Below, piece by piece: positions 1 to 64,000 of a stretch of DNA of 64,000 bases. Origin of the DNA: Chrysophaeum taylorii (lineage: Eukaryota > Sar > Pelagophyceae > Pelagomonadales > Pelagomonadaceae); the NCBI GenBank assembly GCA_029834535.1, contig JAQMWT010000201.1:37014-101013 (forward strand), read 5' to 3'. Each line of letters opens with the position of its first letter. Position 1 is the stretch's first letter. A model generated the notes under the pieces. That model saw only the letters and a program-made list of their open reading frames with translations, was not told the origin of the DNA and ran no database searches. The position numbers and the translations under genes are program-made.

Positions 1-1007
1 AGCGACAATGTACTGTTGTGCGCGATGCTCGACCCGAGCTTCGACTTGAAAAGAAACACCCAAACCAAGTTACCTACGGAAATTCCGATTTTTAGAGAGA
101 GCGATGTCCCGACAGCCCTCCGCATCTACAGTGCGGCTATTGCCCGTCATGCTGACGAGTTGTTGAAGTACGAGCATGACGAGCACGAGGAGCTGCGACT
201 TGCACACGAGCGTCGCGTCGAAGCCCAGCTCGAATTAACCATTGAAATGCGCGGTGGTGCCATGGCCGGGGTGCAGACGACGCCCAGAAAACGCCGCCGA
301 CGTGAGCGCCGCCAAAGCCCTGGCCTCACGGACGATGATTATGATGACGAGGAGGAGGACGAAGTGGCTGGGGTTGACGACGCCTTGGTGCAGGAGGCGC
401 TCGGAGGATATGACGACGACGATGACGTCAACCTGACTGAATATGATGATGGAAGCGAAGGCGGCGAGCCCATTGGGCACTCGACCTTTGTGCCACCGAC
501 ATCGAATTCGACAGAGCTGCGTCAGTGTAGTCCCCCTCTCACGTGTCATACTCATGAGAACAGCACACAGGCGTGAGAAGGAGAAGGAACTTTGCGCTTC
601 GCTTCGCGGCTCAAAGAAAGAGCTCGCACGCTATGTCGTCAGTGGCGTGTTTATGGAGGGCGTATTTCGGGCGGCCGTTGCAGACAAACCGCCGATCCAT
701 GTTGCAGGTCTGGCGGTCATGTAACGCTGTGCTCATTAACTCTTGCGACGTTGAGAGTCTCTTTAGTCTCGCAGGTCGGACGAACAGCGACCTTCGGTCG
801 AACATCGATCCATAATTCATGGAGGTCCAACTGTTTATTGCCCACAACTGGGATCAGCTCGATGTCGATCCCGATGCTATCTGGCAAGTGTACGAGGACT
901 TCCGGAAGAGAGGCTCGATGCCTCTCGCCAATGGTGTCGAGACCGACGATGAAATTGACCTCCGTGGAATCGACGGTGATGACGATTGTGGCGATTTGGA
1001 TGACTGA
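1..1007 (+). pseudogene. hAT-family transposase, C-terminal part, decayed
   Basis: The first frame enters from outside the window and reads SDNVLLCAMLDPSFDLKR, which resembles the 'LDPRFK' stretch in the late catalytic domain of hAT transposases. It continues to a stop at 574-576 through a basic and then Asp/Glu-rich linker. A second frame (573-815, continuing 819-1007 after an in-frame TAA at 813-815) reads DVESLFSLAGRTNSDLRS and then MEVQLFIAHNWDQLD. That is the hAT dimerisation region: 'S..E..FS.AG....RS.L.P' followed by the conserved helix. hAT enzymes are cut-and-paste DNA transposases with an RNase-H fold and a C-terminal dimerisation domain. The frame change and the stop show that this copy is dead. 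The last 37 codons (DFRKRGSMPLANGVETDDE and onward) are the unit amplified in the tandem array that follows. Confidence 0.75.
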
Positions 1008-1830
1008 GCCAGCTGCTCCTCCGTCGCCCCTCGGTCCTCCTCGGCCGCCCCTCGGTCCTCCTCGGACTTCCGGATGAGAGGCTCGATGCCTCTCGCCAGT
1101 GGTGTCGAGACGGACGATGAAATTGACCTCCGTGGAATCGACGGTGATGGCGATTGTGGCGATTTGGATGACGAAGCCAGCTGCTCCTCCGTCGCCCCTC
1201 GGTCCTCCTCGGACTTCCGGAAGAGAGGCTCGATGCCTCTCGCCAATGGTGTCGAGACCGACGATGAAATTGACCTCCGTGGAATCGACGGTGATGGCGA
1301 TTGTGGCGATTTGGATGACTGAGCCAGCTGTTCCTCAGCCGCCCCTCGGTCCTCCTCGGACTTCCGGAAGAGAGGCTCGATGCCTCTCGCCAATGGTGTC
1401 GAGACCGACGATGAAATTGACCTCCGTGGAATCGACGGTGATGACGATTGTGGCGATTTGGATGACTGAGCAAGCTGCTCCTCAGCCGCCCCTCGGTCCT
1501 CCTCGGCCGCCCCTCGGTCCTCCTCGGACTTCCGGATGAGAGGCTCGATGCCTCTCGCCAATGGTGTCGAGACCGACGATGAAATTGACCTCCGTGGAAT
1601 CGACGGTGATGGCGATTGTGGCGATTTGGATGACTGAGCCAGCTGTTCCTCAGCCGCCCCTCGGTCCTCCTCGGCCGCCCCTCGGTCCTCCTCGGACTTC
1701 CGGAAGAGAGGCTCGATGCCTCTCGCCAATGGTGTCGAGACCGACGATGAAATTGACCTCCGTGGAATCGACGGTAATGACGATTGTGGCGATTTGGATG
1801 ACTGAGCCAGCTGCTCCTCAGCCGCTCCTC
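898..1830. repeat. 147/168-bp tandem array derived from the hAT tail
   Basis: The phrase gaggctcgatgcctctcgcc starts at 910, 1078, 1225, 1372, 1540 and 1708. The periods are therefore 168, 147, 147, 168 and 168 bp. The difference is one 21-bp sub-unit (gccgcccctcggtcctcctcg), present once or twice per unit; 147 is 7 x 21 and 168 is 8 x 21. Each unit repeats the hAT C-terminal codons and a C/T-rich spacer. All lengths are multiples of three, so several frames stay open on both strands, including a 291-codon minus-strand frame. I do not regard any of these frames as a gene. Confidence 0.9.
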
Positions 1831-1834
1831 GGTC

Positions 1835-2275
1835 CTCCTCGGCCGCCCCTCGGTCCTCCGGGCGGTCCTCCTCGGCCGACCCTCGGTCCTCCGGAAGTCG
1901 TCGGTACTCCTCGGCCGCCCCTCGGCCTCCTTGAGTCCTCGGTCCTCCTTGAGTCCTCGGTCCTCCGGGAGTCCTCGGTCCTCCTCGAGTCCTCGGTCCT
2001 CCGGGAGTCCTCGGTCCTCCTCGAGTCCTCGGTCCTCCTCGAGTCCTCGGTCCTCCGGGAGTCCTCGGTCCTCCTTTAGTCCTCGGTCCTCCTTAAGTCC
2101 TCGGTCCTCCGGGTGTCCTCGGTCCTCCGGGTGTCCTCGGTCCTCCGAGGGTCCTAGTCCTCGGTGGTCCTAAGTCCGTGGGGGTTCCTGGTCCTAAGTC
2201 CGTGTGGGGTCCTGGTCCTCGTCGAGTTTGGTCCTTGGTCCTCACTTTGGTCCGTGGTCCTGTTTGGTGACTGCG
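1835..2275. repeat. 18-bp C/T-rich minisatellite and degenerate border
   Basis: Variants of gagtcctcggtcctcctt and gagtcctcggtcctccgg follow one another about every 18 bp from about 1,931 to 2,160. On both sides they shade into looser 'cctcggtcctcc' sequence. The core word is the same as in the 21-bp spacer of the preceding array, so this looks like secondary expansion of that spacer. It ends where gypsy copy A begins. Confidence 0.85.
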
Positions 2276-2280
2276 AGGAA

Positions 2281-5149
2281 GAGCGCAGCTTGATTGCCCA
2301 AGAAATCGCGGCGCAGGTCGAAGAGGCGGCGACGGCTCGACTCGAAACCGCCACCCGCGAGGAGAAGGAAGCCCTTCAGAACGAGATCCGACGCGCTCGC
2401 GAGGATGCGGAGCACGCTCGCGAAGCCGCTGCGACCGATATCCAAGATCTCCGGGAGGAATCGCGCTCGCTCAAGACGCGTCGAGAGAAGCGAGCACAAC
2501 CGCCGCGACCCGAATCGCCCCGCGAATCGGATCGCGAAGGATCCGACTCCGAGCCGCCGAGCAGCGAACCGCCGATCCGACGCACGGAGCAGGCGAGTCG
2601 CCCGCGAGCCCAAGAGGAAGAGAAGGAGCCCACGGAGGCCGACAAGATCGTCGACGCGCTAAAGAGGGCCGCGACGGGTCAAGGGCCATCCACCGCCCTC
2701 GAGGATACGAGGACGCGGCCGCACCGAGGCACCGACGCCTCAAGTTGGGGATGATCAAGCTGGACATCGAGGGCAAGGACCAGCGGCAGTTCGATCACGA
2801 GGCCGCCCTCATCGTCGGTGAGTTATCGAAGGACCATTATTCCACCAACTCGCTGTCGTTCGGCCTGACGACGTGCGCCAGGCCGTGCTACCGACGTTGG
2901 AGGAAGGACGAATGGCGGCAGAGGCATTGTGCACTTCGCTCGGCCACCCCGTGTCGTTTTATCTGCAATTCCACGCCGACAGCAAGACGCCGTGCAAGGA
3001 ACAGACCCGGCAGCTTCGCGACCTGACCCTTTCCCACGTCAAGCGCATCCTCCAGCAGCGCCGCCAAGCCTGCCGACCCGCGCCTCGACCCGAGGAAGCG
3101 CTCCACAAGGTCCGGAATATCACGCAAGTCACCACGCCGAAGAAGGAGGGCGAATCTTGGGTCCTGACCTACCTCGAGTCGCTGTAGAAGGAGGCTACGG
3201 CCTATACAGCGCGGACGGGAACGTCGATGGATAGCATCGAGATGATTCACCAAATGATCGCCGGACTGGCATCGACGACGCTGCAGCAAAAGATCCGCAC
3301 CGCGCGATGCGATCAGCCCAACCAGTACAACACCTTCGCTGAAGTCCAAAGCCTGATCCTCCGGCACGAGATCCAGTTCGACGCGTGGCAGAAGGCGCAC
3401 CCCGGCAAGACCACCAACCCACCGCCGCGCGAACCGCGCGACCGCAGGAAACCCGGCGCATACGCGACGCTGCAGAAAGAGCCCGAGGTGGACGCGGACC
3501 CGAGGCCCAGCATGCGAGAGAAAGACGCCTGGCTGCGGGAGATGTGCGACAGCGGACATTTCCACGTCGATCATACGCGAAACGAGGATGGTTCCCTCTG
3601 ATGCCCTCACCCGAACGCTTATAGGCAGGCGATGAAAGCGCGACGACGGCAGGGACAAGAAACAATCCCTCACGTAGTCTGGAAGAAAGCACAAAAAACC
3701 GCACGAGCCAACGGCGACCAACGACCGCCGGCGAATGCGAACGCCACCGCGTCGTCGAATGCTGGCGCCGTGCAGGCCAACCAGATTGAGGCGATCGTTG
3801 AGCGCGCGCTCGCAGCTCGAAACTCCTCGAGCTCGAGTACGCAATCGTCGATGGATTACGCCGGGTCTTTCTTTGGACCTCAATCGAGCGACGGCGCATC
3901 CGGATGTTCCGTCTCCGACGCCACGCTCCTCGGATCGGCCAGCAGCGCGGACGGAGAGTTTTTCGGAGCCTTGCGGCCGTCCTCCGTGCTCCCAGCGACA
4001 CCATCGAGAGACCCGCCGCCGAAACCATGCGCGCTGGCCGCCCCGGCTGACCCGACGTTCGACTCCACGACGGCTCTCGACGTGGTCCCTGAGGACGAGC
4101 TGGACAAACTGCAAGCGGAGACCACTATCGCACAGGCAAAGCTCGCCTTGCTAGGAGTCCCGCTCCGGAACGAAGAGAACGCCGGGCTCCCCGAGACCGA
4201 CGTCGACTCCGAGCCGGTGGTCGACCCGCGATCACTCACCGCCCAGGCGCCTGATAACGGTCGGCCCGGTCAAGAGGAGAACGCGCTATCGCTTCTGGCT
4301 AAGCCAGGACTCCGAAACATCGAGGACATCCAGTGGGGACCGCACGAGTCGGACGCAACACCCTCGGACGTCAACGACGACGCCGAAGACTCGAGTTCGC
4401 GCACTCAGGAGGCAGATGTGGCCTGTCGCATTAGCGGCGCAACCGCGGAAGTCCCGCGCGACTCGGACGCCGACGGCCCCGACCTCATCGAGGACACATC
4501 CGACGGTGATGACGACTCCGACTCGGGAACGGAAGCGACCGATGAGCACCCGTCTGACTCCGACAGCGACGATGACAGCGACGACGATTCCGACCCCGAC
4601 GCTAACCGAACGGGATCACCGGAGGCAAATCCACTCGCCGCCGATGACGAACTCCCCGACCTCATCGACGATGACACCGATTCGGGAGCGGCAGTTCGGA
4701 CGAACGGGAAAGTCAACCCGGAGAATTGTTCCATGCCCCATTCAGTCATCCGCAAGGACCCGAAACCGCCACAGCAAAAACAGACGCCCTTCTCCAAGCA
4801 TTCGCGGACCCGCGCCGACAAAACCCCACGGATGCGGACGGCGACGCGCCCGACCGAAACGACCATGACGACGACGGCAGCACGCCCGCGAACGATATCA
4901 ACCCCGATTCGACGTCGAGGGCGACGCCGCACTCTCCCCAAGGGGGTACCCGCCGCGGACTCGGCCGCGATGTCGGCAGCGGAAACCGCGAGTCGCCACC
5001 AGTCGAGAAACCCGCCCAGAAACCGAACACGCCGGAACCGGGAGGATCAGAACAAACAGCCGAAACCGACAGGGGACCCCCGCGCAAAGCTCGGGAAGAG
5101 AGAAGCATCGAGGAAGTTCACGGATCGAAAGCGCCCCGCACGCAGTTAA
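2281..5149 (+). pseudogene. gag: gypsy gag (copy A): coiled coil, capsid region, acidic tail
   Basis: The N-terminal part (2,281-2,754) is an Arg/Glu/Ala-rich coiled coil. Copy B has the same kind of N-terminus, followed by the shared stretch 'I.G.DQRQ...AA....LA.DHYS'. The frame is then broken between about 2,755 and 3,220. It resumes at 3,227 with MDSIEMIHQMIAGLAS, matching copy B's capsid-like 'DILDQLISGL'. The frame 3,227-3,601 ends in a TGA at 3,599-3,601 inside a short Cys/His segment (CDSGHFHVDH, then CPHPNAY after the stop). Copy B has C..H..C..C there without a stop. The same frame then stays open to 5,149 as an Asp/Ser-rich acidic tail that turns Arg/Lys-rich. Gag would form the particle and bind RNA. 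Frames between 5,150 and 5,620 are degenerate continuation with no recognisable domain. Confidence 0.7.
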
Positions 5150-5618
5150 GAAGCGCCAGATTAAGACCTCCGCGCCGAGGGTCGGGGATGTGGACGAGAG
5201 TCAAGCGGCTCTGGAACAAGAAGAGTCCAGAGCGAACCGACCCCCCGGCACGAAACCGAAACAAGACCCCCGACGGTGGCAGTGTCCCCCTTTTCCAAAA
5301 CGAAGAGAAGCCAACCGGCAAGGAGCCCGAGCCACCCGAATAACGACACGAGCATCGGAAAGGCGAGGAACGAAGATTCCCCGACTTCCCGGGTCGAGAG
5401 CGCGAAGAAAGAGGCCGTCGGTTGCAACGGAGAATCCAAGAGCTACCCGCCGATCCGCGAACGCGCCGACAGAGCTGGTGGTCGAGAGCTCGCCGAGTCT
5501 TCGCGGGACGCGCGCACGTATAGATGCCGATGGCAGGAACCGAGGACGAAGCCATGTGCATGCACTCCTCTTTCGCTTCCATCAACGCCGAAACGACCGA
5601 CAGAGACCTGCGTGTCCT

Positions 5619-6124
5619 TAACTGCCTGGAAGCGGTAGCCTGACGTTCATGCCCATCCACGTGTTCAATAGCCGGGCGACTCATCGTATGCCACGGTGAT
5701 CGGTGTGGACGGAATGGCCGACGTCACCTACATCTGTCGCGACCTCGCACGCCTAATGCGAAGGCGAGGGATGTTGCTGGATAGCGGCAAGCTGCCTTTC
5801 GAGCGAACGCTCTTCGGATCGGGAAAGAACACGACCTCGATTTCAGAGTGGATCGCCCTGCGAGTATCCGTTTCGGACGAAATGGCCGTACCGGTAGTCG
5901 CAATCGTGGCAGACACCAACAAACAATTTCTGCTGGGAGCCCGCGACATTCGAGCCTTGGGCGCTGTCGTGGATTATCCCCGATACGAATCTCCTTCTCG
6001 CGATCCCAAACAGTTTCCCGATGATGAAGCTCCCGAAGGTGGGGAAATCGTTCGGTCACCCGCCATTCTTTATCGGGCAGCGTACGAAAGACACCCTATT
6101 GTAGCGCCGATTTGCGGTTTTTGA
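5619..6124 (+). pseudogene. retropepsin-like aspartic protease (gypsy copy A)
   Basis: The frame from 5,696 carries IGVDGMADVTYICRD (flap side) and VPVVAIVADTNKQFLLGARD. The last part is the hydrophobic strand with LLG that marks the second half of a retropepsin. Just upstream at 5,619-5,690 the counterpart of copy D's DTGTLTFIVGHIY is present as SGSLTFMPIHVFN, but reaching it needs a frame change exactly where the catalytic Asp should be. The protease would cut the Gag-Pol polyprotein. By my reading this copy is inactivated at its active site. It lies directly upstream of the methyltransferase frame (9 bp apart). Confidence 0.7.
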
Positions 6125-6133
6125 GGGCAAGCG

Positions 6134-7543
6134 ATGACGCAGAGTCGGAGTCAAGGTGGCAAGAGAGCTCTGCCATCACTGCTCGCTGAAGAGGATCTCC
6201 TCTCGCTGCCTCCTCAGCGAGCTTCGGCCGCCGTAACCTTGGCCGAGGACCCGTCTATGTCGAGTAACGACCCGAAAACGTCCGCGCCCGAGATCCGAGC
6301 GTTCGCAACCGGCTCCCAGCGCATCGACCCCGGTCGAACCCACAACATCCCGGTCAAGCTGAGTAAAGCGCTGAAGCCCGGAGAAGCCATCGTCGCCACC
6401 GCGCCAAGCCTGGATCACCTCGGCGTCGTCGCCGGGACCTGCTCGACGTGTGACCGCTCCGACCCGACCGCGGCCGCAGTGGCCGTGTCGTCGATGGACG
6501 ACACGCCGATGTCGATCATCCCAGGTCAAGAGCTCGCGCGGGGGGAAATCATCAACTGCCAAGAAGAAGTTCAGGTGACAACCCCATTGCCAAGCGCCGA
6601 CCCGGGAAACGCGCACGAGAGCGAGCCCGAGTGCACGGCCTCCTTCACGGTCTCGGTCACTAGTTACCCAAATCCAGACCCCGGAGAACTAGACGGTCAG
6701 GCATTTCGAACGTCTTCAATCAAGCCGCGTCTGGAAGCGCCGAAGGCGCAGTCGCAAGAACCGCCGAAATCCCGGGCCGCCGAACAAGCGATCATCGACA
6801 AGCACCAGGCGCTCTCCTGGATCCCGGAGAACGTGACGCCCGTCGTGATGTCCTTCGGCGGGATCGGAGGTGGCACACAGGGTATCTGTCGGACCAATGA
6901 ATGGTTCGGAACCGCGTACAAGGTCGTGCTCGTCATCGACGCATCCGACACCGCCAAAGAAGTCCATGAGAGAAACTCCCCAGGAGTAAATGTCGTCCAG
7001 CACACCCTCGGCGGTCGGTATGAAAAGGTCTTATCTCTGGTCAAAGGTTACCTGCCTGAAAGCCGATGGCCCACAGCACTTTTTGTTGGCTCGCCACCAT
7101 GCGTAGATTCCGCCTTGTGCAACCTTACGGCCCGCGACGCCGGGAAAGGGGTCTCCGCGACCAACTGGACTATCAAGCTTTTCCAGCTCTCCGGAGTCGG
7201 ACGCTGGATCATCGAGCAGGAACCTTCCATCCGCTCGAAAATCACGCTGCGGCAAGGTTTCATCACCGTCGTCGATCTATGGACGACGACGCCGGACCTC
7301 ATGAGTACCCGTCGGCGCATGATCATCACGAGCTGGCCTCTTCAGCTCATCCGACGTCCCAAAACGTGCGGCACTATTCAGGATACCTTCGCCGCCAAAC
7401 TCGGACTCGACCCTTCGCAGCCTCTCATCCAGCGCAACAACTTTGGATGCACGCGAGATGCCGCGGCACCGATATACACCATCACGCGGAACGCGGTGCG
7501 AACAGGACCCACGCCTTCGGACACCAATGCGCTCAGACTATAG
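6134..7543 (+). CDS. retrotransposon-encoded C5-cytosine methyltransferase-like protein (copy A)
   Basis: 469 codons. Residues 1-230 are a linker also found in copies B and D (for example PGRT, the 'D.LGVV.G.CS' stretch, and 'G.....GEII'). Residues 235-400 carry the order expected of a C5-methyltransferase: VVMSFGGIGGGTQG (motif I, SAM loop, residues 237-250), VVLVIDASDTAKEVHERN (motif II, Asp269), FVGSPPCVDSALC (motif IV, catalytic Cys323), IIEQE (359-363, in place of ENV) and STRRRMIITSW (motif VIII, 391-401). Known family members flip cytosine out and attack C6 with the motif IV Cys. Expected substrate is DNA cytosine, but activity is not shown. The frame ends at a TAG (7,541-7,543), and the same frame continues open to 8,074. 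Alternative: a degenerate non-catalytic Rossmann domain; the conserved PPC in all copies argues against this. Confidence 0.8.
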   Translation: MTQSRSQGGKRALPSLLAEEDLLSLPPQRASAAVTLAEDPSMSSNDPKTSAPEIRAFATGSQRIDPGRTHNIPVKLSKALKPGEAIVATAPSLDHLGVVAGTCSTCDRSDPTAAAVAVSSMDDTPMSIIPGQELARGEIINCQEEVQVTTPLPSADPGNAHESEPECTASFTVSVTSYPNPDPGELDGQAFRTSSIKPRLEAPKAQSQEPPKSRAAEQAIIDKHQALSWIPENVTPVVMSFGGIGGGTQGICRTNEWFGTAYKVVLVIDASDTAKEVHERNSPGVNVVQHTLGGRYEKVLSLVKGYLPESRWPTALFVGSPPCVDSALCNLTARDAGKGVSATNWTIKLFQLSGVGRWIIEQEPSIRSKITLRQGFITVVDLWTTTPDLMSTRRRMIITSWPLQLIRRPKTCGTIQDTFAAKLGLDPSQPLIQRNNFGCTRDAAAPIYTITRNAVRTGPTPSDTNALRL

Positions 7544-8074
7544 ATGCTCGCGGAGGCTCCCACGATGCCGCGCGATCTCGCATGGGGTAAACTCACCGTC
7601 ACGGACCGAATGAAGCATCTAGCAGCCGTGATACCCCCGTCCGCCATGGCGTACATAGTCCTCGACGCCCACAACGCGTTGCGACCCACGCTCCGCAACA
7701 TCGGAATCGCGCGCCCGAACGTAGTCGCACCCACCGACGCACCTTCCGAAACATACATCATCGAGCGCGCCCCCTCCGACCACACCCGCACTGGAGTCAC
7801 CGCACCCGACCCTCGGAGCGCCCTCGTGAAGGTTTCGACTCGCGTAATCCGCTGGGTGCCCAACCGCGACCTCCAGAACAAAGCGAAATGGCAACCGCCG
7901 GATCTTCATTTGACCCCTCCGAAGCCCGCTGCATCAGGGACGATGCACTCATCTTCCCAAAGGGGTACCCGCGCGAACAAAAACGACGCAATCTCGAAGG
8001 CGAACCGAGGTTTGACGAAAAACCAAGGAACCAACAGGCGACAAGGCCAAAGAGCCCGTCCGGTTCAAGTATGA
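7544..8074 (+). pseudogene. post-methyltransferase segment of gypsy polyprotein (copy A)
   Basis: This is the same frame as the methyltransferase, after one TAG. It is alignable with copies B and D: 'DRMKHLAAVIPPSAMAYI', then the pattern 'D.HN', and 'RV..W......Q....W.PP'. Copies B and D have sense codons where copy A has the TAG, so the stop is most simply a mutation. No known domain is recognised. The position suggests a linker, or the target-recognition and C-terminal end of the methyltransferase, before RT begins at about 8,090. Confidence 0.55.
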
Positions 8075-8087
8075 GGAACGGTTTCAC

Positions 8088-9761
8088 GTGCCATGGAAAA
8101 ACGCACCAAGGGACAAAGACGGCGCGCCGCGACCGCAACATCCCAACCATCTGAAAGATAACGAGGCCATAATCGTCAAGAACCCCACGAAGGAAGAAGT
8201 GGACAAGGTAGTCGACGAGCTAGGCATACCGAACAACTCACACTTGGACGAGGATGCCAAACTCATGTTGGCGCACTGCGTTCGATACTCTTGGGCCTTC
8301 TTCGGTCCCATCGCGAAGCCCGGGGACCCTCGACCGGTGTCCCTCCGATTTAAACGCGGACCCAACACCCGTCGAGATGTCGCCGTACCGACTCGCTCCA
8401 GCCAAGATCGAATACCTTCGCAAGCAGATTTCCGAATGGCGCCGAGACGGAGTCGTAAGACCCGCCAACTCCCCTCGGGGGTTCCCGATCTTGATGCTTC
8501 CGAAGAAAGGGGCAGAGCTCGGGACATCTAACGCTCTACGCGCGGCCGTCGACTCACGTCCGCTCAACGACCAGGTGGTTGAAGACAGAGGGCCGAACGC
8601 GCCGCAAGAGGACGCCATAGCGTTCCGGGCCGGCCGAAAGTACAGGACGCCGATACCGTACCACGCCCAAGCGAACCCCGCGGAGCAAGTCAATCGACTC
8701 TTCAAAGCGTTCCTCCGGGCCTGCCTCGAGGGTCACAGCATCACCGACTGGCCGGCCTTCGTCCGGTACGTGTCGTTTTGCTACAACCGAGAGTGCATCC
8801 CCGGCACGCAAATCTTCCCATTCGTGTTGCGCCTGAGCCGGCTGCCGATGTTGCCCACGGACTACACCTTGTTGGTTCAGCCTAACCCCGTTCTGCCGCG
8901 ACCCCGATCCGACGCGTTGCTGGAAGTCAAGCAGAGCTTCCAGTATTACTCGAAAGTAGTCGTCGAGGCACACGAGCATGCCAAAAAGACGCAGAAACTC
9001 GCTTACGACACCGAGCACGTTGATGTCGAACACAATGTCAATTCGCACGTGTTACTGTACATTCCACAGTCCCTTAACAAGTTGCGACCGGAGTGGCGCG
9101 GCCCCTTCCTCATCACCGAGCGTCTGTCGCCCGTTTCGTACAAGATCCGATCGGTTTACGGAGCCGCCGAAGAGCGAATCGTGTCAGTCCAACAGATCAC
9201 CCCAATGTCGATGCCTCCCACGCTCGATGCCACGATCCGTCGTCCGAGCCCCAGATTCCGCGATGAGTACGAGCGCGGCAAGCTCGCCATCTTCCGCATC
9301 CCGTCGGCCCGAGACCCCGATTGGCGCAAGAAGCTCCACGTCGCCGAGGTTTTCGAGGATTATGATGATGTTCAGGACCGAGTCGCCCTCCACTTTTACT
9401 CCGATCTGGGCCCGCGCGACGACCCATCGTATTTCGACCCGACCTCCCCGCTCGAAGGTCGCACGCTGAGCCCGGAATTCAAGACGGCACTCGGTCGCAG
9501 CTTCACCCGCGCCGAGAAATTAACACCTCAGTACACGCCTTGCGTTACCGACTTCGCCCCGGACGAGATCGACGTCCTGGTTCCCCGGTTCAAGCTCCAG
9601 TGGAAACCAGTTCCTCCTCCGATCGTCCAGCGCGTTAAACATATTCTCGCGCATCGCGCGCGCCGAGAACAAGAACAACTCCAAGCTCAACAACGCGCTC
9701 ATCAGACGCGCGCTCAAGTCCCGTCCCCCGACGGTCCGCGCCGAAACTCTCGTCGGTCGTA
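8088..9761 (+). pseudogene. pol: RT N-terminus fused to integrase C-terminus and tail (copy A)
   Basis: The frame 8,088-8,531 begins with the conserved RT lead-in (FHVPWKNAPRDKDGAPRPQH). A frameshift near 8,350 moves it to the frame 8,254-9,930: PYRLAPAKIEYLRKQISEWR, LMLPKKGAELGTSNALRAAV and LNDQVV (RT fingers). At about 8,585 it switches abruptly to integrase (IPYHAQANPAEQVNR, containing the third catalytic residue Glu). The YxDD palm, RNase H and the first two integrase acidic residues are missing. The tail (VFRIP or IFRIP, 'DWRKK.HVAEVFEDYDD', 'VALHFYSDLGP') is shared with copies B and C. The frame reads into the LTR of copy B and ends at 9,930, so the original stop is lost. Confidence 0.8.
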
Positions 9762-10081
9762 TGGCGGCACAGAAAAACCATCCCGACCCCCTGGTGACAA
9801 AGGGGGTACTCACCGACTCGTCCTAGACCTCACTGAACGAGGAAAACACGGACTCGGGGTCGGGTATGCTCGCCACACACCTTGCTCACGCTCACCAAGC
9901 CTCTCAACAAGATGGAGAGATGGTATATGATAGCAAGAATGCTACAAGAATACTGCAAGAATGCTTATCACAAGAGAGAGGTATGATGTCACTAGGAAGG
10001 TAGGGAAAGCCGTCCCGTTGAACGGGTATTAAGCCTCGAGAAAGGGAGGGTAAGCCCTAGCGGTCAGGAGTTGCCGCCACA
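9762..10081 (-). repeat. 3' LTR of gypsy copy B
   Basis: A 320-bp direct repeat of 19,352-19,643. On the plus strand it begins TGGCGGCACAG and ends GTTGCCGCCACA, so in element orientation it starts TGTGGCGGCAA and ends TGTGCCGCCA, with the usual TG...CA ends. In element orientation the bases just upstream are AGGGGAGTCC, a plausible short polypurine tract. Related LTRs lie at 41,668-41,916 (truncated) and 42,479-42,799. Confidence 0.8.
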
Positions 10082-10111
10082 GGACTCCCCTGGTGAGAAC
10101 ACGAGCTGCCC

Positions 10112-10990
10112 TCAGCGAGTCCGGCGAGAAGCACGAGCCTTGGATGAACGAGCGTCTCGGGAACGAATCTTCTTGTATACACGTTCAACGACAGGTTCGG
10201 GAACGCGTCCACTACGCAAAGTGAAATTAGGAATCAGCGCATCGATCTCATGCGGGGCGAAGTCGGTGACACAAGGAGTGGTACTGTTGTTGACCTTGGT
10301 CTTGTCGGTGAAACCGTGACAGTCCGCGTCCTTGTATTCCGGCTTAAGCTTGCGAGTAGAGAGATGTGAGGTAGGCTTGTAATAAGAAACCTTGTCGTGG
10401 GGACCAAGATCAGCGTAGAAATGCAGAGCGACTCGATCATTCACAAAATCATAGGGTTCATAAACTTCAGCGACGTAAATCTTCTTTCGCCAATCGGACC
10501 GTTTATTATCCGGAATCCGAAAGACAACCAACCTCCCATGCTTGTAATCATCCCGAAAGGTCTCCTTGGGCTTGGGCACAGCTCGATCGACCACTGGAGA
10601 AACCATCACAGGGGTGATCTGGCTAACATGAACACAACGGCGTTCAGGAGGAGAATCAAGAGACTCAATCCTGTAAGTGACCGGGGACAAGCGTTCCAAA
10701 ATAACGAATGGACCGCGCCATTCCGGTCGAAGCTTGTTCTGAAGAAAAGGGATGTAGAGCAGAACATGTGAACCTTCTTCATACTCCACATCGACATGGT
10801 CCGCATTATAGGCGAGACGTTGTTTACGAAGAGCCTTCTCACGAGCTTCGTTCACCGTAGCGGTATAGAACTTCAGCCTCTCGCGAGTCTCGGCCACAAC
10901 ATCGGAGCGAGTTTTCGGCAGGCGGCGGACATCAAGATCCATGATCGTATAATCTGTTGGCACTAGAGGCTGCCGGTTGAGACGAAGCAT
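10112..10990 (-). pseudogene. pol: integrase C-terminal part and chromatin-reader-like tail (copy B)
   Basis: 292 open codons (MLRLNRQPLVPTDYTIMDLD...). They hold the end of the integrase (LLYIPFLQNKLRPEWRGPFV, the small barrel typical of gypsy integrases: 'KL.P.W.GPF.I.....P..Y.I'), then VHVSQITPV, and a module of about 150 residues (VVFRIP, 'DWRKKIYVAEVYEPYDF', 'VALHFYADLGP'). The position matches that of chromodomains in chromoviruses, and the pattern of Trp and acidic/aromatic residues would suit a small beta-barrel reader. I do not identify it as a true chromodomain. The frame continues from the integrase core upstream through stop codons. Confidence 0.7.
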
Positions 10991-10999
10991 GAAAGGTAA

Positions 11000-11993
11000 A
11001 ATCCGAGTTCCCGGAATAAACTTGCGATTTTAGCAAAAAGCAATGTACTCCGCGAATTCGGGCCATTCCGTGATCTTGCGGTTTTGAAGGCACGCACGGA
11101 GGAAAGCCTTGATAAAGCGGTTGACCCTTTCCGCAGGATTAGCCTGAGCATGATACGGAATCGTGGTACTATACCGAACATTGAAGAGATGACAAAACTC
11201 TTCCATCAACTTGTTGACGAACTCTTTCCCATTGTCGGTGCGAATCCTCTGAGGTAGATAACCTTTGAGTAATATATTCGCGACAAAAGACTCGAGGATT
11301 CAATCAGCAGTCTCATGGTGTAGTACGTCAAGAATCGAGAAATGAGAAAATGTGATCAAAATAGATGGTCAGATATGTATCGGGACCAGCGCTGGGCGAA
11401 GGTCCGAACATATCCATACAAAGGACGACGCAATCACCATAATACACCGGTTGCTGAAGCAGACCTGCTCTCTTTGGTTCGGGCGTACGAGCTTTCTTGC
11501 ACACTATGCAACCAGCAATGTAAGCACCCACCTCATTAGACATGTGGGGCCACCAAAAACGTTCAAGTATCGACTGCACTGTACTTTGACGACCCATGTG
11601 ACCACCATTGAGAGGTGTGTCATGGTACAATCGGATGATGCGCGTCCGTAAAGTTCGGGGTGCGACTATCATCGGGTGCAAGTCAGGTGCGGCACGGTAG
11701 AGAACTCCTTTCACCACTTGATAGCGATAATTGGCTCCGTACCGACGAAGAGAATGGCCCTGAGCCATGCGATAACGAATGTCCTCGCAAGTAGCATCAG
11801 TGATCTGCTCTTTGGCTATCTCTTCCAAAGTCAAATTATCCGGAATCTTGTCGATGTACTCTTGGTAATCATCGGCATCACGGAAAATACTAGGCTGGGT
11901 CTGCAGACGTTGCTTCTGACGTTGTTTCGTAGCATGAGACGTGACCAATTGCATCGGATCATCGAGGTCTTCTTCCTCTTCCTCCACAGGCAA
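11000..11993 (-). pseudogene. pol: gypsy integrase, zinc-binding and catalytic core (copy B)
   Basis: The frame 11,993-11,328 holds the HHCC zinc finger (HDTPLNGGHMGRQSTVQS, then GCIVCKKAR) and the first catalytic Asp (CMDMFGP). The second (RTDNGKEFVNKLMEEF) and third (HAQANPAERVNRFIKAF) catalytic residues lie at about 11,250-11,110. At least two stops interrupt them, one near 11,305 and one near 11,033 (C*NRKFIPGT, where copy C has CYNRKFIPGT). The integrase would insert the cDNA into the genome. The stops make this copy unlikely to encode an active one. Confidence 0.8.
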
Positions 11994-12048
11994 CTCAGTC
12001 GTAACAAACGACAGAATGACATGGCACCCAGGTAAAGGTACTCCTTCA

Positions 12049-12609
12049 TCATCGACAGGGCGAGAGTTCTTGGCACACTAGATACGCGTGGTTCAAGGGT
12101 TCACCAAACTCGTCCGTCTCGATGACATGATCTATAGGATTGCGAGAGAGACAGTCAGGGATACTCATTCCCGGCGACTTCCCTGGTTTGTAACCCAATT
12201 CAGGATCAAAGTTGGCGAGCCGCATCGCCCATCGAGCCAACTGCCCAGACGAGTGCTTCGCCTTTCGTAAAAACGTCAAGTTGCGATGATCCGTTTCAAG
12301 GATCGTCTTGTGACCTTCGATATAAGAGCGGAAATGCTCAAGAGAAAGAATAACTGCCAGTAGCTCTAGCCGGCGAGGCTCATAGTTCCGCATCTCTTTC
12401 GGCACAGCTCGGCTCCAATACTCAATTACTCGTTCCTCTCGTGTCACCTTGCCGGTTTCGTCCTTGACTTCCACGAGCTGAAAAAGATACGCGCCCAGAC
12501 CATCCTTGGAAGCATCCGAGCGGATCTGAAAAGGAAGATCGTAGTCAGGATGATAAACTCCGCGAGAGTCCACCAAAGCTTCGATGATCGTGTCCCATGC
12601 CTTTGGCAC
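12049..12609 (-). pseudogene. pol: gypsy RNase H domain (copy B)
   Basis: 186 codons. FQIRSDASKDGLGAYLFQ carries the first catalytic Asp ('DAS..G.G'). Then EPRRLELLAVILSLEHFRSY carries the Glu and DHRNLTFL the third acidic residue. WAMRLANFDPELGYKPGKS and MSIPDCLSR are the usual end of gypsy RNase H ('G..N..AD.LSR'). It degrades the RNA strand of the cDNA hybrid. It is joined to RT in another frame, with the overlap at 12,444-12,609, so a frameshift separates the two. Confidence 0.85.
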
Positions 12610-13660
12610 TCAGGCGTCCACTCAAACTTAACGCCTTCAAGACACAATCGCCTAAGCGGCTCCACAATCTTCGAATAATTCTTCACATATCGGCGGCAAT
12701 AGTTGCTCATGCCAATGAAAGATCGAATCTGGGTCTTCGGGGACGTATTAGGCAACGTACCAGGAATCGGCATCTGCTGCAGCGCTTCTAACGTCTTGGG
12801 ATTCAGCTTCAAGCCTAACGGAGTCGAAATATGTCCCAAAAACTCGATTTCATCCTTGAGGAGGTGGAACGTCGAAGTTCGTCCACTATATCCTCGCTGC
12901 GCTAAATGACACAACACTTCAATCAAAACTTGCAAATGTCGGTGGAGTTCATCCGATCCCATCATAATATCGTCGACAAACGCGACCAAGTCCTTATACA
13001 TCCATGTGGACAAATCGCTAGCCATATGCTTACAAAAGAGAGCTCCTGCTGTTTTTACCCCCAGAGGCAAGCGCAAGAAACTATGGGCTCCAAGTGGACT
13101 AACCATCGTAACGGCGTCCTGAGCAGCGGCGTCCAAACGTAGGTTATGATAACCCCATCGAATATCAATGCACGTCCGCCAACGGCGCATGGCAAGAAAA
13201 GCCAAAGCATCATCTTGACGAATATTCGGCCAACTGTCATTGACCAGCTGATCATTGAGCTGACGCAAGTCAACTGCAGCACGAAAAGCATTCGACGTCC
13301 CGGCCTCTGCTCCCTTCTTAGGCAGCATCAGTACAGGGAATCCCCACGGAGAGTTCGCCGGTCGGATGACTCCATCGCGACACCACTCAGTGATCTGCTT
13401 TCTGAGACACTCGAGCTTTGCTGGCGTCAACCTATAAGGCGTCATCTTGATCGGTCGTGGGTTTGCGTCTTTAAATCGTAGAGAAACCGGTGGCGAGTCC
13501 ACGGGTCTCATAATCGGATCAAAGAAAGCCCACGCGTATTGCACGCAGTGGCTCAACATCATCTTCGCATCATCATCCAGATGCGGGTTGTCGGGAATTC
13601 CCTGTTCTCGAACAACCTTTCGACTTCTTCGTCGGAATTACGACTTTCATCGCTCATTGT
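12600..13660 (-). pseudogene. pol: gypsy reverse transcriptase (copy B)
   Basis: The frame 13,562-12,444 covers fingers to thumb. MTPYRLTPAKLECLRKQITE and VIRPANSPWGFPVLMLPKKG are RT motifs 1-2. FRAAVDLRQLN is the dNTP-binding strand and CIDIRWGYHNLRLD holds the first catalytic Asp. FLRLPLGVKTAGALF and AFVDDIMMGS follow; FVDD, at about 12,969-12,980, replaces the usual YxDD. IEFLGHIST and NYCRRYV close the domain. The N-terminal lead-in (FDVPWKDAPRDADG...) lies in a shifted frame at 13,660-13,760. The active-site residues are all present, so this is the best preserved RT in the window. Confidence 0.88.
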
Positions 13661-13952
13661 CCTTGACGTGCTCGGGAGTCTGCGGTAACGGTACACCGTC
13701 CGCATCGCGCGGCGCATCCTTCCATGGCACATCGAACTTTTCTTCGTATTTGAACCTCACCTCAGGGTGGCTCTTATTGATCTTTTCACCTTTGACGCGC
13801 ACATTCGGCTCGCTCCTTACTTTCGGCTCCTGTTCAGGTTCAGGATCCGGCGGAACGTCCACTTTTGATTGTCGGGGGCAGCAGAAAAAGCATGAGCCGT
13901 CCCCGGGGCATCTGTTGGATGCGGGAGCATAGAGACTTTTGGCGGTTCCCAT

Positions 13953-15308
13953 TTAGTGGGATCCTGGAGACCATCGTGACACCCACTTAACGACACGAGT
14001 ACGCGCATTTAACAGCGGAATCTGTACGCGACGAAAGGTGGTGTCGGAGACTCGCAAATACTGCTCAAAGGATCGATCTGTCGGGCTCAACGCGGTCGGC
14101 AGGACTTCGCCACTTCGGCGGAAACCTCTGGTCGTGGAGTTGTGCAGATCGACTGCCAAAATAGCAAGAGTGTCCGGAGGGACGACAGACGCTAAATGTT
14201 TGAACGAATCTGTCTTATACAAGCTAGCCCAATCATGGTCCACCGGCATCGTGAGCAACTCGGCCGTCATCTCGAGAGTCAAAGGCTGAGTGTCCGAGCG
14301 ATGCGGTCCCAAACGAAGAGGAACTCGCGTAGCGGTGTAAGCCATATCTGTTGCTTCTCGGGACGAGCCAAGATTATTCAGCTGGAGCAGGTGGCGTTCA
14401 TGAGCGTAACCTAAAGCTGCAGCTAAGTTTTGTTGCATATACACACATGTCTTCGGAGCCTCTTGCGAATGCAGTGGGTGACTGGAAACCCACAATCGCA
14501 CGCGATAGCTCATCAGAGTGGGCGTGATATCATGAAAATTGACGACGTACACGTAAGGGTGTAAGCGCGCTATACAAGAAATAATGGACGCCTCCTGTTC
14601 AATCAGCCACATCATGAAGCCAGCCATTTTGCTCAGCTCCATCGTCCAGTTAGTGGCCGTAACACCCCTGCCAACATCTCTGGATGTCAAGTTGCAGAGT
14701 GCTGAATGAACGCAGGGTGGAGACGCTATACACATCGACGATGACCATTCCGCTTCAGGCAAATAAGCCTTGATCAATCGGAGGGTCGAGTCATATCGTC
14801 CGCAGAGCGTGTGCTGAACCACAGGTATCTTCGGAAAATTCTTCTGATGAACCTTGTTGGCAGCTGTTGAAGAGTCAAGAGCAAGGACGACTCGAAACGA
14901 CGTCCCGCACAACTCGTTCGCTCGTTGCAGTCCTAAAGTACTTCCTCCGGCGCCGCTATAGAGCATCACAACATTGCGATACGTGATCGGCACCCAGTGG
15001 ACCTTTCCAAACCTTCGGCGAATCTCGCCTTCTGTAACTTCTCGGCATTTCATTTCCTCCTCGTCAGTTCGTCGGTCGAAATCGTCGTTACCGAACGATG
15101 CTTGACGAGAATTTCTTCTTATCGGCAGAAGGAGACGGCCTGCACCGAGCTCAAAAGCATCGGTTCGGGAGCCGCATCGCCTTGAGTCAGATGGCGACCG
15201 AAACAGTGAATGATAGTTAGCCTTGTTAGATTCGGCTTCACCATCCCTCGTTAAATCGTCGACCGTCTCAGCATTCAGCTCGTCATCAAAACGAACAATA
15301 TCGCCCAA
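13953..15308 (-). CDS. retrotransposon-encoded C5-cytosine methyltransferase-like protein (copy B)
   Basis: 451 open codons. The motifs are VVMLYSGAGGSTLGLQRA (motif I, residues 113-130), VVLALDSSTAANKVHQKNF (motif II, Asp145), CIASPPCVHSALC (motif IV, Cys199), MWLIEQEASII (motif VI position, Glu237) and LMSYRVRLWVSS (motif VIII, Arg269 and Arg271). The linker upstream is partly frameshifted (residues about 30-75 read a different frame from copy D). The C-terminal part (LASVVPPDTLAILAVDLHNS and RTRVVKWVS) matches copies A and D. Located between protease and RT as in the other copies. The stretch 13,660-13,950 is linker with frameshifts that leads into RT. Confidence 0.8.
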   Translation of the reverse strand: MGDIVRFDDELNAETVDDLTRDGEAESNKANYHSLFRSPSDSRRCGSRTDAFELGAGRLLLPIRRNSRQASFGNDDFDRRTDEEEMKCREVTEGEIRRRFGKVHWVPITYRNVVMLYSGAGGSTLGLQRANELCGTSFRVVLALDSSTAANKVHQKNFPKIPVVQHTLCGRYDSTLRLIKAYLPEAEWSSSMCIASPPCVHSALCNLTSRDVGRGVTATNWTMELSKMAGFMMWLIEQEASIISCIARLHPYVYVVNFHDITPTLMSYRVRLWVSSHPLHSQEAPKTCVYMQQNLAAALGYAHERHLLQLNNLGSSREATDMAYTATRVPLRLGPHRSDTQPLTLEMTAELLTMPVDHDWASLYKTDSFKHLASVVPPDTLAILAVDLHNSTTRGFRRSGEVLPTALSPTDRSFEQYLRVSDTTFRRVQIPLLNARTRVVKWVSRWSPGSH

Positions 15309-15417
15309 AGCAGGACTTCACCTTGAGTAATCACGGTCGGCATCATCGGGTAGAGGATATCCACCACTCGAGCTGCGAACTTATCATGATCCTCAGGAGA
15401 AGAACACGTTCCATCGA

Positions 15418-16320
15418 CTACCCCAGTTGCTCGTACCCAGAAGACGTAGCAACGAAAACTTGCCCGTTTCCATGGGTCTGAAAGAGCGACTGGCACGCAG
15501 TGCGCCCAGGCTCGACCTTCATCGTGCGCGCAGCATAGGCTATCACTTCGCAGGCATCGCTGTTCGAACTTTGAGAAGGCGACTGGAGGGACTCCCCAAG
15601 TCGTCGAAGCTCCCGCTCGTTTCGGCGGTGGACGCTGGAGGTCTCAATCTTGCACAAGCGAGCGTAGACTCGGTTCTCAACTGTGCTCAGGCTCTTTTGC
15701 ATCGCATGGTGCTGTTGCCCATAAACCTGAACTACCACGGGATTGCGCTCGTCATAAGTTGTCTGAACGTCAAAATCGGAGAATCGACTCGTCGATCCTG
15801 CACCTTTAGCTTCTTGCGCCCATAAGCGACGTGTGCGGAGAAACGCAATGCGATTTCGCGGGTAGTCCACTATGGCTCCCAACACCCGAATATCGCGCGC
15901 TCCCAGCAAAATAGATGATTAGTATCGGCCACAATGGCAACAACTGGAACGGCCACGTCGTGCAAGCGCAATCGCAATGCGACCCATTTGTGGATAGTCG
16001 TCTTGTTCAATCCTGACCCGTACAGGGCGCTCGACTGGAAGATCGCCCGGTCAAGGATGATGCATCGCTTGCCAGTTTTCGACCATCCCGACAAATATAG
16101 GAGACATCAGCCATTCCATCCACGCCTAAAGTCGTTGCGAACTTCGGCCCGTCGTCGTCTATAAATATGACCAACTATAAACGTAAGTGTACCAGGGTCC
16201 AAACAACCGATGGTGATGGGTGGCTCGATCTTTTCCCCATCGCTCGGCGAAAGTGCAGTGTGATGACATCGTATCTCCGGTTTCGCATCGCCCGGCATCT
16301 GCATCGTCACCGCTGCCATA
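15418..16320 (-). pseudogene. retropepsin-like protease and linker (copy B)
   Basis: At 16,319-16,107 the frame reads GCLDPGTLTFIVGHIYRRR, which is copy D's DTGTLTFIVGHIYKR with Thr replaced by Pro in the catalytic triplet. After a frame change, VPVVAIVADTNHLFCWERA and, at 15,909, MLGARDIRVLGAIVDYP supply the flap side and the LLG strand. The rest to 15,418 is the linker (AARTMKVEPGRT, 'FVATSSGYEQLG') that precedes the methyltransferase. The Thr-to-Pro change plus several frameshifts make it inactive. Confidence 0.7.
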
Positions 16321-16329
16321 TCTGGCGTT

Positions 16330-18766
16330 CCATCTCGCCTCTGAATCTATATGGCGCTCGCCGCTTCGGCTGCTTCCTCATTCCCCAGTTTCGCTGACAA
16401 CAAATTCTGACACTTCTCAATCGGAGGCACATAGCATCCTTTATCTCTTCTGGCAATCGTCGTTTCTCGTCCATCAAATCGGACATTCCGTCAACTTCCT
16501 CCATCGGCGCCGCTGTGGTCTGCTCTGCTGCGACCAAAACTGTATCGGCTAAAACATCGGCTAAAACGGTTATAGGGGGGCGTAGGAAAAAGACGTCGTC
16601 CCGACGTCAACTCAAATCTGGCTAACGTCATCATCGTGAACTGCCCTGCAAGACATGCACATTGACGAATGGGGGACACTGGAACCTGCGGCATGGGTTC
16701 GTCGGTCTCGAATCTGAGTCTTCCAGTAGTGCGGAGAATCCAAAGTAGCATCTGATATTGCTTCATACGATGTGAAGGCCACCGAACGATCCGAGCGATG
16801 GTGGTATTTTGCTCCTGTTGCAAACGATGGCTCGTCACACAGCGACATCGGCAACATCATCGGAGACTCGGGCGGGGCGCGCCGTCGGGTAAAGACAACT
16901 CCCGACGATGGCGGCGCGTCGCATAAAGATTGGAACGCGAAAGTGGCGCTCGAATGTCCCGAACTATCCTGATATCGGCCTCCGTCATATTCGTCATCGT
17001 GATGTCGATGACGTCGGCGCCGGCGCGAATTGCGACTATAGCTCCGGCGACGGCGGGGACTCGGGCTGGTTTGAGGGTATGGGCCTTTCGATCGGGCTCT
17101 GGCTTCGATGTCGGCGCGACGATCGTCTAGAAGGTGATCGTCCGTCTCGCTGTCGTGTAGAAGACGTGGCATCCTTGATGCCTCTGACCTCGCTCACCAT
17201 GGTCGCCATTGTGGTTCCAAGATCGGTGAGGGCGTTTGAATTTCATTAGAAGGCGATCCGCGCGTGGCGTTCGCATGAGATGCATCATCACGCGCCCAAT
17301 CGGAACGCGATATGGGTTGCTTCTTCTGCTTACGAATACGCTTACATCGCACAGTAATAACGATCCGGATCGCGGTTGCAAACCACGCGATTCCCGTGTT
17401 CATCTTCATCATGGGTGGTCCAGAAGAATCCGCAGTCGCGCACGCCCTCTTGCACCACAAAAAGGATGCGTAAGATCAGCGGATCCGCATTCCCAGACGG
17501 TTTATCCGCATCTTGCTTGGCTTGTTGATCGGAGGCCATGGCTCGACCTCCCCGCCCTCGCGGCGGTTTATTCGATTTCGGATTAGGAGGGCCTTGGTCC
17601 TTCTCCTCCTCCATCAACTTCCGCAAGTCGTTCTCGAGCCGCGTGATAAGCGCCACCATCGACTTAAAGTCAAGTAACTATCAGGATGTCCGCTCCTCAT
17701 AGTCCGCACACGGGTCCTCAACTCCTTGGATGTCAACCCACTGATAAGCTGGTCGAGGATATCGACATCATCCATCGTGGGCTGGACACGGAACAGAACT
17801 CCTAGGCTTCCGATTGGAATCTGGTAATACGTCTGGACGTGCCGCTCCCCAGACTTCTCGGAACTGAAGCCTGGTGACCTTCCGCAGCTTGCCGAGCAGC
17901 TAGCGCTGCGTGCTCGGAGGTCGGCAAGTCGATCTAAAGTAATCAGAATTTTATAATGCGGCGTTATTAAGACGACGGATGCGACGAACCGAGGCTCCAT
18001 GCTCTTCATCGTCAGCATCAATTTCAAGTAAAACGACGGACCGTGCGGTAGCTCATCGCAGAGCTCCTCGTATTTCTGCAAGTGTTCCTCAAAAATTGGT
18101 GCAACGGTGTCCGTAGATGCACCGGTAGTAAGTAACGTAATTTCTCGACCGAGTAATGGTCATCTGCTAAAGTATGCATCATCGCTGCCGAATCCAAATT
18201 GAGTTGCCGTTGATCTCGGCCGTCGATTACGAGTTTGAAGTTGTCAGGCTTCAAACTAGAAGTGGGGCGACGGGATCGACTCAGGTTGCCCTTTTCGAAG
18301 GCGTCCGTAACCGTCTGCGATATTCCCCGCGATAATTCCCGTGAAATTTTCGTACCTTCATTCTCAGCTTCCGCCCTACCCCCAGTCTCCGTATCGACTC
18401 GGGGCGGAGGTTCATTCCCCGTTTCAGTATTCCTCTCCGGTTCAGGTGGCCTCACGGGCGTTTCCGGTTCGGGTCGACTCACGGGTCGTTCGCGGCTACT
18501 CTCACGACGCGCACGTTCGGCTAACAATTCATCTCGTTCACGACGAATTCGTTCAGCCTCTTCACGTAGGGTCTTCGATGTCTCAATCTCTTGCTGCAAT
18601 GCGTCATTGAGCATATCAACTTCTCGCAGAGCCGCTTCCTCTTTCGCGTCAGCCCTTTCACGGGCAAACGCTCAGCTAATCGTTCATTTTCGCGACGTCT
18701 CCGCTCGAGGCACACGAAGTCGACTTCGGGCTGCAGATCCGCGCTCAATCGTAACACGCTCGCCAC
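16330..18766 (-). pseudogene. gag: gypsy gag (copy B)
   Basis: From the right: a charged coiled coil (ERRRRENERLAERL, then after a frameshift MLNDALQQEIETSKTLREEA), a Pro/Glu-rich linker, NFKLVIDGRDQRQLNLDSAA with LADDHYS, then PIGSLGVLFRVQPTMDDVD and LDQLISGLTSKELRTRVRTM (capsid-like). A Cys/His cluster follows ('CGFFWTTHDEDEHGNRVVC' and YYC) at about 17,342-17,440, in the place of a zinc knuckle. Basic Arg/Ser-rich frames (17,172-16,612) and a short frame to 16,307 follow. There are at least five frame changes. The function would be particle assembly and RNA packaging. Confidence 0.65.
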
Positions 18767-18924
18767 GGTCTGGGGTCGTTGGACTCAACGGCGAAAATGG
18801 CAGTATCCGGAGGCACGTCAGGGGCACGTCAGCAACGTCGACTGCGCGGCCTCTTAATTCACCTTCCTCGCGGCCTATCTCAGGGGCGGCGGGAAGAACT
18901 GGAGGAGATTCTTCCTCACGCACG

Positions 18925-19351
18925 TCCGCGTCTGTATCCAGACTGTATCAAAATGTCGATGATGAATCTCGAAACACGTCCGGATCCGATGCAAGTAATG
19001 CACGTTGATTCCAACAACGCTATCTGTCGCTGTAAAGCAACGCCGCGGAATTCCAATCCGCTGGCAATTCAAAATGCCCGTGGGTAGCGATCCCACTCGT
19101 AAACAGCTTCCGCCGTTCAGCGCCAAAATCAATTCCCGGAGAATGCGCTGCGATTTCCAACTCGCACGCGTGTTCGTCGTCACTCGGAACGCACGAGCAC
19201 AAACAACGTTCGCGTATATTCTCAACGCAAACCGGTCACTGGAACTCCGTGTGCTTGATCAGGGCACGCGCAAATCGGACCACGTGATACAATACGTACG
19301 CGCAGCTCGTCGGCGACCGATGTAGTCGCACGATCTCGTGTCTCCACCACG
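18925..19351 (-). other. 5' leader of gypsy copy B, with possible primer-binding site
   Basis: No frame is open here. It is nearly identical to 41,230-41,667, which supports it as part of the element. In element orientation, a few bases after the LTR end (CCGCCA) comes TGGTGGAGACACGAGAT (TGGTGGAGTACACGAG in the 41.6-kb copy). A sequence starting TGG next to the 5' LTR is what a tRNA primer-binding site looks like. I cannot name the tRNA. Confidence 0.5.
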
Positions 19352-19643
19352 TGGCGGCACAGAAAACCATCCCGACCCCCGGTGACAAAGGGTACTCACC
19401 GACTTCCTATACCTACTGAAGAGGAAAACACGGACTTAGGGGTCGGGTATGCTCGCCACACACCTTGCTCCGCTCACCAAGCCTCTCAACAAGATGGAGG
19501 ATGGTAATGATAGCAAGAATGCTACAGGAATACAAGAGGTGCTCTACAAGAGGGGTATGATGTCACTAGGAAGGTAGGGAAAGGCGTCCCATTGAACAGG
19601 TGATAAGCAGAAAGGAGGGTAAGCGCGCCAGTTGCCGCCACAA
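19352..19643 (-). repeat. 5' LTR of gypsy copy B
   Basis: A 292-bp copy of the 9,762-10,081 repeat with the same ends (TGGCGGCACAG ... GTTGCCGCCACA on the plus strand) and small deletions. The many differences between the two LTRs mean that the insertion is not recent. Confidence 0.8.
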
Positions 19644-20221
19644 GTCGCACCACCACCGTCGCTGAGGACAGCACGCATAAAGCAGGGGGTCGCGTGGCGG
19701 TAACCACCGCCATCCGCCACACCAGTTATCGGGTTCTCTACCCCAATTCCTGTTTACTGGACTATGCTAAACCCGGACGCACATTTGTTACGCCGCCAAG
19801 CGTCTACTATTTCAAATCGACTAATCTCAACCACAAATCATTTCACGAGGCTTCGGATTGAAGCTCGTGGGCAGTTCGAAGGTTGATCGACAGGAAGGAA
19901 GCGCTCATCGACCCGCTCGGCACCCTCGAGACGTCGAGGGCACAGTCGAAGCAGGGTAAGAAGTCAGCGCGCATAATCCTTTCCTGCCGCACGTGGGAGC
20001 CCGTTTGGACCTTCCGTCAAGGACCCGAAGACCCCCCCGAAAGCCATCGTCCGAGTGACCATTTCCGTGTCCAAAACAAAGGATGACCGCCCGCGCCGTT
20101 CGACCCCCGCTTCTCAGGACTTTGAGAGGGCTCCACGAGCCGTGGTTACGGGGTCGGGTGGCCCAGTACATCGCTCACTAGGGTTTCGTTTGGAAGCTTT
20201 TCGGTCATAAACTTGAGAACT
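19644..20221. other. unassigned sequence between copy B and the palindrome
   Basis: GC-rich sequence with only short frames (for example 67 codons at 19,883-20,086). I see no domain, repeat or RNA gene in it. Confidence 0.4.
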
Positions 20222-20585
20222 GGTACCGAACAAGGCAGGCCAGTAAGTTCGCCAGTAAGTTCACCTAGCCCCAATCTCTGGATCGCACCTGGTGCCGATA
20301 AGTTTCCTGGTCAGTAAGTTCACCTAGTCCAATCTCCCCTTAAAGTAAGTTCGGCTTAAGCCCACTCGTGCTCACATCATCTCGAGCTCGTAGCTGTCGC
20401 CTCCGCCAATCTAAGCTGCGATCCGCACACGCCGCTAACCCGCAGTTTACTCTAAAACCCCCAGTAAGCTCACCTGGTCCCATAGTTCACCTGGTCTACC
20501 ATTCACCTAGTCCCAATCTCAAACCCCAGTAGATTCACCTGGTCCCAGTAAGTTCACCTACAGTGCGCGTGTAGACGCGGGGGGC

Positions 20586-21140
20586 TTATCGGTATTGCAG
20601 CACGTGTGGGGTAGGGTGGAGTCGTCGACTCAGAAGAGCATATCTCAGGGTTGCCGATCGACAGAGAGCCACGTAGAGCTGGACGTGACAGAAGACGGGC
20701 TTGTGGGCAAGAGGACGCCGGACCTCGCGAGGCGTCTGGTCCTGGCTCTTGTTGATCGTTTGGCGTAGGCGGGCCTTAAGGGATACAGGTTGGAGGAGCC
20801 TCGGTGACAACGACACGATCGATCATGTATCTGGTACCGTTGCAGTGGCCGTGCGACGGGTCGAGGTTGCGGACTTTAAGCTCGCGATCAAAGTCAGCAT
20901 GCCGTTGGTTGTCAGGGAGTTCAAAACTCGACTGTAAAGAGCGAGGCGTCGTCTTCCGACCAACCTTCAGCCGAAAAGAACTCCGACGCCTCGTCTCCGG
21001 GAAAAAAAGGCCGCGGTCATGCGCGCGTTGTCAGCATCGACAACATCGTTTCGACGGGGCGTGAGAATGGCGCGCTGAATCAGCCGCCGCGGGTCGTGGA
21101 AACAGTCTGCGAGGTCGCCGTAGACGGCTTGGAGGATCAA
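20586..21140 (-). pseudogene. Helitron/Pif1-type helicase C-terminal fragment, unit 1
   Basis: The minus frame 20,816-20,586 reads TINKSQDQTPREV and PVFCHVQLYVALCRSA. This is the last conserved block of Pif1-family helicases in Helitron RepHel proteins ('TINKSQGQT...V...L..PVF.HGQLYVA.SR'). Upstream pieces lie in other frames. The fragment is non-functional. Confidence 0.7.
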
Positions 21141-21379
21141 TGCCTGCCTGGCTCGCGGGCCTACCTGATCCTCACCCTAAATCGAGGGACAAACAGACAA
21201 ACAGACAAACAGACTGACAGACAGACAGACAGACAAACACAAGTGCAGGCCAGTAAGTTCACCTGGTCCCAGTAAGTTCACCTGGTCACTCAGTTCACCT
21301 AGTCCCAATCTCAAACCTCAGTAAGTTCACCTGGTCCAGCAAGCTCACCTACAGTGCGCGTGTAGACGCCGGAGGGGGC

Positions 21380-21920
21380 TTAGCGGTATTGCGCAGCACG
21401 TGTGGGGTAGGGTGGAGTCGTCGACTCAGAAGAGATCATCGGGTTGCCGATCGACAGAGAGCCACGTAGAGCGGACGTGGCAGAAGACGGGCTGGGCAGA
21501 GGACGCCGACCGCGGGGCGTCTGCCCTCTGGCTCTTGTTGATCGTTTGGCGTCGGTGGGCCTTAGGGATACAGGTTGGAGGAGCCTCGGTGACACGACAC
21601 GATCGATCGTATCTGGTACCGTTGCAGTGGCCGTGCGACGGGTCGAGGTTGCGGAGAAGAAGCTCGCGATCAAAGTCAGCATGCCGTTGGTTGTCGGGAG
21701 TTCAAAACTCGACTCTTGAAGAGCGAGGCGTCGTCTTCCGACCCAACCTAGTCGGCCGAAAAAGAACCCGACGCCGTCTCGGGAAAAAGGCCGCGGTCAT
21801 GCGCGCGTTGTCAGCATCGACAACATCGTTTCGACGGGGCGTGAGAATGGCGCGCTGAAAGAGCCGCCGCGGGTCGTGGAAACAGTCTGCGAGGTCGCCG
21901 TAGACGGCTTGGAGGATCAA
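21380..21920 (-). pseudogene. Helitron/Pif1-type helicase C-terminal fragment, unit 2
   Basis: The minus frame 21,920-21,702 reads QAVYGDLADCFHDP, RAILTPRRNDVVDADNARM and FFP, the 'AIL.P.N..VD..N..ML' block of Helitron helicases. The later Arg/Asn-Leu-Asp and Pif1 terminal blocks follow in shifted frames to about 21,380. Confidence 0.72.
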
Positions 21921-22394
21921 TGCCTGCCTGGCTCGCGGGCCTACCTACCTGATCCTTACCCTAAATCGAGGGACAAACAGACAAACCCACCCACATCCTT
22001 CATGCTCCCCACACACACCGCCCTCTTAGCAGTCGACATTTAAAGACAAACAGACAACCCACCCAGGCCGCCCGATCCCAGCAGGACGTCACCCTTCGTC
22101 GCACATACGTCCGGCGGCAGCATGCGTACGACCTACGGGCGGGGCCCGTCCTCTCTTCGCCTGCCCCACGCCTCGGCGATGACCATGACTAGGTCCCGTG
22201 CCATCTCCGCCCGTCAGGCACATCCCCCATACCCCACAAACCCACCCACATCCTTATGCTCCCACACACCCCCTTAGCAGTCGACATTTAAAGACAAACA
22301 GACAACATGCTCTCCACACACCCCCCTCCTAGGTCCTACACGAATCGACAGATGTTTGTCTCCCTCGATTTAGGGTAAGGATAAGGTAGGCGCG

Positions 22395-22980
22395 CGAGCC
22401 AGGCAGTGATCCTTCAAGCCGTCTACGGCGACCTCGCAGACTGTTTCCACGACCCGCGGCGGCTCTTTCAGCGCGCCATTCTCACGCCCCGTCGAAACGA
22501 TGTTGTCGATGCTGACAACGCGCGCACGACCGCGGCCTTTTTCCCGAGACGAGGCGTCGGAGTTCTTTCGGCCGACTAGGTTGGGTCGGAAGCCGACGCC
22601 TCGCTCTTTACAGTCGAGTTTTCAACTCCCTGACAACCAACGGCATGCTGACTTTGATCGCGAGCTTAAAGTCTTCGCAACCTCGACCCGTCGCACGGCC
22701 ACTGCAACGGTACCAGATACATGATCGATCGTGTCGTGTCACCGAGGCTCCTCCAACCTGTATCCTCAAGCCCGCCGACGCCAAACGATCAACAAGAGCC
22801 AGGGCAGACGCCCCGCAAGTTCGGCGTCCTCTTGCCCAAGCCCGTCTTCTGCATAGTCCAGCTCTACGTGCCTCTCTGTCGATCGGCAACCCCGAGGATA
22901 CGCTCTTCTGAGTCGACGACCCACCCTACCCCAACGTGCTGCGCGATAAGCCCCCTCCCGGCGTCTACACGCGCACTGTA
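22395..22980 (+). pseudogene. Helitron/Pif1-type helicase C-terminal fragment, unit 3
   Basis: Mirror image of units 1 and 2. It contains FHDPRRLFQRAILTPRRNDV, then in other frames 'CNGTRYMIDRV' (Helitron consensus 'LCNGTRL.V') and KPVFCIVQLYVPLCRSA. Frameshifts break it. Confidence 0.7.
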
Positions 22981-23469
22981 GGTGAGCTTACTGGGCCAGG
23001 TGAACTTACTGGGGTTTGAGATTGGGACTAGGTGAACTGAGTGACCAGGTGAACTTACTGAGACCAGGTGAACTTACTGGGGGTTTTAGAGTAAACTCAA
23101 AGGTTAGCGGCGTGTGCGGATCAAAGCACCTTAGATTGGCGGAGGCGAGAGAGACGAGCTCGAAGGTGGTGTGAGCTAGGCGAACTTACTGACCAGGTGA
23201 ACTTATATGAAACTTACTGGACCAGGTGAACTTACTGGGGTTAGAGATTTGGACTAGGTGAACTTACTGACCATGTGAGCTTATATGAAACTTATTGGGG
23301 CCAGGTGAACTTACGGGGGTTAGAGATTGGGACTAGGTGAACTTACTGGCCTGCACTTGTCCTAACTACTAATCGACAGATGTTTGTTTGTTTGTCTGTC
23401 TGTCTGTTTGTCTGTCTGTCCCTCGATTTAGGGTAAGGATCAGGTAGGCGCGAGAGTAAGGATCAGGTA

Positions 23470-24050
23470 GGCGCGAGAGCCAGACCGTGATCCTCCAAGC
23501 CGTATACGGCGACCTCGCCGACTATTTCCACGACCCGCGGCGGCTCTTTCAGGGCGCCATTCTCACGCCCCGTCGAAACGATGTTGTCGATGCTGACAAC
23601 GCGCGCATGACCGCGGCCTTTTTTTCCCGGAGACGAGGCGTCGGAGTTCTTTTCGGCTGACTAGGCTGGGTCGGAAGACGACGCCTCGCTCTTTACAGTA
23701 GAGTTTTCAACTCCCTGACAACCAACGGCATGCTGACTTTGAGCGCGAGCTTAAGGTCTTCGAAACCTCGACCCGTCGCACGGCCACTGCAACGGCACCA
23801 GATACATGATCGATCGTGTCGTTGTCACCGAGGCTCCTCCAACCTGTATCCCTTAAGGCCCGCCTACGCCAAACGATCAACAAGAGCCAGGGCCAGACGC
23901 CCCGCGAGGTCGGCGTCCTCTTTCCCAAGCCCGTCTTCTGCCACGTCCAGCTCTACGTGGCTCTCTGTCGATACTCATCTGGGTCGACGACTCCACCCTA
24001 CCCCACACGTGCTGCGCAATACCGATAAGCCCGCTCCCGGCGTCTACACG
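23470..24050 (+). pseudogene. Helitron/Pif1-type helicase C-terminal fragment, unit 4
   Basis: The frame 23,816-24,028 reads RQTINKSQGQTPREVGVLFP and KPVFCHVQLYVALCR, the best preserved version of the terminal Pif1 block in the window. The preceding 'RAILTP...NDVVDADNARM' block is present in another frame at 23,560-23,620. Confidence 0.75.
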
Positions 24051-24671
24051 CGCACTATAGGTGAACTTACTGGGACCACGTGAACTTACTGGGGTTTGAG
24101 ATTGGGACTAGGTGAACTGAGTGACCAGGTGAAACTGGGACCAGGTGAACATACTGGGGTTTTAGAAGAGTAAACTCACTCAAAGGTTGGCGGCGCGTGC
24201 GGATCGAAGCAGCTTAGATTGGCGGAGGCGAGAGCGACGAGCTCAAAGGAGTTGGTGTGAGCTAGGTGAACTTACTGACCAGGTGAACTTATATGAAACT
24301 TACTGAGACCAGGTGAACTTACTGGGGTTAGAGATTGGGACTAGGTGAACTTACTGGGGTTAGAGATTGGGACTAGGTGAACTTACTGGGGTTAGAGATT
24401 GGGACTAGGTGAACTTACTGGCCTGCACTTGTCGACATTTAAAGACAAACAGACAAACAGACAGACAGACAGACAAACATCTGTCGAATAGTAGTAAGGA
24501 AAAACCCGCTTTACCAGGGACTTAGTGGGGTCTCGGCGCGAGTTCGTGTTGTGGAATCAATCCATGACCTCAGTGGTGATGTTCGCACCAATTGGCGCAT
24601 GACTTCGTCTCGCAACGTCCACTAACACAGGAAAGCCGTCCATTGGCAAACTTTTGACCGACGCGTGAAAC

Positions 24672-27525
24672 ATGCGTGCAGTCAGGGTGCACACGACGTG
24701 CCTCCGATTGATTTTACACGCGTGTGTTTGCACCTTGTCGAGGACTTTTTATCTTCCCGGAGTTGCCCCTCGAACTTTTCGCTATGGGGATAAAGTTGAG
24801 TTGAAAGTCAACAAGCTCACAAGTGTCCGTACACAAATCCCTTATGACTTCTACTCACTGAAGTTTTGTCGGCCTTCGGGTGGTATCAAACAGGTGAATG
24901 ATAATGGCTCATTGTGCACAACGATTGCTTCGATTATACATTAGGCAACGGAAAATCTGGGAGAATTCCTCTCGGGCGATCGTATTGAGAATTCAGCTTA
25001 CCAAGTGTGTGCACTCTTTCGTGAATCAGTGACAACTTGTTGCCAGCTGTTTATGGAGCAAGATCAATTCTGCAAAGTTTTATGCCAAGTGCATCTTAAA
25101 GCAAATGACGTGTCTGCACTAAGAGACATAGTCAAGGAGGAATATCACAATAATTGGATTATTGACAACTTGCCCGCTGGTAGTGTGTTCTCAATTTGCT
25201 GACGCACACGCGTTTACGCAGCTTCAATCGTGGACTCTGAACAATACATTATCACAGCCTATGCGGGGGGGTTCCCTGTGGGCTATCAAGATCACAAGTC
25301 GACGTACATTTTCAACCACGTGAACATCATTGTTGAATACCATCCGTAGAGCCCATGTGTGGACAACATCAATATTGTAGTATTTGTAGATTGGTTGCAT
25401 CATCTTGTAACTTGTAAAGTGGTGGTTGTAGGCTGGATGATGGCTCGCGAGTCGTTGGGTTTTATGCTAGAAACAGCGTCGTGTGGAATCTCAAACGCAT
25501 AGGGTAAGACCACAGGTCGAACCGTTCACCATAAAGCATCGTTTTGTAGCCGGTTCATCGTGGGATGGTGTCAATCTGTGCAATTTACGCCGCTTTCTTA
25601 CCACCCTTTTTTCACATGGTGTTCGTTTCTAGCTGTTGTCCGAGCTTCTGTCGTTCCATTCCAGGCATTGATGCTGGTGCGGCGCCCTTACTTGAAACTT
25701 GCGATAAATCCGGCCCTATGGTTTATGAGGCAATTTCGGCGAAACAAGAGGTTCACATCGGGCCTGTTATTTTTACATATGATGTTCTCTGGCGTGCGAG
25801 CAATGTTAAGTGGGCCAGCCGATGGGATGTATATCTTTCCATGGACAACGCAGTCCCTGACAAAGTGCACTGGTTTTCTATAATTAATTCGTTGCTAATC
25901 GTGCTCTTCCTGTCAGTAATGGTTGCAATGATCATGATACGCAACCTTCACCGGGACATTGTGCGTTATAATCGTGTACTGTCTGACGAAGAAAAAGCAG
26001 AGGAGCGCGAGGAATCTGGATGGAAGCTCATCCATGCGGATGTCTTTCGACCTCCGAATTACTTGACCATGTGCTTTTGTGTAGCCGTGGGCACAGGTGT
26101 GCAGGTGCTTTCATGTACAGCCATGTGCATTATCTTTGCGGCTCTTGGATTTCTATCACCTGCGAATCGAGGTAGTCTGGTAGCTCACCTAGTCACAGAA
26201 AGGCTTCAACCTTTGCGTTGTAGGCAGATTGTTCGTAATTTATTTGACCTAACAAGCTGTTGTTTGTGTTGTGCATTTGTGTACTTCGATGAGATACCAA
26301 GGATTGATTTTTCTTGATGAATCTAGCTTGTATCACGAAACGACACAGGCCACCGCGCTTCTTGTCCTTTTCGTTCACAGCAGAGTCTGTATCGCACTGC
26401 TAACATCGTGACGTAGCTGATAAGGTGTTGATGGGGGCGTTTGCTGGCTACACATCGGCCCGCTTATACAAGACGTTTAAAGGTCGCAAGTGGCAGAAAT
26501 GCACTCTTTATACAGCGTTGGCGTACCCCGGTATATGTTTCTGTACCTTCCTCCTGTTTGATACACTATTGTATGGCTATGGTTCTACTGGTGCTGTTCC
26601 GATGCTTTCACTGGTATCATTGCTCTCGTTGTGGTTCGGTGTATCAGTGCCACTGGTATTCATGGGATCTTATTTTGGGTACAAGCAAGAACCACTGACC
26701 TATCCACTCATCACGAGCAGTATCCCACGTGAAATTCCGGAGCCGCAACCATGGTATTTGTCACTTGGATTCACAACCATAGTCGGTGGTATTCTACCTT
26801 TTGGCGCTTGCTTCGTTGAACTCTTCTTCATGTTGAGCTCCATGTGGATGGATCAATACTACTATGTATTTGGCTTTACGGGCTTGGTTTTCGTCATTCT
26901 TATCATAACCTGTGGTAGTTTGCAGTGTTCGACAACCATTTTAGTCTGTACTTGGCTTATGCCTTAACAAAGGGAGCTCGAGGAAGATGTCACGCAGGTG
27001 AGATAACAATCGTGCTTTGCTATTTCCAGCTCTGCTCCGAAAATTACCACTGGTGGTGGCGGTCGTTCCTCACCCCAGGATCAACAGCACTTTATGTGCT
27101 TTTGTACTCATGCGTTTATTTCGCGCGCCTCGAAGCTGACAAGTGGCTCACATGTAAGCACATTTTGAATCTTTTGAGTGTTGCACCCGGATGGGAGTCT
27201 CCACGTTAGTGAAAAAGATTCTGCAATTGACTGCAGTCTATTGCACCGCTGTCCTCGCTACAAGTGATCTTACTGTCTCTTGCACAGATGTTCTGTATTT
27301 CGGGTACATGATTCTGATTTCCTTGGGACTGTTCACGCTGACTGGCGCTTGTAAGTAACATCATACCTATGGATAGTGTGATCAAATAGGTCTCCGGATA
27401 GAGTGAGCCTGTAGCCAACCTTACGTACTATGTGGTGTTTCGATGCGTATGACATAGGTGGTTTTTTTTCATGCCTCTGGTTCACCAAGATCATATATGA
27501 ACTTTCCTGTGTCTCTAATACATAG
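24672..27525 (+). CDS. TM9/nonaspanin (transmembrane 9 superfamily) protein, 11 exons
   Basis: Exons inferred by protein continuity and splice sites: 24,672-24,893; 24,945-25,179; 25,222-25,345; 25,432-25,465; 25,516-25,567; 25,665-26,179; 26,349-26,372; 26,425-26,914; 26,998-27,153; 27,288-27,350; 27,458-27,525. The sum is 1,983 nt, 660 codons plus stop, the normal family length. The N-terminus is a signal peptide, then FYLPGVAPRTFRYGDKVELK and DFYSLKFCRP. The lumenal part holds ENLGEFLSGDRIENS, NNWIIDNLPA, GGFPVGYQDHK and YIFNHVNIIVEYH. FTYDVLWRASNVKWASRWD precedes the first internal membrane helix. The remaining helices include FLSPANRGSL, FAGYTSARLYKTFKGRKW, QIPE-like REIPEPQPWY, GGILPFGACFVELFF and CYFQLCSENYHWWWRS. 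These multi-pass proteins act in the Golgi/endosome system in trafficking of membrane cargo. The last residues (IIYELSCVSNT) lack the family's usual Lys-x-Asp/Glu end, so the final exon may be wrong. Exon 7 is only 24 nt. Intron 4 starts GC. Confidence 0.92.
25466..25515 (+). other. apparent GC-AG intron in the TM9SF gene
   Basis: Protein continuity (RVVGFY joined to VEPFTIKH) requires the upstream exon to end at 25,465, where the next bases are GCTAGA. The acceptor is CCACAG at 25,515. The nine other introns of the gene start GT. A frame runs through most of this intron (AR-NSVVWNLKRIG), so partial retention is possible. Confidence 0.6.
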
Positions 27526-28455
27526 TTAGATGTATGTCTAAGATACGTATAGTGTTGGAATGATTGTCAACATCGCCATGCTACTAGGACTCTTGTCCAG
27601 TCTGTCCTTTGAAGCATCGATCGCAGGCGTCAATTAAAGTTGACTAGTAGCATGATGCGTCTACGGGTTCAGCGTCACAGTGTGTAGCCTTAATGAGCTA
27701 GCTCACTCCTGCTCTGTTATTTGCGGTTGTGATGTCACATGTACGATTTACACACTTTATATATATGTGGCATTTTCACGCTGGTTGGCATTCCCCGTGG
27801 CTTGATAGTCACCTGCTCTGTTGCAGACTCGATGCTTCTTCGTCTTGCAAGTTCGCGATGCAGTGTGCGTTCTCAAGTTGGTCGTCAGTTGTTAAGCAGT
27901 TGCCGTGGCAGTTGCCGTGGATACCGAGAGTGTGATGTATGTCATGTGAGTCTGCAGAATAGAGACGTCTTATGGGTTAATTCGCACTTTGCTGACAATG
28001 ATAATCCAATGCGAACCGACAGCGTGAGACACTTCTGCAGTAATTTGCAACGTGTCGCCAAATTTGAGCAAAAGATAGCTCTTCACTAAGCGCACTTTGC
28101 TAACTGACAATTACGAGACTCCATCGTGAACCAATGGGGTGAATGCACGTCGGACGTCGGAATGAATGCAATGCCTGAAACATAGATTATGTGCTCGTGG
28201 TACTTAGCACGTCCTCGCTCGTTCAAGAGACTTCACTGGTTTTGGTAGGCAGCTGTGATCATAAGCTGCATTCTCAAGTGCATGTCATGAAGGTCATCTC
28301 AGTCCGTGCAGCTATTGTTCACAGAACGACCTCATGATTGCACACCGTTTCCCATGCTCACTGATCTTGGATTTTAATTTGTGGTAATGCAAGCGCGTGG
28401 CTACTTTAGTGTGCGTGTTGCACACCTTAATTAGCGCATTTGGCAGCATGGTAGC
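27526..28455. other. unassigned region downstream of the TM9SF gene
   Basis: It contains only short frames, the longest being 116 codons at 27,739-28,089 with no recognisable domain and no clear splice structure. There are no repeats in common with the rest of the window. Confidence 0.4.
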
Positions 28456-28562
28456 TAGAGAACAATGAAAATCAAAGTCTCCTGGAAGAGAGAATGGCAG
28501 TGGTATGTTGCTCTTCTAGCGCCCTGTCTCTAACGACACGAAGAGTGGCACTGTTTTCGTAT
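28456..28562 (-). repeat. diverged solo LTR fragment of the copia-type family
   Basis: On the plus strand it starts tagagaacaatgaaaatca and contains gagaatggcagtggta, gccctgtctctaacgacac and gaagagtggcactg. This is the reverse complement, with changes, of the 3' LTR at 58,606-58,789 (ccgtgctgctctttgtgtcg, ttagaggacaggac, accactgccaccattctc, actgttctcta). No internal sequence accompanies it. Confidence 0.6.
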
Positions 28563-28864
28563 TAATAAGACTGCTAAGTCGAGCTAACTCGAGCGCTTAT
28601 TGGTAGTTAGCTCCGCATGACACGCCAGAAAGCGTCACCATCGACCAACGAGTGGCCGAGTTAGCTCCGCTCTCAAGTTGGCTCGAACTTCGCTCATGTA
28701 ACGCGCGATCGAATGGCTGTTCACACTATCCGTGGTACTTTTCAGCCTGAGGGTAGGGGCAACTAAGAAACGCCGCCGCTGTAGCGAGCCGATAAGTTAG
28801 TGACAGCGCACCAAAAACCTCGGTTTTTTTTGATGAGTTGCAAGGTATGTTTAAAACATACCCA

Positions 28865-28905
28865 AGGGGCAGCAAAAAAAGCAGCCCTTAACACCACGTC
28901 GATTT
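28865..28905. repeat. inverted repeat, left copy (partner 30,533-30,573)
   Basis: The plus-strand sequence caaggggcagcaaaaaaagc, followed by agcccttaacaccacgt, is matched in inverse orientation by acgtggtgtcggggattgc and attttttgctgccccttg at 30,533-30,573. On the inner side of each copy lies a ctacctacc stretch. The pair encloses the hypothetical genes at 29,046-30,440 and could be a transposon border. Confidence 0.6.
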
Positions 28906-29206
28906 TCCAAAATCCGCCCTCCGGCAGCTACCTACCTACCTCTCTACGCACATACATACTGATTTTAAGTATAGGTCAACACTAACTCTAGGTCTCGGCT
29001 TAGGAGCTCTCGAAGGCTGGCCCCAGCGCTGGCCAAGGGTGCCAGATGAGCGCGGAGCTGCCTTGTTACTGTTACGAGAAGGGAAAGAAGCAGGCGACGT
29101 GGCCGCCGGCGGCCGCGGGTTCAAAGTTTTGTGTGAAGCCGACGAAGTCGGACTGGGAAAAGGCTTGCGTGCATGGCGCAAACCGCAACTTTCGAAGTGA
29201 CGAGCC

Positions 29207-30007
29207 GTGGGGTCCGATGCTGCGAGTCCGGGTGCACGTCCAGTGATTTCGGCGAGTCGAACGCCTCGGATGGCGCGAGCACGACGGGGTCTCTGTTCCA
29301 CTGCAACAAACGTATTAAGTCAAAGCACTCGCCGGCGAAGACGACAACATGTTAAGTCAAAGCACTCGCCGGCGAAGAAGACGACTGCGGCGCGCTCGAT
29401 CACAAGTTTCTTCCAGCCGCAACCAAAACGCCCCAAGGTGAACGAATCGACCACAGTGAACGAACCGGCCACGGTTCCATTTTGTGGCGCTCGTGATGAT
29501 GAGGAGATGAGGGATATCGGTGACGACGACGACGAAGACAACGAAGACGACGAAGACGCCGACGACGACGACGTTCTCATGCAAGAGCGGTAACCAATCG
29601 CTTCCTTGTCGGGCGAAGCCCCGGCCCTGGCTGAGTCCCACGAATTCGACGACGAGGACGAGGACGAGGATTTCATGAGTGATAAAAAAATGAACGACGA
29701 CAACGTCGTCGTCGACCTCTGCAGTGACGACGACGACGTCGTCGTCGTCGTCGTCGATCTCTGCGGCGACGACGACACATTGTCGTCCGGTGAGGCGGGT
29801 TCGACTGCAAACCGCCCTCCCCAAGATCGTGTCGCTCTTGCTGCTGCCCGCCGCGTCCGGCTCTGCTTCGATACTACCAGAAGACTCGACAACAATGGCG
29901 GGACCGAGACCCCGTTCGCGGAAGTCCAAGGGGAGCTCCCGGCCCCGCTGATTCTGTGCGCCGGCCTCCCCTGGCCGGGCCCGCTTCCCGTCATTAACAC
30001 ATACTAA
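29207..30007 (+). pseudogene. acidic protein with PCNA-binding-like and SUMO-binding-like motifs
   Basis: The frame runs 29,207-29,593, has one TAA (29,591-29,593) and continues in the same frame to 30,007. In order: a basic segment, RSITSFFQPQPKRPK (resembles a PIP box, a short helix with two Phe followed by basic residues that docks on PCNA), a long Asp/Glu run, then DNVVVDLCSDDDD and VVVVDLCGDDD (resemble SUMO-interacting motifs: hydrophobic strand plus acidic residues). Such combinations occur in replication and repair proteins that act at PCNA-SUMO; that link is inference. Another frame upstream (29,046-29,246, MSAELPCYCYEKGKKQATW...) is Cys-containing and may be a 5' exon. A 27-bp direct repeat (29,316 and 29,352) disturbs the frame. 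It may be a spliced host gene or transposon cargo. Confidence 0.4.
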
Positions 30008-30440
30008 CTGCCTGGTTCCTAGCGTCCACGACGGTCCGCTGCTTGCGGTCGATGCTGCAACTTTCTTCTAACGATGCCTCGATGTCGCATACGGGATCGT
30101 GCACCAAGTCCACGAAGTCACCAGCGCCCCGACACTCTTGGTCTTCTTCATCGTCAGCGGTCCCCGCGTCAACTCCACTCAATCCCACAAACTCACCGAG
30201 CGGCCTGAACATGTCCACGCCGGCCGCAGCCATTTGATCGAAGTCGACATCGACTGCGTCGTAAAATGGCGACTCCCCAGCGTCGGCTGCAAGTAGAATT
30301 TCCGCAGCACGGGGTGCGCCCTGGCGCCAAGCGTTCGGCACGGAGACCATGGTCACATCGACACGCGAGCGGTCCTCTTCGTACTCTGGGCGCAGCGCCA
30401 TCGCGCGACCGAGCGTAGGCGCGCCGTCAGTAGCACTCAT
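29994..30440 (-). CDS. hypothetical acidic protein, 148 aa
   Basis: The frame starts MSATDGAPTLGRAMALRPEY and ends QAVSMC. It is acidic in the second half (AGTADDEEDQECRGAGDFVD). There is no known domain. It is convergent with the preceding acidic gene, overlapping its 3' end by 14 bp, and divergent from the transposase-like gene at 30,639, with about 200 bp between the two starts. Codon usage is GC-rich like that of its neighbours. It lies inside the inverted-repeat pair. Confidence 0.4.
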   Translation of the reverse strand: MSATDGAPTLGRAMALRPEYEEDRSRVDVTMVSVPNAWRQGAPRAAEILLAADAGESPFYDAVDVDFDQMAAAGVDMFRPLGEFVGLSGVDAGTADDEEDQECRGAGDFVDLVHDPVCDIEASLEESCSIDRKQRTVVDARNQAVSMC

Positions 30441-30532
30441 CGCCTCCTAACGACCGACATCGCCACGAAATAATTTTGTTCTTTTGTAATATTAAAACTT
30501 GAATCCGGCCCTAGCGGGGGCACTTACCTACC

Positions 30533-30573
30533 TACGTGGTGTCGGGGATTGCATTTTTTGCTGCCCCTTGAAC
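30533..30573. repeat. inverted repeat, right copy (partner 28,865-28,905)
   Basis: See the left copy. This copy sits between the divergent starts of the minus-strand hypothetical gene and the plus-strand transposase-like gene, so it could also carry promoter sequence. Confidence 0.55.
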
Positions 30574-30638
30574 ATACCTCGAACCTGCCCACTATACAAA
30601 TTTTCAGTACATCACCCAAGCCGTACGAAGACGAAACG

Positions 30639-33600
30639 ATGGTGCAACCCCTTCGCAAGGCCACCGCGCCCGCCACAGGCCTCTCTGAGCGCGTCTTGAA
30701 CGTTCAAAACGTCGGAGGGAAGGGGCCACCGCCGGCCAAGGCTGCGAAGAAGCCCGCTGCGCGGCGCCAGCGACGCAGCGACCTGCGAGACGGCGAGTGC
30801 GTTTGCTGCATGAACAAACTCCAAGGCACGGGGGCGGGGGAGTCCCTCGACTTGGGGAGGATTCTGTCGGTGACGGGCGAACTTCCCGTCACATTCTACG
30901 CGTGCTCGGCTGTCTGCCGAAAGGACTTCGCGCCAACGAAGAAAGCCTGTTCAAGCGAGGTGCACGCAATCCGCCACCGACTCTCCGACGCGCGCACGCG
31001 GCATCTGAACACAGACATTCGGGCTGGCGACGCGGTCCACGTCTTCGAGGATCTATCGCCCCACCGTAACGTCCACGAGTGCGACGGCACGGTCGAATCG
31101 CTCCACTACGACTCGAGCTTGGGGACGGTGATGTTCGCGGTGAAAACCATCACGAATGGCACCGTCAAGGTGGGCTTGCAGGGGCTCGAGTCGCGCGGCA
31201 TATCTCAGTCCACCGCCGCCTTGCCGTCGCCGCCGCCGAAGCGAAAGTCGATGTCGGGAGGGCCGCCGCCTAGCCCGACCAAGAAGGAGCTCAAGCGGCA
31301 GCTGTCGCATCTCGAGAAGAAGTTAGCGACTTTGCGCGCCAGCCTCGAGTCGCAGTCCGACCGCGCCTTGCAGGCGGAGAGAGACCGCGACGCAGCGCAC
31401 GACGACGCTCTCAACGCTGAGGTGGTGGCTGCGGCGGTGGAGGAGCGCCGAGAGCAGGCCGAGTTGCAGCTGGAGAAGGCTGTCCGTGTCACCGCAGCTC
31501 GAGAGGTGCGGCTCAAGGTGTTGATCAACCGACACAAAGACGCCAAGTCCAAGCAGCGCTCCCGCTACGCCGAGAAGCTCGAAGCCAAGATTGCCGAGCT
31601 CGAGGCCACCCGGCAGCAGACGGACGAGGTGGCCAAGGAAGCGGCCGCGGCCGCCGAGAGACACACCCGTGCTCGGCTCTCGCGTTTGAACCCGAGTGAG
31701 TATCACAAGCTCAAGTCCAGCTATGCCGACGTCAACAAGCTCAACCGCGAGCTTCAACTGGATCTCTTCGCCGCCGAAGGGCGCGCCGAGGCCAAGGAGG
31801 AGGAGGTCGGGCGGCTGCAAAAGCGAGTCGAAGAGCTTGAGCATCAACGGGCACAGATCTGGGTACCTTCGAAGCCGGCGGGCGCCGGTGCCGGCTCTGG
31901 GACGCCCTGGACGTCCAAGCTCCGGCGGCTGTACATGAAGCTTTTGGCACTTAGCGTGCCAGCGGCCGAGATCTCCGAGGCTGTCACGTCGGTCGTCTTG
32001 GCGGTGCTGGGTCCCGAGCTGGCCGCGGAGCTCGAACTGCCGAGTACGGATTTCGAGCGTAAGCTGCGCGGCGAGATGGGCCCACTCCAGGTACTTCTGG
32101 TCGCCTTGGAGCTCAACGAATCCGGCGTCGCCTCGGTGGCCACGGACGCCTCGCCTATGGACGGCATCGAGATCGGGACGGCGCACATCACGACCAATAA
32201 CGGCAAGGACATGACGCTGCCACGCACCCTCACCTCCAAAGAGGTCGTGGGTGCCTTATCCGCCCGCGCCGTCATAGAAGACAAGTTTACCGTCCCTTTC
32301 CGCTTCTTTGCAGCCTCTACGGAGCTCGAGGGCTGGACCGTCCTGGACATGGCGCCGATCCTCGACCAGACGCGCGCCTTCTTCCGCACTTGCATCGCGG
32401 ACAAGGCGGCTACTCTCGACTACCAGGCCTTCGACGTCAGTGAGGAGATCGAGGCCTACCAGGAGCTTTCGGCCGTCCGCTCTGAGTCAATGAAACGCTC
32501 AGTCGATGGCAAGACCTCGATCCGCGACGTCGCGGCCGTCCGCGACATCATCTTCGGTGAGCTCGACCCGCAGATCAAGGGTGTCATGCTCAAGATCATT
32601 AAGGCCTGGGGCGAGGGCTGCCTCCACACCTTCGACAATGGTCAGGCAACGCGCTATGTGGACGGCGGCGAGCTGGCCAAGGCGACCAGACAGATGAGCT
32701 CAAGACGGCGCACGCTGGCTCGAACCGTCACACGAACCGCTGCGAAAGCCAATTTGGAGGTGCCAAGTACCACGGCAGAATCTTCCCCTCGAGCAACATC
32801 TCGAGTATCTGCGGTGTCATTGCCTGCAGTAGGGATGATGTGATTGGCCGCTTTGGTGACTCGATCAGTGCCCAGCGTAGCACGCAGGTCGATGACAACG
32901 GCGCGAGCGGGTTGACCGTGAAGCGCCGGCGCAAGGATGAGCAGAGCGATGGAGTGCTGGGCGAGCTCTCACCCCAGCTCGCGGCGGCGGCGCTCGAGAC
33001 TGCTCGCCGCTCACGTGCAGATTGGACAGCCGACGCGAGGGCTCAGCACGAAGCTGCCCAAGAGCGCCGTCGCGACAAGGATCGAGAGGCGCGGGAGAAG
33101 GCGCTCAACCGCCAAGTCGAGGCTTTGGCCAAGGCCAAGTCGGCCCTTGAGGTCACGCCCATCATCGTCGAATCGGATCTCCACGATGGGCGCGTGACTC
33201 TGCAAAAAATCACTCGCGAGCTTTCCACTTACCTTGCTTCGCTCTCGTCGGACGCAGAACTATGCAACGTGCTGACTGGGCAGATCAAGCGCTTTGTCTT
33301 GGGTATGGGGCTGAAAGAGCTCCGGCCTAAGTCCTACACGGTCGACGATCGACGCAAATTTCGGCAAGGCCGGCAACACGGCAAACGTGGCCTTCCTGAC
33401 CGAAACAGGGGAGCGGATTTTTTCGACCATCAAATCTGTGAAGCTCCCTGAGGCCGCGGTGCCATCGGAGCAGCGACGGTGCTTACCCGAGTTTGGTACA
33501 TCGACCGATCTCCGTCGTTCTCTCGAGGCCCGTCGCCTCGCGAGGGACGAGGATCTCTATGCCCTAGCCGACGAGCGAATCGCGAAGCGGAAGCGACCTG

Positions 33601-33949
33601 CAGCTCCGACACGACAGCGATGCCGACGTTCGACGACAATCTGATCGGCAAACGCGTGGAGGTGCTGACGAAGTTCGACGGATACGAAGATCTCTACTGG
33701 AATCGGGGCGTTATCGATGCAGTCAGCAAACCCGGGATGCACGGGCGGCAACGTCTTTACGGCTGGATTTACATCGTCTACGAGAGGGAGGATAAAGAGG
33801 CCTGGTTCAACGCGAACCGCCCCTCGTACTTCAACGGCTCCAAGGCCAACCCTTGGCGCTTTGTAATGGACCTTGAACCTCTCGTCGACGTGGAAGACTA
33901 TCCCGAGCGCCCGCAAGCTGAGCCCAAGGATGAAGACGACGATTTGTGA
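30639..33949 (+). pseudogene. transposase-like coiled-coil protein with zinc cluster and C-terminal tudor/chromo-like module
   Basis: The start at MVQPLRKATAPATGLSER is preferred over an in-frame ATG 90 bp upstream because it begins the basic N-terminal segment. Frame 1 (to 32,843) has a Cys cluster (GECVCCMNKL ... YACSAVCRKDF), a short beta module (AGDAVHVFED...GTVESLHYD), a coiled coil (about residues 220-430) and a catalytic-like region (SVATDASPMDGIEIGTAHI). It shifts near 32,690 to frame 2, where NRCESQFGGAKYHGRIFPS looks like the Glu-containing block near the end of RNase-H-fold transposases. A second coiled coil follows. Further shifts occur near 33,352 (after a run of T) and 33,620. 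The end (33,620-33,949) reads LIGKRVEVLTKFDGYEDLYW, which resembles a tudor/chromo-type barrel. I do not know the family. The frameshifts suggest decay, unless they are assembly errors. Confidence 0.5.
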
Positions 33950-34634
33950 CGTCCCGACGCAACGGGCCCCAAGACGAGCCACGGACAGGCCCGGACTAGC
34001 CGAGGTCGCGTCTCCGACTCACTTCCTCGCTCCAATCTCGACGGCACCCTCCCTCCAGCTGCCCTGTGCATTGTTGACGCCGCAACGCGTCTTAGCGCCT
34101 CACGTGTATCGTATAATGCCCAGAACGGCGCCTCCGATGACCAAGTAGGACGATTATCAGCGCCAGCAGTGCTGAAATAGGAGAAATGAAGTCCGGACCA
34201 CCGCTGAGTGTCTCCCTTGCATGTATCTCCCGCGATCATAAAAAAAGCCCGCGAGTTGTTCGGGTCGGCTTCGCTGTGGCCGTGCACCCCAGGTTTCTTA
34301 ATTGCCCCTACTGAAGGACATCATCACCATGTGAGCCTTCTTGTCGCCCAGGCCAGGCACTCGCCGCGCCTTCTGATAGCGCTGCTCACAAGCTCCTACT
34401 ACCATTGGAACTTTGGCATGGCCGTGGACAATGGCGATCGTCCGCAATGTATCGTGGCTGGTATGACAGCTTGTTCGTTGAGGAGGTCGAGGAGATGGCA
34501 GCGTTCTGGTAGACAACCCGAATCATCACTTCCTTTGTCTCGTCGAGGGACGTCTACATTCTACATCCTCCGCGCGGCCAGCATGTCGCCCAACGAACTT
34601 CACGAAGATGGTGATGGCAATGACATTGGTCCAT
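33950..34634. other. unassigned sequence
   Basis: There are no convincing frames (longest 175 codons, at 34,208-34,735, running into a repeat). It contains cataaaaaaagcccgcgag near 34,238, which weakly resembles the A-rich part of the inverted repeats at 28.9 and 30.5 kb. Confidence 0.35.
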
Positions 34635-35039
34635 CCTGGAGAGATTCGACCCTCTCCGGGTACATGGTAGAGACTGCGTGCAGTCTTAGGCGTGTACAAA
34701 CCATTCCGCTTGCCACATTTTACTACACAAGGTAGGGATTTAGGCCCTAACTCCTTAAGGACATTAGGTCCCATAGAAGCGTTTACGCTGACAATGAGGA
34801 ACGAAGCCTCCATTAATTAAACAGAAAACCCCATACCTGACGGTACGCACCTGGAGGCCTACTCCTTGTTGGAAGAGAACTGCAGATCTAATACTTCATA
34901 GTCTGTAAAATCATAATTGCGGAAGGGTAAGGAAGGAAAGAGGGAAAGCCGTATTGCGGAGAGAAAACCCTCTAGTAGAGAAAGGTGTGAAAGGAGTGAG
35001 GAGTTCCAGTGTCGTACACATTATAGTGTAGCGCTCTGG
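34635..35039 (-). repeat. element G terminal/leader fragment
   Basis: About 405 bp, matching 62,422-62,826 (same orientation) and 38,329-38,730 (opposite orientation). Its right boundary is the word agagcgctac (ccagagcgctac in element orientation), the same boundary as in the other copies. The left side is truncated at the cctggagagattcgaccc stretch. The three copies share tccattaattaaacagaaaa and ctgacggtacgcacctggag. It is probably a truncated LTR of element G. Confidence 0.75.
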
Positions 35040-35174
35040 ACCCCCTCAACGTGTGAAAGGCTTTGTGCATTCCAGACGTTCTTGAGTGCGGAGCTTGTGT
35101 ATGATACATGAGAACAGCGACTAAATTAAACAAACAACAATAATATAAAGGAGGAAGTAACATAACAATTAAGT

Positions 35175-36029
35175 CTAGGAGGATGAAGTTGGACGTGTTG
35201 TTACATTGCGTAGAGAAACAGCATCCACAACATCAGATGTGTGGTCCAACTCATCATCACTATTGTCTTCAAGTTTTTTTAATTCTGGAGAGGAAGAGTC
35301 ATGATCTTCGGGTTGGTCGTTAGAAGCATTATTTATAGTGATTGCACCACTGAGAGCGACCAGTGGTGGCATGACAGAAGACAGATAGGACATAGCTGCA
35401 TCTGGTGTTAAAGTGTGCAAATCTGTTGCGGGAATAACATGATCCTGTGCATCAGACATAGCGGTATATAAGTTAGTAGCTGTATCATCGATTATGTTTT
35501 GCTGTGCCTCCTCAAAAGTATTTGGAGGAAACTGTCCAATAGAAGAGATAAGTGACCTAGAGATTATATGAGCTAAGACAGCAAGGGTAGACAATGTAGT
35601 ATCCTGGTGCATTTGATAGCTGGACAGTATATTGTCTAAGAGCGATACATGCTTGATGTTCTCGGTCACTTGCGCGTTAAGAGTTTCATTAGCATTTTTG
35701 AGTTGAGTTATGGTTTTCAAGGCATCAGACAGTCGTTGATCTCGTTCTATAGATTGCTGATCACTCTTGGCGATATGCAAAGATAGAGATTGTATTTCTT
35801 CTCTTATCTGACGCAAAGTTTCAGGTATATTGTCATTATGCAAAGATAGAGATTGTATTTCTTCTCTTATCTGACGCAAAGTTTCAGGTATATTGTCATT
35901 AGGTTCGTCTGGCGTAGGTTCGACTTGTGCTGGTTTTTTAACCTCAGACAATTTAGTGTCTGAGAATGCGTCTATTATGGCAGAGGGATAACCAACCTGG
36001 ATCAGTACGTTTTTGAAGGCGGTTTGATG
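35175..36029 (-). CDS. hypothetical coiled-coil protein, possibly 5'-interrupted
   Basis: The frame is open from the LTR border at 36,029 (HQTAFKNVLIQVGYPSAIID) through MSEVKKPAQVEPTPDE to a stop at 35,175. It contains a tandem pair of 21 residues (DNIPETLRQIREEIQSLSLH, twice), then a coiled coil (QQSIERDQRLSDALKTITQL), a helical middle part and an acidic Ser/Asp-rich end. It is AT-rich compared with the gypsy genes. Its upstream end is cut by the 36,030-37,157 element, so the start codon is uncertain. It may be the C-terminal half of a gag-like protein. No family is recognised. Confidence 0.5.
   Translation of the reverse strand, partial: HQTAFKNVLIQVGYPSAIIDAFSDTKLSEVKKPAQVEPTPDEPNDNIPETLRQIREEIQSLSLHNDNIPETLRQIREEIQSLSLHIAKSDQQSIERDQRLSDALKTITQLKNANETLNAQVTENIKHVSLLDNILSSYQMHQDTTLSTLAVLAHIISRSLISSIGQFPPNTFEEAQQNIIDDTATNLYTAMSDAQDHVIPATDLHTLTPDAAMSYLSSVMPPLVALSGAITINNASNDQPEDHDSSSPELKKLEDNSDDELDHTSDVVDAVSLRNVTTRPTSSS
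35776..35901 (-). repeat. 63-bp in-frame tandem duplication
   Basis: Two adjacent, practically identical 63-bp units (the word tgcaaagatagagattgtat at 35,776 and at 35,839). Each encodes 21 residues of the coiled coil. The lack of divergence indicates a recent duplication. Confidence 0.9.
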
Positions 36030-37157
36030 TGTAGTGGTTTTCTCAGATACCCGCCCCTCCTGGCCGGACCAGGGGCCTCAACAACCCTTTCTCCCAACCC
36101 GAACCGCGGGTGAAACCACCACACGCCCGATCTCAGCGTAGTACCTCATCTGTCGCTCTCGTATCACGGATGGTGGCCTAGGAGGTGCACTCTCCTCTGG
36201 TCCACGCATCGCCGTAAACGGTCCGGGTTCCGCTCGAGATGACTCCGTAGTATTCATCGTACGTTCGTAGGGTCGTGCGTACGGGTCCGTCGGCTCACCC
36301 GGTCTTGAAGTTGCGTCTGGCGCAACCGTAGCTCCCCCTTCGCCGGCGCGTGGATCCGGAAGGATGATCACGCTTGGGGGGCTGTCGAGGCTATCCGATG
36401 ATCTTGCCTCTCTTCCGATGCCGCTTTCCTCGGCTTCCGGCCGTTGAAAGGGCGTACTGACTGGTGTTCTTCCAAGAGACGTAAGTGGAGTCCCTGCACT
36501 GAATCGTTGCAGACGCTCCTGTGCGCCCCGAAACCACTGCGGTCGTTCTGTCATTGGCCTCTCTGCCATGACCGCGCTTTGTCCGGATAATAGGCTGAAT
36601 CCGGACGCTCACAACTCGTTTGTTGCACTCTTTTTCGTCAGACGACAATTGCCGGCAGCCGTCTGACTGCGCGCTGTACCGGTGCGCTGGACTTACGGAA
36701 GTATTTGCCTTGCGCGTGAAGACTATGGACGGCCTTCCCGGTGCTGTCGCTCGCCGTCAGGGAGGTGGTCTGCCTCGCGCGAGCTAGGTTAGGGCTTACT
36801 CTGTCTTTGCCTCGTAGGTCTTACGATGTTTGCCTCAATGAGTCGTAGTGACTCCGCTCCCCGTTCGATCCGAATCACGTAAAATGAACCCCGCGGCGGT
36901 ACCCGTGATCCTCTGGATCTTCACCTACAAATGCGTCGGCTTCGCACGCACTCGACCGCTACGAACCGACTCGCCGCCGAGAAACAGGAGATCGACAGTC
37001 CGGGAGTTGGACTATCGATGTCCCGTTTCTGAGACCACTGTAGTGGTTTTCTCAGATACCCGCCCCTCCTGGCCGGACCAGGGGCCTCAACAACCCTTTC
37101 TCCCAACCCGAACCGCGGGTGAAACCACCACGCGCCCGATCTCAGCGTAATACCTCA
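36030..37157 (-). mobile_element. small LTR element (TRIM-like), 1.1 kb with 119-bp LTRs
   Basis: Direct repeats at 36,030-36,148 and 37,039-37,157 differ at only about two positions. In minus orientation each begins TGAGGTA and ends CCACTACA (TG...CA). Between them lie about 890 bp with one open frame (36,569-36,078). The size and LTR length fit terminal-repeat retrotransposons in miniature. I did not find a matching target-site duplication at the outer edges (tttga/cgcca), so alternatives are a recombination product or a segmental duplication. Confidence 0.6.
36078..36569 (-). CDS. hypothetical Pro/Arg/Ser-rich protein inside the TRIM-like element
   Basis: 163 codons, MAERPMTERPQWFRGAQERL ... 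EIGRVVVSPAVRVGRKGC. The last 24 codons lie within the left LTR. The composition (Pro, Arg, Glu, Ser) and position suggest an N-terminal gag remnant. No domain is visible. Confidence 0.4.
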   Translation of the reverse strand: MAERPMTERPQWFRGAQERLQRFSAGTPLTSLGRTPVSTPFQRPEAEESGIGREARSSDSLDSPPSVIILPDPRAGEGGATVAPDATSRPGEPTDPYARPYERTMNTTESSRAEPGPFTAMRGPEESAPPRPPSVIRERQMRYYAEIGRVVVSPAVRVGRKGC

Positions 37158-37353
37158 CGCCATCACGAAATCGGACAATCAAATGAGGGTAATATCAAGA
37201 AGACAGCAAGAAAGCAATACAAATGCCCGGTACACTGGGTCCAGTGGAAGCGCAGGTGAGGGTGTCAAGATGACACCCCCCATAAGTGCAAGGTCAATAC
37301 CAGAGCAACAATCAGGGTAAGTCAGGTGGCAGGCAGGTAAGTGGGGGGAATGG

Positions 37354-38279
37354 GCGTTACTGCCACAGATGCTCAGGGGTTAGTTTAAGAAAGTAGTCCA
37401 GCATTGGCGGTAACATCTCGTGAGAAGTGTCATTAAGCTGGTAAAAAACATCATTAACGAAACTTTCAATGAGCACAGCAAGCAGCTCATCAGGGTTTGT
37501 TACAACACCGACTTTATCTTCGACGGACTGTAGTAATGACCAAGTCGCTCGAGAATTTCTAGATTAACAGTCGAAATATAAGGTAGCTGTAGCAAGAGGG
37601 GTGCATGGTCGTCTGGGTTCACAATGATGTTAGCAGCACGAAGATTGTGGGTAGCCATACATTTAATGAGCGCATCTTTGAGTAGCTTATTTATTGTAAT
37701 GGAGTTAACCAAACGTAGAATGATGGCTCGCATATGTGCAGCTGGATCATTATGGCATGAAAGATGAAGCGACTGAAGACTATTCCTAGTTAAGGCTGTC
37801 CCATGCTGTGATAAATTACACATAACGCAGATCAAAAGGAAAATTGGACGGGGTACGTCGAAACAATGCGAGGCATGTTGTTCTGATGCCAAGTGATCTT
37901 CGATGATTTTAATGATTTTGTCCGTTTTAATTTCGTCTTCAGTGCAAATGGCGAGAACAAGCGGTGTACCCGGTGCATCGGTTTTATTGAAACATTTAGT
38001 ACACATTATGTGTACTTTGACAACGCCTTTAATGGGTGGGTATCGATGCAATCGAATACCCTCGTTTGCCGGTATGTTAGGAGCATTGCGCACACGTTTG
38101 GTCTTTAGACACAGGAGAGAACTCAAGAAGTGGAGATTCTCAACACAGTCATTTTGTTGTGCATCAGTAAGCAGCTGTTGGATGGGCTGACACCAACGTG
38201 GAGGATTCTTAGGTGACGGTAGCGAGAAATCAGGTGGCAGAGTGCCAAGCGAAAGAACGTTCCCAGACATCATCGCCAT
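37354..38279 (-). CDS. unknown helical protein, about 305 aa including a frame change
   Basis: The frame 38,279-37,500 starts MAMMSGNVLSLGTLPPDFSL. It is mostly alpha-helical in appearance, with a Cys pair (HIMCTKCFNKT) and many Leu/Ile. Its stop TAG follows SKIKSVL. Shifting one base, the sequence stays open for 48 further codons (VVTNPDELLAVLIESFVN ... TPEHLWQ) to 37,354, which looks like a natural C-terminus. One base is probably missing or gained. No family is recognised. It is next to element G copy 1, which begins 50 bp upstream in the opposite direction. It could be a host gene or an ORF of an unclassified element. Confidence 0.45.
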
Positions 38280-39211
38280 AACATCGAATTTGCAATGCTT
38301 TAATAGAAAGTATTCTGTACTCGTAACTCCAGAGAGCTACACTATTGTGTGTGCGACACTGGAACTTCTCACTCCTTTCACACCTATCTTCACAAGACGG
38401 TTTTCTCTCCGTAATACTGCTTTCCCTCTTTCCCTTCCTTACCCTTCCGCCTTATATCTCAGATTATGAAGAATTAGATCTGCAGTTCACTTCCAACAAG
38501 GAGTAGACCTCCAGGTGCGTACCGTCAGGTATGGGGTTGTCTGTTTAATTAATGGAGGCTTCACTCCTCATTGTCAGTGTGAGCGCTTCTATGGGACCTA
38601 ATGTCCTTAAGAAGCTAGGGCCTAAATCCCTACCTTGTGTAGTAGCATGTGGCAAGCGGAATGGTCTGTACACGCCTAAGACTGCACGCAGTCTCTACAA
38701 TGTACCCGGAGAGGGTCAAATCTCTCCATGTTATGGGCCCAGGTGCGTCGGTGTGTCAGCCCAAATGTGTTGTGCGTATAATGGAGTGATCATTTTACGC
38801 CTGATTACGAGTACAATGCGACAATGTGTTTGGCGGTAGTCTACTGTACATATCTGTTGTGTGACGGTATTTGACCACCAGTTAATTTGGTTTGTGACCG
38901 AGTTGGGTCGGCCACTGGTCATATGCACTCGCATAGCCAATAAAATTAAAATTTTTCCTACACAAGCCGCGGAAACTTGTACGGGTTTTTCCTCCCATTC
39001 CCCAACAAAAGACTGACTGCTCGAGAATTAATCCATTCTTCAGTCTCAAAAGCATCATGCTTAAATGGCATAATGATTTGTTTGGTCTTGTATATATGCT
39101 CACGCTTAAAATAGCGAACTATACATATTCCTCTACATGTTAGAAACCCTTCATTCAAACATGTCAACTTGTTTTATACTTCCTATAACCTATTTCCAAT
39201 AGGTCACGACT

Positions 39212-40945
39212 ATGTCAAAACCAAAACCAATATCCACCACGGATATTTATAAGCAGGAACAAATCCTCGTTGATAAACTCAACGCTGGATTACGCTTCCA
39301 AGACAATTCGACGAAGGTGAGCTTACAAATTGAGCTGCTTCGCAGGCATATGACAAGCCCATACTTGGACGCGTCGTTCTGCTTCGATTCGTATGGTGCC
39401 TGCTCGCCTCCCGGGCTGGCCGGTTAGCACCCGGAAAGTCCGCGCTGGGATGGGGTTCGCTCGGTTGGGCAGAACGCGACGGACAGGTCGATTGTTCGTG
39501 GACCAACACGTTTGCGGCCTGCGACGCTCTTGCACGACTTCGCACAAGACCGCGCGCAGTGGCGGTCCGTCATCAACGAGTCCTCGTCCTTCGCCTCTGC
39601 CCCAACTGCGTGATTTTCCTCTATGATTCCGGATCGGCTCCTGCCTGTCCGGCCTGGCTCCCATGCTCGGGAGAGGTCTGAAGTTAGTTAGTTAGTTCGT
39701 ATGACGCTTACACCCGGAATGCTCCGGAGTATAACCAACTTCTCGAACACGAAGTTGATATCATTTTCGCTCAATGGAAAGCTGAAAAGGCAAACGAATT
39801 ACAATTACCTAATGAAGATGCCTTGCCTGATCATCTTAAAACTTGGCGCGTTAATTCTTCACATCAGCTATCAGTCGATGTTCGTAATAATCTCGAACGA
39901 CTGTTCTTTCAATAGTCATATAATCTTGTTCATCCCGAATTAAATGAGGATGTTAAGCGTGTTCTCACTTTATTAGATACCCGATTCCCTAAATCAATTG
40001 TGTATGATTCATCTCTAACTAACATATCCTTTACAGGTCTCTCTAATGCCGATAGGATCAAACATTGCGAAACTTACGCCGGTTTCCTGTACACGTTCTT
40101 CAATCTAGAGTCTCAAGAACGCCCTGCTCTCGCTATGTGGCCTCAATTAAAGAAGATTTGTGCACTTACTGCACATCCTAATAAACTACGTGCAGTAATG
40201 CTTTTAGCTTACCATTACTATGAGACAGTGTCATGTACAGATGCCACTGAGCTTAAATCTCAGTTTAATCGAATGTCCTTAAATGTTAATTGGTATGCTC
40301 ATGTATTTGTCGAACAACTCCGTGCTTTCCAAACTCAGGCAAAGCAATTAAATTATGACGAAGCATCAATCCAATTTAATGATTCCATAGTCACACTCAA
40401 AGCTCACGAGGAGATCTATCGTCTATATGCTAATCCCTCGGATCACGAGTGCTATTCTCAGTCTTTATTGGAGTGGTGTAAATAAACTCTACGAGACACG
40501 CTCTGGGAACAACTCGACTCACGATCCTGAAGTTTTAAAGGTAGTTGATCCTAACGACGTTCGTCCGTTATTGGAGTTCTTGTTAAAGATATATAATGAA
40601 ACAAAGTTTTCCTCTAACCGACGCTTGGATAAACCCGCATCATGGATTCCATACATCCCTGGTACTACCGCTACCAAGCCACCTAAGGTATTATTGATGG
40701 ACACTATTCATCAATCCCACGACTCTCTAAACAATGCTTACTCATTGTTAGCTACTGTGGCTGGACAGTCTGGCTTTAACGCTCGTAAGCTTCGTAATGC
40801 AAAAGACAAAGCATCGACAATTTCACCTCGTAACACGTCTTACTATCGTCCACCTTCAAACTATAACGTTAAATGCACCAGTTTCGACCGTCCTGTCTAC
40901 TCACACTCCTCTAACCGCAACTCACGCTCTAACATGTCTCTACGA
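39212..40945 (+). pseudogene. gag-like protein of element G (copy 1)
   Basis: It starts MSKPKPISTTDIYKQEQILV and runs to the SINE-like insertion. It resumes at about 39,704 (NQLLEHEVDIIF...) with a TAG at about 39,915, continues from 40,000 (YDSSLTNISFTGLSNADRIK ... ETVSCTDATELKSQFNRMS) to a stop at 40,485, and after a frame change goes on to RSNMSL. The helical composition and basic Arg/Ser-rich end (after NAYSLLATVAGQSGFNARKL) fit a capsid or Gag protein. Copy 2 shows that a copia-type protease motif follows it. Confidence 0.6.
39396..39695 (+). mobile_element. SINE-like insertion R1 (300 bp)
   Basis: It lies within the element G gag, flanked by the 8-bp duplication TTCGTATG (39,388-39,395 and 39,696-39,703). 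It ends in gttagttagttag, a simple 3' tail. The same sequence recurs at 44,664-44,974 and, 5'-truncated, at 60,739-60,868. The 5' part (gcctcccgggctggccggttagc) is not clearly tRNA-like. A shared 3' end with variable 5' ends is typical of LINE-mobilised elements. Confidence 0.75.
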
Positions 40946-41916
40946 GCAAAAAGCTCAGCTAATCGTTCATTTCCGCTACGTCTCCGCTCGAGGTCCTCAC
41001 GAAGTCGACTTCGGGCTGTAGATCCGCGCTCAATAGTAACACGCTCGCCACGGTCCGGGGTCGTTGGACTCAACGGCGAAAAAATGGCAGTATCCGGAGG
41101 CACGTCAGGGGGCACGTCAGCGTACGTCGACTGCCTCGGCCTCTCTTAATTCACCTTCCTCGCGGCCTATCTGAGGGGCGGCGGGAAGAACTGGAGGAGA
41201 TTCTTCTTCACGCACGTCTGCGTTTATCTCCATACTGAATCAAAATATCGATCAAGAATCTCGAAACACGTCCGGATCCGATCACTCGAAGTAATGCACG
41301 TTGATTCCAACAACGCTACCTGTCGCTGTAAAAACAGCACTCGCGGAATTCCAATCCGCTGGCAATTCGAAAATGCCCGTGGGTAGCGATCCCACTCGCT
41401 AAGCAGCTTCCACCGTCCAGCTATACCAAAATCAATTCCCGGGAGAATGCGCTGCGATTTCCAACTCGCACGCGTGTTCGTCGCCACTCGGATCACACGA
41501 ACACGAACAACGTTCGCGTCTATTCTCAACGTAAACCGGTCCGCTGGAACTCCGTGTGCTTGATCAGGGCGCACGTACAAATCCGGACCACGTAATACAA
41601 TACGTACGGCAGCACTCGTTCGTCGGCGACCGATGTAGTCGCACGATCTCGTGTACTCCACCACGTATGGCGGCACTGAAAAAAAACCTTCCCGGCCCCT
41701 GGGTGACAAAGGGGGTACTCACCGACTCGTCCTAGACCTCACTGAACGAGGAAAACACGGACTCGGGGTCGGGTATGCTCGCCACACACCTTGCTCACGC
41801 CCACCAAGCTTCTCAACAAGATGGAGAGATGGTATATAATAGCAAGAATGCTACAAGAATACTGCAAGAATGCTTCTCACAAGAGAGAGGTATGATGTCA
41901 CTAGGAAGGTAGGGAA
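40946..41916 (-). mobile_element. gypsy 5' fragment: gag N-terminus, leader and truncated LTR
   Basis: It matches 18,660-19,600 of copy B at high identity. The minus frame 41,115-40,897 reads RGERVTIERGSTARSRLRED and ERRRSGNERLAELFAR (gag coiled coil). The leader (to 41,667) and the LTR start (TGGCGGCACTG at 41,668) follow. The LTR stops at about 41,916 after agggaa, about 50 bp short of its expected end. Confidence 0.8.
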
Positions 41917-42478
41917 GCTGACTCGCGACCGTATCCCGACTCGACCGGTCTTCTTTCTCCCGACGAAGCCGGCGGTCTTGCTCTCGACGAACCAGCCCCT
42001 GGTGAAACCGACACGCCGGACACCATCTCCAGCGCCCATCCGGCCCTCGCTCATCCGGTCTCCACACCCGTGTGGCCCGACACCAGCATCGACTCTGCTG
42101 TCGCCACCACGTGCGAGTCGCCCCTCTCCCAAGAGATTCGACTCGAGGGGGTGAAACCTGCATCATCGTCACACACAAGTAATGCACAAAACTCGCCTCT
42201 TAACGCTACTTGTACCGCCGTTTCCTCGAATGATCGCGCAGACGTTGCCCACGCGCACCCGGCTCCACCGAGCATATCCGAGTTCTCGCCACTTGAAGGC
42301 ATAACAGCTGACCTGTGCAACACCCGTGAGAAACAGCTCTTCAAGCTAGGCATCACCACTATGGCGGTTACTACTACTTTAGGTAGCGAAAGGTGTATGG
42401 TCAAATAGGCTAGGCTAATCCGGAGAAGCCACCCACACACTTTTATGCCGCTATAGATGGTGGAGGATATGAGACTTG
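41917..42478. other. unassigned sequence with a 112-codon open frame
   Basis: The frame 42,070-42,408 (+), MWPDTSIDSAVATTCESPLS ... TTTLGSERCMVK, has Ser/Thr/Ala-rich composition and no recognised domain. Its left edge is where the LTR fragment breaks off and its right edge is the LTR of copy C, so it is probably the inside of an older insertion. Confidence 0.35.
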
Positions 42479-42799
42479 TGGCCGCAAAAACGTTCCCAAC
42501 CCGGGGTGAAAGAGAGGGTACTCACCTACACTCCGGAGACCTCACTGCTCGAGGTCAATGCGGACTCGGGGTCGGTTACGCCGGCGCCACAACACTTGCT
42601 CACGCTCACCAAGCCTCGCAACTAGAGGCTGGAGAGTTGATTTATGATAGCAAGATACTCTCTTATCGAGAGAACAGGGTGACGTCAGTAGGATAAAATC
42701 CCATGACATCATAAGGAAAGCAAGAAAAAGGGGTTCCGTTGAACGGGTGTAAGCATTGAGAAGCGGGGTAAGCCTCAGCGGTCAGGAGTTACCGCCACA
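42479..42799 (-). repeat. 3' LTR of gypsy copy C
   Basis: 321 bp, TGGCCGCAAAA ... ACCGCCACA on the plus strand. It aligns to the copy B LTR along its length (tactcacc, gacctcactg, cggactcggggtcgg, ttgctcacgctcaccaagcc, ttccgttgaacgggt) with many changes. It is followed by the same PPT-like context (aggactcccct on the plus strand). Confidence 0.75.
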
Positions 42800-42829
42800 G
42801 GACTCCCCTAGTTAGAATGCGAGCTGCCC

Positions 42830-44553
42830 TCAGCGAGAGGTGCGACGAGAATCACGAGCCCTGGCTGAATGAGCATCTCGGGAACGGATTTTCTTGTAGA
42901 CGCGCTCGACGACGGGTTCGGGGACGCGTCCACTACGCAGAGTGAACTTGGGAATCAACACATCGATCTCGTGCGGAGCGAAGTCGGTGACACAGGGAGT
43001 GGTACTGCTATTGACCTTGGACTTGTCGGTGAAACTGCGACCGTCCACGTCCTTGTACTCCGGCTTGAGCTTGCGAGTAGAGAGATGTGAGGTGGGCTTG
43101 TAGTAGGAGACCTTGTCTTGCGGACCGAGGTCAGAGTAGAAATGCAGAGCTACTCGATCGTTCGCGTAATCATAAGGCTCATAAACTTCAGCCACGTAAA
43201 TCTTCTTGCGCCAATCGGACCGTTTGCGATCGGGGATCCGAAAGACAACGAACTTACCGTGCTTAAAATCGTCCCGAAAGGTTTCCTTGGGCTTAGGCAC
43301 GGCTCGATCGACCACTGGAGAAACCATCACAGGGGTGATCTGACTAACATGAACATCACGGCGTTCGGGCGGAGAGTCGAGAGACTCGATCTTGTAGGTG
43401 ACAGGAGACAGGCGTTCCACGATAATAAACGGGCCGCGCCATTCCGGTCGAAGCTTGTTCTGAAGAAAAGGAATGTAGAGCAAAACATGCGATCCCTCTT
43501 CATACTCAACATCAACATGGTCCGCATTGTAAGCGAGCCTTTGCTTCTGGAGAGCTTTCTTGCGAGCATCGTTCACCGTAGCGGTGTAGAACTTCAATTT
43601 CTCGCGGGTCTCTGACACAACATCAGAGCGAGTTTTCGGCAAACGTCGGGCGTCCAGATCCATGATCGTGTAATCAGTCGGCAGCAGCGGCTGTCGATTG
43701 AGGCGAAGCATGAACGGAGAAATCTGCGTACCCGGGATGAACTTGCGATTATAGCAGAGCGCGATATACTCTGCAAAAGCAGGCCAGTCCGTGATGTGCC
43801 GGTCCTGAAGGCACGCACGGAGAAAGGCCTTGATAAAGCGGCTGACCCGCTCAGCCGGATTCGCTTGAGCATGATGCGGAATTGTAGTGCTATACCGCTT
43901 GTTGAATAGCTGACAAAACTCTTCCATCAACTTGTTGACGAACTCTTTGCCATTGTCGGTGCGAATCATCAGAGGCAAGTACCCCTTGAGCAAGATATTC
44001 GCGACGAAAGACTCGAGGATCGCCTCAGCAGTCTTATGATGCAGCACGTCGAGAATCAGGGAATGAGAAAATGGATCGAAGAACACCATAAGATACGTCT
44101 CGGGGCCTGCACTGGGCAAGGTCCGAACAGATCCATGCAGAGGACGGCGCAGTCGCCGTTATACACCGGTTGCTGAAGAAGACCAGCTCTCTTGGGTTTT
44201 GGCGTGCGGGACTTCTTTCACACCAAACATCCAGCGATGTATCTGCCCGCTTCATTTGACATGTGGGGCCACCAAAAACGTTCAAGTGTCGATTGCACGG
44301 TACTGTCACGACCCATGTGACCACCAGTGAGAGGGGTATCATGCAAAAGTCGGATGGTGCGCTTCCGCAAGGTGCGGGGCGCGACTATCATTGGATGAAC
44401 ATCAGGTGCGACACGGTAGAGAACATGCTTCACAACTTGATAGCAAATGTTAACCTCTTGTCGGCGAACAGTATGCCCCTGAGCCATGCGATGGCGAATG
44501 TCTCCGCAAGTGGCGTCAGTGATCTGTTCCTTGGCAATCTCTTCCAAAGTCAA
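42830..44553 (-). pseudogene. pol: gypsy integrase and C-terminal tail (copy C)
   Basis: The frame 44,119-42,830 (429 codons) is the longest integrase frame in the window. It has TYLMVFFDPFSHSLILDVLH, RTDNGKEFVNKLMEEF, HAQANPAERVSRFIKAF, KLRPEWRGPFIIVERLSPVT and the complete reader-like tail (VVFRIP, 'DWRKKIYVAEVYEPYDY', VALHFYSDLGP) to a natural stop. The N-terminal frame (44,553-44,218) has HDTPLTGGHMGRDSTVQS and IAGCLV, but the final zinc-binding Cys codon TGT is TGA. A frameshift follows near 44,125 after CMDLFGP. The core is otherwise intact. Confidence 0.85.
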
Positions 44554-44572
44554 ATTATCCGGAATCTTGTGA

Positions 44573-44974
44573 TCCCTGCGATCACTAACCGTTGGTTGCG
44601 ATGGAGGACGGCGCCTAACACGCTTGCTCCCTGCGGCGGCCCCGGCCGTCCCGGAGTGAAACGGTGCCAGCTCGCCTCCCGGGCTGGCCGGTTAGCACCC
44701 GGAAAGTCCGCGCTGGGATGGGGTTCGCTCGGTTGGGCAGAACGCGACGGACAGGTCGATTGTTCGTGGGCCAACACGTCCGCGGCCTGCGACGCTTTTG
44801 CACGACCTCGCACAAGACCGCGCGCAGTGGCGGTCCACCATCAACAAGTCCGTTCTCGTCCCTCGCCTCTGCCCCAACTGCGCGATTTTCCTCTGTGATT
44901 CCGGATCGGCTCCTGCCGGTCCGGCCTGGCTCCCATGCTCGGGAGAGGTCTGAAGTTAGCTTAAGTTAGTTAGT
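44573..44974 (+). mobile_element. SINE-like insertion R2 (longest copy)
   Basis: From 44,664 it matches R1 (gctcgcctcccgggctggcc ... gaagttagcttaagttagttagt). A further 90 bp at the left (44,573-44,663, from gatccctgcgatcactaacc) are absent from R1 and may be the true 5' part of the repeat, or another insertion. It separates copy C from copy D. Confidence 0.65.
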
Positions 44975-45000
44975 GGCACAGTGATTCTTACTGTTCTCTA
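44975..45000 (+). repeat. 3' end of a copia-type LTR
   Basis: ggcacagtgattcttactgttctctag matches the last bases of the 58,606-58,789 LTR (gaggcaccgtgatttttactgttctctag). It is joined directly to the gypsy 3' region (ttagaatgcgagctgccct). It is a short scar of an earlier insertion or recombination. Confidence 0.55.
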
Positions 45001-46729
45001 GTTAGAATGCGAGCTGCCCTCAGCGAGAGGTGCGACGAGAATCACGAGCCTTGGCAGAATGAGCATCTCGGGAACGGATTTTCTTGTAGACGCGTTCGAC
45101 GACGGGTTCGGGCCGCGTCCACTATGCAGAGTGAACGTGGGCATCAACACATCTATGTTGTGCGGACGAAGTCGGCGTCGTCTTTGACTTCCACGAGTTT
45201 GAAAGATACGCGCCCAGGCCGTCCTTGGAAGCAACCGAACGGACCTGAAAGGGAAGATCGTAGTCCGGGTGATAGACTCCGCGAGAGTCCACCTAGGCTT
45301 CGATGATCGTATCCCACGACTTTTGGCACTCGGGCGTCCACTTGAACGGCACGCCCTCGAGACACAGTCGCCTCAACGGCTCTACAATCTTCGCATACTT
45401 CTTCACATATCGGCGGCAATAGTTGCTCATGCCGATGAAAGATCGAATCTGGGTCTTCGGAGACGAGTTCGGCAGCGTTCCGGGGATCGGCATCTGCTGC
45501 AACGCTTCTAACGTCTTAGGATTCGGCCTCAAGCATTCCGGAGTCGAAATGTGTCCCAGAAACTCGATTTTATCTTTGAGGAGGTGAAACTTCGCTGTTC
45601 GTCCACTGTATCCTCGGCATGCTACGTGGCACAGTACTTCAATCAAGACTTGTAAGTGACGGTTGAGGTCGTCCGATCCCATCATATATCGTCGACAAAC
45701 GCGACCAAGTCCTTATACATCCATTCCGACAAATCGCTGGCCATGTGCTTACAGAAAAAGAGCTCCTGCTCTTTTCACTCCCAGAGGCAAGCGCAAGAAA
45801 CTGTGGGCTCCGAGTGGGCTAACCATCGTGACGGCGTCCTGAGCGGCGGCGTCCAAACGCAGGTTGTGGTATCCCCATCGAATATCAATGCACGTCCGCC
45901 AACGGCGCATGGCAAGAAAGGCCAACGCGTCATCTTGGCGAATATTCGGCCAACTATCATTGACCAGCTGATCGTTGAGCTGACGTAAGTCGACTGCAGC
46001 ACGAAAAGCGTTCGACGTCCCGATCTCAGCTCCCTTCTTGGGCAGCATCAGCACCGGAAATCCCCACGGAGAGTTCGCCGGTCGGATGACTCCATCGCGG
46101 CACCACTCGGTGATCTGCTTTCTGAGACAATCGAGCTTCGCTGGCGTCAACCTGTTAGGCGTCATCTTGATCGGTCGTGGATTTGCGTCCTTAAATCGTA
46201 GAGAAACCGGCGGCGAGTCCACAGGTCTCATAATCGGGTCAAAAAAGGCCCACGCGCATTGTGCGCCGTGGCTTAGCATCATCTTCCCATCCTCATCCAG
46301 ATGCGGATTGTCGGGAATTCCCAGTTCTCGAACAACCTTCTCGACTTCTTCTTTCGTCGGAGTTTCGACTTTCATCGCTTCGTTGTCCTTGACGTGCTCC
46401 GGGGTCTGCGGCAGCGGCGCACCATCTGCATCGCGCGGCGCATCCTTCCACGGCACATTGGACTTTTCTTCGTATTTGAACCTCACTTCGGGATGGCTCT
46501 TGTTGATCTTTTCACCTTTGACGCGCACACTCGGTTCGCTCCTCACTTTCGGCTCCCGATCAGGTTCAGGATCCGGCGGAACGTCCAATTTTGGTTGTCG
46601 GGGGGGGGGCAGCAGAAGAAGCATGAGCCGTCCCGGCCGCATCTGTTGGAAGCGGAAGCAAAGGCACTTCTGGCGGTTTCCATTTGGTGCGATCCTGGAG
46701 ATCATCTTTTGACACCCACTTAACGACAC
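45001..46729 (-). pseudogene. pol: gypsy RT with RNase H start fused to tail (copy D)
   Basis: The frame 46,729-45,749 has the RT lead-in (VPWKDAPRDADGAPLPQTPE), MTPNRLTPAKLDCLRKQ, FRAAVDLRQLN, CIDIRWGYHNLRLD and FLRLPLGVKRAGALF. At the FVDD motif one base is missing (catcatatatcg against catcataatatcg in copy B), moving the frame to 45,685-45,293: MMGSDDLNRHLQVL, IEFLGHISTPECL, NYCRRYVKKYAKIVEPL. The RNase H start (SKDGLGAY region) is at about 45,200. At about 45,175 the sequence jumps to the polyprotein C-terminus, which ends at about 45,000. Confidence 0.8.
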
Positions 46730-46864
46730 GGGTACGCGTATTCAGCAGCGGAACCTGTACGTGACGAAGGGTGGTGTCGGTAATTCGCAGATACTGCTCA
46801 GAGGGTCGATCTGTATGGCTCAACGCGGTCGGCAGGATTTCCCCACTTCGGCGGAAACCTCGGG
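46566..46864 (-). pseudogene. post-methyltransferase segment (copy D)
   Basis: The frame 46,928-46,566 reads MASVVPPDTMGVLALDLHNS, then TRTRVVKWVSKDDLQDRTKW. It is homologous to the segments at 7,544-8,074 (copy A) and 13,953-14,200 (copy B). One frameshift separates it from the methyltransferase frame, with overlap to 46,928. Confidence 0.6.
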
Positions 46865-48712
46865 TCACGGAGTTATGCAGATCGAGGGCCAAAACCCCCA
46901 TAGTGTCTGGGGGCACGACAGACGCCAAGTGCTTGAACGAATCTGTCTTAGACAGGCCAGCCCAATCATGGTCCAGCGGCTCAAAGGCTGAGTGTCCGAG
47001 CGGTGCGGTCCTAAGCGAAGAGGAATTCGCGTAACGGTGTAAGCCGTATCCGTCGCGTCTCGGGACGAGCCTAGATTGTTCAGCTGGAGCAGGTGGCGTT
47101 CATCCGCATAACCTAATGCTGCAGCGAATTCTTGTTGCGTATTCGCACACGTTTTCGGAGCCTCTTGCAGGTGCAGCGCGCGACCGGAGACCAACAACCG
47201 CACGCGACAGTTCATCAAATTGGGCATAATGTCGTGAAAATTGACGACGTACACGTAGGGGCCTACACGCGCAATATAAGAGATGATCGATGCTTCTTGT
47301 TCAATCAGCCACATCATGAAGCCCGCCATTTTGCACAGCTTCATCGTCCAATGAGTGGCCGTCACTCCCTTGCCGACATCTCTGGACGTTAAATTGCAGA
47401 GTGCTGAATGAACACAGGGCGGGGACGCGATGCACATCGACGACGACCATTCTACGTCAGGCAAATAGCCTTTTATCAATCGGAGGGTCGTTTCATAGCG
47501 TCCGTAGAGCGTATGCTGAACCACAGGCACCTTAGGAAAATTCTTCTGATGAATCTTGTTGGCAGCTGCTGAAGAGTCAAGAGCAAGGACGACTCGAAAC
47601 GACGTCCCGCACAACTCGTTCGCTCGTTGCATCCCTAAAGTGCCTCCGGCGCCGCTGAATAGCATCACCACTTTGCGATACGTGATCGGCAGCCATTGGA
47701 CCTTTTCAACTATTCGGCGAATCTCGCATTCTGTAGCCTCTCGGCACTTCTTCTCCTCCTCGTCGGATCGTCGGTCGAAAGCGTCGTTACCGAGCGATTC
47801 CTGACGGGAGGTCACGTCCTTTTCGGCATACGGGGCCGCCTTTTGTACCGAGCTCAAAAGCATCGGCGCGGGGGCCGCTTCGCATTGCGTCATATGACTT
47901 GCGACCGAAACAGTGAACGACAGGTTGGCCTTGTCGTACTCGGCCTCACAGTCCTTCGTTAATTCTTCGACCGTAGCAACATTCAACTCGTCATCAAAAC
48001 GAATAATATCACCCAGAGCGAGTACTTCACCTTGAGTAATCACGGTCGGCACATCTTGGGTGGAGGAAATCGCCACTCGAGCGGCGGACTTGTCGTGATC
48101 CTCGGAAGATGAACACATTCCATCGACTACCCCGAGTTGCTCGTATCCAGGGGATGTAGCAACGAAAACTTGCCCGTCTTCCAAGGGCTCTGAAAGGGTA
48201 GCTGGCACGCAGTAAGTGCGCCCAGGCTCAACCTTCATCGTGCGCGCAGCGCAGGCCACCACTTCATGGGTAGCGCTGCTCGAAACGCGAGAAGGCATAA
48301 CGGTCGAGACTCCCCAAGTCGTCGAAGCTGCCGCTCGTTCTGGCGGTGGACTCTGGAGGTCTCTAATCGTACACAAGCGAGCGAAAACGCGATCCTCGAC
48401 CGTGTTCAGGCTGTGCTTCATCGCGGGGTGCTGGTGACCGTAAATCGGCACTACCACTGGGTTGCGCTCATCATAAGTTGATCTGAACGTCAGGATAGGG
48501 GAATCGACTCGTTGACCCTGCACCTTCAACCACTTGCGCCCATATGCGACTTGCGTGCGGAGAAACGCAATGCGATTGTGCGGGTAGTCCACCACGGCTC
48601 CCAGCACTCGAATATCGCGCGCTCCCAATAAAAATAAATGATTCGTATCGGCTACGATAGCAACCACTGGGACCGCCGCGTCGTCGCAAGAGCGACTCGC
48701 AACGCAACCCAT
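46865..48712 (-). CDS. protease C-terminus, linker and C5-cytosine methyltransferase-like protein (copy D)
   Basis: 615 uninterrupted codons, the best preserved version. Residues 14-45 are the protease end (VPVVAIVADTNHLFLLGARD). Residues 60-340 are the linker, including YDERNPVVVPIYGHQHPAMK, EPGRTYC, FVATSPGYEQLGVVDGMCSS and LALGDIIRFDDELN. The methyltransferase core runs 345-510: VVMLFSGAGGTLGMQRA (motif I, 348-364), VVLALDSSAAANKIHQKNF (motif II, Asp379), CIASPPCVHSALC (motif IV, Cys433), MMWLIEQEASII (Glu471 in the ENV position) and NCRVRLLVSG (motif VIII, Arg503, Arg505). A conserved C-terminal part follows (ALGYADERHLLQLNNLGSSR). The ATG at 48,712 is probably not the true start; the polyprotein would enter from the protease upstream. 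Confidence 0.83.
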   Translation of the reverse strand: MGCVASRSCDDAAVPVVAIVADTNHLFLLGARDIRVLGAVVDYPHNRIAFLRTQVAYGRKWLKVQGQRVDSPILTFRSTYDERNPVVVPIYGHQHPAMKHSLNTVEDRVFARLCTIRDLQSPPPERAAASTTWGVSTVMPSRVSSSATHEVVACAARTMKVEPGRTYCVPATLSEPLEDGQVFVATSPGYEQLGVVDGMCSSSEDHDKSAARVAISSTQDVPTVITQGEVLALGDIIRFDDELNVATVEELTKDCEAEYDKANLSFTVSVASHMTQCEAAPAPMLLSSVQKAAPYAEKDVTSRQESLGNDAFDRRSDEEEKKCREATECEIRRIVEKVQWLPITYRKVVMLFSGAGGTLGMQRANELCGTSFRVVLALDSSAAANKIHQKNFPKVPVVQHTLYGRYETTLRLIKGYLPDVEWSSSMCIASPPCVHSALCNLTSRDVGKGVTATHWTMKLCKMAGFMMWLIEQEASIISYIARVGPYVYVVNFHDIMPNLMNCRVRLLVSGRALHLQEAPKTCANTQQEFAAALGYADERHLLQLNNLGSSRDATDTAYTVTRIPLRLGPHRSDTQPLSRWTMIGLACLRQIRSSTWRLSCPQTLWGFWPSICITP

Positions 48713-48940
48713 TTGTAGATAGTCGCCTTGTTCAATCCCGACCCGTACAGGGTGCGCTCGACTGGGAGTTCGCCTTGGTCGAAGATTGTCTTATCCTTCG
48801 CCAGCTTGGCGACCATCTCGCGGCAAATATAAGAGACATCAGCCATTCCATCCACACCTATGGTCGTTGCGAACTTCGGCCCGTCTCGTCTTTTGTAAAT
48901 ATGCCCAACTATGAACGTAAGCGTGCCAGTATCCAAACAG
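48652..48940 (-). pseudogene. retropepsin catalytic half (copy D)
   Basis: MDTGTLTFIVGHIYKRRDGP holds an intact Asp-Thr-Gly. IGVDGMADVSYICREMVAKL and ERTLYGSGLNKATIYKWVAL follow. One frameshift near 48,690 joins it to the 615-codon frame. The N-terminal side is cut by the copia-type LTR. Confidence 0.75.
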
Positions 48941-48955
48941 CCGATGGTGACGAGG

Positions 48956-49137
48956 TAGAGAACAGTAATTACAACTGTGTTACCCTTCAGCAGAGTGAGA
49001 GCAGTGGTAGTCTGCCCTCGTCCTGTGCTCTAATAACGAGGACAGCACGGTGTGAATAACACAGCGTTTTTCTGAATTAAAAGTGTGCTAGAAGTAAGAG
49101 AGCTAACCCTATGATAGGGGGGTACTAACCCTAAATC
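48956..49137 (-). repeat. copia-type LTR (3' LTR of the minus-strand element)
   Basis: About 182 bp, the inverse of 52,755-52,935 with few differences (gatttagggttagtaccccc, acgctgtgttattcacaccg, tgctctcactctgctgaagg, actgttctcta). In minus orientation it follows agagatagaaaattt, a purine-rich stretch that also precedes the LTR at 58,606. Confidence 0.8.
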
Positions 49138-49159
49138 AAATTTTCTATCTCTACGCCCT

Positions 49160-52100
49160 CACAGATTGAACTCGGTGAGCGAAATCTGGATCAAACTAAG
49201 CAGGAAGCGACTTTCCATCGACAAGTATGTGGAGAGTGTTCTGGACGGAATTGTACGGTGGGAGAGTAGCGGAAAGAGCAACTTGATGAGATGGTGGTGA
49301 AGAAGAGGTGGAATGAACACCGTAGGCGTTCTTGAACTTGTGGAATAAATTGCGGGAGAGAAGTTTCGAAAAATGATCAGCGATCTGGTAGTGAGTAGGA
49401 CACCAGAGGGGACGGAAGACCGAGTTGGCCTGGTAGTCAAGAATGCGAATTTCTCGTAGTTTGATATGACGAGAGGGAGCACGGACTTTAGGGTGATTAG
49501 CGACATGTAGTGCGCTAGCGTTGTCAATAAGCAGGGGGATAGCGTGAGCTTGATCACGCGAAAACAGATAAGGGTGAGAAGAGAAGACCTTAGGAAACCA
49601 TTGACATTAATCAGCGGCTGCGCTAGTGGCGATGAATTCGGCTTCCATGGTGCTTTTGGCAGTAAGGGTTTGGCGTTTGCTAGACCAAAATACGAGGCTG
49701 CCAAATACGAAAATACGTGCACCAGAATGAGATCGTAAGCGAGGGTCAGAACTATCAGCGAAATTGGCATCAGTGAAACAAATAATAGGTGAACTAAGAT
49801 GATGCAATTCTGGGTAGTTGCTGATAAGATGCTGAATAAAGGGCGTAATAGAGGGGCTGTCGGATGAATAGTCTAGAGAATCATTCGGAGTACCCTTCAA
49901 ATAGCGAAGTAAAACATACAAATGTAGAAGGTGGGTTTGCTCAGGGTTGTGCATGCCTTTGCAGCATTTGTTGCACAGAGTAGTAATATCAGGGCGGCAT
50001 GTGACAGACAAGTAAATACAAGTGCCACAGTAATGGGGAAAATGCTTGCGTAAAATTTCTAAGGTAGGAGCCAAGTCTGAAAGAAACTTAGCAGAAGGCT
50101 TCTGAGTGAGTATTTCAGAGTAAGGGACGTCAGAGCTACGAAGGTTGAGCTTATGCTCGGCGAGCATCTTATTTATCTTCGCTGCTACATTCATAGTGAG
50201 GTGACCAGCGGAGACATTGTAATGGACGTCGATACCAAGAAAAGATCGAATATTGTCGTGCCAAGTACCTTTGCCATGTTCTTTATCCAAAGCGGTGCGA
50301 AGATATGTGATTTTGGCGGTGTTGGTACCAGTGATCAAGAGATCACCGACAGAGACGGATAGGAGAACCCACATGTTAATATATCGATCCCAACTGATAT
50401 ATAGACAAGTGTCGACTTGCGAGCGTTCATACTCGTGTTGTCGAAGAAACGAATCAAGCTCAATGTTCCATAACAAAGCTGACTGTTTGAGACCATAGAG
50501 GGCCTTCACGAGTCGTAGAGCAAACTTGGACTCTGGGTGGTTCTTCTGTATCTGCTGGACAAGGTTCTGCGAGACACGAATTTCACGAGGTAAGTCGATC
50601 CATACCGGGCGATCGAGTGCCGATTGGATGAAGGCCTGGGGAATGTCCGCGTGCGCGACGGGGAGCTTGTGCTTCACAGCGATGGCGAGCAACAACCGGT
50701 TAGTGGCGAGCATCGCGGTCGGTGAAGATGAGGCATAGAAGTCGATGCCGACGCGTGCCAAGAAACCTCGGGCAACTAGACGAGCCTTGTAGCGGTCTGG
50801 GGTGCCGTCAGCAAAATACTTGATCTTCAGCACGAGTTTCGTCGAGATAGACGAACGGTCTGGCGGTAAAGGTTCTAGCTTAAAGACGCCGTTGGAGCAC
50901 AGTCCTTCAATCTCCCTGCGAATCGAAGCAATATGCTTGAGTTTGTCATCTTCGCTGAGGCCTTTGAGTTCGACAATCTTCTCGGGCTCATAGACAATGT
51001 CATCAGCAGTCACGAGCTGTAACACGACATGGTCGATGTGCTGCAAGTCATAGTCCATGACTTCTTGGAGAATGTCTTGATTCGGATCACTTTGACTTAG
51101 AAAGAGGTGTCCGAGTTCGCCAGAATCATGCATGAAGGCGGGTCTGTGACGAGAAGCTCGGTGGTAGTGCTGATGCGCTGAGATGTCCCATAAGAGATAG
51201 GAACTCATACTACAGAATTCTTGGTTCCATTGACGCGCATAGTACTCTGCCGGTGACAATTCGCCATGGCATACATGATTCTTGAGAACAGAGTTGTAGT
51301 TGTGCAGGTGATCAACCAGAACAGACGAATGATACGGCTTATCTGGGAAGTTGACGTGCCAGAGTTCTGCATCGGTTTCTCTATGCAGATCCAGTGCAAT
51401 GCCGCCCATGATACCATAGTCTTGGGTGGTATGTGCGAGGAGGCATCCTATCGGGACATCATCTGGCGGCTTAGCGTCCCTTCTAATGTTGAGATCATAT
51501 GCGATGCTGGCGGCATGGCCTTGATGCAGAGCGCTGACACTGATAAGAAACATCATGCTGGACATATTGGCTGTGGCGCGAGCCGTGGGTTGCTCCTGCT
51601 GGTATTTCCAGTTGCGACCATACTCTGATGCGATAATGCGTCTGGTGAACAGTTGTCCATCGTCAACACGTTTCACTATGTAAAGTTGGTCTTTGGGAAT
51701 GCGGAATCCGCGCTCGTCCTTGAGATCTGCCTTGAGTTTGTCACTCTGGTTGCGATGCACAAAGACTGGAGTAAAACCTGGATCGTCGAGAACAACCTCC
51801 AAGCGATCATTTCGCTGGGGCATCGGAATGCTTCCATCCGGCGGAGGTGGCCTGTTATGGAAGGAGAAGTCCTGTTCAGGTGTCTCGTCGCTGACGGGAC
51901 TTGGACCAGTAGCAGAGGTTTGATCTGGTTCCTTATCCTTGTCTTCGTCATCGGGTTTGTCATCATGGTTGTTGTCATGAGTCTCGCCCTCATTTTGCGG
52001 TTCCTGTCTAAGTTCCGGCATTGGCTGGTCGCTTATAGCTGGAAGCGGGTCCTCTTGCCGCGCTTCTGCTGGAAACTGCGCCTGTGCTTTGATGCGTCCA

Positions 52101-52735
52101 ATGTCCTTGTTGCGATTGACTACCATGTCCGCATCGACGTGGGAGTTTTTTTCGAGGTGACGATTTTTCCATATCGCCCTTGATGTACAAGTAGGATAGA
52201 GCTGTGAACATCACGGATAAATCGGTTCGTGCCAGGGAGATTCGGAAGATAGTTGTTGCTATTAAAGTAAGAGGCGGAGACGCTGGAGGGTTCCAGTTTT
52301 CGACTTTGCGGGTACACGAATGTGACAGGCTCGCCAAAGGGGAGAAGCTTCAAGAGTGGTGCCGTATATGACATAATGCGCTTGGGGACGGTGCAGGGCA
52401 GATGAGTGCGCGAGGGCAATCCATGAGAGCGCTGATTGTCTGCTTGGATCTTGTGCAGCAGAGCAAACGGGTGGTAATACTCGGCGCTAATGGGCTTTCC
52501 TTCAATGCGGACGCTGCGCAGATTCAGAAGGCGAACGACAGTGCCCCGGGTATTTTCTTCGATGATGTTTTCCGCTAAGTTGCGCTGGTGTAGGTGGCGA
52601 CCAATGATTTGAAACTGGGCACCAAGTTGCACCTTGAGCGGGTGAAAAGCTTCGGAGCGAAATGTGGAAAAAAGCATCAGATGAGATGATTTTCACACTT
52701 ACATCGAATTCGACCTTAATCACGTTGACCACGTA
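49160..52735 (-). pseudogene. pol: Ty1/copia pol: integrase end, RT, RNase H
   Basis: The frame 52,126-49,607 (839 codons) is copia RT: STKLVLKIKYFADGTPDRYK and ARLVARGF, then AVKHKLPVAHADIPQAFIQS (first Asp), LVKALYGLKQSALLWN and VDTCLYISW. In place of YVDD it has SVSVGDLLITG, so the catalytic Asp pair is reduced to one Asp. Then FLGIDVHY, RNase H (CFTDANFADSSDPRLRSHSG and AKSTMEAEFIATSAAA). The last part of RNase H continues in a shifted frame to about 49,160. The 52,677-52,120 frame (HLHQRNLAENIIEENTRG ... PGTNRFIRDVHSSILL) is the region between integrase and RT. Gag, protease and the integrase core are absent on this strand. Confidence 0.85.
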
Positions 52736-52754
52736 GAGTAGAGATACAATATTC

Positions 52755-52935
52755 GATTTAGGGTTAGTACCCCCCTATCCTAGGGTTAGCTCTCTTACTT
52801 TTAGCACCTTTTAATTCAGAAAAACGCTGTGTTATTCACACCGTGCTGTCCTCGTTGTAAGAGCACAGGACGAGGGCAGACTACCACTGCTCTCACTCTG
52901 CTGAAGGGTAACACAGTTGAAATTACTGTTCTCTA
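52755..52935 (+). repeat. copia-type LTR (5' LTR of the plus-strand element)
   Basis: The inverse of 48,956-49,137. It is followed by tattgggcaccagtcccgg, where a primer-binding site is expected, and at 53,021 by the gag start. Confidence 0.75.
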
Positions 52936-53020
52936 GGTATTGGGCACCAGTCCCGGTATCAGCAGAGTCCCAGGATTTCCAGTCGAGTTTCGCTCTCTGA
53001 CGTTCCTGAACCAAACCAAG

Positions 53021-54615
53021 ATGCCAACCAATCAAGAACTTCAAAAAGAGTTGGCCACTCAGAAGACCCAACATGATCAAGCCATGAAAGACCAAGAAGA
53101 TCGCTTAAGGGCAGAATTCAATGCTCAATTCACCGCGTTCGCCGCCCAGATGCAGCAACACCAAAACACTCCACCACCTGCCGTCGCCGCCGCGACTGCT
53201 CCTCCCACGGCTCCACAAGACCCCAAAAACAAGACCAACACCTTTAGTGACCCACCCATCGCCGTCCTCAGGTCAATGGACTCCGCTCAAGTCACCCCCC
53301 AAATGCCCTCGTTTCGCGTTATGCAGTTGTTCGTAGAACATCTCATACCGGAAACAGGCATAACGCAATAATTCCTACAGGGCTTCTACACGTGGGAATC
53401 CGTCTTACGCGGATCTAGTGATCTAGCAGACGCTCTCCTAAGCCACTGCATCAAGGAATATGACGAGGACCCCGACAACCATGCCACCGCCGGCAATACT
53501 CAAGATCCCCAAGGCCGGTTCGTCTACTACAAGGGCGTCTACCGCAAGTTCGGCAAACACTTCCTTGAGAACGTCTATGAGCCAAAAACTTCCAGAACTT
53601 AAAGACCAAGACAAAGACACGACCGATACGACGAAAGGAAGTTATATCCGGTCACGCAACCTCACCTCCAAGGAAAAGAAGCCGACTTCACCGTGTACCT
53701 CCGCGAGACCGTGCACCCCCTCTTTCGCCGTTTCCTGCATGCCGGTGGCGACTCCGTCAAGCACCCAGCATACGACGAAATAGATGCACTCGGATCATCC
53801 CATCCGATAGGACTCGAATTCGCACCACAAGTCCGTCTTGCACTTGACAAACACACGGGCCAGAACCACGTCCACCATGCGCACTACGTCTACAATGCCT
53901 TCCTGGACACGCCGTTCAACCCAGAAATCCACGAACCCGCGCATTATATAGATTATATGCGCCACGTTCAACAACAGCTTCGCCAAATCACCGACGATGC
54001 CTCTCTCCAACTTACCGACCAAATGATCCTCAAGGAAATCCACCAGATCCTACGCTTCAAATACCCTCCAAGCTTGCTTGACTCCCGCGCCCCAACGCAT
54101 ATAAAGGCTTTACTCGTCTTGCCAACTGCCTTCGCACCCCCAACGACTTGCTGTTACTCGACGAAGACAACGACGCGATAAACCATTTACCCAAATTGAT
54201 CGCCCGCATCACGGTTATCTCCACCTTCGAGCGCAACTTTTGGGCTCACCTCAAGCCTCACCCCACTCTGAATTTCAAACCGTTGCGATTCGTCACTGAC
54301 TTCGGTCGTCTGCCGACCAAAGATAAAGACAATCCACCTTTTCGCTCCCGCCGCCATGGCCTCCACCTCACCGAAGATGACGCCGACACCTCGTCCTCTG
54401 AAGATGAACTCCCCCAGATCCTGACGAAGCATCCCCAGAAGATAACGACCCCGTCGCTGTCTTTCTCACGGAAGCCAACCTCGATCAATATGACGACACC
54501 GATCTCATCCAACATCTACACGCGCACCGAAAGAAACAGATGTCCCGCCATTAGAAGAAGACCCCCCCGAAAAGCCGCCAAATCCTCGCTCCCCGTCGTA
54601 CTACGATATCAATGA
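53021..54615 (+). pseudogene. gag: gag-like protein of the copia-type element
   Basis: It starts MPTNQELQKELATQKTQHDQ with a coiled coil and a Pro/Ala linker (NTPPPAVAAATAPPTAPQD). One in-frame TAA (53,369-53,371) interrupts TGITQ and FLQGFYTWESVLRGSSDLAD. The frame ends at 53,602. Another frame (53,600-54,181) continues with EADFTVYLRETVHPLFRRFL and MRHVQQQLRQITDDASLQLT. A third (54,148-54,615) is acidic and then basic. The helical middle fits a capsid. No zinc knuckle is seen. Confidence 0.5.
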
Positions 54616-54858
54616 CAGCCCTAAGCCCAAGGCCACCCCTGTCACCCCAACAAAGAACAAACACAACCCCCGTGCTTCTCCTGTCACCCCAGACAAACGC
54701 GAGCACCCGCACCTCCGCAAGGTCACTTTTCCCACTCAAACCCATCCACCAAAGCCATCCACTCCTGACCAACGGTTCAAAGTCCCCCTCCGTGATGTTC
54801 GTCGCAAGCTCCCGATCATCCGGAACCTTAGTCAAGCCGGTCGCCAACGCAGTCTCTA

Positions 54859-57800
54859 TTGGACGACAAGACGAAAGATAAGACCACAACGGCAAGCTAC
54901 ACCAGCCAGCTCATTGATGTAGCAGACGAGACAACGCAAACCAACTGCACAGCACGGTTCCAGAATATGCAGACTATGCTCAGGTCCAACGCTCAATTCC
55001 TCGACCACGCAAACGTTCTGTCACCTGACCTTGCGCTGCTACTGGCTCTTGTCTCATTCATAGCTGATGCACCCCATCCGATGGACCAATCCTTAAGATA
55101 TGTCCCGCTCGCAGAAGCACCATCAAAGGACACAAGGGTACATCATGAAAACACAGGTAAGCGCACCACGATCATGCGCACAACCTCATTGCGCCTATCC
55201 GATCACGACGAGACGAAGCTACAGCTCTGCTTGACCCCTTCGCCTCTGGAAGACAAAGGCCGCCTCTCAGCCCCCCAGGCACCTGACCCTTCCCTGTCGC
55301 TGCAATCCATATTAGCACAGACGATTTCGCCTCCCTGCACGACCGCAGATCAGGCACAAGCCAATGTCGGCACTCTGCGGAGTTATGCGCACCCGCTGAA
55401 ATTTTACCAGCACGGCTACCTCAGCCAGTCAGGTCGCTGCACCACCTCGGTCTTCCCTGACACCAGGTCGACGTATCGCTCATTCGCGACCACCTCAAGT
55501 CATCTAATGGACGACTATGATCTCGAGCATGAACTCATTGCAACGCTAGAGTCATACCCAAGAAGGAATCCTACTTTGGAGTCACCTCAACCACTCCCAC
55601 AGGAACTTTGGCCACCAGACGCCACCCATGTGCTCATGGTTTCTCCATTGGTTTCCTCCAAAGCATTTGACTGCAGCAGAGACAAAATGAAACCTCCCCA
55701 TGCGACCATAACCGCATTCTCGCTTGGGACACAAGCATTTACTTCATGTCCTTTGTTTACGCCCATAGTACCGCGACACACGGCAACCAAGATAGAAGTG
55801 GACTGCGTTCCACCCTCATCTCTGAGCGCCACCCCCGACATGCTGCTCCCGGCACTACTAGCCAGTCCCATCACGTCTGATTCAGCTCCCATCGCTTTGT
55901 ATGACGTCATATGTCATATTCCGATTACAGCTCAGACACCGCACAGGCTCCTATGCACTCGCGACGGCACGCTCACCGCCCCTCTCGGTTTAGACTACGA
56001 ACATTGCGCCATACCCATGGTACAATCACAGTCAACTGAGACGCACGCTCGCTTGTCGCACAGTACGATGCCCGAACACCTTTTGATTCATGATACGCAG
56101 AACACTGTCGTCTCAGCCACCGCTGAAGCGCCTCCTCAGACCGCCGCCCGGCTCTGCGCTCGTTTCGCAATCATGGTCTCTCGGTCTCACCGGCAATTCG
56201 AAGATTCCACCCAGTTCGAATTACGAGGGCGCATTAGTATTCCACCGACGACAAGATTCGTTTCGATTCGTATCAGTCATGCCTCCTATGGCTACTCTGG
56301 CTACACCGGAACACAATTCAAGGCACGTACCGAAGTCCCTCTTTCTAAGGACCTACGTCACACGTCAAGACCTGATGAGTATTCGTCGTTCCTCCCCGCT
56401 TCAACGCGACTCCCGACGATCAAATCCTCGACGATTTGCGATGACACTAAGTTCCGTCATCAATGCAACTCAGAGCCTCCCACGCTCCTCCGTCAGTCTC
56501 TCGCGGGTCACACCTCTCAAGTTTCAGCATTCCACCCTCGCTCGATTTTATCCAGCATGCTGCCATATGCAAACGAAGTTCAGTCACGCCAACGCCACAC
56601 TTCGCAGTTATCGCCAGTCTCGCGCAATAAATGCTCGCCACCAAATGATAGCCGCACGCAGAGTCCTTTACTCATCTCTCTTCACGTCCCTCCCAGCACG
56701 ATGCTTGACGTTGAAGCTCTGCACCACTATGGTTCGGTTACAACACAACTTCACGCGAAATCCTCGTCCAGTTCTGATCATATCTCGCATCTGTCGACAT
56801 TGTTATCGGAATCATGCTTCGGACACAGCTCGGACAGCACCAGCGTATTACGCTCTTATGACGCACTTGGTTCGCTTCTCTCCGTTCGCACTGCAGGTTC
56901 CATCTTGCAGAACTATGAGCCCAACAACCGCCGTTGCGATTCGCACCCAGCCGACGCTTTCCGTAGCACCCGCGAGGATAACCCCCAATCTCCGCAGGTT
57001 GGACACGCGCTCTGCTCTAAGCATCCCACCGCATCTCACTGCCGCACACCGCTAGCCCCACCCAGTTGTGTTACGAATCAAGGTAAGTTAACTGCCATGA
57101 CTATTTACTTCTTCATTCCCACACACTCGCTGCTAGCCACAGTCTCACATGACTCATTGCCGGACAGTTCTCGCATTATGGACAGGACCTCACATCATGT
57201 TCATTCTTCGGACATCCCCCGTCCACAGATTAATCCTCTCTCGCAACATACGCTCCCTACACGTTGTGAACTGTACAGCTCTCGCATATCGACAACACCC
57301 TTCTGTCGAATGTCTCCTCTTTCAGTCACTGCACGATTCACCAGGGATGCACCACGCTCCCTCGCGCTTGTACATCAAGGGAAGTTTGATTCTGGTGAAA
57401 ACGCTTCATCTGATTCTGATGTCAACGACTCCGGACATGAAATGAATGGATTAGTCGATTGTCACAGTTCAGGATCACTTTGCAACATAGAACACGGAAG
57501 ATGCGACTTTGACCATACCTTCGAAGTCAACTCTCCACCTGGCACGGACAATATCTTCAAGCAGTCCATCGCCTTCAGGCTTTCTCTTCTGTTGCCCAAC
57601 TCGTCTGCATTTTCTGCACAGGGCACCGACTCGTCAGCACAGGACACACGCCTGTATCCACCATCATGCGCGATACACTCGCAAACCTCAGTCTCCGCCC
57701 AATCATTTTATGATGATAGCCACTGGCGACTTACACGAGACTACGAACCCAAAGCTACAACAAATTTAGAGTTTTCATATTTATGGCCAACCCCAGACGA

Positions 57801-58278
57801 ATCTATAAAGATATCACCATCGCACTACGATTACACCCACATCATTTTAGACGCTCATAGCCTAGCTTCAGCTGTCCCACGCTACACTCAGGACGACAGC
57901 TTTGACACGTATGTGACAGGCACTTCAGGTTCCCTCATTTTCCAGAAACAGCTCCACCTTATTCGCTCTCATTACGACGATCACCTTACCATGTCGAAAC
58001 CGATTTGGTTAAATGGTCATATCTCTTCATGGGATCACGCTGGCGTTCCGTCACATCGTCAAATCTTTACTAGCCCACCATTAGCCACAATAGAATCTCA
58101 TCCCTACGGCCACTCTCATTATTCACCTTCCGATCAACCATTGGTCTGCTGCACAATTCCCGACTGCCTGACCCATGATCCCTCCTGTTGTTATTCGTTA
58201 TATCACCTGCTCTACTCAAATGCTCCCCCAGACATTTCGGATTTATCCACCGGCACACACCGTCCCCTATATCATTAG
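54859..58278 (+). CDS. 1,139-aa Ser/His/Thr/Pro-rich protein of unknown function
   Basis: Uninterrupted frame, MDDKTKDKTTTASYTSQLID ... STGTHRPLYH. Composition is Ser 13-15%, with much His, Thr, Pro and Arg. There are no membrane helices or coiled coil. A Cys cluster lies near the end (LVCCTIPDCLTHDPSCCYSL). No motif of RT, integrase, protease or RNase H is visible. The plus strand is poor in G here, which makes TAG and TGA stops rare; a second frame is open for 321 codons (56,090-57,055). The length may therefore partly reflect base composition. Still, 3.4 kb without a stop contrasts with the broken gag upstream. It lies between gag and the 3' LTR. Confidence 0.5.
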   Translation: MDDKTKDKTTTASYTSQLIDVADETTQTNCTARFQNMQTMLRSNAQFLDHANVLSPDLALLLALVSFIADAPHPMDQSLRYVPLAEAPSKDTRVHHENTGKRTTIMRTTSLRLSDHDETKLQLCLTPSPLEDKGRLSAPQAPDPSLSLQSILAQTISPPCTTADQAQANVGTLRSYAHPLKFYQHGYLSQSGRCTTSVFPDTRSTYRSFATTSSHLMDDYDLEHELIATLESYPRRNPTLESPQPLPQELWPPDATHVLMVSPLVSSKAFDCSRDKMKPPHATITAFSLGTQAFTSCPLFTPIVPRHTATKIEVDCVPPSSLSATPDMLLPALLASPITSDSAPIALYDVICHIPITAQTPHRLLCTRDGTLTAPLGLDYEHCAIPMVQSQSTETHARLSHSTMPEHLLIHDTQNTVVSATAEAPPQTAARLCARFAIMVSRSHRQFEDSTQFELRGRISIPPTTRFVSIRISHASYGYSGYTGTQFKARTEVPLSKDLRHTSRPDEYSSFLPASTRLPTIKSSTICDDTKFRHQCNSEPPTLLRQSLAGHTSQVSAFHPRSILSSMLPYANEVQSRQRHTSQLSPVSRNKCSPPNDSRTQSPLLISLHVPPSTMLDVEALHHYGSVTTQLHAKSSSSSDHISHLSTLLSESCFGHSSDSTSVLRSYDALGSLLSVRTAGSILQNYEPNNRRCDSHPADAFRSTREDNPQSPQVGHALCSKHPTASHCRTPLAPPSCVTNQGKLTAMTIYFFIPTHSLLATVSHDSLPDSSRIMDRTSHHVHSSDIPRPQINPLSQHTLPTRCELYSSRISTTPFCRMSPLSVTARFTRDAPRSLALVHQGKFDSGENASSDSDVNDSGHEMNGLVDCHSSGSLCNIEHGRCDFDHTFEVNSPPGTDNIFKQSIAFRLSLLLPNSSAFSAQGTDSSAQDTRLYPPSCAIHSQTSVSAQSFYDDSHWRLTRDYEPKATTNLEFSYLWPTPDESIKISPSHYDYTHIILDAHSLASAVPRYTQDDSFDTYVTGTSGSLIFQKQLHLIRSHYDDHLTMSKPIWLNGHISSWDHAGVPSHRQIFTSPPLATIESHPYGHSHYSPSDQPLVCCTIPDCLTHDPSCCYSLYHLLYSNAPPDISDLSTGTHRPLYH

Positions 58279-58605
58279 CCACCGAGCAAGATGACGATCT
58301 GCTCTCTCGCACAACATTCGCCATACTTCACCGTTAGCCTACTTAGCATCTTCCTCCACTTTTCTTCTTACTCACGATCGATGCTTTTTCTTTTCTTTTC
58401 TTTTATCTTCCGCTCTTTCTCCTTTCTCACTTGACACATTACCTGCGTTTCGTTTTCCTCAATCTCTTTCATGCACTTCGCACACTTTACTTCAACGCCT
58501 CCTCACGACTCGACATCCATTTGTCCTTGGCCAGACATTTGTTTTGTTTGTTCCAGATTTCGCTCATCCCCGAGTCCAATCTGCGAGGGCGCAGAGATAG
58601 AAAAT

Positions 58606-58789
58606 TCCATATAGGCTTAGGAACCCCACCCCCCCCCCCCCCTTAACCACCACACTTCACACACACAACACCTAAATCGCTGTGTCGCACACCGTGCTGC
58701 TCTTTGTGTCGTTAGAGGACAGGACGAAAGGCAGCACTACCACTGCCACCATTCTCTACCAGAGGCACCGTGATTTTTACTGTTCTCTA
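58606..58789 (+). repeat. diverged copia-type LTR
   Basis: It starts after gcagagatagaaaatt and contains a run of C (58,626-58,642). It ends with cgctgtgtcgcacaccgtgc, ttagaggacaggac, accactgccaccattctc and ttactgttctcta. It resembles the 52,755 LTR mainly in its second half, and 28,456-28,562 is closer to this one. Confidence 0.6.
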
Positions 58790-59116
58790 GTAAGGAACTT
58801 TGGTAGTGACGGGAAAACTTCGATGGAATTACCAAACCGTCTTCGTAGCATATGCGTAAGATTTTCGTCGCTCTCAACAAGAACTTTAACGTTGATGTTG
58901 ATTTGCAAGTCATTGGAAGCACAAGCCAAGAAGGCAGAGTGGACATCCCGGAGCAAAGTAGAGTTACAGTTGGTGCTCGTGAACTAGAAGATTGTTGTTA
59001 CCGTATTGAGCAGGCGTGTATTAACCTTGCGTCATACAGGAGGTGAGAAATGCTTGCGCACATAAGGCAACTGTGAATGCATGGACTCCAAAATGGTTTG
59101 GGCCACGGGACGTAAA
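58790..59116. other. unassigned sequence downstream of element G copy 2
   Basis: Only short frames (101 codons or fewer). It may be the degenerate 3' continuation of the element G polyprotein. No motif recognised. Confidence 0.35.
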
Positions 59117-59506
59117 TTACACGTTCGAGAAGGTTGGAATATAGTTTAAGCATCTCACGTTGTTCGTTAAAAGCACTTGATCTGAACTGCAAAGAGCGTA
59201 GTTCCATTTTTCGAGCTTTCGCTTGTTGTAACGAAAAATTGGGAGAGTAGGTAGTAAGCTGTTTAATCTAAACATAGTAATCTTGAAATTGTCGTCAATC
59301 TTACTCTGGATAGATGATTGTCCTTTAAACTCAACCCCATAAAGGTGTATACCAAGCTTATCTTCTCCCCATTGAGTCATGATGATGATGTGCAAATCAG
59401 GATCATTATGTTCGTTTTGTTTGGGTAGGAAAAGCGCAACGTCTAGCTTTACATATCCAACGTTAGGATGCTTTGGAAGAGAGGGGATTACGGTTCTTAT
59501 TATCAT
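59117..59506 (-). pseudogene. element G polyprotein, region after the protease-like motif
   Basis: 129 codons, MIIRTVIPSLPKHPNVGYVK ... NNVRCLNYIPTFSNV. It is in a different frame from the upstream protease-like ORF, which stops 22 bp before it. No domain recognised. The stretch HIIIMTQWGEDKLGIHLYGV is beta-strand rich. Confidence 0.35.
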
Positions 59507-59528
59507 GGCATGAGTGATACTTTGAGTA

Positions 59529-60260
59529 TCAGTAGCCGTCTGGATACCGGGACAAGGATTCGGGTAGTTTAACGATATGTATTGGATCGGCGTAACGTTT
59601 AAAGTTAATCACATGTTGAGAAGCACACGTATCAGCATACCCCGGCGTAGTCATTAAAGGTAAGTTGTACTCATTGTACAATTTAAGCATTGTTGCGTAA
59701 CAAGCATGTGTAGAACTTTGACCAAACACATACTGTGTCATGAAACTTTGCGTTTGTTCGGAAGGTACCGCGACAAGTGTAAAACCATCGTTTAACTTCG
59801 GAAGCAACACAGGGGGATCTGTACCATCCTCATTCTCTTCGTTAGGTTGGTTATTGGGGAGCTCGGAGTGCAAAGAAGTTTCCCGAGCTTGACGACGAAC
59901 GATAGCATTCTGAGCTTTAGCATTTACGTGCTGCAGTAGCGGTTGAGGAATATTATCGATTTCATCATCTTTGATCGATAGAAAAGTATGAAACATCTTT
60001 TCTGTGTCAGCAGTCCCCCTCTGCTCCGCATCACTGGGGGACGCTGCAGGAGCAGGAATTTCAACTTGGTCCTTTTCTTCTATGACATGAAATTCTTTAT
60101 CGGTCTCTAAAAGGTTCGAGATGGTGTTTGACATAGTACCCACTCGTGATAAGCATAGATGAACTTGAGTAGCTTCTTCAGGATCGAGAAAGTGTGTAGA
60201 AGCTTGGGCAGCGGTTGTCCAAAGGGTACTCAGTAAGCTCTTCATTTCTTCCTGTACCAT
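59529..60260 (-). CDS. element G: Gag C-terminus and copia-type protease-like motif
   Basis: 243 codons starting MVQEEMKSLLSTLWTTAAQA. A helical and acidic region is followed by GFTLVAVPSEQTQSFMTQY and, near the end, TTPGYADTCASQHVINFKRY, then ADPIHIVKLPESLSRY. 'ADTCASQHV...F..Y' resembles the active-site block of Ty1/copia proteases ('DSGAS.HM....F..Y') with Asp-Thr-Cys in place of Asp-Ser-Gly. The stop comes soon after, so the second half of a protease is missing or frameshifted. Assignment to copia-type elements rests on this motif alone. Confidence 0.5.
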   Translation of the reverse strand: MVQEEMKSLLSTLWTTAAQASTHFLDPEEATQVHLCLSRVGTMSNTISNLLETDKEFHVIEEKDQVEIPAPAASPSDAEQRGTADTEKMFHTFLSIKDDEIDNIPQPLLQHVNAKAQNAIVRRQARETSLHSELPNNQPNEENEDGTDPPVLLPKLNDGFTLVAVPSEQTQSFMTQYVFGQSSTHACYATMLKLYNEYNLPLMTTPGYADTCASQHVINFKRYADPIHIVKLPESLSRYPDGY

Positions 60261-61942
60261 TTTAGAGTCGGTAGAAGGATTGGGATTCGCTTCTTGTAAT
60301 TTACCAAACAGATGGCGAAGACGGTCAACTTATAAGTAGCCCTATCCATTAGTGACATATTGGAGCGTGAGTTGCGGTTAGTGGATTGTGAGTAGACAGG
60401 ACGGTCGAAACTGGTGCCTTTAACATTATAATTTGAGGGTGGACGATAGTAGGACGTGTCTCGAGGTGAAATTGTCGATGCTTTATCTTTTGCATTACGA
60501 AGCTTACGAGCATTAAAACCAGACTGTCCAGCGACAGTAGCTGACAATGAGTAAGCGTTGTTTAGAGAATCGCGAGATTGATGAATAGTATCCATCAGTA
60601 ATACCCTAGGTGGCTTGGTAGCGGTAGTACCAGGGATATATGGAACCCATGATGCGGGTTTATCCAAGCGTCGGTTAGATGAAAACTTTGTCTCATTGTA
60701 TATCTTTAACAAGAACTCCAATAACGGACGAACATCATCGCCTTTTCCTCCCTCGCCTCTACCCCAACTGTGTGATTTTGCTCTGTGATCCTGGGCCGGC
60801 TACTGCCGGCCCAGCCTGGCTCCCATGCCCGGGAGAGGTCCGAAGTTAGTTAGTTAGTTTGGTTAGTTATTGTATATCTTTAACAAGAACTCCAATAACG
60901 GACGAACATCATTGGGATCAACTAGCTGTAAAACCTCAGGATCGTGAGTCGAGTTGTTCCCCGAGCGTGTTTCGTAAAGTTTGCACCAGTCTAATAAGGA
61001 CTGAGAGTAGCGCTCGTGATCAGCAGGATTAGCGTAAAGACGATAAAGCTCTTCGTGAGCTTTAAGTGCAATTATAGAATCATTAAATTGGATTGAAGCT
61101 TCTTCAGCGTTTAGTTGATTTGCCTGAGTTTAGAAATCAAGGAGTTGTTCAACAAATACATGAGCATACCCATTAACATTCAAGGACATTCGATTAAACT
61201 GAGATTTAAGTTCAGTGACATCTGTACAAGATACAGTTTCATAATAATGGTAAGCTAGAAGTGTTAATGCACGCGTTTTATTAGGGTGTGCAGTAAACGA
61301 GTGAATTTTCTTTAACTGCGGCCACATGGCGAGGGCAGGGAGTTCTTGAGATTCCAGGTTGAAGGACGTGTACAGGAAACCGGCGTAGGTTCCGCAGTGT
61401 TTAACCCAATCGGCATTAGAGAGACCTGAGAAGGATATGTTGGTTAGAGATGAATCATACACAATTGACTTGGGAAATCAGGTATCTAATAAAGTGAGGA
61501 CACGCTTGACATCCTCATTTAATTCGGGTTGAACAAGGAAATATGACTCTTGATAGAAAAGTCGTTCGAGATCATTACGTGCATCAACTGATAGTTGATG
61601 TGTAGAATTGACGTGCCAAGTCTTGAGATGTGCAGGCAAGGCATCTTCGTTAGGTAACTGTAATTCATTAGTCTTCTCAGCTTCCCATTGTGCGAAAATG
61701 ATATCAACTTCATGTTCGAGAAGTTGGTCATATCCTGGGGCATTTCGCGCATACGCGCTGTACGAATCGTACACGAACAACGCGTCCGCGTATGGGCTTG
61801 TCATATGCCTGCGAAGCATTTCAATTTGCAAACTTACTTTTGTCGAATTGTCTTGGAAGCGCAGCCCACTGTTGAGTTTATCAACGAGGATTTGTTCCTG
61901 CTTATAGATATCCGTAGTGGATATCGGCGTTGGTTTTGACAT
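60242..61942 (-). pseudogene. gag-like protein of element G (copy 2)
   Basis: It starts MSKPTPISTTDIYKQEQILV (61,942) and stays open to 61,478 with YARNAPGYDQLLEHEVDIIF and ERLFYQESYFLVQPELNEDV. After a one-codon interruption (CTG ATT TCC replaced by a stop) the frame 61,462-61,130 follows (MYDSSLTNISFSGLSNADWV). The part to 60,740 lies in other frames and is disturbed by the SINE-like insertion. From 60,721 it resumes as MEFLLKIYNETKFSSNRRLD to NMSLMDRATYKLTV. It is colinear with copy 1 and copy 3. Confidence 0.65.
60739..60868 (-). mobile_element. SINE-like insertion R3, 5'-truncated, with 44-bp target duplication
   Basis: On the plus strand it reads cctccctcgcctctacccca ... gggagaggtccgaagttagttagttagtttggttagtt, the 3' 130 bp of R1/R2. 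It is flanked by two practically identical 44-bp copies of the host gag sequence (60,695-60,738 and 60,869-60,912, attgtatatctttaacaaga...acatcat). The insertion is in plus orientation within a minus-strand element; strand here refers to the host frame. Confidence 0.75.
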
Positions 61943-62826
61943 GGTTGTGACCTATTGAAAATAGGTTATAGGAGTGATAGAACAATTTGACATGTTCGAA
62001 TGAAGGGCTTCTAACATGCGGAGGGATATGTACAGTTCGCTATTTTAAGCGTGAACTTATATACAAGACCAAACAAATCACTATGCCATTTGAGCATGAT
62101 GCTTTGAGACTGAAGAATGGATTAGTTCTCGAGCAGTCAGTCTTTTGTTGGGGAATGGAAGGAAAAACCCGTACAAGTTTCCGCGGCTTGTATATGAAAA
62201 TTTTTTATTTTATTAGTTATGCGAGTGCATGTGACCAGTGACCGACCCAACTCGGTCACAAACCAATTTAACTGGTGGGCACATACCGTCACACAACAAA
62301 TATGTACAGTATACCACCGCCAAACACATTGTCGCATTGTACTCGTAATCAGGCGTAAACTGATCACTCCAATATACGCACAACACAGTTGGGCTGACAC
62401 ACCTACGCATCTGGGCCCATAACCTGGAAAGATTTGACCCTCTCCGGGTACATGGTAGAGACTGCGCGCTGTCTTTGGCGTGTACAGACCATTCCGCTTG
62501 TCACATGCTACTACACAAGGTAGGGATTTATGCCCTAACTCCTTAAGGACATTAAGTCCCATAGAAGCGTTTACATTGACAACGAGGAACGAAGCCTCTG
62601 TTAATTAAACAGAAAACACCGTACCTGACGGTACGCACCTGGAGGCCTACTCCATGTTGGAAGAGAGCTTCAGACTGTATTCTTAATAGTCATGAATATG
62701 TAATTGCGGAAGGGTAAGGGAGGAAAGAGGGAAAGCCGTATTGAGGAGAGAAAACCCTATAGTGGAGATAGGTGTGAAAGGAGTGAGGTGTTCCAGTGTC
62801 GTACACATAATAGAGTAGCGCTCTGG
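61943..62826 (-). repeat. leader/LTR region of element G copy 2
   Basis: 884 bp before the gag start. It begins ccagagcgctactctatt and contains aacagaggcttcgttcctcg, ctgacggtacggtgttttct and, near the gag, cataacctattttcaataggtcacaacc (element orientation; the last is a short dyad). The same arrangement is at 38,329-39,211 and begins again at 63,614-64,000. Confidence 0.65.
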
Positions 62827-63613
62827 AATTTCGGGACATTGGATTAAATTGAGATTTAAGTTCAGTGACACCCGTACAAGATACAGTTTCGCAATAATGA
62901 TAGGATAACAACATTATGGCGCGTGTCTTATTAGGATGCGCAGTTAGCGCATATATTTTCTTCAGTTGTGTCCACATGGCGAGGGCTGGGCGATCTTGAG
63001 ATTCTAAATTGAAAAACGTGTACAAGAACCCCGCGTAGGTCTCGCAGTGTTTAATCCAGTCGGCATTAGAAAGACCTACGAAGGAATATATTGGTTAGTG
63101 ACGAATCATACGCAATTGATTTAGGGGAGTTGGGTGCTAAATGGGTAAGTACACGTTTTAAATAGTTTAAACATCCTCGTTTAATTCGGGGCGAACAATA
63201 TTAAATGACTCTTGAAAAGAGTCGTGAGATTCATTACGCGCATCGACTGATAGTTGATGAGTGTGGTTTACGTGGCCAAGTCCGGCAATGTTCAGTGCAG
63301 GGCATCTTCATTTGGCAGATATGTAGTTCGTTAAGTGTCTCAGGACTTCCATCGAGAGAAATGATATTAGCTTCGTGTTCGGAGTTGGTTGCACTCCGGG
63401 GCATTCGCGTATAAGCGTCATACGAGCGAAACGAACAACGCGTCCGCGTATGGCTTGTCTTGTGCCTACGAAGCCATTTCGAGTTGCAAACTGACCTTAT
63501 TGAATTGTCTTGGAACACGTATCCTCTTAAGCTTATCACGACGGGAGATTTGTTTCCTGCTTATTTTTTACATATCATATATCCGTGGTGGATATTGGCT
63601 TGGTTTTTGACAT
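62827..63613 (-). pseudogene. gag-like protein of element G (copy 3), truncated
   Basis: It starts MSKTKPISTTDI, followed at once by a TGA. It continues in broken frames: ERDNSIRSVCNSKWLRRHKT, then LSNADWIKHCETYAG-like sequence and FFNLESQDRPALAMWTQLKK, ELKSQFNPMS, where copy 2 interrupts it. It is the most decayed of the three copies and the oldest by nesting order. Confidence 0.65.
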
Positions 63614-64000
63614 TATTATTGACCTCGCCCAGGGTAAGTTTAGCAAAGATGATAACATTCAAACCCCACCCCGTTGTTCGAATGAGGATAATCTAGCGTT
63701 CGGTGCGTATGTACAGTACCCTGCTTTTGAGCGTGGCTTATTCACAAGACCAAACAATCAACAAGTGTTTTTAACATGATGACTCGAGACGGAGAAATGT
63801 ATTAATTCTCGGAGCACGAGTCTTTTGTGGGGAATGGAAGGGAAAATTACCCGTACACTTTTCCCCGGCTGTGTAGGAAAATTTTAAGTTTTATTCGTTA
63901 TGGCGAGTGCACATGACCAAGTGGCCCGACCCAACTCGGTCCAAACCAACTTCCTTGGTGGGCACACACCGTCACACAACAGATATCACAGTAGAACCAC
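63614..64000 (-). repeat. leader/LTR of element G copy 3, continuing beyond the window
   Basis: Matches 61,943-62,340 (ctcgggagcac..gtcttttg, cccgtacac, gagtgcacatgaccaa, cccaactcggt, caccgtcacacaacagat). The element continues past the right edge of the window. Confidence 0.7.

Follow-up and report, generated by a model that had tools for sequence, protein, structure and literature searches.

Hosts normally silence retrotransposons by cytosine methylation, so elements that carry a methyltransferase of their own, and keep it under selection, need explaining. This question is raised by a locus of the alga Chrysophaeum taylorii, which lies in a window of 64,000 nucleotides, the whole stretch of DNA that was analysed. 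An initial annotation of the window, made from its letters, had placed at 46865..48712 a Ty3/gypsy element (copy D) with a C5-cytosine DNA methyltransferase (C5-MTase), and described two relatives (copies A and B). Here we explore what this element is, whether the domain behaves like a C5-MTase in its sequence and evolution, and what such an enzyme could do for a retrotransposon.

Parts of the window were placed by tblastn with pieces of an open relative, P0004 (contig C5:544484-553672). The features are as follows.

46803..47824, minus strand: copy D, C5-MTase domain (tblastn with the L009 MTase as query, 78% over residues 1-281 and 71% over 292-350; translation)
47825..49005, minus strand: copy D, retropepsin-like protease region and spacer (tblastn, 65-68% to the P0004 protease region)
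45341..46793, minus strand: copy D, linker and reverse transcriptase (RT) (tblastn, 79-86%)
42845..45340, minus strand: copy D, start of RNase H (45340-45203), then interrupted; integrase (44532-43304); C-terminal tail (43303-42845) (tblastn)
14067..15092, minus strand: copy B, C5-MTase domain, open across motifs I-X (translation, tblastn, alignment; PF00145 20.8 bits, E 2.9e-4)
10124..14060, minus strand: copy B, linker, RT (13430-12621), RNase H (12603-12064), integrase (11813-10583) and C-terminal tail (tblastn, 65-94%)
15140..18947, minus strand: copy B, gag-like (18947-16152) and protease regions (tblastn with the L010 N-terminal part, and separately with the protease region)
9762..10055, minus strand: copy B, probable 3' LTR (window self-blast, 88% to 19352-19624)
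19352..19624, minus strand: copy B, probable 5' LTR (window self-blast)
6737..7744, plus strand: copy A, C5-MTase domain of subfamily A (translation, tblastn; 43% to D type)
5687..6667, plus strand: copy A, protease region (tblastn, 41%)
7823..9669, plus strand: copy A, linker, first ~100 RT residues, then late integrase and C-terminal tail (tblastn)
50090..52750, minus strand: Ty1/copia remnant with integrase and RT (tblastn to L038, two main pieces 91-92% and two short ones 65-79%; RVT_2 125.7 bits)

The annotated span of copy D thus holds the MTase only from about 47824 downwards, its part 48712-47825 being protease and spacer. Motifs I-VIII lie inside ORF 46865-48790. Due to a frame break near 46979 the tail of that ORF at 46865 is out of frame, and motifs IX-X, found in another frame at 46979-46803, fall outside it; these two motifs, which the initial annotation lacked, are also present in the family. 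Copy A has a stop at 7541-7543, the start of motif IX, and most of its RT and RNase H is missing by tblastn. The claim that the MTase lies between retropepsin and RT in all three copies therefore stands as gene order for B and D, and holds in A only with an RT remnant. The Ty3/gypsy architecture was borne out by the tblastn parts, the LTRs and the Pfam order of P0004. The Ty1/copia remnant adjoins copy D and lacks an MTase part by tblastn, though fuller copies of its family carry a C5-MTase.

Elsewhere in the window, tandem repeats of 168 and 18 nt occur at 896-2195 within overlapping long ORFs. A cluster of short repeats at 20370-24433, both direct and inverted and for the most part 86-99% alike, resembles nested foldback elements, and copies of another repeat, about 75-94% alike, occupy 34635-40942 and 60350-64000 in both orientations. 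A 1148-aa ORF at 54832-58278 (plus strand) was considered as a further MTase and rejected: the copia MTase query gave 22% with low-complexity masking off, and the protein is Ser/Thr-rich and has no Pfam match.

C5-MTases share motifs named I, IV, VI, VIII, IX and X. Motifs I, IV (PC), VI (Glu), VIII (RxR), IX and X are present in that order in the gypsy domain (alignment A5 of diverged MTases and its motif table). All 14 rows share GxGG, the Asp at the strand end, P-x-C and Glu without exception, and the motif VIII arginines are kept in the 13 rows that extend that far. Since the rows are diverged, this invariance shows that the annotated motifs are not a matter of chance. The translations of the three window copies read FSGAGG, YSGAGG or FGGIGG, then LALDS or LVIDA, SPPC, IEQE and RxR, largely as first described. 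The reported replacement of ENV by EQE in motif VI is seen in 13 of the 14 rows, the remaining one, a metagenomic relative, having the usual ENV. V or I follows PPC, and motif X lacks GN, reading LAS, LAA or LGS.

The Pfam profile DNA_methylase (PF00145, cut-off 22 bits) recognizes the domain unevenly. P0003 (copy B) scored 19.4 bits (E 8e-4) and P0001 (copy D) 12.1 bits (E 0.13). P0002 (copy A), in the Pfam scan, and L042 were without a PF00145 match, and two A-type members were without any Pfam match. The isolated D-type domain L009 (25.3 bits) and the protein P0005 (30.5 bits) were above the cut-off, and the C-type L049 reached 38.1 bits (E 1.6e-9), with its best stretch over motifs IX-X (profile 257-321 of 324), where it aligns unaided. 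At E<=1, 10 of the 13 rows of alignment A2 matched. The PF00145 search suggested as a check was thus positive for some D- and C-type relatives, with window copies A, B and D below cut-off; surveys using this profile can therefore miss such families. TIGR00675 matched 11 of the 13 rows at E<=0.5, and the PHROG 'DNA methyltransferase' matched L049 (4e-12). Structure prediction pointed the same way: Foldseek with an AlphaFold model made from A5 (mean pLDDT 52, several core blocks 70-93) put C5-MTases first in the PDB, at ranks 1-22 and in 45 of the 50 rows listed, with Dnmt2 as best match (E 2.1e-7). With VIA-align C5-MTases tied with other methyltransferases. A first model (pLDDT 44) had given mixed methyltransferase matches and was replaced by this second one; 9vi9_A, considered as a structural relative of P0002, was set aside as a chance match. 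Pfam scans matched no CXXC, BAH or PHD domain, as had been stated. Motifs, PF00145 matches of some members and the fold search together bear out the identification as a C5-MTase. Locus D represents a degenerate member of a Ty3/gypsy lineage that was active recently, and that it encodes a divergent C5-cytosine MTase domain of Pol, between protease and RT, is practically certain. That SAM and catalytic residues are constrained speaks for catalysis, and judged by sequence the enzyme is probably competent in intact copies.

The assembly from which the window comes (70.8 Mb, 697 contigs) holds at least three gypsy subfamilies with MTase, the A, C and D types. Identity to the D-type MTase is 45-46% for A (43% for window copy A) and 39-40% for C; the C members L049 and L050 share 39% of MTase and 62-64% of RT residues with D. 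P0001 as query gave at least 71 matches at >=69% identity, a lower bound since 71 of 1364 candidates were scored. The subfamily C query gave at least 131 matches at >=57%, partly pieces (123 scored of 925 candidates). As the D and C sets are distinct in identity, there are more than 200 matches altogether. P0002 gave 95 rows, counted by eye, 30 of which at >=71% represent subfamily A, some being pieces of one copy; the others are a 48-residue piece at 54% and D-type sequences at 41-44%. With P0005 at least 150 matches were obtained (150 scored of 549 candidates), and 141 of these 150 listed best-scoring copies are free of stops across the ~185 residues matched (counted by eye, frame breaks uncounted).

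Contig C5 carries two D-type copies whose open frames run to 3067 and 3063 aa. The copy at C5:520043-530330 is bounded by TG..CA LTRs of 336 bp that are 100% identical, and the LTRs of the copy at C5:544100-554379 are 98.2% identical, the lengths over both copies ranging from 336 to 341 bp. Such near-identical LTRs and long open frames indicate recent insertions. P0004 (3063 aa, one frame) has RVT_1, two RNase H models, H2C2 and rve above their Pfam cut-offs, Integrase_p58_C at 26.8 against a cut-off of 27, and the MTase stretch at 1443-1498, ahead of RT at 1997. Its Pol order fits protease, RT, RNase H, integrase, where the protease, without a Pfam match, is recognized by its DGM-A motif and position. 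In the members of A, C and D that were examined (P0004, L042, L043, L044, L049, L050), the retropepsin active site has DGM-A in place of DTG/DSG-A.

A gag-like part is present in L010, L011, L012, L013 and window copy B; tblastn with the L010 N-terminal part found it in neither of the two contig C5 copies nor in L044, which are therefore not complete by themselves. The contig C5 copies with the longest frames and young LTRs (L009, L047-L048) and L044 are possibly non-autonomous. Neither of the two contig C5 copies read has matching 5-bp flanks of its own as target-site duplication. AGGAG adjoins one copy on its 5' side and the other on its 3' side, which could reflect an exchange between them or chance. 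No MTase-free gypsy sister was found among three loci examined; L051, a candidate for one, showed no match to the gypsy pieces and has a LINE-like RT. Contig C696 bears at least eight matches to RVT_1, lying in open frames of 565-716 aa; they resemble organellar group II introns.

A PF00145 search of the assembly, in which 123 of 474 candidates were scored, gave at least 57 matches. Two of these are L026 and L027; of the other 55, ten were examined (L028-L037), and every one carries the MTase of one Ty1/copia family. The L038 ORF (1952 aa) encodes in order a protease (DGGAS), MTase, integrase and copia RT, with PF00145 at 32.1 bits, RVT_2 at 133.2 bits and rve at 17.2 bits, below its cut-off. 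Its MTase motifs are canonical, PCQ and ENV, and a motif X-like ALANAVPHH lies ~300 residues beyond motif VIII. Throughout L028-L040 ~300 residues separate motifs VIII and IX, a segment with conserved CAYH-DGAI and NRSHP stretches and no Pfam match of its own. Gypsy and copia MTases (A1) gave no profile match in either direction, the alignments being shallow, which suggests two separate captures.

Selection on the gypsy MTase was estimated as pairwise dN/dS by NG86 for eight pairs, most of which fall at 0.06-0.3. The lowest values, 0.059 for L009/L010 and 0.071 for L009/winB, come from pairs with dS of about 2, near saturation. L002/L010 gave 0.079 (5-95% 0.037-0.11), L009/L044 0.229, L042/L019 0.244, winB/L010 0.26, winB/L002 0.31 and L042/L021 0.48 (0.29-0.96). 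In L009/L010 the other regions gave 0.02 for RT, 0.035 for RNase H and 0.15 for the spacer before the MTase. The MTase is thus constrained, more weakly than RT but more strongly than the spacer.

If the enzyme methylated CpG in integrated copies over long times, a footprint could be expected. CpG obs/exp is 1.30 in one D copy, 1.17-1.36 in the other listed D-type loci (flanks included), 1.21-1.26 in A loci, 0.99 in subfamily C (L049, L050; TG and CA 1.17), 1.00-1.04 in copia loci and 1.26 and 1.46 in two host-gene loci. The ratio of CpG to non-CpG transitions between copies is 1.00 for D (P 1.0), 0.90 for A (P 0.23) and 1.51 for copia (P 2.3e-4; no difference in transversions, P 1.0), all P values being nominal since pairs share history. 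Transition rates in D and A are similar in CpG, CHG and CHH, and subfamily C has too few changes for the comparison. With neither CpG depletion nor an excess of CpG transitions, D and A give no sign of long-term CpG methylation. Lasting CpG self-methylation of these copies is unsupported, and for them the proposal that the element methylates its own DNA survives only in a transient form. CpG methylation is possible in subfamily C, whose CpG obs/exp is below that of D and A elements and of the two host loci. The mild copia excess indicates that cytosine methylation probably acts on some elements here, a signal that may come from the host's own enzymes.

We favour the following reading. The MTase domain would be made as part of (Gag-)Pol and packaged in the particle together with RT; it would bind SAM, its PPC cysteine attacking cytosine, and methylate the element's own nucleic acid during replication. 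The likeliest target would be new cDNA before integration, where a transient mark may give protection or make the molecule look like host chromatin. After integration the mark would not be retained as CpG methylation in D and A copies. We put this reading as a whole, transient cDNA methylation by a Pol-borne MTase, at a probability of about 0.5. Action on the element's own replication intermediates seems slightly better than an even bet, and given such action cDNA is modestly favoured over RNA. As D and A have no CpG footprint, lasting CpG self-methylation is disfavoured there, and a transient cDNA mark, or RNA as target, fits better; cDNA methylation is our first choice and RNA methylation our second.

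The RNA alternative, a Dnmt2-like enzyme that methylates genomic RNA or the tRNA primer in the particle, is possible but on balance unlikely. Replication of LTR elements starts from a tRNA primer, which offers a target, and the similar D and A transition rates in all three cytosine contexts agree with one other than DNA. Of three in-genome MTases compared by hhalign, L026 alone matched the gypsy profile (E 1.2e-5 and 1.3e-5), L027 and copia A1 being without match. L026, a gene for Dnmt2 that scores 137.9 bits against human DNMT2, carries SCFTKSYG; its neighbour on the opposite strand encodes a light-harvesting protein, best matched to peridinin-, fucoxanthin- and VCPI-type chains, which points to an algal host whose plastid is of the red lineage. 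L027 (C621:16962), an open frame of 2086 aa whose C5-MTase domain has TSCVDYS and ENV, is apparently a host gene of another DNMT class. Dnmt2 is also among the best sequence matches in the PDB and first by Foldseek. The PDB matches by sequence are weak, however, and the edge of Dnmt2 is small, as the bacterial-type chain 3g7u scores equally (16.6 against 16.5 bits). Dnmt2 enzymes have a CFT signature, which is not kept in the gypsy MTases: the aligned stretch reads YTVTR, YTITR, FTVTR and variants, with no Cys. Nor was a primer tRNA matched to the region after the LTR; the pattern occurred at 95 places, each with one mismatch and in its element form, and no tRNA gene was seen. That two unrelated LTR superfamilies separately took up C5-MTases in one and the same position, directly behind the protease, and that the gypsy one modifies particle RNA (genomic RNA or tRNA primer) and not DNA, is as a joint proposition unlikely; if true of the gypsy enzyme, it would mean an RNA-modifying enzyme built into a retroelement Pol.

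The domain could instead be non-catalytic, retained as a folded part that binds nucleic acid or spaces the polyprotein. EQE for ENV, V or I after PPC, the weak Pfam scores and the two A-type members without Pfam match all suit such a role. Against it, GxGG, Asp, Cys, Glu and the motif VIII arginines are kept as described although A and C are only 39-46% identical to D, and a spacer would hardly retain exactly those residues; we consider it rather unlikely. Action on host chromatin, by methylating insertion sites or interfering with host silencing, appears improbable. The idea is discussed for Symbiodinium elements in passages of an earlier paper (PMC5890265), and the 1.51-fold copia transition ratio would suit it, but Pfam detects neither a reader nor a targeting domain in P0004, a footprint is absent from D and A copies, and host enzymes may account for the copia signal. 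Least probable, with only a slim chance, is descent, vertical or horizontal, from the capture that produced KnitGypsy-Dnmt3 of Klebsormidium nitens: that element too is described with a Dnmt-like domain in Gypsy Pol (PMC5890265) and DNMT3 chains occur among the fold matches of the second model, but the profile search of the PDB found Dnmt2 and bacterial-type chains and no DNMT3 chain at E<=10, and the protein collection yielded only P0005, KnitGypsy being compared by description.

That collection gave P0005 alone, by A2 (among 8000 scored) and by A4 (among 5223), and the polyprotein region matched none of 5802 candidates. In viral contigs 51 gypsy and 112 copia MTase pattern matches were found, none confirmed; close relatives of this genome may be missing from that set. 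An independent capture or a new host range, as raised by the initial annotation, is plausible given the red-lineage type of the light-harvesting gene and the missing DNMT3 profile match, with the KnitGypsy enzyme compared by description. A compact genome with many copies, young insertions, several subfamilies, a copia parallel and differing CpG content makes the role of the enzyme directly testable.

Retrotransposon-borne MTases have been known since 2018 (de Mendoza et al. 2018, PMC5890265), and few cases are in print within the literature searched. No C5-MTase reported from a Ty3/gypsy or Ty1/copia element of a stramenopile-type alga turned up in the searches; as a caveat, a passage of PMC6338049 names stramenopiles among the organisms that bear 'DAM- and DCM-encoding' Ty3/Gypsy and DIRS elements, and one of PMC12344493, citing the 2018 paper, mentions DNMT3 in 'LTR Copia and DIRS' elements. 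As far as these searches show, and with that caveat, the host group is new for such elements.

Compared with host Dnmt2 (L026), the likeness of the gypsy domain consists of the sequence match and the first Foldseek match; the match is remote, CFT is not kept and the gypsy domain is part of Pol. The copia element here also has its C5-MTase directly after the protease, but with canonical PCQ/ENV, ~300 residues between motifs VIII and IX, and integrase ahead of RT. KnitGypsy-Dnmt3, in the parts of the 2018 paper that describe it, shares a C5-MTase domain, itself under purifying selection, in a Gypsy-type polyprotein; its domain is a member of Dnmt3, and its repeats are arranged as in DIRS (PMC5890265); compared by that description, the family here differs in its ordinary TG..CA LTRs, its EQE in motif VI, the lack of a Dnmt3 sequence match, another host and a copia superfamily with C5-MTase in the same genome. 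The Symbiodinium elements SymbioDIRS-Dnmt3 and SymbioLINE-Dnmt, as presented there, likewise supply very many retrotransposon-borne DNMTs in one algal genome, and the LINE type is likewise an orphan MTase lineage, but they are tyrosine-recombinase or LINE elements and not Ty3/Ty1, and SymbioLINE is CpG-depleted, unlike D and A copies here (PMC5890265). SymbioDIRS Dnmt3 domains methylate CpG in yeast, and cDNA methylation was proposed by those authors (PMC5890265). What is new here is an orphan MTase lineage with EQE for ENV, carried between ordinary LTRs by copies whose D and A types show no CpG depletion, in a genome where two LTR superfamilies bear such enzymes.
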